From Escallonia rubra (Eukaryota; Streptophyta; Magnoliopsida; Escalloniales; Escalloniaceae), in contig JAVXUO010002897.1 of assembly GCA_033065855.1 (NCBI GenBank), forward strand, positions 124,001 to 188,000: a stretch of DNA of 64,000 bases, given 5' to 3'. The translations under genes were made by a program, and so were the position numbers. The stretch's first letter is position 1, and each line of letters starts with the position of its first letter. Positions 1 through 64,000 of the stretch are shown here, one piece after another. The notes beneath the pieces were generated by a model that ran no database searches, was not told the DNA's origin, and saw nothing but the letters and a program-made list of their open reading frames with translations.

Positions 1-519
1 CAAAAAGCTGTTTGACACTCTGAATGCGGATCTGACCAGAGAAGTCCACGAACTTAAGGGTGTGGTAACTACCTTACAGAAAAAGCTTGAAGAGGTGGCC
101 CCGATGATTTCTACTAACCAGACGCGTCTAGATCCCAGCGACCTTCGTCTTAGACTGACCTCAAGGTCCAACTATGGTCGAAAGCATAAATCAGAGATTG
201 ATCCCAACTATCAACCAGAACAAGAAATCGAAAAATATGTCACCATAAGTGGATCATGTTTCCGGTACGGGATGTCAGTGGAGAACAGCACGAATTCTCC
301 TCCTGTTGTAGGCGGTAAAATTCGAGGTCGACGCTGCGCGAACCAAAGGCATTGTCCCCAAGGACGAATTCATGGCTCTACACGAAAAGTGCGTCCCCAA
401 GGGCGAACTTCTCGCAAAACTATCTCTGGGCCTTGCCTGGAGGTATTCACTCCCCCAAGGGAGGACTCAGGATACCCTATGTCCAAAACAATTGAGAAGG
501 CGAGACTTCCTCCTAATTT

Positions 520-1030
520 TTAGATGCCGCAGTGCGATTTATATGATGGGAGCGGAGACCCCGGAGAGCATGTTGATCAATTCCAAACAAATATGTTGTT
601 CCTCCAGGTCTCAGATGCCGTCATGTGCCGGGCATTCCCAACCACTTTGAGGAAAGCAACGCATGCGTGGTTTAAGTCTCTACGACCCAGGACCATCCAT
701 TACTTCGCCCAGCTGTCTGACTTGTTTCCGAACCATTTTGTCAGCAGCCGAACTCAGAGGAACACTTCAGCAACTCTCCCCCACGTGGTCCAGGAAAAGA
801 ACGAATCCTTGTCGCGCTATTTGGGACGCTTCAATGCGGCGACATTAGAAATAGATAACCTGGATGAGTCAATAAAGTACATAGCTTTTATACGCGGGCT
901 TCGTCCTACAACCAAGTTTGCATTTACGGTAAATAAGAGCCCCCCCGGAAGCATGAACGCCTTGTTGGATAAAGCCAACAAGTACATCCAGGCTGAGGAG
1001 TACTTAGAAACCCACAAAGGACACTGAGGG
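520..1030 (+). pseudogene. Gag region of the Tat-type fossil
   Basis: The translation matches the plant retrotransposon gag core. It opens with a YDGSGDPGEHVDQF-like motif, continues with a helical stretch containing HAWFKSL, and ends in a KANKYIQAEEYL-type motif. This family forms the particle shell of LTR elements. A basic linker follows, with a WYRYHNDHGYTTDKC segment near 1260-1310 typical of the gag-pol region of Tat elements. The upstream lead (from base 1) includes a short coiled-coil-like stretch. Part of a broken element. Confidence 0.75.
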
Positions 1031-1559
1031 GACAATGAGCAAGAGCAAGAAAAGAGAGCTCAAGAAGATAGTCTAAGAGGTGGACGGGGTTCTAAGCGTT
1101 CAAGAAGGGACGAAAGGCGCCCCAAATAAATGTTCGAGATGAAGAATCTGACGCCATTGACTATTAGACCATCGCAGATTCTCCATGAGATAAAGGATAA
1201 AGAAATACTAGAAAGACCAGGCATGATGAGATCGGCGCCCAGTCAGAGAGATAGGAATTTGTGGTACCGTTACCACAATGACCATGGCTATACTACCGAC
1301 AAGTGTGAATCGCTCAAGCGTGCAATAGAGGCTCTTATCAAACGCAGACACTTGCGAGGATATGTCAATCGAAGAAATAAAAAGAGGGAAGCCACTCCTT
1401 TAGCAGGAAGAGAAGAAGTGCAAGAAAATACGGGCGTCATCAATACTATCTTGGGAGGAATCGCCGCAGGAGGCTCTTATGGACAAGGATGAAAAGCTTA
1501 CGTAAGGGAAGTCCTCACAACTGTGAGACCGTCGACTAAAAATCAGAAGAAAGAACCGG

Positions 1560-4500
1560 CCCCAACAATATCCTTCTCTGATGACGATGTGAGAGAAACA
1601 AGAACACCTCATGACGACCCTCTGGTAGTTACACTTCGGGTGGGAAACTTCGACATGAAAAGAATCCTCGTAGATAATGGGAGCTCAGCGGAAGTACTTT
1701 TTTATGAGGCGTTTCAAAAAATGAACATCCCATCCGACCGCTTACAGAAGATAAATACGCTTCTATACGGTTTCTCTAACCACCCTGTTGCTTGCGAGGG
1801 AATTATTGCATTACCAGTGACTGTGGGTGCCCCTCCGACCCAAGCTAAGCTCATGCTAGATTTCGTGGTGGTACGCGTTCCTTCGGCCTATAATGCAATT
1901 TTGGGCCGAACAGCGTTAAACCAATTAAGGGCAGTGGTATCAACATAGCACATGAAAATGAAATTCCCCACGAAGAATGGAGTTGGGGAAGTCAAGGGAG
2001 ATCAGGTGGTGGCTCGGCAGTGCTACATGGTGTCATGCCGAAACAGAGCCAAAGAAACCCTCATGATTGAAGATCTGAGGGATGAGACCAAAGTTGAAAG
2101 AGGTAAGCCCGCTGAAGACCTCATTGATATCGAGCTATATCCAGGAAATCAAGAGAAAATAGTAAGGGTAGGGACAGGCTTGTCAGACGACCTCAAGCTC
2201 AAGCTTGTGGACTTATTACGAAGCTACTTAGATATCTTCACTTGGACGGCATCGGATATGCCCGGGATTGATCCGGAGGTGATCACCCATAAATTGAATA
2301 TGGACCCACTCAAGAAGCCGGTCAAGCAAAAAAAGAGGACGTTGCTCCAGAAAGACAGGTAAAAATCGAGGAAGAAGTTGACAAGTTGTTGGCAGCCGGA
2401 TTCATTAAAGATATATCATATCCTGATTGGATTGTCAATGTCGTGATGGTACCCAAGTTGAGAGACCGTTGGCGCATATGCATCGACTTCACTGACCTCA
2501 ACAAGGGCTGTCCAAAGGACAGTTACCCGCTACCACGAATTGATATATTGATTGATGCAACTTTGGGTCATGAGCTGTTGAGTTTTATGGATGCATATTC
2601 TGGTTACAACCAGATCAAGATGTGCATAGAAGATATTCCCAAAACCTCCTTTATTACAGAACGTGGATTATATTACTACAAAGTCATGCCTTTCGAACTC
2701 AAGAATGTGGGGGCAACTTATTAGCGCCTCGTCAACATGATCTTCCGCGATTCAATCGGGAAAAATATGGAAGTATACGTGGATGACATGCTGGTTAAGA
2801 GTGTAGAAGCGGAGGCTCATGTGAAAGACCTCAAAGAAACCTTTGACATCCTGAGAGCTTACAACATGAAGCTAAACCCACTCAAGTGTGCGTTTGGTGT
2901 AGCGTCAGGGAAGTTCTTAGGATTCATGGTATCTCAGCGGGATATCGAAGCCAACCCAGAGAAGATAGGCGTTATTCATGCCATGAAGTCGCCTAAGACA
3001 ATCAAGCAGGTTCAGGAGCTTACAGGAAGAGTGGCTTCTTTAGGAAGGTTCATGTCCAAATCAGCGGAAAAATGCCTTCCCTTTTTTAAGGCTATCAGGA
3101 AGGCGAAAGATTTTGAGTGGACTAAAGAATGCCAAAAATCGTTCGAAGAATTGAAGCATTATCTATCGTCCCCGCCGCTTCTTACAAAAACCAGTTACTG
3201 GTGAAGACTTGTTCTTATACTTATCGATTAGCGAAGTAGCGGTCAGCACGGTTTTAATCCGAGAAGAGGAAGGCAAGCAAAGACCTATTTATTATATGAA
3301 CAAGGTCTTACAAGACGTGGAGACGAGGTACCCTCGAATAGACAAGGTGGCCCTTGCCCTTGTCTCATCAGCGAGAAAACTGAGACCATACTTCCAGTCA
3401 CACACCATCGTTGTGTTGACTGACCAGCCATTGGGGAAAGTTCTCCAAAATCCTGATGCGTCGGGGAGATTGGTAAACTGGTCAGTGGAACTGGGTGAAT
3501 TTGACATCAAGTATCAACCCTGTACAGTAATTAAGGCTCAAGCCTTATCAGATTTTGTTGTTGAGTGCACAATACCGAAAAACCCCCCCGCAGTTGGTTC
3601 TTTCAGAAGTTTCGAATCCTTGGCTCCTTTATGTCGACGGCTCTTCCAAGGTAGGGAGTAGTGGAGCCGGGCTTATACTTATCAGCCCAGAGAAGTTCGT
3701 GATTGAGTATGCCCTCTGCTTCAATTTCCAGGCATCAAACAATGAAGCTGAGTACGAAGCGCTACTAGCAGGAATAAGATTGACACACTCTCTAAAAGTC
3801 GACTCTCTTTCCGTCCACAGCGATTCTCAATTAATTGTGAATCACATCTTGGGAGAGTACGGAGCGAAAGATGATAGAATGGCCATATATCTCCAGGTCG
3901 TGAAGACGGAAGCCGCTAACTTCAAGAATTTTGCCATCTGCCACATATCGCGAGACCAAAATGGCTAAGCAGACTCACTGTCAAGATTGACTTCCGAGGA
4001 CATTTCAGAGTTCTCCCGTGCAATATACATTGAGTTCCTCCAAGAAAGAAGTATCCAGCTCTCAAAGGAAGTGGATGTAGTAGAGTATGAACCGTGCTGG
4101 ATGGACCCAATTATTCAGTACCTCATCTCGAGAGCATTACCTTTACAACGAAGCGAAGCCCGTAATTTACGTGCTAAAGCTGCTCGGTTTGCTCTTGTAG
4201 ACGGGGTGCTATACAAGAAGTCTTTTAGCTTGCCGTACCTAAAATGCCTGAACCCTAAAGAGGCAGACTATGCGTTACAAGAGGTTTATGAAGGTATTTG
4301 CGGACAACACTTGGGTGGAAGAAATCTGGCGCACAAAATATTGAGGCAAGGCTACTATTGGCCAGGAATGTAGAAGGATGCGATTAAGTTCACGAAAAGA
4401 TGTGACAAATGTAAAAAATTCGCCCCACTCACGCATACACCGGTGGCGCCCCTAAGTATCTTAACTTTCCCAATTCCGTTTGCAATGTGGGGAATGGATA

Positions 4501-4600
4501 TTTTGGGCCCCTTTCCGATGGCTACCGGGAAAAGGCGATTTGTGATAGTCGCCATCGATTATTTCACCAAATGGACTGAGGCCGAATCATTGGCCACCAT
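1560..4600 (+). pseudogene. Pol region of the Tat-type fossil: protease, RT, two RNase H domains, integrase
   Basis: Protease: a VDNGSS motif near 1670, the plant gypsy variant of the retroviral aspartate site. RT: an FIKDISYPDWIVNVV stretch near 2400, DLNKGCPKDSYPLP near 2500, and the catalytic YVDDM near 2780. A gypsy-type RNase H follows. A second RNase H then shows YVDGSS near 3630 and a NNEAEYEALLAGI motif near 3750. Integrase: a zinc-binding region near 4280-4440 (HLGG, then CDKCKK) and the start of the catalytic core with MDILGPFP and DYFTKWTEAE near 4500-4580. Domain identity is clear. The region is broken and not expected to give active enzymes. Confidence 0.8.
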
Positions 4601-4801
4601 AACGGCTTCGAAGCCTTTTTACAAGAGGGGAAGAACATTCCCCTGTGCTCTCCTTCCTTTTCCCATTCGAAGCCTTTTGCAGCAGACCTAAAAAGTCACA
4701 TTTTGCACCTTCTCCTTTGCCAGTCATTTCTGTAAGAAAAAAAATCGAGTTAGATAACTTGTTCACAACAAGAAATGACAGAAATATATATAAACATGGC
4801 T

Positions 4802-5857
4802 TTAGACTCTACCTAGACTTGGATTCCTAGAAGACGACGTTCCTATCGCCAGTTCTTGAGTCTTTGGCTTCGAAACAATTCGAGGTTCTAAAACAGGAGT
4901 TGGAGGAACAGGCATAGCGGGGGCAGGAGGAAGGAGCCCCGCATGCTGCATCTCTTTATCTGTAAAGGGTTCATCAATATTGAGAACACCCCTCCTCTTT
5001 ATGTGATCAAGCAGTTTCTTTGTCATAGCATTGGGAGCCAAAAAGCCTTTCTTTTCATAATCTTTGCAGAAACCGTTCCACTTTCTTGGGAACTCCCATT
5101 TTCCGCTTGGTCGCTGAATGAAGAAGTATCGGGAGTGCCAACCTTTGTTGGATTTGGGACCCCCCCTTATCACTCTGATCAGGTTATGAATATAATACCA
5201 GCCAACACATTTGGCCACATTCTTTACAAAGCATACCTCAAGGTATAACCTCATGAAGTCATGGACCGTCACTGGATACCCTGAGGTCTGCACAAGGTAA
5301 ATCAAGCCAACTAGCTTCCTCCACCCGTTGGGCACAAGTTGACCTGGCGCCATTTTATAGTGGTTGAAAAAGGCGACGACAAATGGGTGCATTGGGATTC
5401 TATAGCCAGACCTAATCTGGCCTTCGTAGACACTTGTTTCCAAGTCCGTACCATAGTTGGCAGGCTCTTGAAGTGCAGGAACCCGAGCAGAGAAGGGAGG
5501 AGGCAAAGGACATTCTTCCAAAAGCTTGATTATGCTTTCTTTTGTCATCTTGTTCCTCTTCTCATCTGCGGCAAACCAAGTGTTTTCATCAAACTTATCT
5601 CCAGCTTCATCTTTGATTTCCCCAAGAGCATCTCTACGGGGAAACGAAGTGCTGGTTTGGGGAGTAGAAGTTCCTACTTGACTGTTATGAGTTGGAGTAC
5701 CTACTTGTGAGGATCTACTTTCTGAATAATTTTCTAAATCTTTTTCTGTGGAACTACTCGAAGGCGACGAAAAACTACTCGAAGTTGTTGAAGACATGTT
5801 CGTACAGAAGCTACGATATTGAGAGCCACTAAAAGGAAATAGATATGTGCCAAACAA
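4802..5857 (-). CDS. Antisense ORF of a Tat-type retrotransposon (putative gypsy-type transposon protein, Transposase_28-like)
   Basis: This is an uninterrupted 351-codon frame on the strand opposite to pol, between integrase and the tandem array. The N-terminal ~100 residues are Ser/Thr-rich and low-complexity. The core (about residues 110-270) has the pattern of the plant 'putative gypsy type transposon' family: RIPMHPFVVAFFNHYKMAPGQL, then GWRKLVGLIYL, then a WYYIHN region and a HSRYFFIQRPSGKW segment. The tail is Pro-rich. Extra antisense ORFs at this position are known in Tat elements; their function is not established. The ATG at 5857 gives the longest frame; an internal ATG about 20 codons later is an equally plausible start. 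A TATA-like box lies about 90 bp upstream. It is the only long open frame left in this fossil. Confidence 0.7.
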   Translation of the reverse strand: MFGTYLFPFSGSQYRSFCTNMSSTTSSSFSSPSSSSTEKDLENYSESRSSQVGTPTHNSQVGTSTPQTSTSFPRRDALGEIKDEAGDKFDENTWFAADEKRNKMTKESIIKLLEECPLPPPFSARVPALQEPANYGTDLETSVYEGQIRSGYRIPMHPFVVAFFNHYKMAPGQLVPNGWRKLVGLIYLVQTSGYPVTVHDFMRLYLEVCFVKNVAKCVGWYYIHNLIRVIRGGPKSNKGWHSRYFFIQRPSGKWEFPRKWNGFCKDYEKKGFLAPNAMTKKLLDHIKRRGVLNIDEPFTDKEMQHAGLLPPAPAMPVPPTPVLEPRIVSKPKTQELAIGTSSSRNPSLGRV

Positions 5858-5943
5858 GAAGAAAAGAAGAGAAACTTACTTGTTAAAGTTATGCCGAACA
5901 GAGTGAGAGTGAGTAGCAGGGGGCAAATGAAGAGATGAGCCCA

Positions 5944-5952
5944 AATTTATAG
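5944..5952 (-). promoter_or_regulatory. TATA-like box upstream of the antisense ORF
   Basis: On the minus strand this reads CTATAAATT, about 87-95 bp before the ATG at 5857, a normal distance for a plant core promoter with a short leader. No transcription data can be read from sequence, so the role is inferred. Confidence 0.4.
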
Positions 5953-6116
5953 AAGGGAGGTGAAATAACTTCCCCTACAAAGGCGGCAACATTTAAGACA
6001 CGTGTCTTGCGCGATTCCCGGAGCATTAAATTTTGAAATTTGAACTGTAATCGCCTTAGTTTTGGCGGCTAAAGGACCGTTACACCTAACACGTGGCAAC
6101 ACAATAATTGGTATAC

Positions 6117-6600
6117 TCCCGAACAGAGTTCCTGAGCAGAGTTCCCGAACAGACTGCCCGAGCAGGGTTCCCGATCAGAGCTCCAGACCAGGGTTCCCGA
6201 CTAGCACTCCCGAGCAGGGTTCCCGACCAGCGCTCCCGCAGGGTTCCCGAGCAGGGTTCCCGACCAGCGCTCCCGATCAGGGTTCCCGACCAGCGCTCCT
6301 GAGCAGGGTTCCCGACCAGAGCTCCTAAGCAGGGTTCCCAACCAGGGTTCCCGACCAGAGCTCCTAAGCAGGGTTCCCGACCAGAGCTGCCGAACAAGAG
6401 TTCCGACCAGGATGTCCGACCAGCAATCCCGACCAGAGCTCCCGACCAAGATGTCCGACAGATATCCCGACCAGGAAATCCGACCAGAGATCCCGACTAG
6501 AAGATCCGACCAGAGCTCCCGACCAGGAGTTCTTACCAGAGCTCCCGACCACATTTCCTGAGCATAATGTCCGACCAGGTCTCCCAACCAGATCTCCCTA
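6117..6600. repeat. Degenerate short-unit tandem array (minisatellite)
   Basis: About 480 bp of degenerate repeats, period roughly 15-21 bp, built on the phrase TTCCCGACCAG followed by AGCTCC or GCGCTCC. Units vary in length and sequence, and the right half drifts to GTCCGACCAG variants. Open frames across it on both strands are by-products of the period. It lies between the antisense ORF and the probable 3' LTR, where Tat elements often carry hypervariable tandem repeats. Confidence 0.85.
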
Positions 6601-6604
6601 GCAC

Positions 6605-7178
6605 ATACTTTTGAGTGTGGAATATTAAAAAAATTCCGCTGAATAACAGACAGGGGAATTTCATAGCTGAACTGCCTTCGGTCAGTCTTTTCACCATATG
6701 CCTTTAACTGTTCACTCGAAGGAACCGTCAAAGGTTGGAGGCATTATGATATAGCTAAATATATCCGCCCAACCAATTGATGACACGTGGCATGGTTGAC
6801 GTTGAGTGGACTAAGGAATCTGTATTGGGACAGATTCTAAGAGAGGTGATAGAAGCCGTTTAAGACTCAATTGCTAGAAGGAGAGTCCTAACATGGCTCT
6901 AATACGTGAAGGATCAGTCAGAAAAGAGTCCGAAAGAAGAAAGGAGTCTGGAAATGACCTATATAATGGGAAAATCCTCAGGTACACGAACAAGTTCACA
7001 CACAAGCACTCAGTGCATTTTCTGCTATTCAGAGTTCTACCCTAGTAGTGACGTTCTGACTTTAGCATCGGAGCCGCCTCTACCGGAACATCCCAGGTGG
7101 TCAGTCTGTGTTCTATTTTGCAGGCTCATTTCCTAGCTGTGGTCCGGATCAAGATTTAAGTAGTAACAACATCTAACA
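6605..7178 (+). mobile_element. Probable 3' LTR of the Tat-type element
   Basis: It lies directly after the tandem array. A TATA-like box (TATATAAT at 6960-6967) sits roughly two thirds along, and the region ends near a CTAACA at 7173-7178, compatible with a CA terminus. Both edges are estimates because the 5' LTR is outside the window and cannot be aligned. Confidence 0.35.
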
Positions 7179-7456
7179 GGCACTAGTGTGCTTTCATCAC
7201 CTCACATGATTGGAAGCCCAATGGGCCACATTCTGAGAAAACTAGCGTTGACTTTGGTGGCCCATAGAATAGTTTTTTGGGCTTGGAAGCCCTGGGAGAA
7301 CAAATGATGATGGCGTGGGAGGACTTCACTCCAGGACCTTGACATAAAGTAGCACCCAAACTTTCACCTGAAATGCCCCTCATTACTCATGAAAGCAATA
7401 ATTCCACATTTACTTTAGACACTGGTATGTAGTTTTCGTCTTTGTTTTCATTCAAG
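7179..7456. other. Short unassigned spacer between two retroelements
   Basis: No gene is seen. It contains a near repeat (AGACACTGGTAT at 7417-7428) of the LINE target site 40 bp further on. This is presumably the DNA into which the LINE inserted. Confidence 0.4.
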
Positions 7457-7786
7457 AAGACACTGGTGTACCAGTAAAACCTAGCAAAAGTTTTCTCTCT
7501 AGCTTCTCCTAGCAGTCCCCATCCTGTTTCCACTATTGCACCGGAATTTGCACTCACATATTTCATCCTCACCCTCCAATCAACCCACAGCATGAATCCC
7601 AGAGGAAAGTTCTTCAGCAACCTAAATCCTCATGACCCAATTTCCCTCTGACTTTTCCACCAACCTTTGCCTTGCAGCCTTCAATACGCAGCCTTCTATT
7701 TGCAGGTATATCTCAGCCTTTATTTTCCAACATTGAATAACCAATCATCAATTGCAAGTTGCCATTACTCCATCCTGCTGGTTACA

Positions 7787-10602
7787 ATGTTCCAACCGGA
7801 AGGCAACCTCAGAGAGGATAATCCTATAAACCTCAGATCTTGTCTTATTCCTCTAAATGAAGACCTGGTTAGATTAGCTCGTGTTGGGAAGGAATGCCTG
7901 CTCCTAGGGAAATTTCAAGATTACCGATTCTTCTCCCAAAGGAAAATCCAATCTCGGGTAAACGATTGTTGGGATCTTGATGGTCCGGTTATAGTAACCA
8001 AAGTACGCAATATCTTCCTGTTCGAGTTTGCTTCTAACTTTGATGCACACATTGTCCTCACGCACGGTCCTTGGAACTTCTTTGGAGCTCTTCTCCTGCT
8101 GAGACCATGGTTTCCTCATGTCATTTACAAAATGGTAAGGTTCCCCTCCGCAGACCTGTGGATGCAAGTTCACAATGTGCCCAATGACTGCTATCACTAT
8201 TATCTTGCGGAGAAAATTGGTCGAGCCGCAGGAATATTGCTAGCAATACACTGGTCAGACAGGCGCACCACATTTTCAGACTATTTTCGGATCAAGATCC
8301 GTATCTATGTTGATGACCCCTGCTTCCAGCCGTTTTGCTTCACCTTCTGGACGACATGGGAGTTCAACTCCTAAAGTGTACGTATGAAAGAGTGTTCACT
8401 GCGTGCTTTAGATGCGGACGAATTGGTCACGAAAATACTCAGTGTCAGTCTTCTATAGCTGAGGTAATTGAATCGCTTGCTCGGAGAACTAAGCATCTTC
8501 CTGGACCAAATCTCTACCCCACTTTCTTCGCAGCAGGGTACCCGTTATTTGCACAATCAATGTGAGCTCTCCCGAACTCGAACTGGAATTGCTCTTCGAG
8601 AATATCCATTTACAGGGACCATCTTGGAGTTCATCTCAACCAAACTTATGATGCCTACTCTCCTAACCCGACTCCACCTTCAAGCGATGACGACATTTTC
8701 ACAACGGCACCCAATTCCCCAGTGTCTGATACCGGAGACAACTCTGGAAATTCAAATGCCAACCATGATCCCGAACAACCTCACAATGCGTACCCAGGGG
8801 AAAATGCAGATATGGATGAAGATGAAGTTGTCGAAGCCAATACTCCGGAACATATTCAAGAGGAAAATGCCGCTTTCAATCAAGACATCCATATTGCTGA
8901 AATCATCGAAGCAGGCAATTTCGATGAAGTCCAGCAAATCTTTGAAATAGAAAATCAGGCTCTAAATATGGCTGACCTAATGGCGGATTTGGAACAATTA
9001 GACGCTAACCTCAACGGCGGTAACTGGAATAACGGGAACTGGAATGAAGAAAACATTTGGGAAGATGATTACGACATGGAAGAAGCCACTGAACCAGAGG
9101 AAATCAGTATAGGAGGCAGCCAAAGCAGCAACGAACCACCGCCGGAGGATACTGACGACGTTGAAACAACGTTCATGTCGCCGGAATCTTCATCTGAAAA
9201 TCTTTCTCAAGAACTAGTTGCTCACGCGCCGGGTTCACCTGACAACCCATCTCTGTCACCTATGATTACTACAACTACTTCCCCCAAAATATGGAGCTAT
9301 CTGGAAGCCACGTCATTACCTTTTCAGGAGGCCATACCATCTGAACTTCTCAAATCCTGGCCAAAATCCCCATCGCCATCCCTGGCAATCTTACCAACCG
9401 TTAGCGCTGAATCCAGCTCAAGAGCAAGTGATGAGATCTATTATGTGGTGGGAAACTCTCCTGAGCCTTCACATGAATATACAATCCAGAATATTAGGTC
9501 TCGTGAAATGGGCCTTTACATTTCGCCAAGCCAGCAGCCCATTTTGCAGTGCAAGTTGGCCCAGCTTATTTTAAGCCTCCCTGAAGATGGACTCAAGTTA
9601 CTAGCCCAGCAAGTGTTTTATGGATCCAGTCTCTTCTTCACTTACAGTCGGGAGCCCACTAAACTTCCAGACCATGAAACGGCAGCCCAAGTCCTTAGTC
9701 TCTTTCACCTTTTTTCGGCCCATGACTCCTTAAATACTCTTGGTACAAGCCCATCAACCAAAGACCCGTATCCTCACCTCATAAATAACTGGGAACAAAT
9801 GCTAAGTACTGAGTTCATTGCAAAGCCTGAAGAAGCTTCAAAACCTCTCCTGCACGTTGCCCTCTCTAATGCCACAGCTTCATCCAATACTTTCAATATG
9901 ACACCTGACAATCACCTTCTGCTAAGGCTAAAACAAGATATTACTCTCACAATAACCCAGCTCGCCCCCTCCTCTTGCAGCTTCCTGGATTTTGAAACTG
10001 CCACCTATAATGGTGTCGCCGCCTATCAAACGGTGGCACTTTATAGCCTATCTTTCCGTATGAAGATTAACGGAGGGTCTACTTTCACTGTTCCAGAATT
10101 TGATGGACTTTCAGAGGATGATACTGACCCCGATGAAGATCAAGTTTCCCATGCAGGTTATAATATGTCTTAGCAACTATCATGAATCAAAAGAGAAGAA
10201 GTGGAGAATGGGGCTAATCTTGAAGAGCCATATGGAAAGAAAAGGAAAATTAATGGCTTTGGTGATGACTCCCCTTATCCAGGTTCTTTATCCGTTCTCC
10301 CCTTAAAATCTTACAGTCATCTTGCCATGTTCTTTTTCCGTCTCCTGTTTATGCATGCTATAAGGAAACATAAGAGAAAATGGTGGCGTCTTGAGCATGA
10401 GGTTCCACCTGTTAGGTTTGCTAGAAAGAAATTGTGCTTTCATTCCTGCGTAGAAAATTCTAAGCCCCCACTGGTTCGCCATCCCGATTCTACTTATTTT
10501 CGACCTCCCTCAATCATATCATCTCTCGTCCCTTTTGTCAAAAGAAGAAAATTCTCTTCTAATGATCTTCTGCCGTCTCCCACGGTCTTATCGGAAAATT
10601 GA
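7787..10602 (+). pseudogene. LINE ORF1 (gag-like, DUF4283 plus CCHC zinc knuckle)
   Basis: The start at 7787 (MFQPEGNLRED) is preferred over the upstream ATG at 7667, which adds a non-conserved leader. Residues ~20-190 match the DUF4283 RNA-binding-like domain (RSCLIPLNEDLVRLARVG, later GPWNFFGALLLLRPW). A CX2CX4HX4C knuckle lies at 8404-8445. A long acidic and Ser/Pro-rich C-terminal region follows. Breaks: a frameshift near 8350-8374, a TGA at 8563-8565, a TAG at 10171-10173, and a TGA about 10 bp later. The same frame then continues open to 10602 with a basic tail. ORF1 proteins of plant L1s bind the element RNA; this copy cannot make the full product. Confidence 0.75.
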
Positions 10603-10763
10603 GAACTTCTTGACAGCCTATGCTCAGAAGTATTCTTTTCAAAAAAGAAGAAGAGATCGTTGATTGAGCGTGAGAACCCTTTCTGTTTGTTCCTAGTCTC
10701 TGATCCCATTTCATACTTTTCGAGGGTTTCGGGTGTTGCCCCTTCGCAACCCCTTCACCCTCA

Positions 10764-13700
10764 ATGAGAATTATCAGCTGGAACTATCGCGGGCTTGGCC
10801 AAACACGCACAGTTCGAGCAGCGATCAAAATGGCTCGGGAACACAAACCTTGTTGTTTATTTCTTCTCGAAATAAAAAAATCTGTAAGTTTCGTATCTTC
10901 AAAATTTGCCAATCTTGGTTTCTCATCAGTGGCGGGTACGGATCCCGGTGGAGTTCTCGGTACCAAAGGGGGCGTTTGGGTTGGGTGGACGAATGACATA
11001 TCGGGTTCTATCCTTCACTCCGATAAAAACCTTATACTGGTACAATTCCAGTCTGGTAACAATCCACCTTGGGTTTCCGGCTTCATTTATGGGAACCCCA
11101 ATCTAGCCAAGAGACAGCATACTTGGGACTACATTCTTGGAATTCTCTCGGGTATTCAACTCCCGATGGTTCTTATAGGAGACTTTAACCAAGTTCTTTG
11201 TTTGGCCGACAAAACTGGACCCAATTTCATGTCCATCCCCGGACATTCATAAATTTCTCCAACAACTCAATCTCATTGATATCAAGTGGTTAGGTCCAGC
11301 TTATACCCGGACTAACAATCAAGATGGTCCCTCTTACACTTATGAGAGACTTGATAGATGTTGTGCAAATCCCAATTGGATTAGTTCTTTCACCAAAGCG
11401 TACGTTAAGAACCTTGGCATTCAATCATCCGATCATGCACCGCTTCTTCTTGATACTTCTACAGTCAATACATTCATCCCGCGTCCGCTTCGCTTTGAAG
11501 CATCTTGGCTCAACCATCCGCAAGGATTTGCTGTGATTTTGGACTCCTGGCAAAATAATGTGGAAGGCTCGCCCCTATTCAAAGTGATTTCTTGGGGAAA
11601 AGGTATGCGTAGAGGTTTAAAAAGGTGGAACAAAAGCAATTTCGGGAGCCTTGACCTTCAGATCAAGGATTCCATTCAGCGGATAGCAAACTTCCAATCC
11701 TTAGTGCCTAACCCAGATGCTCAAGTTTAGAAAAGTCAGAAAGAATCAAGTTAGATTGGCTTTTGGATTGCGAAGAAATTTTTTGGGCTCAAAAATCCAG
11801 AATTTCCTGGTTGAAACTAGGAGATAGAAATACCAAATTTTTTCACACCTCTACTATGATCCATAGAAACAGAAATCGAATCATCGATATCAGCGACTTG
11901 GATGGTCGCAACCACACCTCTCACGCTGATATCACTGATTGCTTTCTGAGACACTTCGCCCAGATTTACAATTCACAATGCTCCCAGCATAGAACGTCAC
12001 CATCTTGCATTCATGAAATATCCAAACAGCTTAGCCCCTCCCAGATCGATGTCTTATCTCGTCCCTTCACAGCGGCCGAAATCAAGCTAGCCCTATTCCA
12101 AATCAAGCCTCTAAAAGCTCCTGGACCGGATGGTATACCTGCAATTCTTTATAAAAAATGTTGGAGTTTTATGGCAAGACCTATCATAGCAGCATCATTG
12201 TCCTTCTTGAGATCGGGCCATATGCTTCGAGAAGCAAATAGCTCTTTCATTGTCTTGATTCCCAAGTGCGCTGACCCTACTAAACCAGAGGACTTCAGAC
12301 CAATTTCTTTATGCAATACCATCTACAAAGTCATATCCAAAACTATAGCCAACCGAATAAAACCTCTTCTTCAATTCCTCATTTCTGACACTCAGAACGC
12401 CTATGTTGGAGGTAGGCATATTACTGACAATGTTCTGCTCGCTCAAGAACTTACGAACAAAATCAGATTGCACAAGAAAGGAATAGATTGCACAAGAAAG
12501 GAAAATCATCACTGGGAGCTATTAAAATGGATATGAGCAAGGCCTATGACCGAGTAGACTGGACTTTCCTTGAAGAAGTGCTTGGGAAATTCAAATTTCC
12601 CAACCACCTTACCCGCCTTATTATGCAATGTGTGACCACCACCTCATACCAAGTCCTTATTAACGGCTCCCCTTCAAGAAGATTCTATCCATCTTGTGGT
12701 CTAAGGCAAGGAGATCCACTGTCTCCTTATCTCTTTGTTTTATGTGCGGAAATCCTATCGGCCTCTCTTTCCAACGCTCAAGTCGCAGGCCAAATCCCAG
12801 GTATTAAGGTGGGTCGGTTCAGCCCACAAATCAACCATCTCTTCTTTGCGAACGACATCCTCATTTTCACTAAGTTATCTGCCACCATTTGCTTAATTGA
12901 CCCTCAAATCAAAGGTGGAAAATTACTGCAAAGCATCAGGACAACAAATTAACCTGCTCAAATCTTTGCTCACGGTCAGCCCTAATACCGAAGATCAGTT
13001 GGCATCTCACTGTGCTCACGATTTGGGACTTCATATTTCCAAAACTTTTTTAAACTATCTTGGTTGTACCTTGGATATAATTTCTGGAAAACGCCTCTTC
13101 TTTCAAAACCTCGTGAGTAAAATCCAGTCAAGATGTGCAGGTTGGAAAAGTGCTTTTTTAAACAAAGCTGAAAGAGCAACCCTCATTTCCTCAATTCTTA
13201 TGGCTCTGATAAATTATCATCTACAAGTCTGCTTATTCCCAAAACTCATCTGCAAATCCATTAGTTCGATCCTGCGTAATTTCTGGTGGACAGGGACGAA
13301 TCTTTCATCCTCTGTTTATTGGATAAACTGGAACGCCATTTGTGCTCCAAAATTGGCATGAGGTTTAGGTTTCAAGAACATAAGGTTATACAATCTAGCT
13401 CTCCTTGCCAAAACTAGCTGGAGATTTTTCAAGGAACCTGAAAGTCTTTTGGCAAGGGTCCTTACTGGGAAATATTGTAACCGCTCTAACTTCAGAAATT
13501 GTCCAACCAAAGGTAATTTCTCCTGGGGTTGGAGGGGTGTTATCGCGGGACGCCAGGTCATTACTTCGGGTCTCAGATGGCAGGTCGGTAATAGATCAAG
13601 AATCTCGATTTGGAATGATGCTTGGATTCCAAATACGGAACCCTCCCTTTCTATTCCCCTAGCCAACAGCTCTAATCATCCCGCCTCCATTGTCAAAGAT

Positions 13701-14954
13701 CTTATTCATAACAACACCTGGAACTCTCGCTTAATCAATTCCCTGTTTCCCGACGACATCGCTATGAGGATTCAAGCCATTCATATATCGCCTCATGATA
13801 TTGATGATACTTTGGTGTGGCGGTATACCAAGCATGGGGACTACACTGTTGCATCCGCCTATCACATGTTATACCTCCAAGACCTAGGACAACGCAACCA
13901 CCAAGATCGTCAATTGTTTGCTCCACCTTTTAGCCCAATAATATGGAAGCACGTATGGTCGTTACCAATCCCATCAAAACTGATTTTCTTTCTTTGGCAG
14001 CTATTGTGGAATCGACTTCCGTTATACTTCAATCTCCACCGCTTGAAAATCTCACTTTCTGACCTTTGCCCTATCTGTCAAAACTGCTCAGAAACAACCG
14101 ACCATCTCTTTTTCTCTTGCCCGGCAATAAGATCAATCTGGTTCGGGGGTCCGGCTAATCTGCATAGTCACACAGTGGGAAACTCCTTTAGCAGTTGGCT
14201 AAAATCTTGGCTTCTAAACCCTGCCTGTCGTGGTATTTTACTATCAAAATCGATTCATATTATATCCACCATATGGACCATCTGGAAACATAGATGCAGT
14301 CTTGTCTTCAGCCACGTTCCGTTTCAACTGGTCGATGCCATACATAATATTGCATCCCTCACCAATAACATTTGCAGAGCCTTTGTTTCCGAGAAAACCC
14401 CTTCCTTGCACATTTCAAATCCCTGGCATTTTGACTTTTCTCTTCCTGTTGATTTGGCGCCTAACATCCATCAGTGCAATTGTGAAACTGCGAGACCCCT
14501 CACAATGTTCATCGACATCAGTTTCAACAAAGTCACATACAAATTGGGTTTGGGGCTCTACTGTATTTCTGATAACGGTCTCCGATGTGCGACAGCGGCA
14601 ATTTCTTTTTCAGCTTCTGACGAATTACATGCTTTTTCCAAAGGCTTACTTACTGCTTCTTACTGGGCAAAGCGGAACAATTTATTACACATAAATGTCT
14701 TAACTAATTCAAATTTTTTGCTTGCTCAGCTCTCGGACTTGAAGGAGGTCCCTGACACTACTACTCCCATTATGTATGACTTTTGCCATGTACTTTCGCA
14801 CTTCCATCAGTTTAGAGTTGACAGAGCCACCACGTCTCAGCTTAAGGAATCTAGATCATTAGCTGCTTTTGCCTGCCATGCACGTATCGCCGTTTACCAA
14901 GACTGGGTGCATGACTTTTGCCGCAACAGGATCTTTAATTCCTTGGTGTCGTGA
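10764..14954 (+). pseudogene. LINE ORF2: AP-like endonuclease, reverse transcriptase, zinc-finger region, RNase H
   Basis: The frame opens with MRIISWNYRGLG, the typical start of the plant L1 endonuclease. GDFNQVL (near 11180) and SSDHAPL (near 11430) are endonuclease motifs. RT motifs include LKAPGPDGIPA (near 12110), DFRPISLCNTIYK (near 12290), DMSKAYDRVDW (near 12530) and LRQGDPLSPYLF (near 12700). The catalytic FADD box reads FAND near 12850 (GAC to AAC), which should abolish polymerisation. The zf-RVT region lies near 13930-14140 and RNase H near 14500-14900 (FIDISFNK, ASDELHAFSKGL). Breaks: a frameshift near 11240, a TAG at 11728-11730, a frameshift caused by a 20-bp duplication near 12485, another near 12900, and a TGA at 13359-13361. 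Confidence 0.85.
12465..12504 (+). repeat. 20-bp tandem duplication inside LINE ORF2
   Basis: Two adjacent 20-bp units starting AGATTGCACAAGAAAGG differ only in the last base. Twenty is not a multiple of three, so the duplication itself shifts the RT frame. Confidence 0.9.
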
Positions 14955-15120
14955 GAGTGTTTTGGTTTTTTGTGTAATTATTTATGCTCTGTTCGTCCTC
15001 TCTTGTACACTTGTTGACGGAAGCACTGTTCATGGCTTTCGCTTTGTAATTCACCATCCGGTGATGAACTCTTTTTATCTATGCTATTCTACTTCATCTC
15101 AAAAAAAAAAAAAAGACACT

Positions 15121-15206
15121 GGTGTGTGTGCGCGCGCGTGTGCGCGTGCGTGTGCATGTATGTGTGTGGTGGGGGGTTGGGTTGGGTTGGGTTGTGTGTG
15201 TGTGTG
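15121..15206. repeat. GT/GC-rich microsatellite
   Basis: Alternating GT and CG steps followed by GGGTT units and more GT. It adjoins the 3' target-site copy of the LINE. Not a plant telomere repeat (TTTAGGG). Confidence 0.85.
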
Positions 15207-18200
15207 AAGAAGAAGGAGGAGGAAGAAGGTAATGGAATGTTTTACCTCTAAATAAATGGACTTGAATTAACTTAATTTGACGGCGTGGCCTGATTGAAAC
15301 GAATTAGGAAGTTTAATGTTCACTTTGACACAAATCGATGTTCAGTGACCAATGTTAAATTTGTCTAGTTCATACAGCTAGGAAGTCTACTTGTATAGGA
15401 TCCACCAAAACATATCCTTGCGTCTCTATTTTGTCAATTCCTGGTGGGAATTCTACTTCATCGCTAAACCAACCATCATGCCTGTTTTACATGAAAAGTG
15501 TCGGGTTGAAAACGAGTTAATTATTAGTGTTTGCGATGTGATCCTCATTTCTGTTCTATGAATAGATCTAAATAGAATTAGTGCAGATTGAATGCATTAA
15601 CACTGGCACTAAGAAGTGCGCTTTACAGGTTGATTTGTCCCCTTTTTCTTCCGGTAGGTTATTACGTGTGGAAAACTGGTAGATTATAACTTGTGGAAAC
15701 TGGTCAAGAACTCATAATTCATGATGCAAGGTCATGGGGTAGGACGAAGGAGTAAGAATATATTAATGTATGGCATTGGGTCCAGATCCATTCAATTATT
15801 CTCGTCCCCTTTGAACTGTAGCTCTGGCTGCTGGAACTTACATTCCACACGTTTTTAATTTTTATTATCACCTTCCAAAGTTCTTTGTCCGGAGCTTGAA
15901 GAATATTCAGCTGCTTTATGACTGATTGCCGAGATACAGACACAGCGTAACCCTTGCTTTTTTATAACATAATAATAATAATAATATATACTCCAGTACA
16001 AAGGTACCTGTGTGTTTTGATATTGGGCTGGCTTTATTGATTGATATGCTTAAAACAACAGCACCGCTTATCACTGCGGACATTCTGCACCATTTTTTCA
16101 ATGTAGTTACAACTTAGAGTGAAAATCTTCCAACCAAGCAAGTCTTGCAAAAGAAATTTGACGATGAAACCGGGCATGGTATATGAGAATTTTTTTATGC
16201 TGTCCCTCTTGACAAGTCCAAGAGTGGTATAAAAGAATTTTTTCTGTTGGCTTTGTACAATTCATTATATGTCATTTTAAAAAAAATTGTATTAGTATGA
16301 TGCTTAATTAGGTGAAAGTATACTGATAGATCTATGTAATGGTTGTTATCAGTTAGGACAACTGAACTTTGTTAAGCTTTATACGAATGAATGATTGCAC
16401 TAGACATTGTATGGACTTTGTTATTTGTATGAGCCTAATATTTAATGGAAACCTTTAAAGGTTAGGGTTTGCAATCTAAAGTTATAAATATAAGGGTTCA
16501 CCCATACGCTCCCTTGCTGAATTGCAGTCTCTCTCTATTAAACTTACATGATAGAGAAAGAAAAAGGACTTTCCCCGAACTCTTAATTCTCTTCTCGAGG
16601 TCGCCGTCCTGATTTAGACAAGACGGATCTTACATGATATCTTACACTATTTTGCATGGCATGTTGCACTATTTTGCTTGATTGCATGACCCAGTTCCAA
16701 AGAAAAACGCAACATACATTGTCATCAACAAGTTCGCCACTGGGTTGCACAATGAGTAATCCACTCCCAAACAAAGACGCATAAATTAATGGAATTAAAA
16801 GTATATATAAGTGACCATACATACAAGTTTCCTCTGGCCGTTCGTTTAAAAATATGTTCTTTTAATCCTTACTTACTGGATCCCGGCCTCGTGGGGACAT
16901 GAGAGCTATATTTTTTGAACATGGAATGGTCTGAGAACTGGACCTTTCCAAGCTAGTTGTCGGACTCATGGTGGGTTTATAAGAAACGGACACTTGATGG
17001 GACTAACCATAACGGCGCTAATGAGAAGTTATTGTCCGGGTAATGCCGGAGCATCAACTTGTCAGCATAATACAACCAGATTTAGAAACAATTTCATGTC
17101 GGCTACCATTTTTGTTTAGTCCCATTCGTTCCCTTAATATGGTGACCGGAAAAATGACTTGATTAAAACTGGAGCGATATCATGATAGTAAGACTCTTGA
17201 ACACGTTTTAGAGATGGAGCAGCCAAGACGTCACGTACGAGTTAGGGAATGGCCGGACTCGTGGACACAAGGATTGTCTTTAGCAGGGATGCCGTCAACA
17301 AAATTGTTGAATACATGGTAAGAACATCGTTAGCAAACAATATTATGTTATTTTCCTTTTTTGAATAGTGACTTATTGTATTGTACTTTTAGCGATGATC
17401 GTCGCTACTTCAATATTACACTAGTTTCTAAATGAAAGCCCCCAATATATATACGTCTACTTACAATAATTAAATGTTTTTCTATGGTCAATGATACTTG
17501 GTATTCTGGAGAAGACATATTGAAAAATATATATATATATATAAATTGTAAGACATTTAAAGTGTAAATGACTTAGTTGTCACGTTTACCTTAGAGATAA
17601 ATAAATTGCATGATGCTTTTTGTAGTTTACGTACTACCACTGTCATAGAGCTTTATAAGTTTTTGTGCGCCTATCCTATATTTAGGTTCCTTGCCGAAAA
17701 AAATAGGCGTCATGCAAAATATGACCTTTAGTCCAAGCCCTACAGTTAATAAGCTACCCATAGTTTGGCAAAGCCAGAGAATAAGGGTATAAAATAGAGC
17801 CACGGAGCCTTGAGGTAAGTCGCCCGAAAAGAAATATGTGTGGCATCGGTAGAGGGATAGTTCGCGAGATACGAAAAAGGAGAAAAATCAGTGTGCTAGG
17901 GTTAATCGTGAAGAGATATAGCAGTCATTTTTTATTCGATGAGGTGCAAGTGAATTCTATATATGCTCTCTCCTTTTTTTTTTTTAAGGTAGAAGGAGAA
18001 TTGCATTGAAATTTAAAAGTAACATAATTAATCATTTCGGCTGTACATAATAGATCATCACTATGCTTGTCATGGTACATCCATACGACAGGTTTTAATG
18101 TTTCCAATGATACAAAAGCAAAAGGATAGAATTTTATGCTTTGAGGTACTCTCTCTCTTGGTGATAGACCTATAGTTGAGTGCAGTTGATATGCAACCGT

Positions 18201-18350
18201 GAAGTTGAGTCTTCTCTGACAATGGTACGTCCAAATTAGCGGGAGCTTAGCAGCATGCCTGTTTAGAAGCAGTATCTGGTCAAAGCGTGATACTTGAACT
18301 TTTTATAATTTCAAGCTAAGAGATCGTGCAAGACGAGGCTCAGCAAATCA
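15207..18350. other. AT-rich intergenic DNA, no gene recognised
   Basis: Only short chance frames are present. Small features are an (AAT)n stretch near 15970 and an (AT)n tract near 17525-17545. No splice-supported exon series, RNA gene or terminal repeat was recognised. Confidence 0.5.
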
Positions 18351-18517
18351 TTTTGTCGAACCAATCAAGAAGGCAGTTTCGCCCCACATATCACTTGAAG
18401 TTCAGTAAATTATGATTAATCTCGTTGCAAAGCAAGCAAGATTAAAATCCATAATTAGCTTTTGCTGGTAAAAGGAAACACGAAGCAGCTAGTGCCAGCG
18501 ATGGCATTTGTTGAATA

Positions 18518-18604
18518 TTACAGAGCTCTTATGATGTGGGAGCTCAACTCCTTGTATTCTGTCCATTGCATCTTGCCCCCTTCCTTCTTATCTTGTTGAA
18601 ATCC
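18518..18604 (-). pseudogene. Possible last exon of an unrecognised gene (copy D1)
   Basis: On the minus strand a 29-codon frame including its stop follows a pyrimidine-rich acceptor-like site. It reads GFQQDKKEGGKMQWTEYKEL and then SSHIIRAL. The D2 partner at 24036-24134 keeps the same frame and a cleaner acceptor, which is the main reason to suspect a real exon. The family is not recognised and no upstream exons were found, so this is probably a relic. Chance conservation is possible. Confidence 0.3.
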
Positions 18605-19504
18605 CTTCACAAAGAAACAGTATTAATTAAAATGCATTAAAGTGAACTAGTCTTAGGTAATTTATCGAGAATATATGTGATGTATATATCTTGACTTAGG
18701 TGTTGTTTGATAAACTTGAAACTTAAGCAACGGATTTGTAAAACTAATAACTTTAAACAGCTGGAGTTTTACCACTAAAAAATACTTTAACCTGTTTGAC
18801 AAACCAAACACGTACAAATGTTCAATCTAATTATTCTGCCATAATATATGGAATGCCAAAGAGAGTATACTATACTTTAAACCTAAAAGGGCATGAGGCA
18901 CACAGTGCCCCCCTCAACTCTCACGTAGGGCACAAATTATTGAGTCAGTAAACCTGTCATGAATAATGAGAAATAATTCTATGTCGACTCAATAGTTTTT
19001 ATCTTTCTCTTTTCTTTTTTTTCAAATTTCAACTTTATTTTGAGATATTTTATATTCATTCAAGTTGTGTGACTTCACATCTTGGGATAACATATATATG
19101 TGAACTCGGACTTAGTTGAACGATTCCATTTTAAGCTATGTACATCGTGACCTCTATTTCTTGGCTGAATTTATATGGCTTTTAGGAGCCGCATGCAATA
19201 ACTTTGGATTAAGTTGACAAGTTGCAATATTAAAAGTGGAGAAGACATACACATTTTAAGAGCTAACCTTCAAATTTTTTTCGCGGGGGCAGAACCAGGG
19301 AGAGCCTCGCAATGGCCACAGCCCCCAAAAAGTTGCCACATCAAGAAGCTATTTTCATGCTGTGCATGAAAGGATGTGCTTTGATCATTTCCAATATGGG
19401 TGAAAATTGATAAATATCATTTCCAAAAAAATGATAAATTCGTTTCCTGAAATGTTTGGCCCTTCAGTTTGTGGTCGTGCTTCAAATCTGTGGAGTTTGA
19501 ACTA

Positions 19505-20228
19505 GGGTTCGTTTGACAAAATTTTTTTTTTGGTTTTCAGTTTTTAAAGAGCAGTTTTTTAAAGAGCAGCTTAAATTTTTTTTTTTATAAAAACAAGTGG
19601 GTGTTTGATAACCCCTTTTTTTTTTGAGGTTTTTTTTTTTGGTGTTTGGTAACCCTTTTTATTTTGACTTTTTTTTTTTTGGTGGTTTGCGGTGGCGGTG
19701 GTGGGGTGCAGCGGTGGTGGCCGGTGGTGGCGGTGGTGGCCGGCGGCCGGAGGTGGCTGCCGGCAGTCGCCGGCGGCCGGAGGCGGCTGCCGGCAGTCTC
19801 CGGCGGTGGTCGCCGGCGGCCGGAGGTGGCTGCCGGCAGTCTCCGGCGGTGGTTGCCGGCGGCCGGCGGTGGTCGCCGGCGGCCGGAGGTGGCTGCCGGC
19901 AGTCGCCGGCGGCCGGGGGTGGTGGCCGGTGGTGGTGGTGGTGGCCGGCGGCCGGAGGTGGCTGCCGGCAGTCTCCGGCGGTGGTCGCCGGCGGTGGTCG
20001 CCTGAGGTGGCTGCCGGCGGTGGGAGGGTGGTGGTGGTGGTCTAAGAAAAAAAAACCAAAAGTGAAAAAAAAAACCAGTTTCTTTAGTTTTTTTTTCACT
20101 CTTTTTTACTCTTCAGTTTAAAAACTGGTTTTTAAACTGAAAAAAAAATGGTTACCAAACGCTCCTTTTTTTTTCAGTTTTTAAAAACTGAAAAAAAAAA
20201 GAGGAAATTTTTTTTGTCAAACTAGGCC
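19505..20228. mobile_element. Non-autonomous TIR element with a GC-rich core
   Basis: Ends are imperfect inverted repeats: left GGGTTCGTTTGACAAAA, right (reverse complement) GGCCTAGTTTGACAAAA. The subterminal stretches (CAGTTTTTAAA, GTTTGGTAACC) are also inverted. The D2 copy lacks it, though the D2 alignment resumes only near 20585. The TSD is unresolved: CTA or TAG sits at both edges but may belong to the termini. The superfamily is uncertain; the ends resemble PIF/Harbinger or similar MITEs. Confidence 0.6.
19690..20040. repeat. GC-rich minisatellite inside the TIR element
   Basis: Tandem, interspersed units of GCCGGCGGCCGG plus GGTGGCTGCCGGCAGTC, about 350 bp. The high GC is in sharp contrast to the AT-rich surroundings. 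Frames through it on both strands are low-complexity and not genes. Confidence 0.85.
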
Positions 20229-20664
20229 TAGTCTAGTGCACCTGCCGTAGTTCTTGAACGAATTATTGTTTCAGTACGCTCAATTATCAAGAAAAACGAG
20301 CTGAGACCCAAAAATTAGGACCCTAAAGGCAATATGGGTGAAAAGTTGCACTCGAATCTTTTAGAAATGCATCTAATTTCCTCGTCTGTCTAAGTATGAT
20401 AAAAGCTAACGAATTTCATCATTTTTGCTAGGCGTAAATGGAGAAGAATGAGATGGAACAAAAGATTATGCCATCAATTCTTTCCAATCAAAGTAGTTGC
20501 ACATTTTTGAGCTTTAAATGCATGAACCTAACATACTATTATGTCCTTACTAAAAAGGAAAATAAATGCATGAGGGTGATATGTCGGGATATTTCCGTAC
20601 GTGTTCAATCAATTCCTTTCAAAACAACGAACGAACGAACGTTGATAAAATTCAAGAGAAGTAC

Positions 20665-20980
20665 GGCCCCGTACGCTTATCATATTTGTTTTCTGTTTTC
20701 ATTTTCTGTTTGTATTTTCATGATTTTCATATTCAGTTTGAAAATCCGTCCATGTACTTTTATCATTTTCACAACAAAAAAATTTAGCTATTTTTTCTTA
20801 TATTGGGTTAAGTTTGAGTGAAGAAAGCTGAAAACACCTTTTAGGTGTTTTCAGTTTTTTGTTACTATTTGAGTAATTTTATCCGAAACGAAAACAGAAA
20901 ATGGTAAAAATATGCAAAAAAGAATATTTTTCATCATCATTGCTAAAAACAGAAAACGAATATGGTAAGCGTACGGGGCC
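20665..20980. mobile_element. MITE, 316 bp, long TIRs, 3-bp TSD (TAC)
   Basis: The ends are inverted repeats of about 35 bp: GGCCCCGTACGCTTATCATA on the left and, reverse-complemented, GGCCCCGTACGCTTACCATA on the right, continuing through GTTTTCTGTTTT. Flanking TAC is present at 20662-20664 and 20981-20983. The D2 segment has the empty site near 25184, which proves insertion. An internal stem (AACACCTTTTAGGTGTT) sits near the centre. There is no coding capacity. The 3-bp TSD fits PIF/Harbinger or CACTA-type mobilisation; the family is not named. Confidence 0.85.
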
Positions 20981-21708
20981 TACGTTTCTATCAACTATTT
21001 GAGCTGTCCGTTCTTAGGTCCGTACATGCACGAAATACTTGTTGCTTTGGGATTAAAGGTTGTTGATCAAACTATTTTTCTCATTCCAGACAATGTCCGT
21101 GTACGAAAAAGATTATAAATTTGAAAAAAGCTTGCTCATCAGACTATACTGATCAGTCAACATAACATTCATAATTGCATTAATGTGATCCACCAAAAAC
21201 GTCGCATCTGTAGTACAAAGCCACAAATTTTGATAAATGGTGCATTCACATATGCTTCTGTTTTATGTCACAAATGAAATAAACTTTGGCTAGCGTTCTT
21301 ATTGAAACAGCGTTTTGTCAAAACAATGTTTATTTTGAGATGATTGTACTACCTACTTTTTAAACAATATACTCCTTTGATAGGAGTAATATATGTTTTG
21401 ACATTCAAAATAGAACTAGAATTGTAATAAAAAAGTGTCACTAAGTTCATGTTATCAAAAAAAATTTAATATTTGTTCATCATGCATTTTTATTTGTCCA
21501 CATTCTAGGATTCAATGTGTATGATTGTACCACACATCAAAGAAGAAAGACTCGTGTTTTTCATGGCGCCCACTTCTCAGAACTCCACTACTTCGGGCAC
21601 ACTTGTACAGTCATGTCGTACGAGGGGGCTCGATTAGGCTGCCCATTACTTAGTCACGTAATAATAAAGACAAATGCCAACATACGTCCTTGAGACGTTA
21701 TGAAAGGC

Positions 21709-22476
21709 AGGGGCGGACCACCCCCACCCCCATGTGGTCCGCCCCTGTCCATGGGGGGGGGGGGGGGGAGGGGTTCTCCTCATTTTTTTTGGAATTCTTC
21801 TTTAGTTTCTAATCAATATATTTAAAATACTATCATGTCATTTGGATCAGAAGCAGTAGCCAATAAAAGGCCATACTCTTTAAGCTAAGATTGGAACTGG
21901 ACTTAACTAACCGTCCTTGGATTCTTTTAAAATGTTTACAAAAATACATTATATTATGACACTAATTTATTAAGATTAATTTGTTGTATCTTTTACTCTT
22001 TGTGCCCTACCATAGTCATTATCTTCTTCATTTTCTTGCTTTATCTTCATTCTTCTAAATCCCAAATTTAAAATTTTTGCATTACCAAACATATATATAT
22101 AGATTAAGGTTCATTCTTTCTTTTTTTTTTTTAAGTTTAAATTCTTATAGTAGGTTAACTTATACGTAACTAATTTACTCATATAGTTAACAATCACATT
22201 AGTAATAAATTTATACAGTAAGAGTTAAGCTTTTTCAATGCAAAATTAAAAATTTATTGTTGACTAACCTTAACAAGTCATAGTGTAAATATATTGTTAG
22301 TGGACAAATTGAGCAATCTATTTTGTATTTAACGATTTAATAGTGACGCTAATTATAAAGTGTTTTTGATTATTCATGTTTTATGTGAACTTAAACCTTT
22401 TGAATTCTATTATGTTAGCCATCAATTTTTTTTATGATTTTTTGGCACCCCTGATTAGACTTTTTAGATCCACCCC
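21709..22476. mobile_element. Non-autonomous hAT-type element with exact 8-bp TSD
   Basis: TGAAAGGC at 21701-21708 and 22477-22484 is a perfect 8-bp TSD. The termini are AGGGGCGGACC at the left and, reverse-complemented, GGGGTGGATC at the right. It contains a long G run near 21752-21768, otherwise AT-rich non-coding DNA. The D2 duplicate lacks it. The CAGGGGCGGA-like end is shared with the element at 42573-44484. Confidence 0.75.
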
Positions 22477-22601
22477 TGAAAGGCTAATGTTAACGTTTCC
22501 TCTAGAGGCGCGTATTAAACAGTAATTAAGTACTCAATTATCTAGTACTCCCTATTTGCAAATCAAGCTACCTTGCATTTATTGGAAATTTAAATGAGTA
22601 C

Positions 22602-23075
22602 CACTACAAGAAAAAAAAATTAGCGAAGGGCATTTTCGTCGTTAAAAGTCCTCAATCCGTCACCAAAGACCTTTAGCGATGGACAACCCGTCATTAAAAG
22701 TCCGTGGCGGAAAACCCTGTTGTTAAAAGTTTGACGATGGAATTTTCAGATCCTTCGCCAGATGTCCAACTTTTAGTGACAGATTATAAATTCCTTTTGC
22801 GACGAAAATTCCGTCGCTGAAGATAATTTATGTGGTTTAATTTTTTTTATTTTAGAAATTAATATTTTGAAAAAACTTTTAGCGACAAACTCCGAAAAAC
22901 TTTTAGCGACAAACTTTTAGTGATGGTAGTCCATCGCTAAAGGTTCGTCTCTAGAGGTCTGTCTTTAAAGACACTTAGCATTTTAGTGGACTTTTTCACC
23001 GCTAAAAATATTTTTCAACGCTGTCCTTGTACACTTTTAGTGACAGGAAAAAAAATCCTTTGCTAAAAGTAATTT
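22602..23075. mobile_element. CACTA (En/Spm-like) terminus with subterminal repeats, truncated
   Basis: It begins with CACTACAAGAAAAA, the canonical plant CACTA end. Degenerate subterminal units such as TTTAGCGAC, CCGTCGCT and GTCGTTAAAAG follow in both orientations over about 470 bp. No matching CTTGTAGTG end was found downstream, so only one terminus is present. On the minus strand, DNA to about 23600 has short protein-like stretches (RRIAREVFRMIREDE near 23540) that could be a remnant of its internal gene. Confidence 0.65.
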
Positions 23076-23716
23076 TTTAGTATTCAAATATGTAATTCAA
23101 ATACAATCACATTGTACAATCTACAACCAATTCTCACTCCACGATAGGGTTAAATAATTGTTGATCCATCAGTAATTATTTAACACTAAAACACAAAATA
23201 TGTATATATCAAAATTCTATTCTAACTGGACACAAAATATTTACATAATATTGTCCAGAGCTGTGAACCAAGTGTAACAGGGCCGGTGACAAGAGCGGAA
23301 GGGGGATAAAAATTAGGGAGGGGAGGGGAGCACAATTCCAAAAGGGCAAGTGAGGGGAAGAGAGAGAGTGCTCGGGGCTCATCAAGACTGGCATCCGGAC
23401 CCTACTCGTCATCGCCTAGGGGGGTGTCATGCGGATCCGGCTCAGACTAAGAAGTAATAATGTCCTAGACTAAACCTAATATTGACTTACTTCTCAATGT
23501 TTTGTACCTCATCCTCCCTGATCATCCTGAACACCTCTCGAGCAATGCGACGAACATTCTCTGGGTGTAACTGTTGATCCGCGATCGGTGTCTATGTCTG
23601 TGGAGAGGCAGTAGAGGGTAAGGATGCTCCCATCACGGCACGTGCAGTCGCGCTGGGTAAGCCGCATACACGCCATTTTCTGCTATCGACGACCCCCGGT
23701 GTATCCAACTGCCGCT
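23076..23716. other. Unassigned stretch between CACTA terminus and D2
   Basis: Possibly the interior of the truncated CACTA element. A purine-rich patch lies near 23290-23370. The short minus-strand frames here are not convincing genes. Confidence 0.35.
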
Positions 23717-25840
23717 TATTTTGTCGTAGCAATCAAGAAGGCAGTTTGCCCCACAAATCATTTGAAGTTCAATAAATTATGATTAATATCGTTGCAAAGC
23801 AAGATTAAAATCCATACTTAGCTTTTGCTGTAAAAGAAACACGAAGATGAAAGTACAAGTATGACAAGATAAAATCTCTGTAAGTGAGCAGAGTACTTGC
23901 CTTTTTTCATTAAAAATTAAATGAGTTGCTCTATCGAGTCGAGTCAAATACTCCAGTAATAATATCTCAATAAGTTGAAGAAGCAGCTAGTGCCAGCGAT
24001 GGCATTCGTTGAATAGTTTTCTCGCATTTCATGTTTTATAATTTACCATATAGAGCTCTTATGATGTGGGAGCTCAACTCCTTGTATTGTGTCATTTGCA
24101 TATTGCCCCCTTCCTCTTTATCTTGTTCAAATCCCTTCAGGAAAAAGAAAAAAAAAAGGTATTAAAATGCATCAAAGTAAAATAGTCTTGGGTAATGTAT
24201 GGAGAATATATGTATATATCTTGACTTAGGGGATATTTGATAAAACTGAATTTAAACAATGAATTTGTTTAATTGAGAACTTTAAAGCTGGATTTTTTTA
24301 CCATTAAATAAATAATTTAAATTGTTTAGCAAACAAAAAACAGATGTTTAAAAGTTTTTCTATTTTATGAATTCGCTTTACCAAAATTTTGTCTAAGATG
24401 TGTCAAAGACCTTTAGCATTATTGAAATAACCCTCCAAAGTGCCATTTAGGGTGATAGAGAACTTTGTCGTTGCAGCACAAGTCATTATCAATTTTCCGA
24501 GGATAGTAGGAAAGAGTAGGGCTCCCAAGACAGCAGACAGAAAATCCTAACTTACAAAATCATATGTCGAGTCAATATAGGAGGAAAGAGTAGGCCTCCC
24601 AATAATACGGTCATGAATAATGAGAAATAATTTTATGTCGAGTCAATAACTTTTATCTATTTATTGTTCAAACTTCAACTTTGTTTTGAGATATATTTTT
24701 TTTCAATCAAGTTGTGTGACTTCACATTATGGGATAATATAGATACGTTGACTCGGACTTAGTTGAACGATTCCATTTTAGCTGTCCACAGCTTGACCTC
24801 TATTTCTTGGCTGGATTTGTTGGCTTTTAGCAGCCGCATGCAATAATATTTGGATCAAGTTGGCAAGTTGCAATATTAAGAGTGGAGAAGACACATTTTA
24901 GGAGCTAATTTTGAATATTTTTGGCAGGGGCGGAACCGGGGAGAGCCTTGATCGCAAGGGCCACAGCCCCAAAAAGTTGCCACATCAAGAAGCTATTTTC
25001 ATGCTGTGCATGAAAGGATGTGCTTTGATCATTTCCAGCATGGGTAAAATCATTTCCAAAAAATGGGTAAAATCCTCTCCTGAAATGTTTGGCCCTTCAG
25101 TTTTGTTGGGGATATTTGAGTACGTGTTCCATCAATTCCTTTCAAAATAATAAACGAACGAAAGTGATTTAATTCAAGAGAAGACCGTTTTCATCAACTA
25201 TTTTTGAGCTGTCCATTTTTTAGTTTCGTGCATGCACGAAATACTTGTGGTTTTGGGATTAATGGATGTTGATCAAACTACTTTTCTCATTACGGACAAT
25301 ATCCGTGTACAAAAACAAAGACTATAGATAAGAAAATAGCTTACACTATAGATTGAACGGTCAACATTACAATTCATTATTGCATTAATGTGATCCACCA
25401 AAAACGTCCCATCTGAATATAGAGCCACAAATCTTGATAAATGGTGCAATGACATATACTTGTGCTTTATGTCACAAAATTAAGAATTCTCAAATAAGTA
25501 TGAATAAACTTTGGCTAGTGTTCTTATTAAAAAAAGTTATCATTTTGTCAAAATAGTGTTTGTTTTGGGATGGTTGTACTATCTATTTCTGAAACAGTAC
25601 ACTGTTTTGACAGGGCTGCATGTTAAGTAGCAATTAATTATTATTACGGGACTCATTTATTTAGTGTTTGTTTTGGGATGGTTGTACTATATTAATTATT
25701 ATTATGGGACATGTGAGCACCCATAAAAGGAGAATGCCACCATTTGTTCCAGGGGTGCATGTTAAGTAGCAATTAATTAAGGACTCATTTATCTAGTATT
25801 TGCAAGTCAAATTATCTTACATTTATTGAATGTAATAACT
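23717..25840. repeat. Segmental duplication, copy D2 (partner D1)
   Basis: Collinear with D1 but without D1's three TIR elements, so it supplies pre-insertion sites. It has its own ~130-bp extra segment near 23845-23975. It also has an internal short duplication around the phrase GCATGTTAAGTAGCAATTAA (near 25618 and 25750). A CAGGGGCGGAACC-like hAT end at about 24927 has a diverged counterpart near 19288 in D1. Confidence 0.75.
24036..24134 (-). pseudogene. Possible last exon of an unrecognised gene (copy D2)
   Basis: A 33-codon frame with stop on the minus strand, preceded by a good polypyrimidine tract and a CTGAAG acceptor. It reads GFEQDKEEGGNMQMTQYKEL, then SSHIIRALYGKL. Frame and length are kept relative to D1 despite substitutions. 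No family recognised. Confidence 0.3.
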
Positions 25841-26865
25841 TTACAACCCTGCTTGATCACTTCATCAATAACTTTTTTAGTGTGTCTTACCACTCTTTAC
25901 ATTTTTGGAAATACAATATATTTTGTCATGATCAAAGAGTGACATATTGTATTACTAAAAATCAAGAGTTCGCTTTACAACATTGCCTTTTTACTTTTGA
26001 ATGAATAATTTTTGGAAATATTAAGTATGTTACCTTTATCCGAGAGTGACATAGTGTTATTAAAAATCAAGATTGCACTTTTTAACATCGCTTCTTACTT
26101 TTAAACGAACAAAATTGGAAGATTGGGGTATCAAATCACATATGTCAAAAACAACCTAAAAAACGGTCTAACGATGAACATCTCCATAAATAATTGTATC
26201 CCTGAGTAGCATTCAAGAAGAGAGAAAAAAAAATCGATCCTCCAAGATGCCCTCAAATGCAATACGGTTCGAATCTAAGGCAAATGGGACAAAGATATAG
26301 AGACCATATTTTTTAGTGTTTTCATTGTTCGGATAAAACAATGTTTACTTCATTCTATAGATAAACTTGTCAAATTAGTTTACATGGCCTTATGTTATTT
26401 TAGTGAGTAGCGAAGAAGTGCTTACGCAAATTCGACAACAATATAATTAAACTTTTCTTACAATATCAATGTCATCAAAGCTTCTTATCACGTGCTCCTA
26501 GGACATGTGAGCACCCATAAAATATGTCGGTTTTATGCTTGTGTCTAAGCTAATACTTCATCCACCTCTAATTAATTGATCATGTTTAACTTGCTTGCTT
26601 ATTTAAAATATGAGTTAATCCCTCCATTCCACATAAATCGATCCATTTTCTTTACACGCAAATTAAGGATTTATTTTTCTTGTTGCTATTTGCGCGGTTG
26701 GAAGAATGACCTTGATTCCACTTCTCTAAGACTAAAGAAGAATATTGATTTTTGAAACCTTTGTTTTTCATATGCTTGCCTATAGCATTCAGAAAATTGT
26801 TTTGCCTTTAAATTTTTTTTGACTCTTAGGAGCGCTATTACTCGATATTAGGAAGTTTACATTAG
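25841..26865. other. AT-rich intergenic DNA
   Basis: No gene recognised. A phrase GGACATGTGAGCACCCATAA near 26502 also occurs near 25707 in D2, so D2-related repeats extend here. Confidence 0.45.
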
Positions 26866-26869
26866 CACC

Positions 26870-27470
26870 ATTACTATTGGCATTACCGTTACCTCCATGT
26901 GTGTTGTTGGCAAGAACTTCATTCTTCTGGTCTTGCTTTCTCTCTTCCTCCTCAATCTGAAGTCACGCTATAAATTTGACAATCGACAGTTTCGATTGCT
27001 TGTGACAGAGGCCTTTTTGGAACTCCTTCCATAAATTCGGCAACTAGCTTGTCTATGATGGCAACCACTTGCATTTGTTCATCTACATGGATTCTTTCGG
27101 AGATGATTTCGTGCACAATCATCTGGAGGTCGTATGTCTAAGCTACAACCGATATGTTCTCTGACATCTTGTAGTTGAAAAAGCGCATACATGCGTACTT
27201 TTTTTTTCTAACTTCCTCGGTGTCGTATATTTGGTCTAGTGCTTTCCACATTCGCTTGGCAGAATTTTAAATCTACGAATAATCATCATAAAGCTCATCA
27301 AGAAGATGATTGAGCAAATAATTACGGCAATCTTCTTCGTTGTTTTCTCACTTCTCAACACATTTCTCATTCTCTGCCAATTCCACCTAATTCATATTTT
27401 TGTCAACCAAATCGAAATGGCTTATTCAAGTCATTCGGGTTGTTAGCAGGAGTAGGTAAAGACATGGTGA
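26870..27470 (-). mobile_element. Decayed Ty1/copia gag fragment (fossil)
   Basis: On the minus strand the translation shows pieces typical of copia gag (DUF4219/UBN2): NNPNDLNKPFRF near 27440, [17 protein letters not shown] near 27250, [12 protein letters not shown] near 27180, and VVAIIDKLVAEF near 27060. It is an old, heavily broken fragment; no pol part is visible next to it. DNA at 27540-27730 could be its leader or LTR edge on the same strand, but this is weak. Confidence 0.7.
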
Positions 27471-28582
27471 AATCTGCCATCGAAATTGTCTTAAATTGTT
27501 GGAATTTTTGCAAGAAACAGGCAAGAACAACTCCCAAAAATAAAGTAAAATAACTTATTGTGAAGCTGACTAGGTTGTTCTTTTAAGATGATTCGCGCAC
27601 ATTATGATCATCTCCCCACTTGTCCTTCCCCTCTTGGGTGCGAGTTTTAGAGTTAAGTACATCTTACTAAGATGTCGAGTTGTGTCCTCTTATATACTTC
27701 TTAAAATTCTTTACAATAACTAATGTGGGACAAGTGTTTTTTCAAAAGCTTGAGTATGTAAGAGAATTTTAACTTTTCATTTTCAAGAAATGTAAGACTA
27801 AAGCATATGTGTTTTTTTTAAAAAAAAAACTCTAATATTTTTTTCTCTAAATCTTTCTTGAAAAGAAAAGATTTTTTTTTTTGTAAAAATACCCCAACAA
27901 GTATAAGCAAACTTGCCCACCCTTCTTCCCTATCTGCTACGCAGGAGTCTGTATTATTCACGTGTGCTGACTCTGTTGACACATGAGAGGGAGAGTTTTA
28001 AAAGGTATTAATAAAGAAAGCCACAGAAAGAAAACGTGCAGGTGTGGATTAGATCTGAAAGTGATCTAACTTTGGACTTTTATGCGTTTCGGCATCATCA
28101 TCAGCATCATCATCAGCATCATCAGTTTAATAGTGGACCATTATTAATGAGCACTGCGACGAGTGATTTGACTGATACTGTGAACTGTATATGTCCAAAT
28201 CCAGTCTGGAAAGCGACTGTAAAGCTAACCATGAACACTAGAAGGTATGCATAAATTTTCACTGCAAACGTTGTCACAGCACATGATATAGGCAAAATAA
28301 AAGCTTTTGAAAGGATTTCATGATAACGTAAATCTAGGATGAAGCTTCTTTTCCATTGATTGATGTTGTATAAATGGAGGTACCAGATTTTGAAAATAAC
28401 TTATGTATTCTTATACTTGTTGTAAATAATTTATGTACTTCAACACCACTAAATACACCATCTCAACGCCGCTAAACACACTAGTACCCTCACAACCACA
28501 CGGATGTGTGCACACAAGCACACATTTCTAGATTTAGCTTTGGATGTGAGTGGATTTGAGGGTTGAAATTGAGGTGACAATG
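27471..28582. other. Intergenic DNA with low-complexity tracts
   Basis: Holds a TATATAAGAGG-like motif on the minus strand near 27700 (possible copia LTR promoter), T/A homopolymers near 27810-27880, and a (CAT)n stretch near 28095-28125. No gene recognised. Confidence 0.4.
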
Positions 28583-28590
28583 GATTTGAG

Positions 28591-29838
28591 ATAAGGGTGG
28601 CAAGGTGGGGTGGGTTGGCTTGGGTTTGGGTGCAAGTTAAATGGGTTGGGTATAAATGGGTAAGTGACCCATTTGACCCATTTATTAATGGGTTAATTGG
28701 ATCATCTCATTAAATGGGTTGGTTTCACCCATTAATCTTAAAGTGACCCATTAATCTTAAAGTGCTCCAGCACCAAAGTCCGGCGATGGGTCTCCCCTAG
28801 CGAGTTCTGCAGCGCCGTCCGCTACTCCGGTGAGCCCTCACGCATGCCCTTCGAAGTCGCAACCACCATGACTCCACCTTCAAACCGCCACAGTAACAAG
28901 GACAGGAAGTCGCAACCACCATGATTCCACAGTCACCATACCTGCAACCACCACCATCACCGTCCCCAGCTACACTGCTACTACCATTACGCAGCAAACA
29001 ACCACCACCACTCAAACGATGACATCCACCATATGGCAATCGCAACCACCACGAGTCCATCGTCACTATACCTGCAACCACCACCATCACCCAGCCACCA
29101 CCAAGTCAGATTTGTCGTCTCACCACTGTTGCTCCACCAGTGTCTCGCCACCATCGCTGTACCATTGTTGCGCCAACATCGCCATGTCGTCGCCCCGCCA
29201 ATTCAGCCAACAATCAATAGAAATCAACCAGAAAATAATAGATCTATTAAGAAAAGGAGCAGATCTGAGCCGGCATAGTGGGACGGTCGAGACAGTAGCA
29301 ATGGCAGGCGATGGGGCGGGAAAATCTGAGCACCATCGTGACGGAAAAATCTGAGCACCGTCTTGACGGACGGCAGCAACAGCAGATTGAGCACCATGGT
29401 GAGACGGCAATGATTGAGACGACGGTGGCGGTGATGACAGGTAGAGACGACGGCACTGATGGGAGGTGATAACGTGGCGGCGGCTTGGCCTTGTCGACGG
29501 CGGTTGCGGTGACGGCAGGTGGAGACGGCGGCGTTGGCAGAAGGTGATGACGTTGTGGCGACTTGGCCTTGTGTCCGACTGTGGTGGTGTAAAAATTGCT
29601 TGTGTCCAGTGACGGCAGGTGGAGATGTTTTGGCGTGTGACATTGAGAATATCTTTTAATTTTCAAACCACTAATGGGTTGATGGGCACCCAATTAAAAC
29701 CCATATAAACCAGTGGGTTATTGGGTTGAGGAATTACTAACCCATTTAGACCCAATTATTTAATGGGTGGATCTGGGTGAATTTTAAACGGGTGGATTTG
29801 GGCGGGTAAATGGGTTTAGGTTACCATTGCCACCTCTA
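28591..29838. mobile_element. Non-autonomous hAT-type element, 8-bp TSD GATTTGAG
   Basis: GATTTGAG occurs at 28583-28590 and 29839-29846. The termini are inverted: left TAAGGGTGGCAAGG and, reverse-complemented from the right, TAGAGGTGGCAATGG, the known plant hAT style. The subterminal regions carry repeated AAATGGGT/ACCCATTT phrases. The interior (28780-29640) is rich in CCACCACCATCAC-like and CGACGG triplets with long spurious frames. No transposase. Confidence 0.8.
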
Positions 29839-29846
29839 GATTTGAG

Positions 29847-30527
29847 GGTTGTGGTTTGGATTTTTGTGTATTTATGCACATAGATGCACAGATAAGGGTT
29901 GGATTCGAGGTGACCGTGGTCCATGGTGGTGCTGTGGCCGGCAATGACAGCGGCGGTGGCCACGGAAGTCAGATGGTGGGGGAAGAATGCGACCTTGAGT
30001 TTGTGAGTTGTCCAATGGTATAACGTATAAATGACAACATTGGTGTTACGACGGAAGGACATATGTCTCGAAAAAAATTTATATTTCGAACTGACATGTT
30101 GCATTTTCAAAGTTGATGAAGTTGATTAAGATTTTCCCATGACTTTAAGAGGTTCAGTCATATTGTCCAAATGATTTTATACTCTACTTAACAAAGAGAG
30201 TCAATGACACTTTGTATGCAATAGGTGTGCCATCCATCATACTTGACAGAACTGCCCACCTAATTCTGTCCTTAGAGCAGTTTGTTGCTTCGTCCAAAAT
30301 CATGTTGTGCACGTCATAGATATGTACCTTAGCAATAATTTCATGCAAAAATAAGCATATAAAAAGACATCAAACTGACTTGGTCAAGTGCAATTGCTTT
30401 CCGGTGAATTAAATATGTAAAGAAACTTGCAGTGAGCTTATGACTTAACGACAATATACAAACCAGCATTATTGCTTCTTGTCTGGCTTTAAGAAGAATA
30501 CAACTAACACCCTCAAGCGCAATTCCC
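29847..30527. other. Unassigned DNA
   Basis: No gene recognised. A minus-strand stretch near 30300 reads MILDEAT by translation but lacks the rest of any ABC-transporter signature. Confidence 0.4.
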
Positions 30528-30657
30528 GGGCTAGTACGTCTACCGTATTCATTTTTTATTTTTATAATGATAATAAAAAAAAATTGTGTACTTTTACCAT
30601 TTTTTATTTTTTGTTTTGAATAAAATTACTCAAACATTGACAAAAAATTAAAAACAC
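30528..30657. mobile_element. Half copy of the 316-bp MITE at 20665-20980
   Basis: Starting GGGCTAGTACGTCTACCGTA, it aligns over about 130 bp with the reverse complement of the MITE's right half. Shared pieces include the TTTTACCATTTT, GAATAAAATTACTCAAA and AAAAACACCT segments. The other end is missing. Confidence 0.65.
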
Positions 30658-30665
30658 CTCCGAAA

Positions 30666-30930
30666 TATTTATTGTTAAATATTTGTGAGGTGGGTGTCAT
30701 AAGATTTTTCATCGGTTCTCCTATGTGATATATGGGTGGGGGTAGCTCACCCAATTAGTGATCACAATAGCTCGCCCTATTAGTGCACTCTTATATGTTT
30801 TAATAAGAGTACAATCACGGAAACAAGTTGCAACTACTCATAATTGGTATTTATTGTTAAATATTTGTGAGGTGGGTGCGCCATAAGATTTTTCATTGGT
30901 TCTCCTCTGTGATATATGGGTGGGGGTGGG
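30666..30930. repeat. Direct repeat of about 80 bp separated by about 100 bp
   Basis: TATTTATTGTTAAATATTTG, then GAGGTGGGTG and ATATATGGGTGGGGGT, occur at 30666-30742 and again at about 30847-30930 with few changes. The spacer holds a CTCGCCCTATTAGTG phrase. Confidence 0.8.
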
Positions 30931-31679
30931 AACAACTAAAAGCAATATGGTACTAAGATGGTCCCTGTGCATAGGTAAAAGCCAACTTGACATAAAAACT
31001 TAGAAACATATCATTTACATCCTTGAGCTTGAAGGGTACTTACACTCTAAGACTGACATTTGGAAAAATATGATCTGCGTTTCTTGACCACACGAAATAC
31101 AAATTGTATTAATATTCTCAATAAGTTAACTATAAACCCTTGATCTGTATGTTATATCTCAGTTGTCCAGACAAATTCGATGATAAAAAAGCAAACCTAA
31201 AGAATCTTATCAAAGATCCAACCCGCCACCTCCACCACTACCCACAGCAACCCCATCTCACCCTGCCATCATTACTCCCACCGGTCAATTGTCCCTTGAT
31301 CCACCACTACCCACCGTACACCATCTCACTGTTGCCACAACTCATTGCTACCCGATCATGTATACTTCCATCGTCATTATGTCAACCACGCCATGTCGTA
31401 ACTTGATTGTCTTAGTGTGCTAGCAATTTTTGGTAGCGGGTGTTGAGGGCCTATGTGTGTGCGCGTGCGCGCTTGTGTGCGTGTGTAATTATGTAGTTCA
31501 GTGGTAGGTTTGGTGAAGGTGTGTGGGCGGGTTTGGTGACTGGTGGGGTCATGATGGTGGGTTCAATAAAACTGGTGGTGGCAGTCAAATATGAGATGTG
31601 GTGGACTTGGAGTGGCAGGGTGGTAGGTTCGGTAGAATGGTGGTGGTGGGTGAGATGTGAGATGTGGGTTGGGGGTGGT
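30931..31679. other. Unassigned DNA with C/A-rich and G/T-rich patches
   Basis: 31220-31400 is CCACCACTACCCAC-rich; 31440-31490 is a GT/GC microsatellite; 31500-31680 is GGTGG-rich. Spurious frames only. Confidence 0.45.
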
Positions 31680-31860
31680 GGGCATGGATTGTGGTTTGAT
31701 AGGCAGTGGTCTTGGTTGGATTCGTAGTGGTTGTTGGCTGTGAAGGTTTGTGGACTTGGGGTGGTGTAGTCTGTTTTCTATTTTAAAAAAATATAAATCC
31801 GTCACATCAACCACAACTAGTTATTTGTGTCACGGGATCCTAACATCATATCAATCTGAT
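31680..31860. repeat. 181-bp direct repeat X, first copy
   Basis: Identical or nearly so to 32555-32735. Starts GGGCATGGATTGTGG and ends ATCAATCTGAT. The 37 bp before its last few bases are also copied inverted immediately afterwards. Confidence 0.9.
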
Positions 31861-31893
31861 ATGATGTTAGGATCCCGTGACACAAATAACTAG
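31817..31893. repeat. Perfect palindrome, 37-bp arms, 3-nt loop
   Basis: The left arm 31817-31853 (CTAGTTATTTGTGTCACGGG...) is the exact reverse complement of 31857-31893. The right arm ends at the left terminus of the hAT-like element. Confidence 0.95.
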
Positions 31894-32552
31894 GGGTGAG
31901 CACGGTGCGGTTTGGTTTGGTTTGGGGGTCAAACCGCAAATCGAACCGTTACTACTCGGTTTGAAAAATTGTGAACCGAACTAAACCAAACATCATCGGT
32001 TTGGGCGGTTCTGTTTGGTCGTTTTAAACGGTTCGGTTTGGATCAGTTTGCGTCCACTTAAAGACGTTCATTTGCAAACTACTATTGGATCTAACAGTGA
32101 TTAAAATTTGAAGTTACTTGTTTTCTAAATTGCATATAATCTTCTTAGATTCGATATATAAGTATTCCTTGATGTATGAGAAAGAATGAGAAAATATAGA
32201 ACATTTATTAGTCACGAAAATTTTGTGTCATTAGTGCTCTCATAATTTTCTTTTCTTATAATTTTCAAGATTTGTATATATGGATTTGCTTACTACCGTA
32301 TGTGTGAAATTGCCATTGAATGTTACTAAAAGTAGAGTAACATATCTTAGGTCGGTTCGGTTCGGTTTGGAATCGGTTTAGAAAATGTGAACCGTGAACC
32401 AAACCGAACCAAGGTCGGTTTGAGAAATGTGAAACCAAACCATTAAAATCTTTGGACGGTTCGGATTGGATTAATTCGGTTTGATCGGTTTGAGCGATTC
32501 GGATCGGTTTGAGCGATTCGGATCGGTTTGAACGGTTTGATGCCCACCCTTA
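31891..32552. mobile_element. hAT-like non-autonomous element caught in a rearrangement
   Basis: The termini are TAGGGGTGAGCACGG at the left and, reverse-complemented, TAAGGGTGGGCATCAAAC at the right. The subterminal DNA is full of GGTTCGGTTTGG/AACCGAACC phrases. No 8-bp TSD is visible (CAAATAAC versus ATGGGCAT), consistent with the surrounding duplication. Confidence 0.65.
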
Positions 32553-32554
32553 AT

Positions 32555-32735
32555 GGGCATGGATTGTGGTTTGATAGGCAGTGGTCTTGGTTGGATTCGT
32601 AGTGGTTGTTGGCTGTGAAGGTTTGTGGACTTGGGGTGGTGTAGTCTGTTTTCTATTTTAAAAAAATATAAATCCGTCACATCAACCACAACTAGTTATT
32701 TGTGTCACGGGATCCTAACATCATATCAATCTGAT
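32555..32735. repeat. 181-bp direct repeat X, second copy
   Basis: Continues into ATATATTTGTTTCAC, which looks like the original right flank; the first copy keeps the original left flank. Confidence 0.9.
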
Positions 32736-32740
32736 ATATA

Positions 32741-34690
32741 TTTGTTTCACATCTTAGATACGAATGTGCATGTTATCAAACTGAGTTAGTGGTTGTACTT
32801 CACCTTAAAACTTAGTGCTAGAAGTGAAATTATTCCCTGCATCTGTTCATGCCTACGTACACATTCTATATTATAATCATCCAACATATATATATAACAA
32901 CTCACACGTACAACTTTAAAATAATCATAATCCAACTATGTAATGTAACACATTGCATAGGAGTATCCAATATTATAATTGGCCCGACTGCCCGAGAGAA
33001 AGGAAACACTGCTCGTGGTAGGATAAACGATATCTAAGTGGACTTATTATTATACTATGGTCCTGATTTGAGTTGCCTTATTGGATGTGATATATATGCA
33101 CTGTACTTTCTGAGACCAATGTCCCTAAAAGTAAACTTTTCCTCTTGTACTATATTGGAACCCAAATCTCGCCTTTATACAAGTCTGGCTCTGCTGATCC
33201 GATCCATTTGAAGTGATTAACAGTGTGTAATCTTAAAAATATGCTAATGATGTGAATGATTTTCTTTAATGTGACAAGCTGGTCGTCCCTCAAATTTTTA
33301 TTGGCGCAAACCATTTGCTTTTTGGTCTTTGAGTTATGACAAGAGTTGTTCATTGACAGATGAAATGCGTTGCCAAATATATGTTTTTGGAAGTAATTCA
33401 CTGCTAAGGTTCTCTAACCGGAGTCAAGATTTTCGACTCTTTTTAAATTGTAATTTGGAGTTCGATGTCCCGTTTGGCGACAGAATGTTGTTGCACATAT
33501 CGAGGGGTGAGATGTCACTTGTAATAGCCTAAGCCATTGTTACAAGACATAGATAGATACGGTGATCATCCTAAACTTAAAACTACAAGATTAGCTTCTT
33601 CCTTTATTATTATTTTTTTTGTACATGGAGTGTGATGACGTAAGTTTGCTTCCAACATGAATTGACGGGCAGAAAATTCAAACCTAGGTAGTATGCCTGG
33701 ATTGCGACCCTGAGATCCGCTGAACCAACTCCTTGTTAGTACAAGAGATTAGTGTTAGATGGTTTTTGACACCTACCTTATAAGCCTATATTTATTTATA
33801 AACTTAAAAAGAAAGTAAAGACTAAACATTCTAAAAGCACAACAAAAAAAAAATGGTAGAAAAACAAGGTAATCCTGAGATTGACTCTTCAAATAGATCT
33901 TAAATTACATCACAATCAATACCCACAACAGGCACTATCAACTCCTCACTAATTTTAACCCCATGCGTTGAACATGAGAACACTATATGTCAAAGTATTA
34001 AACTATGCAGGGAAAGTGTTTCTACCTTATGTTAGTAGCTGAAAAATTAACGACTGTCTTTAAAGTATAACTTTAGTAAAAAAAAGAGAGAGTAAAAACT
34101 ACATAAGAGAATGCAAGCAATATTCCTCAATTACTTAATAATAGTATAATAATGTTGCTCTTAAACTAATATACAAAGAAGCACCATTGAACGTTATTTC
34201 TACCAAGAAATATGAGATTTTTCTTCTTTGAAATTGAAGTAACATCAAAAGTGATAATCTAACTTTTAAAACGGATAGATTTTCGTGCCAAAAAATAAGG
34301 GAAAAAATGTGTTGAGAGAAAGAGAGCAAGAGATAAAACAAGCATGCGAGCAGGAAAGGAGAAAAAAATAATTAATGGACTAATTTGAATATTAAATTTA
34401 AAAATAAAACTGTATGTAATTTAGAGTTAATTAAGTGAGTGGTTTATAAAACTAATTGTAAACTCATATTGTTAAAAAAGTATAAGTATTTTAGATCATA
34501 AATAATGATAGAAAAGCAAAACGTTGGAGATCGTAGGGATTAGTTTATAAAATGGAATGTGAGGCTTTTTACTTTCAAATTAAAACCATCAAATTAGTTT
34601 AGGTTATGTGCAAATGTCATTAGTGAAAGTGTATCCCTGTCAAAATTTTAAAGTGAGATGGAGGAAAAAAAAAGTAGGCATGTTTATAAA
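32741..34690. other. AT-rich intergenic DNA, no gene recognised
   Basis: Only short frames are present (longest about 83 codons), with no conserved motif. The right edge meets the start of tandem unit A. Confidence 0.45.
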
Positions 34691-36539
34691 ACTAAATATA
34701 TGAGGTACTGGCATTATGTGACGCGGGGGGGGGGGGGGGGGGGGGGAAGGAGAGAGAGAGAGAAAAGAAAAGCAAATCATAGTTAAAAAGTTGAGTGAAT
34801 TCAATTTTAAAAGTTAAAATTGTAAAGTCCACATTGCAAGTTCTGAGAGTCTCCAAGTAAGCGGTAACTGAACAACATTTTCTAAGCTTCAACTTTCGCG
34901 CGTGCCAGTGTATAAAATTAGATTTCAAAATTTTCTCAATTACTTGTAGGAAATAATTATTACTTCTGCATTAACATTCCACATCTTTTCTTTTAATACA
35001 TATGGTTTTTGGAAGCGTACATTCTTTTCTTTTATTTTTTTTGAATAGAAAGAAACTCAGTGATGTCAAGAAAGTAGGTTTGTAATGTACGTAGAGGTGA
35101 CACAAATGATATAGTCTGAACCAGCTGCTATGTGAACAAGTGTGGGAAATAATAAGGGCAAAGACCAATGCTTCCCAGATAGAGCCTGACGAGTGGCCAA
35201 TAGTGCAAGGGGGAGGCGAGGGCGCAGAGTGAATAGGGATTGACAATCAGTAGTCTAATGCTAAGATCTACATGTCAAGGTCCAGAGTCAAGATTTGAAG
35301 TTAAGGTCTTAATTCACGAGTTTTCTCTCTCAAGAATTCTTTAGTTCTGAAGGTTTAGAGTGAGAAAATGAGATTTTGAAATTGAATTCAAACTGTCCAA
35401 AGTTCAAAGTCCATTACTTGTAGCCAAATGAGACGCCATGTCGTCAAGCGGCATGTGGCACTCCATGGGAGTGACACCTTACCGGGGGGCCACAAATCGG
35501 TGCTCCATGGACTATTAGTTGATAAGAAATTCGCTTTGTCCTGTCTTCCATAGCTTTGCTATGATTTTCTAGGAAGACTGGCTCACACAACATCGGTTGG
35601 CTAAAGAACGCTCTTAATTTAGCCATCATTTCATTTTTATGCCCTTATTGAGTCCCACAGGGGACGTCAAGAGACGTAGAGAATCAGACAATGGTGGGGG
35701 AGGCCTGATGCCTCACTATGAGACAGACTAGAATCGATGCACTCTCGAGACATATTTCCATATTAGAGCAACCCAAGGGTCATGATCTTGGGATCGATGA
35801 TCATAGGTTATGTGAGTGCGACAATGTCACAGCTCAAGCGTCCTTAGTGTGACATTAGGCGCCCAATGTGGATATAATGTCTCAAAGAACAAACCATTCC
35901 CACTGCGAAAGATTCTCATGTCGAAGCACTGCAAGCTAAGCCCTTTGGATGTCATCTGCTCTGAAGAGCGAGTCAATCCATATTTCTCGTCCAAGACGAG
36001 GTGTGCATGGTGTAGTGATGTATGAACCAATGCCAGAATTGTGGTGGTGCAACAAAGTACATGGGGCATGACATAGTACATGGATGTATAAGTGGCAAGG
36101 TGCATAGCCACGACGAGAAATGTGCGGTGGCAAGGGGCACACTTAATGGAGATGAAACGGGGGCACGATCATTGAGTCTTGTACGGGGCACATGATACAA
36201 CGACAACGCATGGGCACAACTGAGAGAAGCAATGCCGGGGCACGTATAGCAGGAGGCAGTGCTCAGGCACGTTCAGCCATCATGGCGTTTGAGCGTAGCA
36301 TGAGCATAGCATTAGGGGCACGTAACGTGGAGATAACACTCGAACGCTGTTAGGCTCATCACCCTTTTTTTGGTTGTAGTTGAAACATTTCCTTAATATA
36401 ACAATTTAACAAAAGTCTTTCTAGTTATTTGACGTTTATCAATCTTAAAAAAGTAAAATTGCATAAATAGAGCTATCCACTGTCCAATTAAGAAGGTTAT
36501 ACCTGTAAATTACTAATATAAGAGTTATACAGTCCCGTC

Positions 36540-37317
36540 CATAGTTATCAATATTGTACTGGTACTGGCCGTACCGGTCGATACGTACTGTTTTTACCTT
36601 CTATTGGTACGGTACGCTTACATTTTATACCGGTCAAAATACCGCTCAGTACCGGTTGTACCGGCCAAGAACTACGTATCGGCCATGTAACAACCGATAT
36701 ATTATGTTTTGTACCGGTTCCTTAAAAACTGTAAAAGTAACAAATTTTGTTAAAAATTTTGTAAATTGACTATAGAAAGACTAAATAGAAAAAATTCTCT
36801 AAGTTCTTTTATACCTATCAAAGCCTATGTAGCTTATTGCTCATAATATTCACCTAACTTTGATTTACTTTATACCTAAAAGTTTTGATCATATTCTTTC
36901 ATCTATATGATGTACTGTTTTATACACATGTAGCAAGCACATACACGCACACGTGCATACACCAAAAAAAAGCTTATTCTTGAACCTGAAGACGTTATTA
37001 TTGAACAAAAATTTTATTCTTAGATAAGAATTTGCCAATGAGATAGTTTAAAAGGGGGGATAATCCTAAAAGAGGTAATTTAATTAAAAAAAGTTATTTA
37101 TTTTATTTGAAATTAACATAATTCAAATTTTATAAGACAAACAATTTATTCTAGAGGAGCCATTAGTAAAACAATATATGTACATTTTATTAGTTAGCCA
37201 ATGAATGAATATTACAGATGTATATTATTGATGAAAAATTTAAAACGGTACCGGTACCGAGACGTACCATCTTATGAAAAAAAACGGTACACACTTCGGT
37301 ACGGTATTCATAACTAT
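36540..37317. mobile_element. Mutator-like non-autonomous element, 9-bp TSD AGTCCCGTC
   Basis: AGTCCCGTC occurs at 36531-36539 and 37318-37326. The ends are inverted: CATAGTTATCAATA on the left and TATTCATAACTAT on the right. Both B (near 58215) and the third unit (near 55545) show the uninterrupted site. Internal DNA is rich in GTACCGGTACC-like phrases. A 9-bp TSD fits Mutator-like elements. It sits about 390 bp upstream of the copy A start codon. Confidence 0.75.
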
Positions 37318-37602
37318 AGTCCCGTCGGTATATACATGATATCTTGCTTTGCATGCAAAACAACAACATGACCACTAACATTTGAAATGAACTTTTGTTA
37401 CTACCCTTAACGTAAAATTAGACGTGACCACGAAATTTGCGTTGCATCTGGTCCATTTGGGGTGAGCGTTTGAACCGACTAAGTCGAAACGACCAAACAG
37501 ACCATTGATCTCACTTGAAGAAACAAGGATTTCTCGTTTGATTTCGTGCAGACACACACGTTGGACTCGCCCCTCTGTTCCTGGTTGGTCTGACGTTTTG
37601 GC

Positions 37603-37610
37603 TATATAAA
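37603..37610 (+). promoter_or_regulatory. TATA box of TauE/SafE copy A
   Basis: TATATAAA, 94 bp before the ATG at 37704. Copy B has TATAAATA at the same distance. Confidence 0.6.
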
Positions 37611-37703
37611 TAAATAGGCAACAACGAGAGCTTATGTGAACACGAAAGCGTTTGAGACGCAGAGATTGAAAGACGACGAAGTTTAAGAGAGTATTTAACT
37701 TGG

Positions 37704-40700
37704 ATGGCGGGAATTGCTGCGAAAGGGAGATCGATCCCGACAATGGATTTGTGGAGCTTCTTCTGGGCTTCTGTTTTGGTTTCGGCAGAGAGAAGCTTGG
37801 TAAAACAGGACACTGTTACGGTTACCACGACTAGAGAGGATGAATCCGAATCGAGTTGGTTGGTTCAGTCTGCGAATTTCTTGTGGCAGCCAAACAGATT
37901 GGGCTACACACATGTTTGGCCGGTAAGTCCATACATGGATCCAATCTGTGCCATCTTTATTTCTAACTCCTCACGAATTTGCTCTGGGTTGGTTATGTGA
38001 TATCTTACATACAAAATGGTGTGAGTGGCTGCACTTGGATCTTGTCATTTTCAAAGCGAAAAAAGGACACCAAGGGATCATAATCTGGATGTGTTTCTAA
38101 TACAACTCGATTCACCCAAACTTGTTCAAACACATCCCTATTCACTTTTACCACAAAGGGTAGCATGATTTTCTAGGTAAAGTTTTCGAGTGCAAGTCTT
38201 AATTTGTCTATTAGCAATTACAAAATAGCTGGCCAAATTTTACGTAAAAATATAAAATGACGCATCTAACAAGTTACGCGGGTTTGATGCATAGAATGTG
38301 CTTGTAGCAGATATTGGTTTTATCTGCTCTTTTGGTTGGCCGAGTTGTTAATATTTGAGTTATGGGTGCCTGTAGTTGAAAATTTTAAATCTGGTGAATT
38401 TTGTGCGGAAACTGGTTTGCAGGAAATGCAATTTGGATGGAAAATTATTGTTGGTACCATTATTGGGTTCTTGGGAGCGGCTTTTGGAAGTGTTGGAGGT
38501 GTTGGCGGTGGAGGCATATTTGTTCCGATGCTTACCCTTATTATTGGGTTTGATGCAAAATCAGCGACTGCTATTTCGAAGTGTAAGAGATGTTGCTACC
38601 CAAATAACTGTTGTTCCTTATAAAGTACCTTGTTTAGATTTACGAACTTCTCTGTGTTCCCTCCTCCCTAATTTGGTTGTATGACGCAAGGGCGGAAGAA
38701 AACATGTAAAGGTTTTTGGTTTGGCCAAAGTAGCCTGGCTTTGCCTGAAATTTTTCTATATTAAATTTTAGAGCCATTGGATGGCAAGATTTCTTTTTCT
38801 ATCATGGTTAACAACTTCTATCCTTTACACATTTTTTTTTTCTTTCAGGTATGATTATGGGTGCTGCAGCCTCAACTGTTTACTATAATCTTAAGTTGAG
38901 GCATCCCACGCTTGATATGCCTATCATCGACTATGACTTGGCGCTGCTCATACAACCAATGCTCATGCTTGGCATTAGTATTGGAGTTGCGTTCAATGTG
39001 ATTTTTGCTGACTGGATGGTCACAGTTCTGCTAATTATTCTCTTTATGGGTAATGAGCCATTGTATCAGCATTTTTGCTAAACATTCTAAACCGTAACGC
39101 TTACATTTCACACGATTGTTTGCAGGCACATCGACCAAAGCCTTCTTTCGAGGTGTTGAGACATGGAATAAGGAAACAATTATGAAAAAGGTTGTCGTGA
39201 GTTTTGTGCTTTTTACCTGTTAAATATGGTGGAATTGAAAGCTATAGAGTATATTCAGTAGCCTATCCGTTTAAATCTGCTGAAATGGGTCATTCTACAT
39301 ATAAGATGGACTTTTTCTGCAGGAAATATTATGACAACAAAGGAATGCTTTTTATAATTGTGGTTTCTATGTACACCAGGTTTACTTGATATAGTTGTTG
39401 ATTCTGAAAATTGAAATTTTCTCTTTCAGGAGGCTGCTCAGCGCCTGGCGGCAAACGGTGGGTTGAGTCATTCTGCCCTCTATTTACTAAGTCTTAAAGA
39501 GGCTACGTAGTTTTCCTAATTATTTATTATTTTTGTGTGAACTAAGGGTATATGAATGTCCTATGTTGTCAGCATCCGGGAATGAAGAAGCAGAATACAA
39601 ACTTCTTCCAGGTGGCCCCAGTAATGGAACTGGAAACGGGACCAACAGCTCTGCAGAACCAGAGGTGAGAATGATCTGAGTAGCTTATTTTCTTTTCAAA
39701 ATCTGGATGCCTAACATTTTAGTCTATCAGGTCTCTGTTCTCGATAATGTTTGCTGGAAAGAATTTGGGCTTCTTGTTTTTGTTTGGGTTGCATTTCTTG
39801 CGCTGCAGATCATTAAGGTTCTCATTCTCACCCATTGGAGTGTCCTCCTGGAGTTATATTTCATTAAGCATTTCACATAGCAATTTCTCTGACCTTTGTA
39901 AGAATATGCTGACTCTCTGTGTTTTTTGTCGGAAAACAGAACTATACTTCTACTTGCTCAGCAGCATATTGGGTAGTGAACCTGTTGCAGGTACCATCTA
40001 ATGATATGATCATACGCAAAGATAGCAAGACATTTTGACTTCACATACGTCTGAATGTTTGTCTTCTCAATGGATTTAAGCATTGTGGTTTAAACTTTAA
40101 TATGTCACGTACTAGCATCGTCAGAATGAACTTCAAGGTTGCTGAATAGATCTGTTTTCAATCCATTCACCTCGTGTAGGTTCCAGTTTCTTTTGGAGTA
40201 TCTGGTTATGAGGCGATTAGCTTGTACAAGGGAAAGAGAGTAATTTCTTCCAGGGGAACTGACGACTCCGACCTTCGAGTGCACCAGCTGTTTCTGTAGT
40301 GCTACTGGGGTGTTCGGGCTGGTATGGTTGGGGGGCTGCTTGGTCTTGGTGGAGGATTTATCATGGGTCCACTATTTTTGGAGCTGGGAGTCCCTCCTCA
40401 GGTGAGTTTGTGCTTCTTCAAAAATAAACTATGGAGGTGGCAGGTTATTGTTTTCCTTTCATTTGCTAGTCAGTTGGTGTTTTCCACGGAGGTAAGAAAC
40501 TAGAGGCCTAGCAAGATGGAAAATTCTGTTAATAGAGGCCGATTAGTTGGCCCCAAGTTTGTGTTAATAGAGATTGAGCTGACCCCCCTTAGATTTCGCT
40601 CAATGTTGGGACCCCATAAAATACATTTGTCTGAAAATTCTGAGGTTTTGTCTTTTGCCATGTATAACTTTCAGATTGGACTCGTCTGACAGTTAAAAGA

Positions 40701-41897
40701 CATTTACAACTTATCGCGACTAAACCATTTTGAAAATGAATTAAAATTTTGGATTTGATTCAAGTGACTAAACAATACACCTTCGCTTTCTACTTCTTTC
40801 TTGTCAAGGGACCTTTCTGATGAGGGCATTTCCAAAGACCACAACAGAAGTGGCTCCGTCCTTGCCCTTTACTTTTCCATGAGCATTCTAGTGCCATGAC
40901 TGCTCCGTGTACTACTCCAGCCACCGTTATTCGATGGAAAATTATCTCAATTGCTATGGAGTGCATGCTGTCATTTCTAACTCCTGTGGTAGTTCAAGAA
41001 ACTAATATAAGATAGATACGATTAACTTTTTAGTCATAGCCATTTTTCTGTTTTTCCTGGGTGACCTGGAGGAGTACTAATCAGAGTTCCGATACCAACT
41101 AAAAGTTGTTTAATGGCAGATCTTTATACTCCCATTATCATAGTTTAAGCCCTAGAAGTATGTTTATATGTGGCCTTGAACCTCTTGATATACATTGTGC
41201 AGGTTTCAAGTGCCACGGCCACCTTTGCTATGATGTTCTCCTCATCAATGTCTGTCGTAGAATATTACCTTATAAAACGTTTTCCAGTTCCATATGGTGA
41301 GTGCTTTTCCCAACAGCAATTTTTCTCTAAGCTGGTGTTCCTTCCTTTCTTTCCTTCCCTGGAGAAGTAAGTTGATTGAAAAAGGTATTCATTAGTAGCG
41401 GCCTCACGGAAGGAAAAGTAATACTGATTTGGATTTAAAGAGGGAGTGAACTGCAATCGAGTTTCTGGTGAACTAAGAATAATTTAATGGATTTGGCAGC
41501 TCTCTACTTTCTTGCTTGGGCAACAGTTGCTGCTCTCATTGGGCAACATGTTGTGAGAAGACTGATCAATATCCTAGGAAGGGCATCCCTAATCATCTTC
41601 ATTCTGGCCTTTACTATCTTTGTGAGCGCAATCTCATTAGGTGAGCACCAACCTTCTTGATCAATTGGATTAGTGAATATATGATCACGTGAAGTTCTTG
41701 CCATTCCAGCATTCTGTTTCATACGCTGTTTGCTACATTGAATATCTGCCTGCCAGTGCCAATTTGACGTTCTGTTTCTTACACTGTTTCCATCTTCGAT
41801 TTGTATGGCAGGTGGCGTTGGCATTTCAAACATGATCGTGAAGATTGAGGATCACGATTACATGGGTTTCGAGAACCTCTGCAAGTACGAGGCTTAA
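37704..41897 (+). pseudogene. Sulfite exporter TauE/SafE-family membrane protein, copy A (one premature stop)
   Basis: Twelve exons with GT-AG borders: 37704-37922, 38423-38582, 38849-39049, 39126-39190, 39430-39457, 39573-39664, 39731-39817, 39940-39990, 40180-40401, 41203-41296, 41500-41640, 41812-41897 (1446 nt, 481 codons plus stop). The order and motifs match Arabidopsis At2g25737-type proteins: an N-terminal hydrophobic signal/TM stretch (residues ~15-30), then HVWPEMQFGW, the first TauE repeat [33 protein letters not shown], the second repeat [40 protein letters not shown], and the C-terminus MGFENLCKYEA. The family transports organosulfonates, sulfite or other anions; plant substrates are mostly unknown. 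A TAG at 40297-40299 (codon 341, exon 9) interrupts it just before the second TauE motif, in a small cluster of changes relative to B. Translation is predicted to lose the C-terminal third. Confidence 0.8.
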
Positions 41898-42572
41898 CAT
41901 CTCAAGCACTTCTGCAACTTATTGGCACCGAATCATGCTCCTCAGGGTTGCTAGAGTTGGCCTTGAGCTTGTGCCATTTCTTGAGACATTATTTGAACTC
42001 TTTGCCACTGAAAATTTATTATGTGTCCCTCACACTGGCACCATCAAAGACGCTTCTGCTCCGAGCAGACACAGGAAATAGAAATGAGAATCTATTTTTT
42101 TGCAGAAATATTTGTGGAAAATTATGTTAATTTCTTTCGTTTCTCCTCTTGTAGCTTGAGTTACAAAATAGAAGTCCCTACCTACAGCATCTCCCATGCT
42201 AGGTTATAGTAATACTGTGGTCCATTACTGGATGCCAATCTTCTGTGAGCATCAGGATTCTTAATTTCTCTCAGGACTGTGGTATGTAGTGCATTCATGG
42301 GCACATGGCTAACAGTAGGCCAGGGTTGCATCCTTACCAGGAGCATTTATCATCACCTCCAATATATTTATTGAAGATTCAAAACCAAGTGGGCCTGTTT
42401 GAGTCCACTCGTAGCCATAATGTAACCTTACCCACCCCACATCCCAACCCCACGCCTAACTTGATGCACGTTTTGCAAATGAAAGAATTTTTTTTTGAAG
42501 ATTCTGAATTGTCATTATAATTGAAGTACATGTTCCCACGACACTGCAGATTGGCAAAGACATTATCCTATT

Positions 42573-44484
42573 CGGGGCGGAATCAGGGGTGCGGAATCAA
42601 GGGTGCAAAAATTATATTGAATTCATCAATTTTTTTTATTAAAAACAGAGTGCACTTAAATTGAACTCAAAATAGTTCCCCCTAATACAATGATTTCATA
42701 TAATTAACTGAGAATCAAAGTCCACCATTAATATAGAGATAATTCTCAAATCTCACACAACCCAGATCCTATTCATAAAACCCTTCAATATCCGGCAGAC
42801 AAGAAAACCTTAATAGCAAAAGAAACCCAAAACAACTCAGCTACATTTATCAACCTAACCCTCAAAAAATACAAAATCACAGGGCCCATATCAACCAAAA
42901 TTGAACTCAAAATAATAGTGCCATTACCACCCAACTAGAGATGTCAATGGGCCGGGCTTGGGCCAGGCCAGCCCAAGCCCAGCGGGCCTCCAACAAAACC
43001 GGGCCGGGCCGGGCCTGAAAACTGGTATATTTGGGCCTAGTCCAAGCCCTGGCTTTAGGCCCCATATTTAGGGCCGGGCTTGGGTCGGGCCCAGGCCCAA
43101 ACCCTCAAGGCAACAGCCACACCACACTCTCTCTCTTGGCAACACACTCACAGCGGCATAGAAGCCCACACACCGCAGTAAACAGTACGCGCGCACGCAC
43201 CCAGCTCATATGAACAGCCCCAAATCTACCTCTCAACCCACTGCCGTCTCTCTCTATATACACACTCTCACACATGGCTGCTGTACACATGCATCACACA
43301 CACACACAAAACATCACAGCCTACACAACATCATCCACTGCCAGTGGGTCTTGTTTTCTCTATTTTACAGTTTCTTTTCCTCCATTCTAATAATACAATT
43401 TCACCTTTACTTCTCTTTCATTTCCACTTACCATTTTTCTTTTTCCCTCTTTCACGCAGCCATAAATGTCCCTGTTTTAAGCTTGGCAACTTTTATGAAC
43501 CTTTGCACCTCACAGAACCACGAGCTGCCATCTTCCTACTCAAGCTGTGTAAAAAAAAAACAACTGCTGGAATCACATTTAACTTCGCCCAGAACCAGGC
43601 CAATTTCGGGCTGTGCTTTTTCCGGGCTTTTTTAGGGCCGAGCCTGGCCCGGACCATTTTTCCTGAAACCTTGGCCTGGTCCAAGGCCCTAAAAATTTGG
43701 GCCTGCACTGTTCATACCAGGGTAGGGCCAGCCCGGGCTTTTTTCGGGCCGGGTAGGGCTGGGCCGCGGGCCGCCCGGCCCGTTTGACATCTCTACGCCC
43801 AACCTGAAAATAATTCCACAACCCAAGATTAATTTAATAGAATTCAATGATAAAGTTCAAGAAAACAATACCCGAATCAGAAAAAATTGGAAAACAGATT
43901 CGTATCTAATAGGTACGGGCGTACAGCCAAAGATCTATTAACAAAAATAATTAACAGTATAAACCAAACAGACAAGTACAACATTAAACCAATGAAAGAT
44001 GGTACCTTGACAACACAAGAAAACAAGGGGCTCTAATGTCAAAACGGGACAAAATATGGAACTGCACAGTCTGCACTAAGAGTACTTTGTTTACTTCTTC
44101 AGATTGAAATCTTCAGTAGCAGACTAGTAGTAGCAATCGAAGAGCGGGAGCCTCGTCAGAGTCGTCGCGGAGTAGCCTGAGCGGCTGAGCCTTCCTTCAG
44201 TCGCGTCGCGGTCGGCGTCAAATCTGGTCGGAGTTCATCACAGTCGTCGCCTCGTCACGGAGTTCCAGATCTGGTCACGGTCGTCGATGTAGTCAAGCCG
44301 TCAATGGCCTTGCCGACGGTCATGGTCCTCATGATCACGATAAGTGAGAGAGAGACTGTCGAGTGGCGACTGGTGTGGGTCTCGGTGAATGGGGTCTTAG
44401 TGTAATTCCCGAAGAAAAAAAAATCAAAAGTTCAGGGGGTGCTTCAGCCCCCCCCCCCTTTATTACCATGTAGTTCCGCCCCTG
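42573..44484. mobile_element. Non-autonomous hAT-type element, 1.9 kb, downstream of copy A
   Basis: TSD ATCCTATT at 42565-42572 and ATCCTACT at 44485-44492 (7 of 8 match). Termini: CGGGGCGGAATC on the left; on the right, reverse-complemented, CAGGGGCGGAACTAC. Unit B has a single ATCCTACT near 63898 followed by the same right flank, supporting insertion after duplication; the left flanks are too diverged to align. The interior has no transposase. A GTCG-rich, gene-like stretch near 44140-44330 may be captured sequence. It hosts a nested element at 42936-43795. Confidence 0.7.
42936..43795. mobile_element. Nested hAT-type MITE, 860 bp
   Basis: TSD CACCCAAC at 42928-42935 and CGCCCAAC at 43796-43803 (7 of 8). 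Inverted ends TAGAGATGTCAATGGGCCGG / TAGAGATGTCAAACGGGCCG. Subterminal GGGCCGGGC repeats. The interior is low-complexity with (CA)n and pyrimidine tracts. Confidence 0.8.
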
Positions 44485-45009
44485 ATCCTACTTCTATTTT
44501 GTCACTATCTTTATTGTGGGGTTTGGTTGGGCCAAACTACCAGCCATCAAGATGTTTCGACGTGGAAGTTTTCTTTCCCAAACAAAGTAAGAATCTTTGG
44601 CCGGAGTGTCTGCACTGATTCGTTACCAGCTATTAAAGCCTGACTTATATAGCGTTTCATTTATTCAATAAGAATTTAAGTTTTTAGAATAAATGATAAC
44701 CTAATAATTGTGAAAAAAAGACTCTCAATCAATAACACACAAGAGAGAGAAACACCAACTTCTCTCTAGAAAACATGTAAGCAATGCAACAATGATGAAG
44801 AAGACGACGGAAGGAATGGCATCAAGACGCTCTTCGTGACTTCGAGGCCTTGTTAAAGACCTACTAGCAACCGATTTTGTGAGGAAAAATGGCCGAAAAC
44901 CCACATTGACAACAAACAAGAACCAAGAATTCAACCAAATCACGATCGAATCATTTTTCTAGGGTCAGATAAGCTCAAAGATGTGAATGACATCAGACCG
45001 CCTGGAAGA

Positions 45010-45150
45010 ATGGAGTCGAGTGAGGATTCTGACGAAGAGTCCAAACTCAAAGAGATGATTGAGCAGTTGCAATTACAAATTGAAGAATTAAGACAAGAAA
45101 ATGGAAAATTAAAGAACTGTATTAAATCAACCAGTGAGGGAACTGGATAG
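45010..45150 (+). pseudogene. LINE ORF1 remnant with coiled coil
   Basis: A 46-codon frame, MESSEDSDEESKLKEMIEQL followed by a heptad-like stretch (LQIEELRQENGKLK), ends in TAG. Acidic start and coiled coil fit the N-terminus of some plant LINE ORF1 proteins. A later frame at 45776-46024 (NSFVVLAREEW) may be its C-terminal part. Confidence 0.45.
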
Positions 45151-45324
45151 GACGTGTTAAATTCTAATGAAGCAATGGCATTGAATGAGGGAAGAACAAA
45201 GATTGTGTCTGAAGTGAAGACTTCAAAGAATTGGTCTGCAGGGGAGACATAGATTGGATCTAAGATGCAGAATTCGATGTCATTGAATGCGAAGTGCGTT
45301 CATACTGAATTGGGGGCACGTGGA

Positions 45325-45750
45325 TGTAGGTTCCTAAGTACACCTAGAGGGGGGTGATTAGGTGTTTTACAACTTTGAGTATAAATTAAAAACGAGATTA
45401 CAAAGTCATGACAGATATAACAATAATAAATTCAACACAGAGATTTATACTGGTTCGGCCCCACCAGCCTACGTCCAGTCCCGAAGCACTCCACACAAGG
45501 GAGACCTACTTGAGCCTTTTACTAACCAGCTAGCTTCGGGTGCTAGCTCAAACTGCAGTACAATTTCCGAAACCCTTCCAAGGTTTCCAACAATTTACAA
45601 ATGAAAAGAGAATTAGAATTGAAATACAACAAACAAACTTCTTCTTGAGTCGATGTTACAATGAATAATCTTAGACTAAGCCTTCTTAGGTGGAAAGATC
45701 TATATTATTTCAAGAACCAAACCAAGAAGCTTACAATAAACTATCTAAAA
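45325..45750. other. Unclassified repeat inserted in the second LINE
   Basis: Begins near TGTAGGTTCCTAAGTACACC and contains CACCTAGAGGGGGGTGATTA and ACTGGTTCGGCCCC phrases of a kind that recur in many plant genomes. It interrupts ORF1. Ends and class (LTR fragment, TRIM or other) are not resolved. Confidence 0.35.
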
Positions 45751-46656
45751 GATGAACTCACTCATGAGAGAATAGATGAGAATGAGAGAAGCTATGAATA
45801 TGGGAATAGAGCTCAACATAATTGAAGCTATGGAAAGTAAGAGTCTGAATGACATACATACATACATAATTACCACTGGTAATAGCTTTGTTGTACTAGC
45901 TAGGGAAGAATGGAATTCTGATATGACTGCACATGGATTTATTAGTCCAAAGAGGAGAAATCATAGCTCTTCAAGGAACAAAATGACCAGGCAAAGTGGG
46001 AATATGAGCATAACACATGCTTAAGTCATGACCACGATAGCAAGTTGGAATATTAGGGGGCTTAATGACCCTGTGAGACAAAGAGATGTCAAGAAAACTA
46101 TTGAGAGAACATAAAGTGGATTTGATGGGATTGTTGGAAACAAGAGTTAGGGAAGAAAATATTCAAAAAATTACAGCAAAATGGAGCAATGACTGGCATT
46201 TTGACTATAGTGTAAATAATAAAGGTGCATCTAGGCTGTGGATATTATGGAATGGAAAAATAATTCAGATAACAATGATGAGTAAATCTAGCCAACATCT
46301 TACTGCAAAGGTAACTATGCAAAACTCTGGAATTTCCTTTTTTCTAACACTAGTATATGCAAACAATGAGGGAGACAAGAGAAGAACCCTTTGGAGGAAT
46401 CTTTCACATGATGCTCATTCTATTGGAAGTAACCCTTGGATTGTTGCTAGGGACTTCAATATAATAAGAAATGGTCAGGAAAAGTATGGTGGCAGTGGGA
46501 CTAATAGAAGGGACATGGAAGAGTTTAACAAGTGCTTATTTGATACACACCTTAAGGACATGCCTACTTTAGGCTTGTTCTATACTTGGTGTAACAATAG
46601 AAAAGATGGATTCATCATGTGTAAATTGGATAGAGCTCTTCAAATTAAAGGTTGGA

Positions 46657-46844
46657 TGGATGTTTTTCCTTACACTAAAGTTCAAGCTTTAGAACCTGGC
46701 ATCTCTGATCATGCATTACTATTGATTAATATCATGCAAGGCGAGTCTTATGGATGTTTTTCCTTAGACTAAAGTTCAAGCTTTAGAACCTGGAATCTCT
46801 GATCATGCATTGTTAATGATTAACATCATGCAAGGTGAGTCTTA
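46657..46844 (+). repeat. 94-bp tandem duplication in the second LINE
   Basis: Copies at 46657-46750 and 46751-46844, beginning TGGATGTTTTTCCTTA and ending GAGTCTTA, with a few differences. Ninety-four is not a multiple of three, so the frame is lost. Confidence 0.9.
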
Positions 46845-48375
46845 TGGGAAAAGGCCCTTCAAATTTTACAACTGTTGCATGAACCATCATCAATTTGATT
46901 CCATTCTAAAAACTATTTGGCTAAAAAGGGTTGAGGGGGATGCTTGTAAACAATTGAGAACCAAGTTGAAGGCTCTGAAACAATTTTGAAGAAGTTTAAT
47001 AAAGAAAGTTATAGCAATATATCAGCTAGAACAAGTGAGAAATACAGGGGACTACAGAAGATACAAGCTCAAATGTTCTAGAACCATGACTCAACTATGA
47101 TACAAAAGGATAAGGAGGTGCATAGGCAATACTACCACCTGACTATGGCAGATGAGGCATACTATTATCAGAAGGCAAGAATCAAGAATATTAAGTTAGG
47201 TGACAACTGACAACAACACTGCTTATTTTCACAAAAGAATGAAAGTGCATATAGCATACAATATAGTAAATGCTATACAAAATGGGGATGTAGTGCAAGT
47301 CAATGGAACCAAAGAAGTACATGAAATGGCAATAAAACACTTCTCTGAATTCTTGGGAAGTCTAGTCACATCACAGCCCCAGACGAAAAGAAGAATATAG
47401 AAGGTACTCACAAAACATGTATCACACGTGGAACAACTAATGTTGGGTGCTCCTATTACAGAGACTAAAGTGAAAGAGGCTATGTATGCTATCAAAGCTA
47501 ATAAAGCCCCTGGGCCTGATGGGTTCAGTGTTGAGTTCTTTTAGAAGAATTGGAATATTGTAGGCAATATAATAATAGATGCAGTATTGGAAATGTTGAA
47601 CGGAAATAAGGACATCATGTTTTTTAATAGCACTATGTTATCACTAATACCTAAGATCCAAAATCCCACCACAATGAAGGACTTCAGGCCAATAGCCTGC
47701 TACAATGTGATTTACAAGTGTGTATCTAAGATCCTATGTGCTACGATCAATAAGGTATTGCCTTACCTAATCAGTGGGAACCTGTAAGCCTTTGTGGCAA
47801 ACAAGAGTATAACAGATAATGTGTTATTAATGCAAGAACTTGTGAAGAATTATCTCAGACAAAGGGGGTCACCAAAATGTATTATGAAGATTGAACTACA
47901 AAACGCTTATGACTCTATAGGGTGTGATTTCCTTAAAATTGTGATGGAGACTATGCAATTCCCTCCCCTCTTTGTGGTCTGGATAATGCAATGTGTGTCA
48001 AATGCCAGATTTTCAATTACTCTCAATGGGAATGTCGAAGGATACTTTGCCAGCTATAAAGGATTAAGGCAGGGAGATCTAATCTCCCCATATCTATTCT
48101 TATTAGTAATGGAGGTCGTTTCATGTCTAATAGGGACTTATGCCACACATCAAGACTTAGAATATCATCCAAGGTGCAAAGAATTACAGATTCACCACTT
48201 GTGTTTTACAGATGATCTCTACCTAATTTGCCAAGCTGGAGAAGCTACTGTCACTTTGATCAAACAAGCATTGGTAGAGTTTCAGGTACTATTTGGTCTA
48301 TCTCCTAACTTGGCAAAAAGCTCCATGTCCTTATCAGGTATTAGCACAAACACTGCTGAGAATTTGGCTAGGATA

Positions 48376-48423
48376 GTAGGCATATCAGTAGGCATATCAG
48401 TAGGCATATCAGTAGGCATATCA
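48376..48423 (+). repeat. Four 12-bp tandem units within the RT domain
   Basis: GTAGGCATATCA four times, plus a partial fifth, coding for repeated Gly-Ile-Ser-Val in frame. In-frame expansion just after the RT palm. Confidence 0.95.
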
Positions 48424-49901
48424 GTAGGCAAATTTCCAGTTACCTACCTTGGTGTCCCTTTCATCTCAACAAAACTGCATTTTAAAGATTGTGAGGGACT
48501 GGTGGAAAGGATTACCAAGAAAATTTCTAGTTGGACCACCAAAGTCCTCTCATATGGTGGGAGATTGCAACTTGCAGTATCAGTTTTGTGTAGCATGTAA
48601 GTTTACTGGTGTTCCATCTTTATTCTGCCTAAGAAAATTATTAGACAAATTGAGAAGAAAATTAGAGCCTTCATATGGCATGGCCATGATGTAAGGTGTA
48701 CTGGAGCAAAAGTAAGCAGGAAAGATGTGTGTCTTCCAAAAGAGAAGAAGGATTGGGCTTTAAAAGGCCGGATGAATGTAATAAAGCAACAATAGAAAAA
48801 CATCTATGGAATCTAGCACATAAGAAGAATTCATTATGGGTAAAATGGTGTCATGTGTACAAAATTAAAGAGCAACACATGTGGACTTTCAAACCTCCAG
48901 TGGTATTATCTTGGACATGGCACAAAATATTGAAGTGAGAGACCAATTATGTGAGTTCATCCAATATAGAGTTGCCAATGGTAGGAACACTTGGCTATGG
49001 TTAGACAGATGGATAAATGGAAAATCTATAGTGGAACGATTTGGGTTGAGACCTATATATGACTCTGGATTAGCATATCAAACCAAAGTCTGTGATATTA
49101 TCCAAGGAAATGAGTGGAAAATGCTGCTGAATATATCAAATGAGCTAAGAGTTATTAATTCCTTGGTGAAGTCACTTCCTAAGCCTAACACTGATGTTCC
49201 TGATAAAGTCATCTGGACCTTGAATTCTGTTCATCAATTTACAATAAAAAGTGCATGGGAAGGGATCAGAACTAGAACAACAAAAGATACAGTATGGAAG
49301 TTGGTATGGTTCTCTGGGAACATTCCAAAATTCTCATTCATATTGTGGATTTTATGCCAAGGTGGGCTAAGGACAAAAGTAAAGCTCAAGGCTTGGAATG
49401 TGATCCAAGATGATCATTGTGTGTTATGCACTCAGGGTACAGAACATGAAAACCATATGTTTGGTCAGTGTCCCTTTGCAAAAGAAATCTGGTTCCTAGC
49501 GTTTGACATATTAAAGGTAACAGTTCCACTATTATCATGGAACCAACTGAGTGCTCAGTTAGCAAAAGAATTTAGAGGCAAAAGCTTGGAAAATTGATAG
49601 TGGCTGCAGTGGTCTATGAGATTTGGCAGGAGAGAAACACAAGAATTTTTGGCAAGAAGCAAACTAATGCTCAGGACTTATAGTTGGAAAAAGATTGGAA
49701 ACATAACTAGAAATAAGGGATTATGCCAGGCCTGGGGTATTAATGAAAGTTTGATAGATGTAGGGGGGACGTCATGAATAATGTACATGGATATAGCCTT
49801 AAGTAGATGATCAGAAAATGTAAATAATTGATGAATTGTATATGTTTGCACATGAATGAATAAAAGGACCTTTTGACCAACAAAAAAAAATGATGACCTA
49901 A

Positions 49902-50072
49902 CATGGTATATAAGTATTAGACTTTGGTTTGAGAAAGTTGAGCTCAATTGTTTTTGCTTGCATATTTGGTCTCCCTTGTAATAGTGCAATTTGAACTATG
50001 TTGTTTTTGTACAGTTGATTTTTCTCTCCATGTGCAATTAGGATGATCTACATGGGGGATATTGAAATATGA
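49902..50072. other. Short spacer before the (TA)n tract
   Basis: No gene. Contains CTACATGGGGGATATTG near 50050, polypurine-tract-like, but no LTR start follows. Confidence 0.4.
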
Positions 50073-50109
50073 TATGATATATATATATATATATATATAT
50101 AGATATATA
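50073..50109. repeat. (TA)n microsatellite, left flank of the palindrome
   Basis: GATATGATATATATAT... with one interruption; the matching tract at 54236-54285 flanks the other end. Confidence 0.9.
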
Positions 50110-50149
50110 GCGGCCCGCGCCACACCCCCCGGCGGATCAAAAAAATTTC

Positions 50150-50450
50150 CCCACCCAGCCGCCTCCCTTACACGCGGTTGGGTACTGTACCATTTTCTCG
50201 TGGGCCCACCACAAAAAGCACTCATTTTTTCTTTTGAGCCCAACCGCATGTAAGAGAAGCGGTTGGGCATGATTATTTTTTTGACATGGGCCCACCACAA
50301 AAAACCACTCCACCCAACCGCTTCTCTTACACGCGGTTGGGACAAATTTTTTTTTGCCCAACCGCTTCTAAAAGAAGCGGTTGGTAACCCTTTTTTTTTT
50401 AACAATTTTTTTAAAAAACCAACCGCATATAAAAGAAGCGGTTGGTGGCT
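50150..50450. repeat. Hairpin-motif cluster, left arm
   Basis: Several short palindromes built from CCCAACCGC and GCGGTTGGG separated by about 10 nt (for example CTTCTCTTACAC or ATGTAAGAGAA), spaced 40-90 bp apart. Each could fold alone. Mirror cluster at about 53890-54195. Confidence 0.85.
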
Positions 50451-50529
50451 TTTTTTTGGGTAGCTCCCACACAAAAATTTTCAAATTTTTTGGTTGGCTG
50501 ACACAAAAAAAAAAAAATTCGAGCCAAGG

Positions 50530-50890
50530 CTGCCACGTGGCCTCCCCCGCGACTGCCACGTGGCAAAACCGCGTGAAGGGGCGCCGGTTGGGCGATGGCC
50601 CTGCCACGTGGCCTCCCCCGCGCCTGCCACGTGGCCCAACCGCGTGAAGGGACGCCGGTTGGTGCCACGTGGCCTCGCCCGCGCCTGCCACGTGGCCCAA
50701 CCGCGTGAAGGGACGCCGGTTGGTGCGATGCCCTGCCGCGTGGCCTCCACGCGCCTGCCACGTGGCCCAACGCGGGAAGGTGCGCCGGTTGGTACGATGG
50801 CCGTGCCACGTGGCCTCCCCCGCGCCTGCCACGTGGCCCAACCGCGTGAAGGGGCCCCGCGGGTTGCCCTCTCCTTCTGCCACGTGGCGC
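50530..50890. repeat. G-box palindrome array, left arm
   Basis: About ten copies of GCCACGTGGC (perfect G-box/ABRE-like CACGTGGC) alternate with CCTCCCCCGCGCCT and CCAACCGCGTGAAGGG phrases, period roughly 60 bp. One copy reads GCCGCGTGGC. Confidence 0.9.
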
Positions 50891-51029
50891 CCCCCCCCCC
50901 ACGCGCCTGATGCTCCCCGTGACTGTCCTTCCCTTCCCGTGACTATCCTTTTGCAGAGTCTTTTTTTTCGGGCCAATTTTTTTTTTCTGCAGAGACCCTC
51001 TTTTTTCTTCTCTTTTCCTTTTTCTTCTC

Positions 51030-51039
51030 TATTTATAAT
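51030..51039 (+). promoter_or_regulatory. Inward TATA-like promoter, left arm
   Basis: TATTTATAAT between pyrimidine-rich stretches. Downstream, CAACAAGTAAGTATT at 51184-51198 has a full GTAAGT donor. Together they resemble a core promoter plus a short non-coding first exon. The function is inferred. Confidence 0.4.
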
Positions 51040-51286
51040 CCCCTCCCCCCAACCATTCTTCTCCACATTTCTGCTCTGCTCCGCACTTTTTCTCCACAAA
51101 CCAAAAAATTTTAGCGCTAGAAGAAGATCGGTGGATAATCGCTAGAAGATCGGTAGATTTTTCTTCAAATACATCAAGTCACAACAAGTAAGTATTTTGA
51201 ATTTCCTTATAATTCAATGTTAGGTTTATACAAATCAGCGTATTACATTTATAGCGATTCAAAATAGCGTATTACATTACATTTAT

Positions 51287-52320
51287 AGACAGCTTTTTCA
51301 CGGATTTATAAAAAATAGCTAGAGCGAGATTTTGCCAAAGTACAAAAAAGAGACCCTAGTTATTCTGAAAGGATCTGTATCAGGTAAAAATTTCAGATTT
51401 TTCCAAGTACTGTAGAGGGGCTAACTGATACGGGGAACCGTGTACCTTCGCAGTCTAATTTAAAATACCAAGCTAGCGCGATTTCGCGCGAAACTTTTAC
51501 GAGAACCCTAGGATGTTGGGAAGTTCCATTCCCCAGGATTTCGCGCCATTCCGGAGCCGTTTGCTATTTTTTTGCCCGAACGGCCCTTTCAGCGCTCGCC
51601 CTTTAATTAGACAGCTTTTTCACGGATTTATAAAAAATAGCTAGAGCGAGAGTTTGCCAAAGTCAAAAACAGGGACCCTAGTTATTCTGAAATGATCTGT
51701 ATCAGGTAAAAATTTCAGATTTTTCCAAGCACTGTAGAGGGGCTAACTGCTACGGGGAACCGTGTACCTTCGCAGTCTAATTTAAAATACCAAGCTAGCG
51801 CGATTTCGCGCGAAACTTTTACGAGAACCCTAGGATGTTGGGAAGTTCCATTACCCCGGATTTCGCGCCATTCCGGAGCCGTTTGCTATTTTTTTGCCCG
51901 AACGGCCCTTTCAGCGCTCGCCCTTTAATTAGACAGCTTTTTCACGGATTTATAAAAAATATCTAGAGCGAGATTTCGCCAAAGTGAAAAACAGGGACCC
52001 TAGTTATTATGAAATGATCTGTATCAGGTAAAAATTTCAGATTTTTCCAAGCACTGTAGAGGGGCTAACTGCTACGGGGAACCGTGTACCTTCGCAGTCT
52101 AATTTAAAATACCAAGCTAGCGCGATTTCGCGCGAAACTTTTACGAGAACCCTAGGATGTTGGGAAGTTCCATTCCCCAGGATTTCGCGCCATTCCGGAG
52201 CCGTTTGCTATTTTTTTGCCCGAACGGCCCTTTCAGCGCTCGCCCTTTAATTAGACAGCTTTTTCACGGATTTATAAAAAATAGCTAGAGCGAGATTTGG
52301 CCAAAGTGCAAAACAGGGTT
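51287..52320. repeat. 322-bp tandem units, left of the apex
   Basis: Three full units at 51287-51608, 51609-51930 and 51931-52252, then a partial one to about 52320. Each starts AGACAGCTTTTTCACGG and includes GCGCGATTTCGCGCGAAAC. The units differ by only a few bases. Confidence 0.95.
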
Positions 52321-52342
52321 CTCGCAAAACAGAGATTTCGCC

Positions 52343-52939
52343 AATGGCTCCGGAATGGCGCGAAATCCTGGGGAATGGAACTTCCCAACATCCTAGGGTT
52401 CTCGTAAAAGTTTCGCGCGAAATCGCGCTAGCTTGGTATTTTAAATTAGACTGCGAAGGTACACGGTTCCCCGTAGCAGTTAGCCCCTCTACAGTGCTTG
52501 GAAAAATCTGAAATTTTTACCTGATACAGATCATTTCAGAATAACTAGGGTCCCTGTTTTTCACTTTGGCGAAATCTCGCTCTAGCTATTTTTTATAAAT
52601 CCGTGAAAAAGCTGTCTAATTAAAGGGCGAGCGCTGAAAGGGCCGTTCGGGCAAAAAAATAGCAAACGGCTCCGGAATGGCGCGAAATCCTGGGGAATGG
52701 AACTTCCCAACATCCTAGGGTTCTCGTAAAAGTTTCGCGCGAAATCGCGCTAGCTTGGTATTTTAAATTAGACTGCGAAGGTACACGGTTCCCCGTATCA
52801 GTTAGCCCCTCTACAGTGCTTGGAAAAATCTGAAATTTTTACCTGATACAGATCCTTTCAGAATAACTAGGGTCTCTTTTTTGTACTTTGGCAAAATCTT
52901 GCTCTAGCTATTTTTTATAAATCCGTGAAAAAGCTGTCT
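52343..52939. repeat. 322-bp units, inverted, right of the apex
   Basis: A partial unit (52343-52617) and one full unit (52618-52939) in reverse orientation. The right side thus has about two fewer units than the left. Confidence 0.95.
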
Positions 52940-53186
52940 ATAAATGTAATGTAATACGCTATTTTGAATCGCTATAAATGTAATACGCTGATTTGTATAA
53001 ACCTAACATTGAATTATAAGGAAATTCAAAATACTTACTTGTTGTGACTTGATGTATTTGAAGAAAAATCTACCGATCTTCTAGCGATTATCCACCGATC
53101 TTCTTCTAGCGCTAAAATTTTTTGGTTTGTGGAGAAAAAGTGCGGAGCAGAGCAGAAATGTGGAGAAGAATGGTTGGGGGGAGGGG

Positions 53187-53196
53187 ATTATAAATA
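53187..53196 (-). promoter_or_regulatory. Inward TATA-like promoter, right arm
   Basis: Mirror of the left-arm site: TATTTATAAT on the minus strand, with the GTAAGT donor-like site at 53033-53038 (minus). Confidence 0.4.
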
Positions 53197-53324
53197 GAGA
53201 AGAAAAAAGAGGGTCTCTGCAGAAAAAAAAATTTGGCGCGAAAAAAAAGACTCTGCAAAAGGACAGTCACGGGGAGGGAAGGACAGAGTCATGGGGAGCA
53301 CCAGGCGCGTGGGGAGTGGCGCCA

Positions 53325-53812
53325 CGTGGCAGAAGGAGAGGGCAACCCGCGGGGACCCTTCACGCGGTTGGGCCACGTGGCAGGCGCGGGGGAGGCCACG
53401 TGGCACGGCCATCGTACCAACCGGCGCACCTTCCTGCGTTGGGCCACGTGGCAAGCGCGGGCGAGGCCACGTGGCACCAACCGGCGTCCCTTCACGCGGT
53501 TGGGCCACGTGGCAGGCGCGGGGGAGGCCACGTGGCACGGCCATCGTACCAACCGGCGCACCTTCCCGCGTTGGGCCACGTGGCAGGCGCGTGGAGGCCA
53601 CGCGGCAGGGCATCGCACCAACCGGCGTCCCTTCACGCGGTTGGGCCACGTGGCAGGCGCGGGCGAGGCCACGTGGCACCAACCGGCGTCCCTTCACGCG
53701 GTTGGGCCACGTGGCAGGCGCGGGGGAGGCCACGTGGCAGGGCCATCGCCCAACCGGCGCCCCTTCACGCGGTTTTGCCACGTGGCAGTCGCGGGGGAGG
53801 CCACGTGGCAGC
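53325..53812. repeat. G-box palindrome array, right arm
   Basis: Inverted counterpart of 50530-50890, longer by roughly 120 bp because of additional repeat units. GCCACGTGGC recurs throughout; long frames across it are repeat artefacts. Confidence 0.9.
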
Positions 53813-53889
53813 CTTGGCTCGAATTTTTTTTTTTTTTTTTGTGTCAGCCAATCAAAAAATTTGAAAATTTTTGTGTGGGAGCCACCCAA

Positions 53890-54195
53890 AAAAAAAGCCA
53901 CCAACCGCTTCTTTTATATGCGGTTGGTTTTTTAAAAAAATTGTTAAAAAAAAAGGGTTACCAACCGCTTCTTTTAGAAGCGGTTGGGCAAAAAAAAATT
54001 TGTCCCAACCGCGTGTAAGAGAAGCGGTTGGGTGGAGTGGTTTTTTGTGGTGGGCCCATGTCAAAAAAATAATCATGCCCAACCGCTTCTCTTACATGCG
54101 GTTGGGCTCAAAAGAAAAAATGAGTGCTTTTTGTGGTGGGCCCACGAGAAAATGGTACAGTACCCAACCGCGTGTAAGAGAAGCGGTTGGGTGGA
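53890..54195. repeat. Hairpin-motif cluster, right arm
   Basis: Mirror of the left cluster, with the same CCAACCGC...GCGGTTGG palindromes and almost no changes. Confidence 0.85.
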
Positions 54196-54233
54196 GAAAA
54201 TTTTTTTATCCACCGGTGGGTGTGGATCGGGCC

Positions 54234-54235
<2 letters not shown>

Positions 54236-54285
<50 letters not shown>
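54236..54285. repeat. (TA)n microsatellite, right flank of the palindrome
   Basis: About 25 TA units directly after the right terminus GGGCCCC. Confidence 0.95.
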
Positions 54286-54290
<5 letters not shown>

Positions 54291-54984
54291 AGTCAATTCT
54301 TAAAACATTTAAATTATAGTGCAAATGGTAGTTTTTTTTTTGGGCAATAGGAGAATGACATTGAAGTAAATGAGTTTTGTTACATGTTTCCTTGAGTTTT
54401 TTTTCCTTAAATAATATTATTTTAATACTTAATTACCTATCTACTCTGTTTTGAAACTTAATTACCCGCATACTACGCTTTTGTAAATCACGTTTTAGAA
54501 CACGACTTTAAAGAAGAAAACGTGATTTAAAACCATGTTTTCATTTTCTTTTTTCATTTTTAGCGTGATTTCTCAAAATCTAAGAAAACTGAATAAAAGA
54601 AGAAATTATAGGAAACAAATAGCGCGCGTTTGGGACTGTGTGTTCTGAACCCATTTTACCTTTTCCCCTCCTTTCTCCTTTCTCCTTCCTTCTTTTTTTT
54701 TCCTCAGCCCTTGCTCAAGGCTGGGCTACACCAATTATAGTTGCACTAGGTGAGTTTTCTTCTTTCTCGTTTCTTTCTTCCTCTGTGTCCTCTTTTAACA
54801 TCATTGCTGGGTATTCCAATTTTGATATTAGGGCAAAATTTCAAACCCATTGGATAATTTACTGTTGGGATTAGGGCAAAATTTGAGAGGTCCAGTCAAG
54901 CAATATATGTAGTTCCACCCAATTTAGCAACGTGAGTCCTCCTCTTTTTTTTTTTTTGGGCACCAATTTCACAAATTGTTACTG
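54286..54984. other. Unassigned DNA before the third tandem unit
   Basis: AT- and T-rich. A frame at 54638 starts with a hydrophobic stretch (LLSPFSFLLFFSSALAQG) and then meets a CTAGGTGAGTTTTC donor-like site, but no second exon or homology is recognised. Confidence 0.35.
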
Positions 54985-56371
54985 TCAAACCATGTTCCTC
55001 GTCCAAGACGAGGCATGCATGGTGTAGTGAAGTATGAACCAATGCCAGAATTATGGCGGTGCAACACAGTACATGGGGCATGATAGAGTACATGGCTGTA
55101 TAAGTGGCAAGGTGCATAGCCACGACGAGAAATGTACGGTGGCAAGGGGCACGCTTAATGGAGATGACGAGGGGTCACGATCATTGAGTCTTGTACGGGA
55201 CACATGATACAACAACATCGCATGGGCACAACTGAGAGAAGCAATGTCGGGGCACGTATAGCAGGAGGCAATGCCCAGGCACGTTCAACCTTCATGGCGT
55301 TTGAGCATAGCATGAGCACAACTTTAAAGGCACGTAACGTGGAGATAGCACTCGAACGTTGTTAGGCTCATCACCCTTTTTTGGCTATAGTTGAAACATG
55401 TCCTTAATATAACAATTTAACAAAAGCGTTTCTAGTTATTTGACGTTTATCAATCTAAAAAAAGTAAAACTGCATAAATGGAGCTATCCACTGTCCAATT
55501 AAGAAGGTTATAGCTGTAAATTACTAATATAAGAGTTATACAGTCCCATCGATATATACCTAATATCTTGCTTTGCATGCAAAACAACAACAGGACCACT
55601 AACATATGGAATGAACTTTTGTTACAACCCTTAACGTAAAATTAGATGTGACCACGGAATTTGCGTTGCAACTGGTCCATTTGGGGTGAGCATTTGAACC
55701 TACTAAGTCGAAATGACCAAATTGGTCGATCACAAACCGATTAGAGAAACAATCAATTTATTTTTTATTTTTTTTCAAACCAATATTTGGTTCGGTTGGT
55801 TTGAATTTTTTTTTTTGTTTGACATTGTTCTAAACCGAAGCGAAGCTATATATGTCCAATTAAAATATAGGAATTTTAATCTAATCCTAATTTCATAAGG
55901 TAGTCACAATACATAAATAAATACTACCCTAATTTCAATATGTAGGCTGCAATCAACTTGTAATTATATACATTACAAACGCCAAATAGTCAATAATTAG
56001 GTCTAAACAAGTTCAGCAATTACTTCTAGGCCAAAGCAGTCATTCTATTCAAACCAATCCGTTTGATCTATCCGAACCATTTAAACCGAGTCGTTTAACT
56101 ACGGTGTGATTTTAATAAGCTGGTGGTGATTAGTTAAGTTTGATATTTAATTTCTAAACTGAACCAGCCGAATCATGCTCACCCAGATATGCTCGGAAGC
56201 ACTCTCGCAAAAAATCATATATAAGGGCGCACAAAATCATGAATCCAATGACGTAGATCTGACATGATGCCGAGTCCACTCGCCCATGCTGGAGCTCAGA
56301 AGAAATATTTAGAAGGGAAAAATCACTCTGATCCTTTTGACTGGCCACAACTCGCAGGTACAAATTTGGAG
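54985..56371. repeat. Truncated third tandem unit (upstream part only)
   Basis: 54985-55715 matches 35980-37480 in A (without A's Mutator-like insertion) and 57660-58325 in B. 56230-56365 matches the proximal promoter of B (58330-58480). It then passes directly into the GGCATTATGTG start of unit B, with no gene body. A GGTTCGGTTGG-rich stretch at about 55720-56170 interrupts it. Confidence 0.75.
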
Positions 56372-58688
56372 CTTTCTGGCATTATGTGGAGAGGGGGAGA
56401 GAGAGAGAGAGAAGAAAAGAATCCAAATCATAGTTAAAAAGTAGAGTGAATTCAATTTTAAAAGTAAAAATTGTAAAGTCCACATTGCAAGTTTTGAGAG
56501 TGTCCAAGTAAGCGGTGACTGAACAACATTTTCTAAGCTTCAACCTTCGCGCGCGCGCGCGTGTAAAATTAGATTTCAAAAATTGTACAAATACCTTTCA
56601 CATGTCAAAATTTCTCAATTACTTATAGGAAATAACTATTACTTCTGCATTAACATTCCACCTCTTTTCTTTTAATATATATGGTTGTTGGAAGCGTACA
56701 TTTTTTTTTAATAGAAAGAAACTCAATGATGTCAAGCAAGTGGGTTTGTAGTGTACGTAGAGGTGACACAAATGATACATTCTGAACCAGTTGCTATGTG
56801 TACAAGTGTGCAGGAAAGAATAAGGGTGAAATAAGAGCAAAGACCAATACTTCCCAGATAGAGCCTGAGGAGTGGCCACTAGTGCAAGCGGGAGGCGAGG
56901 GCGCAGAGTGAATATGGATTGATAGTCAGTAGTCTAATACTAAGATCTACATGTCAAGGTCCAGAGTCAGGGTCCAGAGTCAAGATCTAAAGTCAAGGTC
57001 TAAATCCACGAGTTTTCTCTCTCAAGAATCCTTTAGTTATGAAGGTTTAGAGTGAGAAAATGAGATTTTGAAATTGAATTCAAACTGTCCAAAATGAATT
57101 TCAAAGTCCATTACTGTTAGGCAAATGAGACGCCATGTCGTCAAGTGGCATGTGGCACTCCATGGGAGTGACACCTTACCGGGGGGCCACAAAGTCGATG
57201 CTCCACGAACTCTTAGTTGATAAGAAATTCGCTTGTCCTATCTTGCATAGCTTTGCTATGTTTTTCCAGGAATACTAACTCACACAACATCGGTTGGCTA
57301 GAGAACGCTCTTGATCTAGCCATCATTTTTATGCCCTTACTAAGTCCCCCCACATGGGACGTCAAGAGACGCTGAGAATCAGACAATGGTAGCGGAGTTC
57401 TGATGCCTCACTATGAGACAGACTAGAAGCGATGCACTCTCGAGACCTATTCCTATATCAGAGCAACCCAAGGGTCATGATCTTGGGATGGATGATCATA
57501 GATTATGTGAGTGCGACAATGTCACAACTTAAGGGTCCTAAGTGTCACATTAGTCGCCCAATGTGGATATAATGTCTCAAATAACAAACCAATCCCACTC
57601 TGAAGGATTCTCATGTCGAAGCACTGCAAGCTAAGCCCTTTGGATGTCGTCTGCTCTGAAGTGCGAGTCAAACCATGTTCCTCGTTCAAGACGAGGCGTG
57701 CATGGTGTAGTGAAGTACACCAATGCCAAAATTGTGGCGGTGCAACAGAATACATGGGGCATGACAGAGTACATGGCTGTATAAGTGGCAAGGTGCATAG
57801 CCACGACGAGAAATGTGCGCGGTGGCAAGGGGCACGCTTAATGGAGATGACGCGGGGGCACGATCATTGAGTCTTGTACGGGGCACATGATACGATGACA
57901 ACGCATGGGCACAACTGGAGAGAAGCAATGTCGGGGCACGTATATCAGGAGGTAGTGCCCAGGCACGTTCAACCGTCATGGCATTTGAGCGTAGCATGAG
58001 CACAACGTTAGGGGCACGTAACTTGGAGCTAGCACTGGAACGTTGTTAGGCTCATCACCCTTTTTTGGTTGTAGTTAAAACATTTCCTTAATATAACAAT
58101 TTAACAAAAGCCTTTCTAGTTATTTGACGTTTATCAATCTAAAAGAAGTAAATAGAGTTATCCACTGTCTAATAAAGAAGGTTATACCTGTAAATTTTTA
58201 ATATAAAAGTTATACAGTCCTGTCGATATATACCTGATATCTTGCTTTGCATGCAAAATCACGACATGAGCACTAACTAATGGAATGAAGTTTTGTTACT
58301 ACCCTTATTAACGATAAAATTAGATGTGACGCAAAATCATGAATCAATTGACGTGGATCTGACATGACGCCGAGTCCACTCGCGTTAGAGCATGCCGGAG
58401 CTCAGAAGCAATATTTAAAAAGGGAAAAACCACTCTACTCCTTTTGACTGGCCACACAGCTCGCACTTACAAATTTGGAGCTTTCTTGTCCTCCCAAAAT
58501 CCTTTCATTTGCTCTCAAATTTTTCGCGGCCAACTTCTGACCGACGCAAAAGATCAACTACTTCCTTCGCCTCTCTGCGCAGCCAAACAGACCTTTGATC
58601 TCACTTGAAGAAACAAGGATTTCTCGTTTGATTTCGTGCAAACACATTGGCCTCGCCCTTCTGTTCCTGGTTGGTGTGAAGTTTTGGC

Positions 58689-58696
58689 TATAAATA
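58689..58696 (+). promoter_or_regulatory. TATA box of TauE/SafE copy B
   Basis: TATAAATA, 94 bp before the ATG at 58790. The promoter further upstream (58330-58560) differs from that of A. Confidence 0.6.
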
Positions 58697-58789
58697 AATA
58701 GGCAACAACGAGTGCTTATTTGAACAGGAAAGAATTTGAGACGCAGAGTTTGAAAGTCGACCAAGTTTAAGAGAATTTATTTAACTTGG

Positions 58790-61700
58790 ATGGCGGGAAT
58801 TGCGGCGAAATGGAGATCGATACCGACAATGGTTTTGTGGAGCTTTTTCTTGGCTTCTGTTTTGGTTTCGGCAGAGAGAAGATTGATAAAACAGGACACT
58901 GTTACGGTTCCCACGACTAGAGAGGATGAACCCGAATCGAGTTTGTTGGTTCAGTTTGCGAATTTCTTGTGGCAGCCAAACAGATTGGGCTACACACATG
59001 TTTGGCCGGTAAGTCCATACATGGATCTAATCTGTGCCATCTTTTTAATTCCTCACGAATTTGCTCTGGGTGGTTTTGTGATATCTTACATACAAAATGG
59101 TGTGAGTGGCTGCACTTGGATCTTGTCATTTTCAAAGCGAAAAAAGGACACCAAGGGATCATAATCTGGATGTGTTTCTAATACAACTCGATTCACCCAA
59201 ACTTGTTCAAACACATCCCTATTCACTTTTACCACAAAGGGTAGCATGATTTTCTAGGTAAAGTTTTCGAGTGCAAGTCTTAATTTGTCTATCAGCAAGT
59301 ACAAAGTAGCTGGCCAAATTTTACGTAAAAATATAAAATGACGCATCAAACAAGTTACGCGGGTTTGATGCATAGAATGTGCTTGTAGCAGATATTGGTT
59401 TTATCTGCTCTTTTGGTTGGCCGAGTTGTTAATATTTGAGTTATGGGTGCCTGTAGTTGAAAATTTTAAATCTGGTGAATTTTGTGCGGAAACTGGTTTG
59501 CAGGAAATGCAATTTGGATGGAAAATTATTGTTGGTACCATTATTGGGTTCTTGGGAGCGGCTTTTGGAAGTGTTGGAGGTGTTGGCGGTGGAGGCATAT
59601 TTGTTCCGATGCTTACCCTTATTATTGGGTTTGATGCAAAATCAGCGACTGCTATTTCGAAGTGTAAGAGATGTTGCTACCCAAATAACTGTTGTTCCTT
59701 ATAAAGTACCTTGTTTAGATTTACGAACTTCTCTGTGTTCCCTCCTCCCTAATTTGGTTGTATGACGCAAGGGCGGAAGAAAACATTTAAAGGTTTTTGT
59801 TTTGGCCATGGTGGCCTGTCTTTGCCTGAAATTTTTCTATATTAAATTTTAGAGCCATTGGATGGCAAGATTTCTTTTTGTTTTTAGTTAACTTTTAGTT
59901 GTACATTATGTCTGGCTTTCTATTATGGCTAACAATTTCTATCCTTTACACATTGTATTTGTTTTGTCAGGTATGATTATGGGTGCGGCAGCCTCAACTG
60001 TGTACTATGATCTTAAGTTGAGGTATCCCACGCTTGATATGCCTATCATTGACTATGACTTGGCGCTGCTCATACAACCAATGCTCATGCTTGGCCTTAG
60101 GATTGGAGTTGCGTTCAATGTGATTTTTGCTGACTGGATGGTCACAGTTCTGCTAATTATTCTCTGTATGGGTAATGAGCCATTGTATCAGCATTTTTGC
60201 TAAACATTCTACGCCGTAACGCTTACATTTCACACGATTGTTTGCAGGCACATCGACCAAAGCCTTCTTTTGAGGTGTTGAGACATGGAATAAGGAAACA
60301 ATTATGAAAAAGGTTGTCGTGAGTTTTGTGCTTTTTACCTGTTAAATATAAATATGGTGGAATTGAAAGCTCTAGAGTATATTCAGTAGCCTATCCGTTT
60401 AAATCTGCTGAAATGGGTCATTCTACATATAAGATGGACCTTTTCTGCAGGAAATATTATGACAATAAAGGAATGCTTTTTATACACGTGGTTGCTATGT
60501 ACACCAGGTTTACTTGATATAGTCGTTGATTCTGAAAATTGAAATTTTCTCTTTCAGGAGGCTGCTCAGCGCCTGGAGGCAAACGGTGGGTTGAGTCACT
60601 CTGCCCTCTATTTACCAAGTCTTAAAGAGGCTACGTAGTTTTCCTAATTATTTATTATTTTTGTGTGAACTAAGGGTATATAAATGTCCTATGTTATCAG
60701 CATCCGGGAAGGAAGAAGCAGAATACAAACTTCTTCCAGGTGGCCCCAGTAATGGAACTGGAAACAGGACCAACAACTCTGCAGAACCAGAGGTGAGAAT
60801 GATCTGAGTAGCCTATTTTCCTTTCAAAATCCGGATGCCTGACATTTTAGTTTATCAGGTCTCGGTTCTCGTTACTGTTTGCTGGAAAGAATTTGGGCTT
60901 CTTGTTTTTGTTTGGGTTGCATTTCTTGCGCTGCAGATCATTAAGGTTCTCATTCTCACCCATTGGAGTGTCCTCCTGGAGTTATATTTCATTAAGCATT
61001 TCACATAGCAATTTCTCTGACCTTTGTAAGAATATGCTGACTCTCTGTGTTTTTTGTCGGAAAACAGAACTATACTTCTACTTGCTCAGCAGCATATTGG
61101 GTAGTGAACCTGTTGCAGGTACCATCTAATGATATGATCATACGCAAAGATAGCAAGACATTTTGACTTCACATACGTCGGAATGTTCGGCTTCTCTATG
61201 GATTTAGGTATTTTGGTTTAAACTTTAATATGTCACGTACTAGCATCGTCAGAATGAACTTCAAGGTTGCTGAATAGACCTGTTTTCAATCCCTTCACCT
61301 CGTGTAGGTTCCAGTTTCTTTTGGAGTATCTGGTTATGAGGCGATTAGCTTGTACAAGGGAAAGAGAGTAATTTCTTCCAAGGGAACTGACGACTCCAAT
61401 CTTCGAGTGCACCAGCTGATTCTTTATTGCTCCTGTGGTGTTCTGGCTGGTATGGTTGGGGGGCTGCTTGGTCTTGGTGGAGGATTTATCATGGGTCCGC
61501 TATTTTTGGAGCTGGGAGTCCCTCCTCAGGTGAGTTTGTGCTTCTTCAAAAATAAACTATGGAGGTGGCAGGTTATTGTTTTCCTTTCATTTGCTAGTCA
61601 GTTGGTGTTTTCCACGGAGGTAAGAAACTAGAGGCCTAGCAAGAGGAAAAAATAAAAAACAATTAGGGGAGAGGAGAGGGAGCAGAAGGGGCACAAAGGC

Positions 61701-63071
61701 CGAATAGTTGGCCCCAAGTTATTGTTAATAGAGATTGAGCTGACCCCCCTGAGATTTCGATCAATGTTGGGACCCCTTAAAATACATTTGTCCGAAAATT
61801 CTGTGGTTTTGTCTTTTGCCATGTACAACTTTCAGATTGGACTCGTCTGAGAGTTAAAAGACATTTACAACTTATCGTGACTAAACCATTTTGCAAATGA
61901 ATTAAAAATTTTGGATTTGATTCAAGTGACTAAACAATACACCTTCGCTCTCTACTTCTTTCTTGTCAAGGGACCTTTCTGATGAGGGCATTTCCAAAGA
62001 CCACAACAGAAGTGGCTCCGTCCTTGTCCAGGCCCGTGCCCTTTACTTTTCCATGCGCATTCTAGTGCCATGACTGCTCAATGTACAACTCCAGCCACCG
62101 TTATTCGATGGAAAATTATCTCAATTGCTATGGAGTGCATGCTGTCATTTCTAACTCCTGTGGTAGTTCAAGAAACTAATATCAGATAGATGCGATTAAC
62201 TTTTTACTCATAGCCATTTTTCTGTTTTTCCTGGGTGACCTGGAGGATTACTAATCAGAATTCCTATACCAACTAAAAGTTGGTTAATGGCAGATCTTTA
62301 TACTCCCATTTTCATATTTTAAGCCCTAGAAGTATGTTTATATGTGGCGTTGAACCTCTTGATATACGTTGTGCAGGTTTCAAGTGCCACGGCCACCTTT
62401 GCTATGATGTTCTCCTCATCAATGTCTGTCGTAGAATATTACCTTATAAAACGTTTTCCAGTTCCATATGGTGAGTGCTTTTCCCAACAGCAATTTTTCT
62501 CTAAGCTGGTGTTCCTTCCTTTCTTTCCTTCCCTGGAGAAGTAAGTTGATTGAAAAAGGTATTCATTAGTAGCGGCCTCACGGAAGGAAAAGTAATACTG
62601 ATTTGGATTTAAAGAGGGAGTGAACTGCAATCGAGTTTCTGGTGAACTAAGAAAAATTTAATGGATTTGGCAGCTCTCTACTTTCTTGCTTGGGCAACAG
62701 TTGCTGCTTTCATTGGGCAACATGTTGTGAGAAGACTGATCAATATCCTAGGAAGGGCATCCCTGATCATCTTCATTCTGGCCTTTACTATCTTTGTGAG
62801 CGCAATCTCATTAGGTGAGCACCAACCTTCATGATCAATTGGATTAGTGAATATATGATCACGTGAAGTTCTTGCCATTCCAGCATTCTGTTTCATACGC
62901 TGTTTGCTACATTGAATATCTGCGTGCCAGTGCCAATTTGACGTTCTGTTTCTTACAGTGTTTCCATCTTCGATTTGTATGGCAGGTGGCGTTGGCATTT
63001 CAAACATGATCGTGAAGATTGAGGATCAAGATTACATGGGTTTCGAGAACCTCTGCAAGTACGAAGCTTAA
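58790..63071 (+). pseudogene. Sulfite exporter TauE/SafE-family membrane protein, copy B (one premature stop)
   Basis: Same 12-exon structure as A: 58790-59008, 59504-59663, 59971-60171, 60248-60312, 60558-60585, 60701-60792, 60859-60945, 61068-61118, 61308-61529, 62377-62470, 62674-62814, 62986-63071 (1446 nt). All splice borders are GT-AG and all exon lengths equal those of A. The second TauE repeat is intact ([20 protein letters not shown]). Exon 4 carries TGA at 60271-60273 (codon 202) where A has CGA, a CpG-type C-to-T change. Translation would stop after about the first TauE half. Exons 4 plus 5 total 93 nt, so joint skipping would keep frame and avoid the stop; this is only a possibility. 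Calling it a pseudogene assumes normal splicing and no assembly error. Confidence 0.8.
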
Positions 63072-63534
63072 CATGTCAAGCACTTCTGCAACTTATTGGC
63101 ACCGAAACATGCTCCTCAGGGTTGCTAGAGTTGGCCTTGAGCTTGTGCCATTTCTTGAGACATTATTTGAACTCTTTGCCACTGAAAATTTATTATGTGT
63201 CCCTCACACTGGCACCATCAAAGACGCTTCTGCTCCGAGCAGACACAGGAAATAGAAATGAGAATCTATTTTTTTGCAGAAATATTTGTGGAAAATTATG
63301 TTAATTTCTTTCGGTTCTCGTCTTGTAGCTTGAGTTACAAAATAAAATTCCCTACCTACAGCATCTCCCATGCTAGGTTATAGTAATAATGTGGTCCATT
63401 ACTGGATGCCAATCTTCTGTGAGCATCAGAATTCTTATTAATTTCTCTCAGGACTGTGGTATGTAGTGCATTCATGGGCACATGGCTAACGGTAGGCCAG
63501 GTTTGTTGCATCCTTACTACGAGCATTTATCATC

Positions 63535-63658
63535 TTTTTTTGTTAGACCACCCGATATTCGGACACCATTTTGGGAGTCGATCAATCCTGAATCGAGCCG
63601 GCAGAATCACATGAGCGGTAAAGCTCTCTACCGAATTTTAACGCAGCTCGGTGGTAGG
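63535..63658 (-). mobile_element. tRNA-like SINE, 124 bp, 13-bp TSD
   Basis: AGCATTTATCATC at 63522-63534 and AGTATTTATCATC at 63659-63671 flank it; unit A has the single-copy site at about 42343. On the minus strand it has a GGTAGAGAGC A-box-like segment (63623-63637), a GGCTCGATTC B-box-like segment (63590-63599; consensus GGTTCGANTC) and ends in a short A run. The spacing fits a tRNA-derived Pol III promoter. Family not named. Confidence 0.7.
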
Positions 63659-64000
63659 AGTATTTATCATCACCTCTAACATTTATTGAAGATTGAGAAC
63701 CAAGTGGGCCTGTTGAGTCCACTTGTAGCCATAATTTAACCTCACCCACCCCCCACCCCAACCTCATGCCCAACTTGATCCACAAAGGCGGTTGAAAGAA
63801 ATCCTTTTTGCTTTTTAAGTACAAGGGATATCTATGTATGTGGACGGCCATGAGATCAAACATTATAAAAGCTACTAAGTGAAGATTCATCATCATCATC
63901 CTACTTCTATTTTGTCATTTTCTTCATTGTGGGGTTTAGTTGGGCCAAACTACCGGCCATCAGGATGTTTCGACCATCAGGATGTTTCAACGTGGAAGTT

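What the first reader, a model, noticed from the sequence alone, without database searches (positions are those of the whole stretch)
50110..54235. A 4.1-kb near-perfect palindrome with layered internal architecture and no protein
The two halves are long inverted repeats meeting near 52330. Each half has the same ordered zones: short TIR, CCAACCGC hairpins, G-box array, TATA box, donor-like site, tandem 322-bp units. Large stretches of the arms are identical by eye. Long inverted repeats are unstable in genomes, so survival suggests recent origin or active conversion. Transcription from either end would make a long hairpin RNA, a natural small-RNA source. It may be an undescribed foldback transposon family or a rearranged TIR element.
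Basis: partly seen in the sequence, partly recalled or inferred. Interest (0 to 1): 0.88.

Follow-up and report, generated by a model that had tools for sequence, protein, structure and literature searches.

The report
Plant foldback transposon in TA repeat
A 4.1-kb stretch of what looks like a plant chromosome reads almost the same on both strands and is probably a transposon that lost its gene but kept two mirror-image, promoter-like ends; it is most likely a new family of a known kind, and it could make a hairpin RNA that silences its relatives.

Summary
Arms 50110-51886 and 52340-54235 are inverted copies: 98.2% identical over 1757 ungapped columns, 453 nt apart in the collinear register. 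Each carries, outside to inside: a tip, five CCAACCGC hairpins, a G-box array, a TATA box, an ATG-free leader, GTAAGT, and 322-bp tandem units. (TA)n abuts both ends. None of the 12 ORFs of 120 aa or more that overlap the palindrome reaches a Pfam cut-off. The flanks are unrelated and the arms differ, so a folded-read artefact is unlikely.

Best reading: a non-autonomous foldback-type TIR transposon, probably Mutator-like and (TA)n-targeting (compare MuTAnT, SaTar), reduced to two promoter-like ends. Plant MULEs in (TA)n, fly foldbacks with tandem units in long TIRs (Tetris), and E2F-type sites in plant transposons are in print, so I file it as a new member of a known kind. A Mu killer-like silencing role is plausible but untested. 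Superfamily is unproven: no transposase, no second copy, no readable target duplication, and the host genome is not held. Undepleted CpG (observed/expected 1.08, against about 0.65 in the rest of the window and 0.10 beside it) suggests recent arrival. The 19% divergence of the outer 57 bp is unexplained.

The parts
50077..50109 (.). Left flank: (TA)n microsatellite (imperfect) abutting the element
   Evidence: the element sits between the two longest of the five perfect TA/AT runs of 10 bp or more in the window (24 and 50 bp)
54236..54285 (.). Right flank: perfect (AT)25
50110..50166 (+). Left tip of the TIR, diverged (11 substitutions in 57 bp against the right tip); begins GCGG
54179..54235 (-). 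Right tip of the TIR; read outside-in begins GGGGCCCG
50154..50446 (+). Left subterminal array of five CCAACCGC/GCGGTTGG hairpins; GGGCCCAC boxes near 50200 and 50288
53900..54192 (-). Right subterminal array of five hairpins; GGGCCCAC boxes near 54050 and 54136
   Evidence: one of these five hairpins folded
50530..50895 (+). Left G-box array (GCCACGTGGC x10 in 61/71-bp units)
53302..53811 (-). Right G-box array (GCCACGTGGC x14; 132 bp longer than the left)
50889..51001 (+). Left diverged patch before the TATA box (C run; E2F-type site changed)
53209..53320 (-). Right counterpart, with the E2F-type TTTGGCGCGAAA at 53232-53243
51030..51039 (+). Left TATA box TATTTATAAT, pointing inward
53187..53196 (-). 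Right TATA box, pointing inward
51060..51187 (+). Left presumed untranslated leader (no ATG); start site inferred
51188..51193 (+). Left GTAAGT, presumed splice donor
   Evidence: not above chance on its own
53033..53038 (-). Right GTAAGT, presumed splice donor
51286..52318 (+). Left 322-bp tandem units (3.2 copies), with three E2F-type TTTSGCGC matches in each full unit (two of them overlapping)
52346..52940 (-). Right 322-bp tandem units (1.8 copies)
52319..52345 (.). Central junction: short filler with pieces of the unit in both orientations

Best explanation
A non-autonomous TIR DNA transposon of the foldback type, probably Mutator-like and targeted to (TA)n microsatellites. Shown: two long inverted arms with defined ends in (TA)n, the same ordered modules in each arm, no ORF that reaches a Pfam cut-off, and a short scrambled junction at the centre. 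Inferred: each arm is one end of a larger element. In it the tip and hairpin array would be transposase-binding sequence. The GGGCCCAC, G-box and E2F-type motifs with the TATA box would form a promoter active in dividing cells. The ATG-free leader and donor would be the first exon and start of the first intron of the lost transposase gene. The coding middle would have been lost by break repair with template switching, leaving two promoter-like ends head to head. The element moved as a substrate of a transposase made elsewhere and landed recently in a (TA)n tract. Because both promoters face inward, a transcript that crosses the centre folds into a long duplex. So it may secondarily feed siRNAs against its own family, in the manner proposed for maize Mu killer. 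My estimates: foldback TIR transposon about 0.8; Mutator superfamily about 0.6; real silencing role about 0.3.
For: Inverted arms whose ends coincide with (TA)n on both sides. The right end begins GGGG; MuTAnT MULEs carry variable terminal GGGG/CCCC, sit in (TA)n and are foldback-shaped (PMC4486113). [quoted passage not shown] Subterminal hairpins: 6 of the 10 were folded and all 6 beat their 200 shuffles. E2F-type TTTSGCGC: 3 matches (2 overlapping) in a single 322-bp unit, shuffle mean 0.05, 0 of 2000 as many; GGGCCCAC: 2 in the left hairpin zone, 2 of 2000 as many. MuDR TIRs are stated to carry promoters and cell-cycle enhancer motifs (PMC3310237). The leader has no ATG. The outermost 322-bp units match across arms (2 differences in 322) better than U1 matches U2 or U3 (10 in 322), so the array predates the arm duplication or the arms have been homogenised. 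CpG observed/expected is 1.08 inside, 0.64-0.66 in the rest and 0.097 in 46000-50050. Predicted folding of 51060-53155: -1650 kcal/mol against -526 to -548 for three mononucleotide shuffles, with 812 of 935 pairs between arms.
Against: No transposase, no second copy in the window, and no readable target site duplication: the 9-mers next to the ends are AGATATATA and ATATATATA (read), which says nothing inside a TA repeat. The termini share only GGGG with the MuTAnT search mask quoted in PMC4486113, and the left end begins GCGG. The MuTAnT authors call TAFT, Micron and MuTAnT unrelated families, although the SaTar authors place Micron in the MULEs; TAFT's superfamily was not seen. Arms of about 1.8 kb exceed the 100-500 bp given as typical for MULE TIRs (PMC3310237). 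The tips, expected to be the most constrained part, are the most diverged (11 of 57). An ATG-free leader arises in 275 of 2000 mononucleotide shuffles and GTAAGT in 121 of 300. E2F-type sites do not point to Mutator: they are amplified by hAT, PIF/Harbinger and MULE MITEs and Helitrons in Brassicaceae (PMC12595863 passages). No expression data.
Confidence: 0.65

Rival explanations
1. A foldback TIR transposon of another superfamily (hAT, CACTA, PIF/Harbinger, or a P-type like Galileo) that landed in a TA repeat.
For: Foldback structure may arise independently in several lineages (passage in PMC4079207). Subterminal motif arrays in both orientations are also a feature of CACTA and hAT elements (recalled). 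E2F-type sites occur in MITEs of several superfamilies (PMC12595863 passages). The target duplication that would tell the superfamilies apart is unreadable here.
Against: In the three papers on (TA)n- or microsatellite-associated plant families that I saw, the elements are assigned to MULEs (PMC4486113, PMC5907723, PMC8449440). The ends do not start CACTA or CAGGG (those motifs are recalled).
Confidence: 0.2
2. A Mu killer-like accident: one end of an autonomous element was duplicated in inverted orientation at this site by break repair, so the palindrome is a single-locus rearrangement that never transposed as such and acts as a dominant hairpin silencer of its family.
For: Both arms appear to be the same element end, and the centre holds short pieces of the unit in alternating orientation. 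Mu killer has two TIRs from the same end and a proposed hairpin RNA of about 4 kb (PMC3440606).
Against: Both outer ends abut (TA)n, as an inserted element would and a local rearrangement would have to explain. No transposase coding sequence is recognised, so a hairpin could only target leader, intron and promoter sequence.
Confidence: 0.15
3. Inverted duplication of a host gene promoter and leader, not a transposon.
For: TATA box, leader and donor resemble an ordinary plant promoter and first intron (recalled).
Against: Ends coincide with (TA)n on both sides; hairpin and G-box arrays form a symmetric unit; no similar sequence elsewhere in the 64 kb.
Confidence: 0.05
4. Assembly or library artefact (missed adapter, folded read).
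For: The arms are identical for stretches of up to 307 bp; the left tip has a dense run of differences.
Against: The 4-kb flanks show no similarity to each other on either strand. The arms differ by 31 substitutions, 7 gaps and array copy number. The palindrome ends at microsatellites and not at a read fold.
Confidence: 0.03

Closest known systems
MuTAnT / AutoMuTAnT (Medicago truncatula; PMC4486113, parts 1 and 2 of 4 read)
   Same: (TA)n flanks, terminal GGGG/CCCC of variable length, foldback arms made of modules, mostly non-autonomous
   Different: 90% are 200-300 bp (range to over 1.6 kb) with a mean TIR of 47 bp; the terminal mask shares only GGGG with this element; a 4873-bp autonomous relative was found there
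SaTar elements incl. Micron (guayule, rice; PMC5907723, passages read)
   Same: Non-autonomous MULEs at microsatellites, mainly (TA)n, many without target duplications
   Different: 380-1900 bp in the passages seen, TIRs 40-250 bp for the guayule families; no promoter or tandem-unit architecture in those passages
Tetris foldback transposon (Drosophila virilis; PMC4079207, passages read)
   Same: TIRs up to 1735 bp built of an outer flanking domain, then a variable number of tandem units (about 220 bp); no conserved ORFs
   Different: Insect, 8-10 bp target duplications; no TA targeting or promoter modules in the passages seen
Tm1 Mutator/Foldback family (Meloidogyne; PMC3169594, abstract, outline and section 9 read)
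   Same: Composite TIRs with repeat units whose number differs between the two ends of one element
   Different: Short (mostly 14 bp) units, 9 bp target duplications, members encoding a putative transposase known
Mu killer (maize; PMC3440606, part 1 of 5 read)
   Same: Two copies of one element end head to head, proposed long hairpin RNA, transposase gene only partial there and not recognised here
   Different: Mu killer includes mudrA coding sequence and was found by its silencing effect; here no coding part is recognised and no phenotype is known

Membership tests
Foldback-type TIR transposon | Long inverted arms with internal tandem repeats and little or no middle | tested here: met
   arms of about 1.8 kb, 322-bp and 61/71-bp arrays, middle made of the same units
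Foldback-type TIR transposon | Dispersed copies in the genome | not testable with these tools
   host genome not held; no other copy in the 64-kb window
(TA)n-targeting plant MULE (MuTAnT/SaTar-like) | Element flanked on both sides by (TA)n | tested here: met
(TA)n-targeting plant MULE (MuTAnT/SaTar-like) | Sequence similarity of termini to a described family | tested here: inconclusive
   Not met for MuTAnT: right end GGGGCCCGATCC against mask GGGGTTTGCTAGAACA, only GGGG shared. The letters of the SaTar, Micron, TAFT and pineapple families were not available
Mutator superfamily | 9-11 bp target site duplication | tested here: inconclusive
   flank 9-mers AGATATATA / ATATATATA lie in a TA repeat
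Mutator superfamily | mudrA-like transposase in the element or an autonomous relative | tested here: inconclusive
   none in the 12 ORFs of 120 aa or more that overlap the palindrome (two matches below cut-off, G7C_C and DUF7701); relatives could not be searched
Mutator superfamily | Long TIRs that carry promoters | tested here: inconclusive
   long arms with TATA box and motif clusters; promoter activity untested
Mu killer-like silencer | Inverted element ends able to form a long hairpin RNA | tested here: met
   (folding prediction only)
Mu killer-like silencer | siRNA production and trans silencing of an active relative | not testable with these tools
   no RNA or genetic data

The most novel reading that the evidence does not exclude
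A transposon-derived palindrome that has kept two head-to-head, cell-cycle-type promoters and first-intron sequence but no gene, is kept symmetric by arm-to-arm conversion, and works as a built-in hairpin silencer expressed in the same dividing cells as its autonomous relatives. It would be a self-regulating arm of a (TA)n-targeting transposon family.
Probability: 0.12. Interest if true: 0.75.

Novelty: new member of a known kind. Interest (0 to 1): 0.36.

Why it matters
If other copies exist, this would add a large foldback family with promoter-like arms to the (TA)n-targeting plant transposons. It would also give a sequence-defined test case for whether gene-less transposon ends with inward promoters generate siRNAs that control their own family, and for whether conversion keeps transposon palindromes symmetric.

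Tried and rejected
Exact-pattern scans for the 322-bp unit, leader and hairpin: viral contigs 3 scans, 0 matches; genome contigs 2 scans, hairpin and unit only, 0 matches. These are viral and prokaryotic collections, so this says little about plants. Whole-genome search of the host: no genome held. Rfam on the whole window at gathering scores: 0 matches; tRNAs: 0.

Papers: searches (281 papers, 20 listed; 1,812; one listed; 348; one listed; 14; 12 listed; 2; 6; 6; 4 listed). I opened eight papers, each named in the report with what I saw of it; the rest I know only from listings. One text search for six short strings of the element found 25 papers holding at least one; the 20 listed concern other subjects by title and abstract start.

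Rejected: ordinary satellite (ordered zones, defined ends; host copies not searched); coding element (12 of 12 ORFs of 120 aa or more overlapping the palindrome scanned; two matches below cut-off, G7C_C at E = 0.011 and DUF7701 at E = 0.016); assembly fold-back artefact (see rivals). The donor site as independent evidence was dropped because it is not above chance. The 28-nt tip is not a hairpin beyond chance (z 0.97). My first motif test (6 E2F-type matches) counted two tandem copies of the same unit; one search repeats it on one unit.
Full report
Observation. The palindrome is real in the sequence. Collinear alignment of 50110-51886 with the reverse complement of 52340-54235 gives 31 substitutions in 1757 ungapped columns and 7 gaps; blastn of the window against itself shows the same arms. 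Ordered zones recur in both arms: a tip next to (TA)n, five hairpins, a G-box array, a T- and C-rich stretch, TATTTATAAT, an ATG-free leader, GTAAGT, and 322-bp tandem units. Counts in the palindrome against the rest of the window are: GCCACGTGGC 24 against 0, the CCAACCGC..GCGGTTGG hairpin 9 exact against 0 (a tenth has three substitutions), GGGCCCAC boxes 4 against 0, TATTTATAAT 2 against 0, TTTSGCGC 17 against 2.

Statistics. In one 322-bp unit (51286-51607) TTTSGCGC matches 3 times, two of them overlapping (shuffle mean 0.05; 0 of 2000 shuffles as many; 2 of 2000 reach 2). In the left hairpin zone GGGCCCAC occurs twice (2 of 2000 as many). The earlier test on 50110-51929 gave 6 TTTSGCGC (0 of 300), 10 CACGTG (0 of 300) and 2 GGGCCCAC (2 of 300), but tandem copies inflate the first two. 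GTAAGT is not enriched (121 of 300). Six of the ten hairpins were folded and all six beat their 200 shuffles; the seventh sequence tested, the tip, did not. The names E2F, G-box and TATA box for these motifs are recalled, not from a call.

Symmetry and history. The divergence is uneven: 11 substitutions lie in the outer 57 bp and 8 in 50889-51001, while the other 1587 columns hold 12; 0 of 5000 random placements clustered as strongly. Seven of those 12 are in the U2 unit, which is probably not the true partner of the right inner unit: over the first 273 columns the right unit V2 differs from U3 at 2 positions and from U2 at 5 (read). That leaves 5 substitutions in 1308 columns. The outermost units match across arms (2 in 322) better than U1 matches U2 or U3 (10 in 322). 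So the array was built before the arms were duplicated, or the arms have been converted. The three left-tip substitutions that fall in the hairpin depart from the other hairpins when these are turned the same way, so at those sites the left arm is the changed one (read). The cause of that patch is unknown: conversion everywhere else, a tip from a diverged copy, and sequence error are all possible.

Centre. Around 52315-52353 lie short words of the unit in alternating orientation: AGGGTTCTCG in reverse, GAGATTTCGCCAA forward, then GGCTCCGG in reverse. I read this as filler from break repair with template switching; that is inference.

Age. CpG observed/expected is 1.08 in the palindrome, 0.097 in 46000-50050 (which includes a LINE-like reverse transcriptase), 0.75 in 54300-58500, 0.64-0.66 in the rest, and 0.64 in the other LINE-like stretch at 7.7-15.0 kb. 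The element has not suffered the CpG loss of its left neighbour, which fits a recent insertion. Lack of methylation, base composition or ongoing conversion could look the same.

Surroundings. Reverse transcriptases are at 11.7-12.5, 47.8-48.6 and 2.7-3.2 kb; that the first two are LINEs and the third Ty3-type is my reading of the ORFs. A gene is duplicated in direct orientation at 37.5-42.4 and 58.6-63.5 kb (94.6%). Of six ORFs tested in the second copy, two match TauE/SafE (E 3.3e-6 and 1.7e-6, both below the curated whole-protein cut-off); the first copy was not scanned for it. The host is probably a flowering plant by this content (inference); the species was not determined.

What it is. 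In the papers seen, plant families that prefer (TA)n or other microsatellites are assigned to Mutator-like elements: MuTAnT (PMC4486113 parts 1 and 2 of 4), SaTar including Micron (PMC5907723 passages), pineapple Ac-mMITEs (PMC8449440 passages). The MuTAnT authors nevertheless call TAFT and Micron unrelated to MuTAnT. MuTAnT copies carry variable terminal GGGG/CCCC; the right end here begins GGGG, the left GCGG. MuDR TIRs are said to hold promoters and cell-cycle enhancer motifs (PMC3310237 passages and introduction). E2F-type sites in plant transposons are known, in several superfamilies (PMC12595863 passages). Foldbacks with tandem units inside kilobase TIRs are known (Tetris, PMC4079207 passages), with unit number differing between ends (Tm1, PMC3169594 section 9). 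The anatomy therefore fits a non-autonomous foldback element, probably a MULE. Membership in Mutator is not proven: the target duplication cannot be read in a TA repeat, no transposase is present, and relatives could not be searched.

How it may work. Transposition would need a transposase in trans. Both promoter-like regions face inward, so a transcript that crosses the centre is self-complementary: folding 51060-53155 gives 812 of 935 pairs between arms. Mu killer, with two copies of one MuDR end and a proposed hairpin of about 4 kb, is the functional parallel (PMC3440606 part 1 of 5). Here a hairpin would carry leader, intron and, if started outside, promoter sequence, so it would suit transcriptional silencing of relatives more than mRNA cleavage (inference).

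Verdict. Observation confirmed, interpretation partly supported. It is a probable new family of a known kind, with a modestly interesting silencing hypothesis.

Noticed in passing
window 50110-50166: Left tip of the palindrome has 11 substitutions in 57 bp, 9 of them A/T on the right and G/C on the left, next to arms that are otherwise nearly identical. Cause unknown.
   Followed up: partly
window 46000-50050: LINE-bearing stretch with CpG observed/expected 0.097, the lowest of the 12 stretches measured: strong CpG loss.
   Followed up: partly
window 48375-48430: Perfect 12-bp tandem repeat (4.7 copies, 100% match) inside the reverse-transcriptase ORF at 47788-48600, giving a repeated ISVG stretch.
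   Followed up: no
window 37493-42354 and 58583-63534: Direct duplication (94.6%) of a gene with TauE/SafE-like exons in the second copy; the palindrome lies between the copies.
   Followed up: partly
window 31679-31893 and 32554-32737: Exact 184-bp direct repeat, and a 77-nt inverted repeat (31817-31893, 96%) overlapping it; possibly another small mobile element.
   Followed up: no
window 19691-20023: GC-rich tandem array of CCGGCGG-type units with long open frames on both strands.
   Followed up: no
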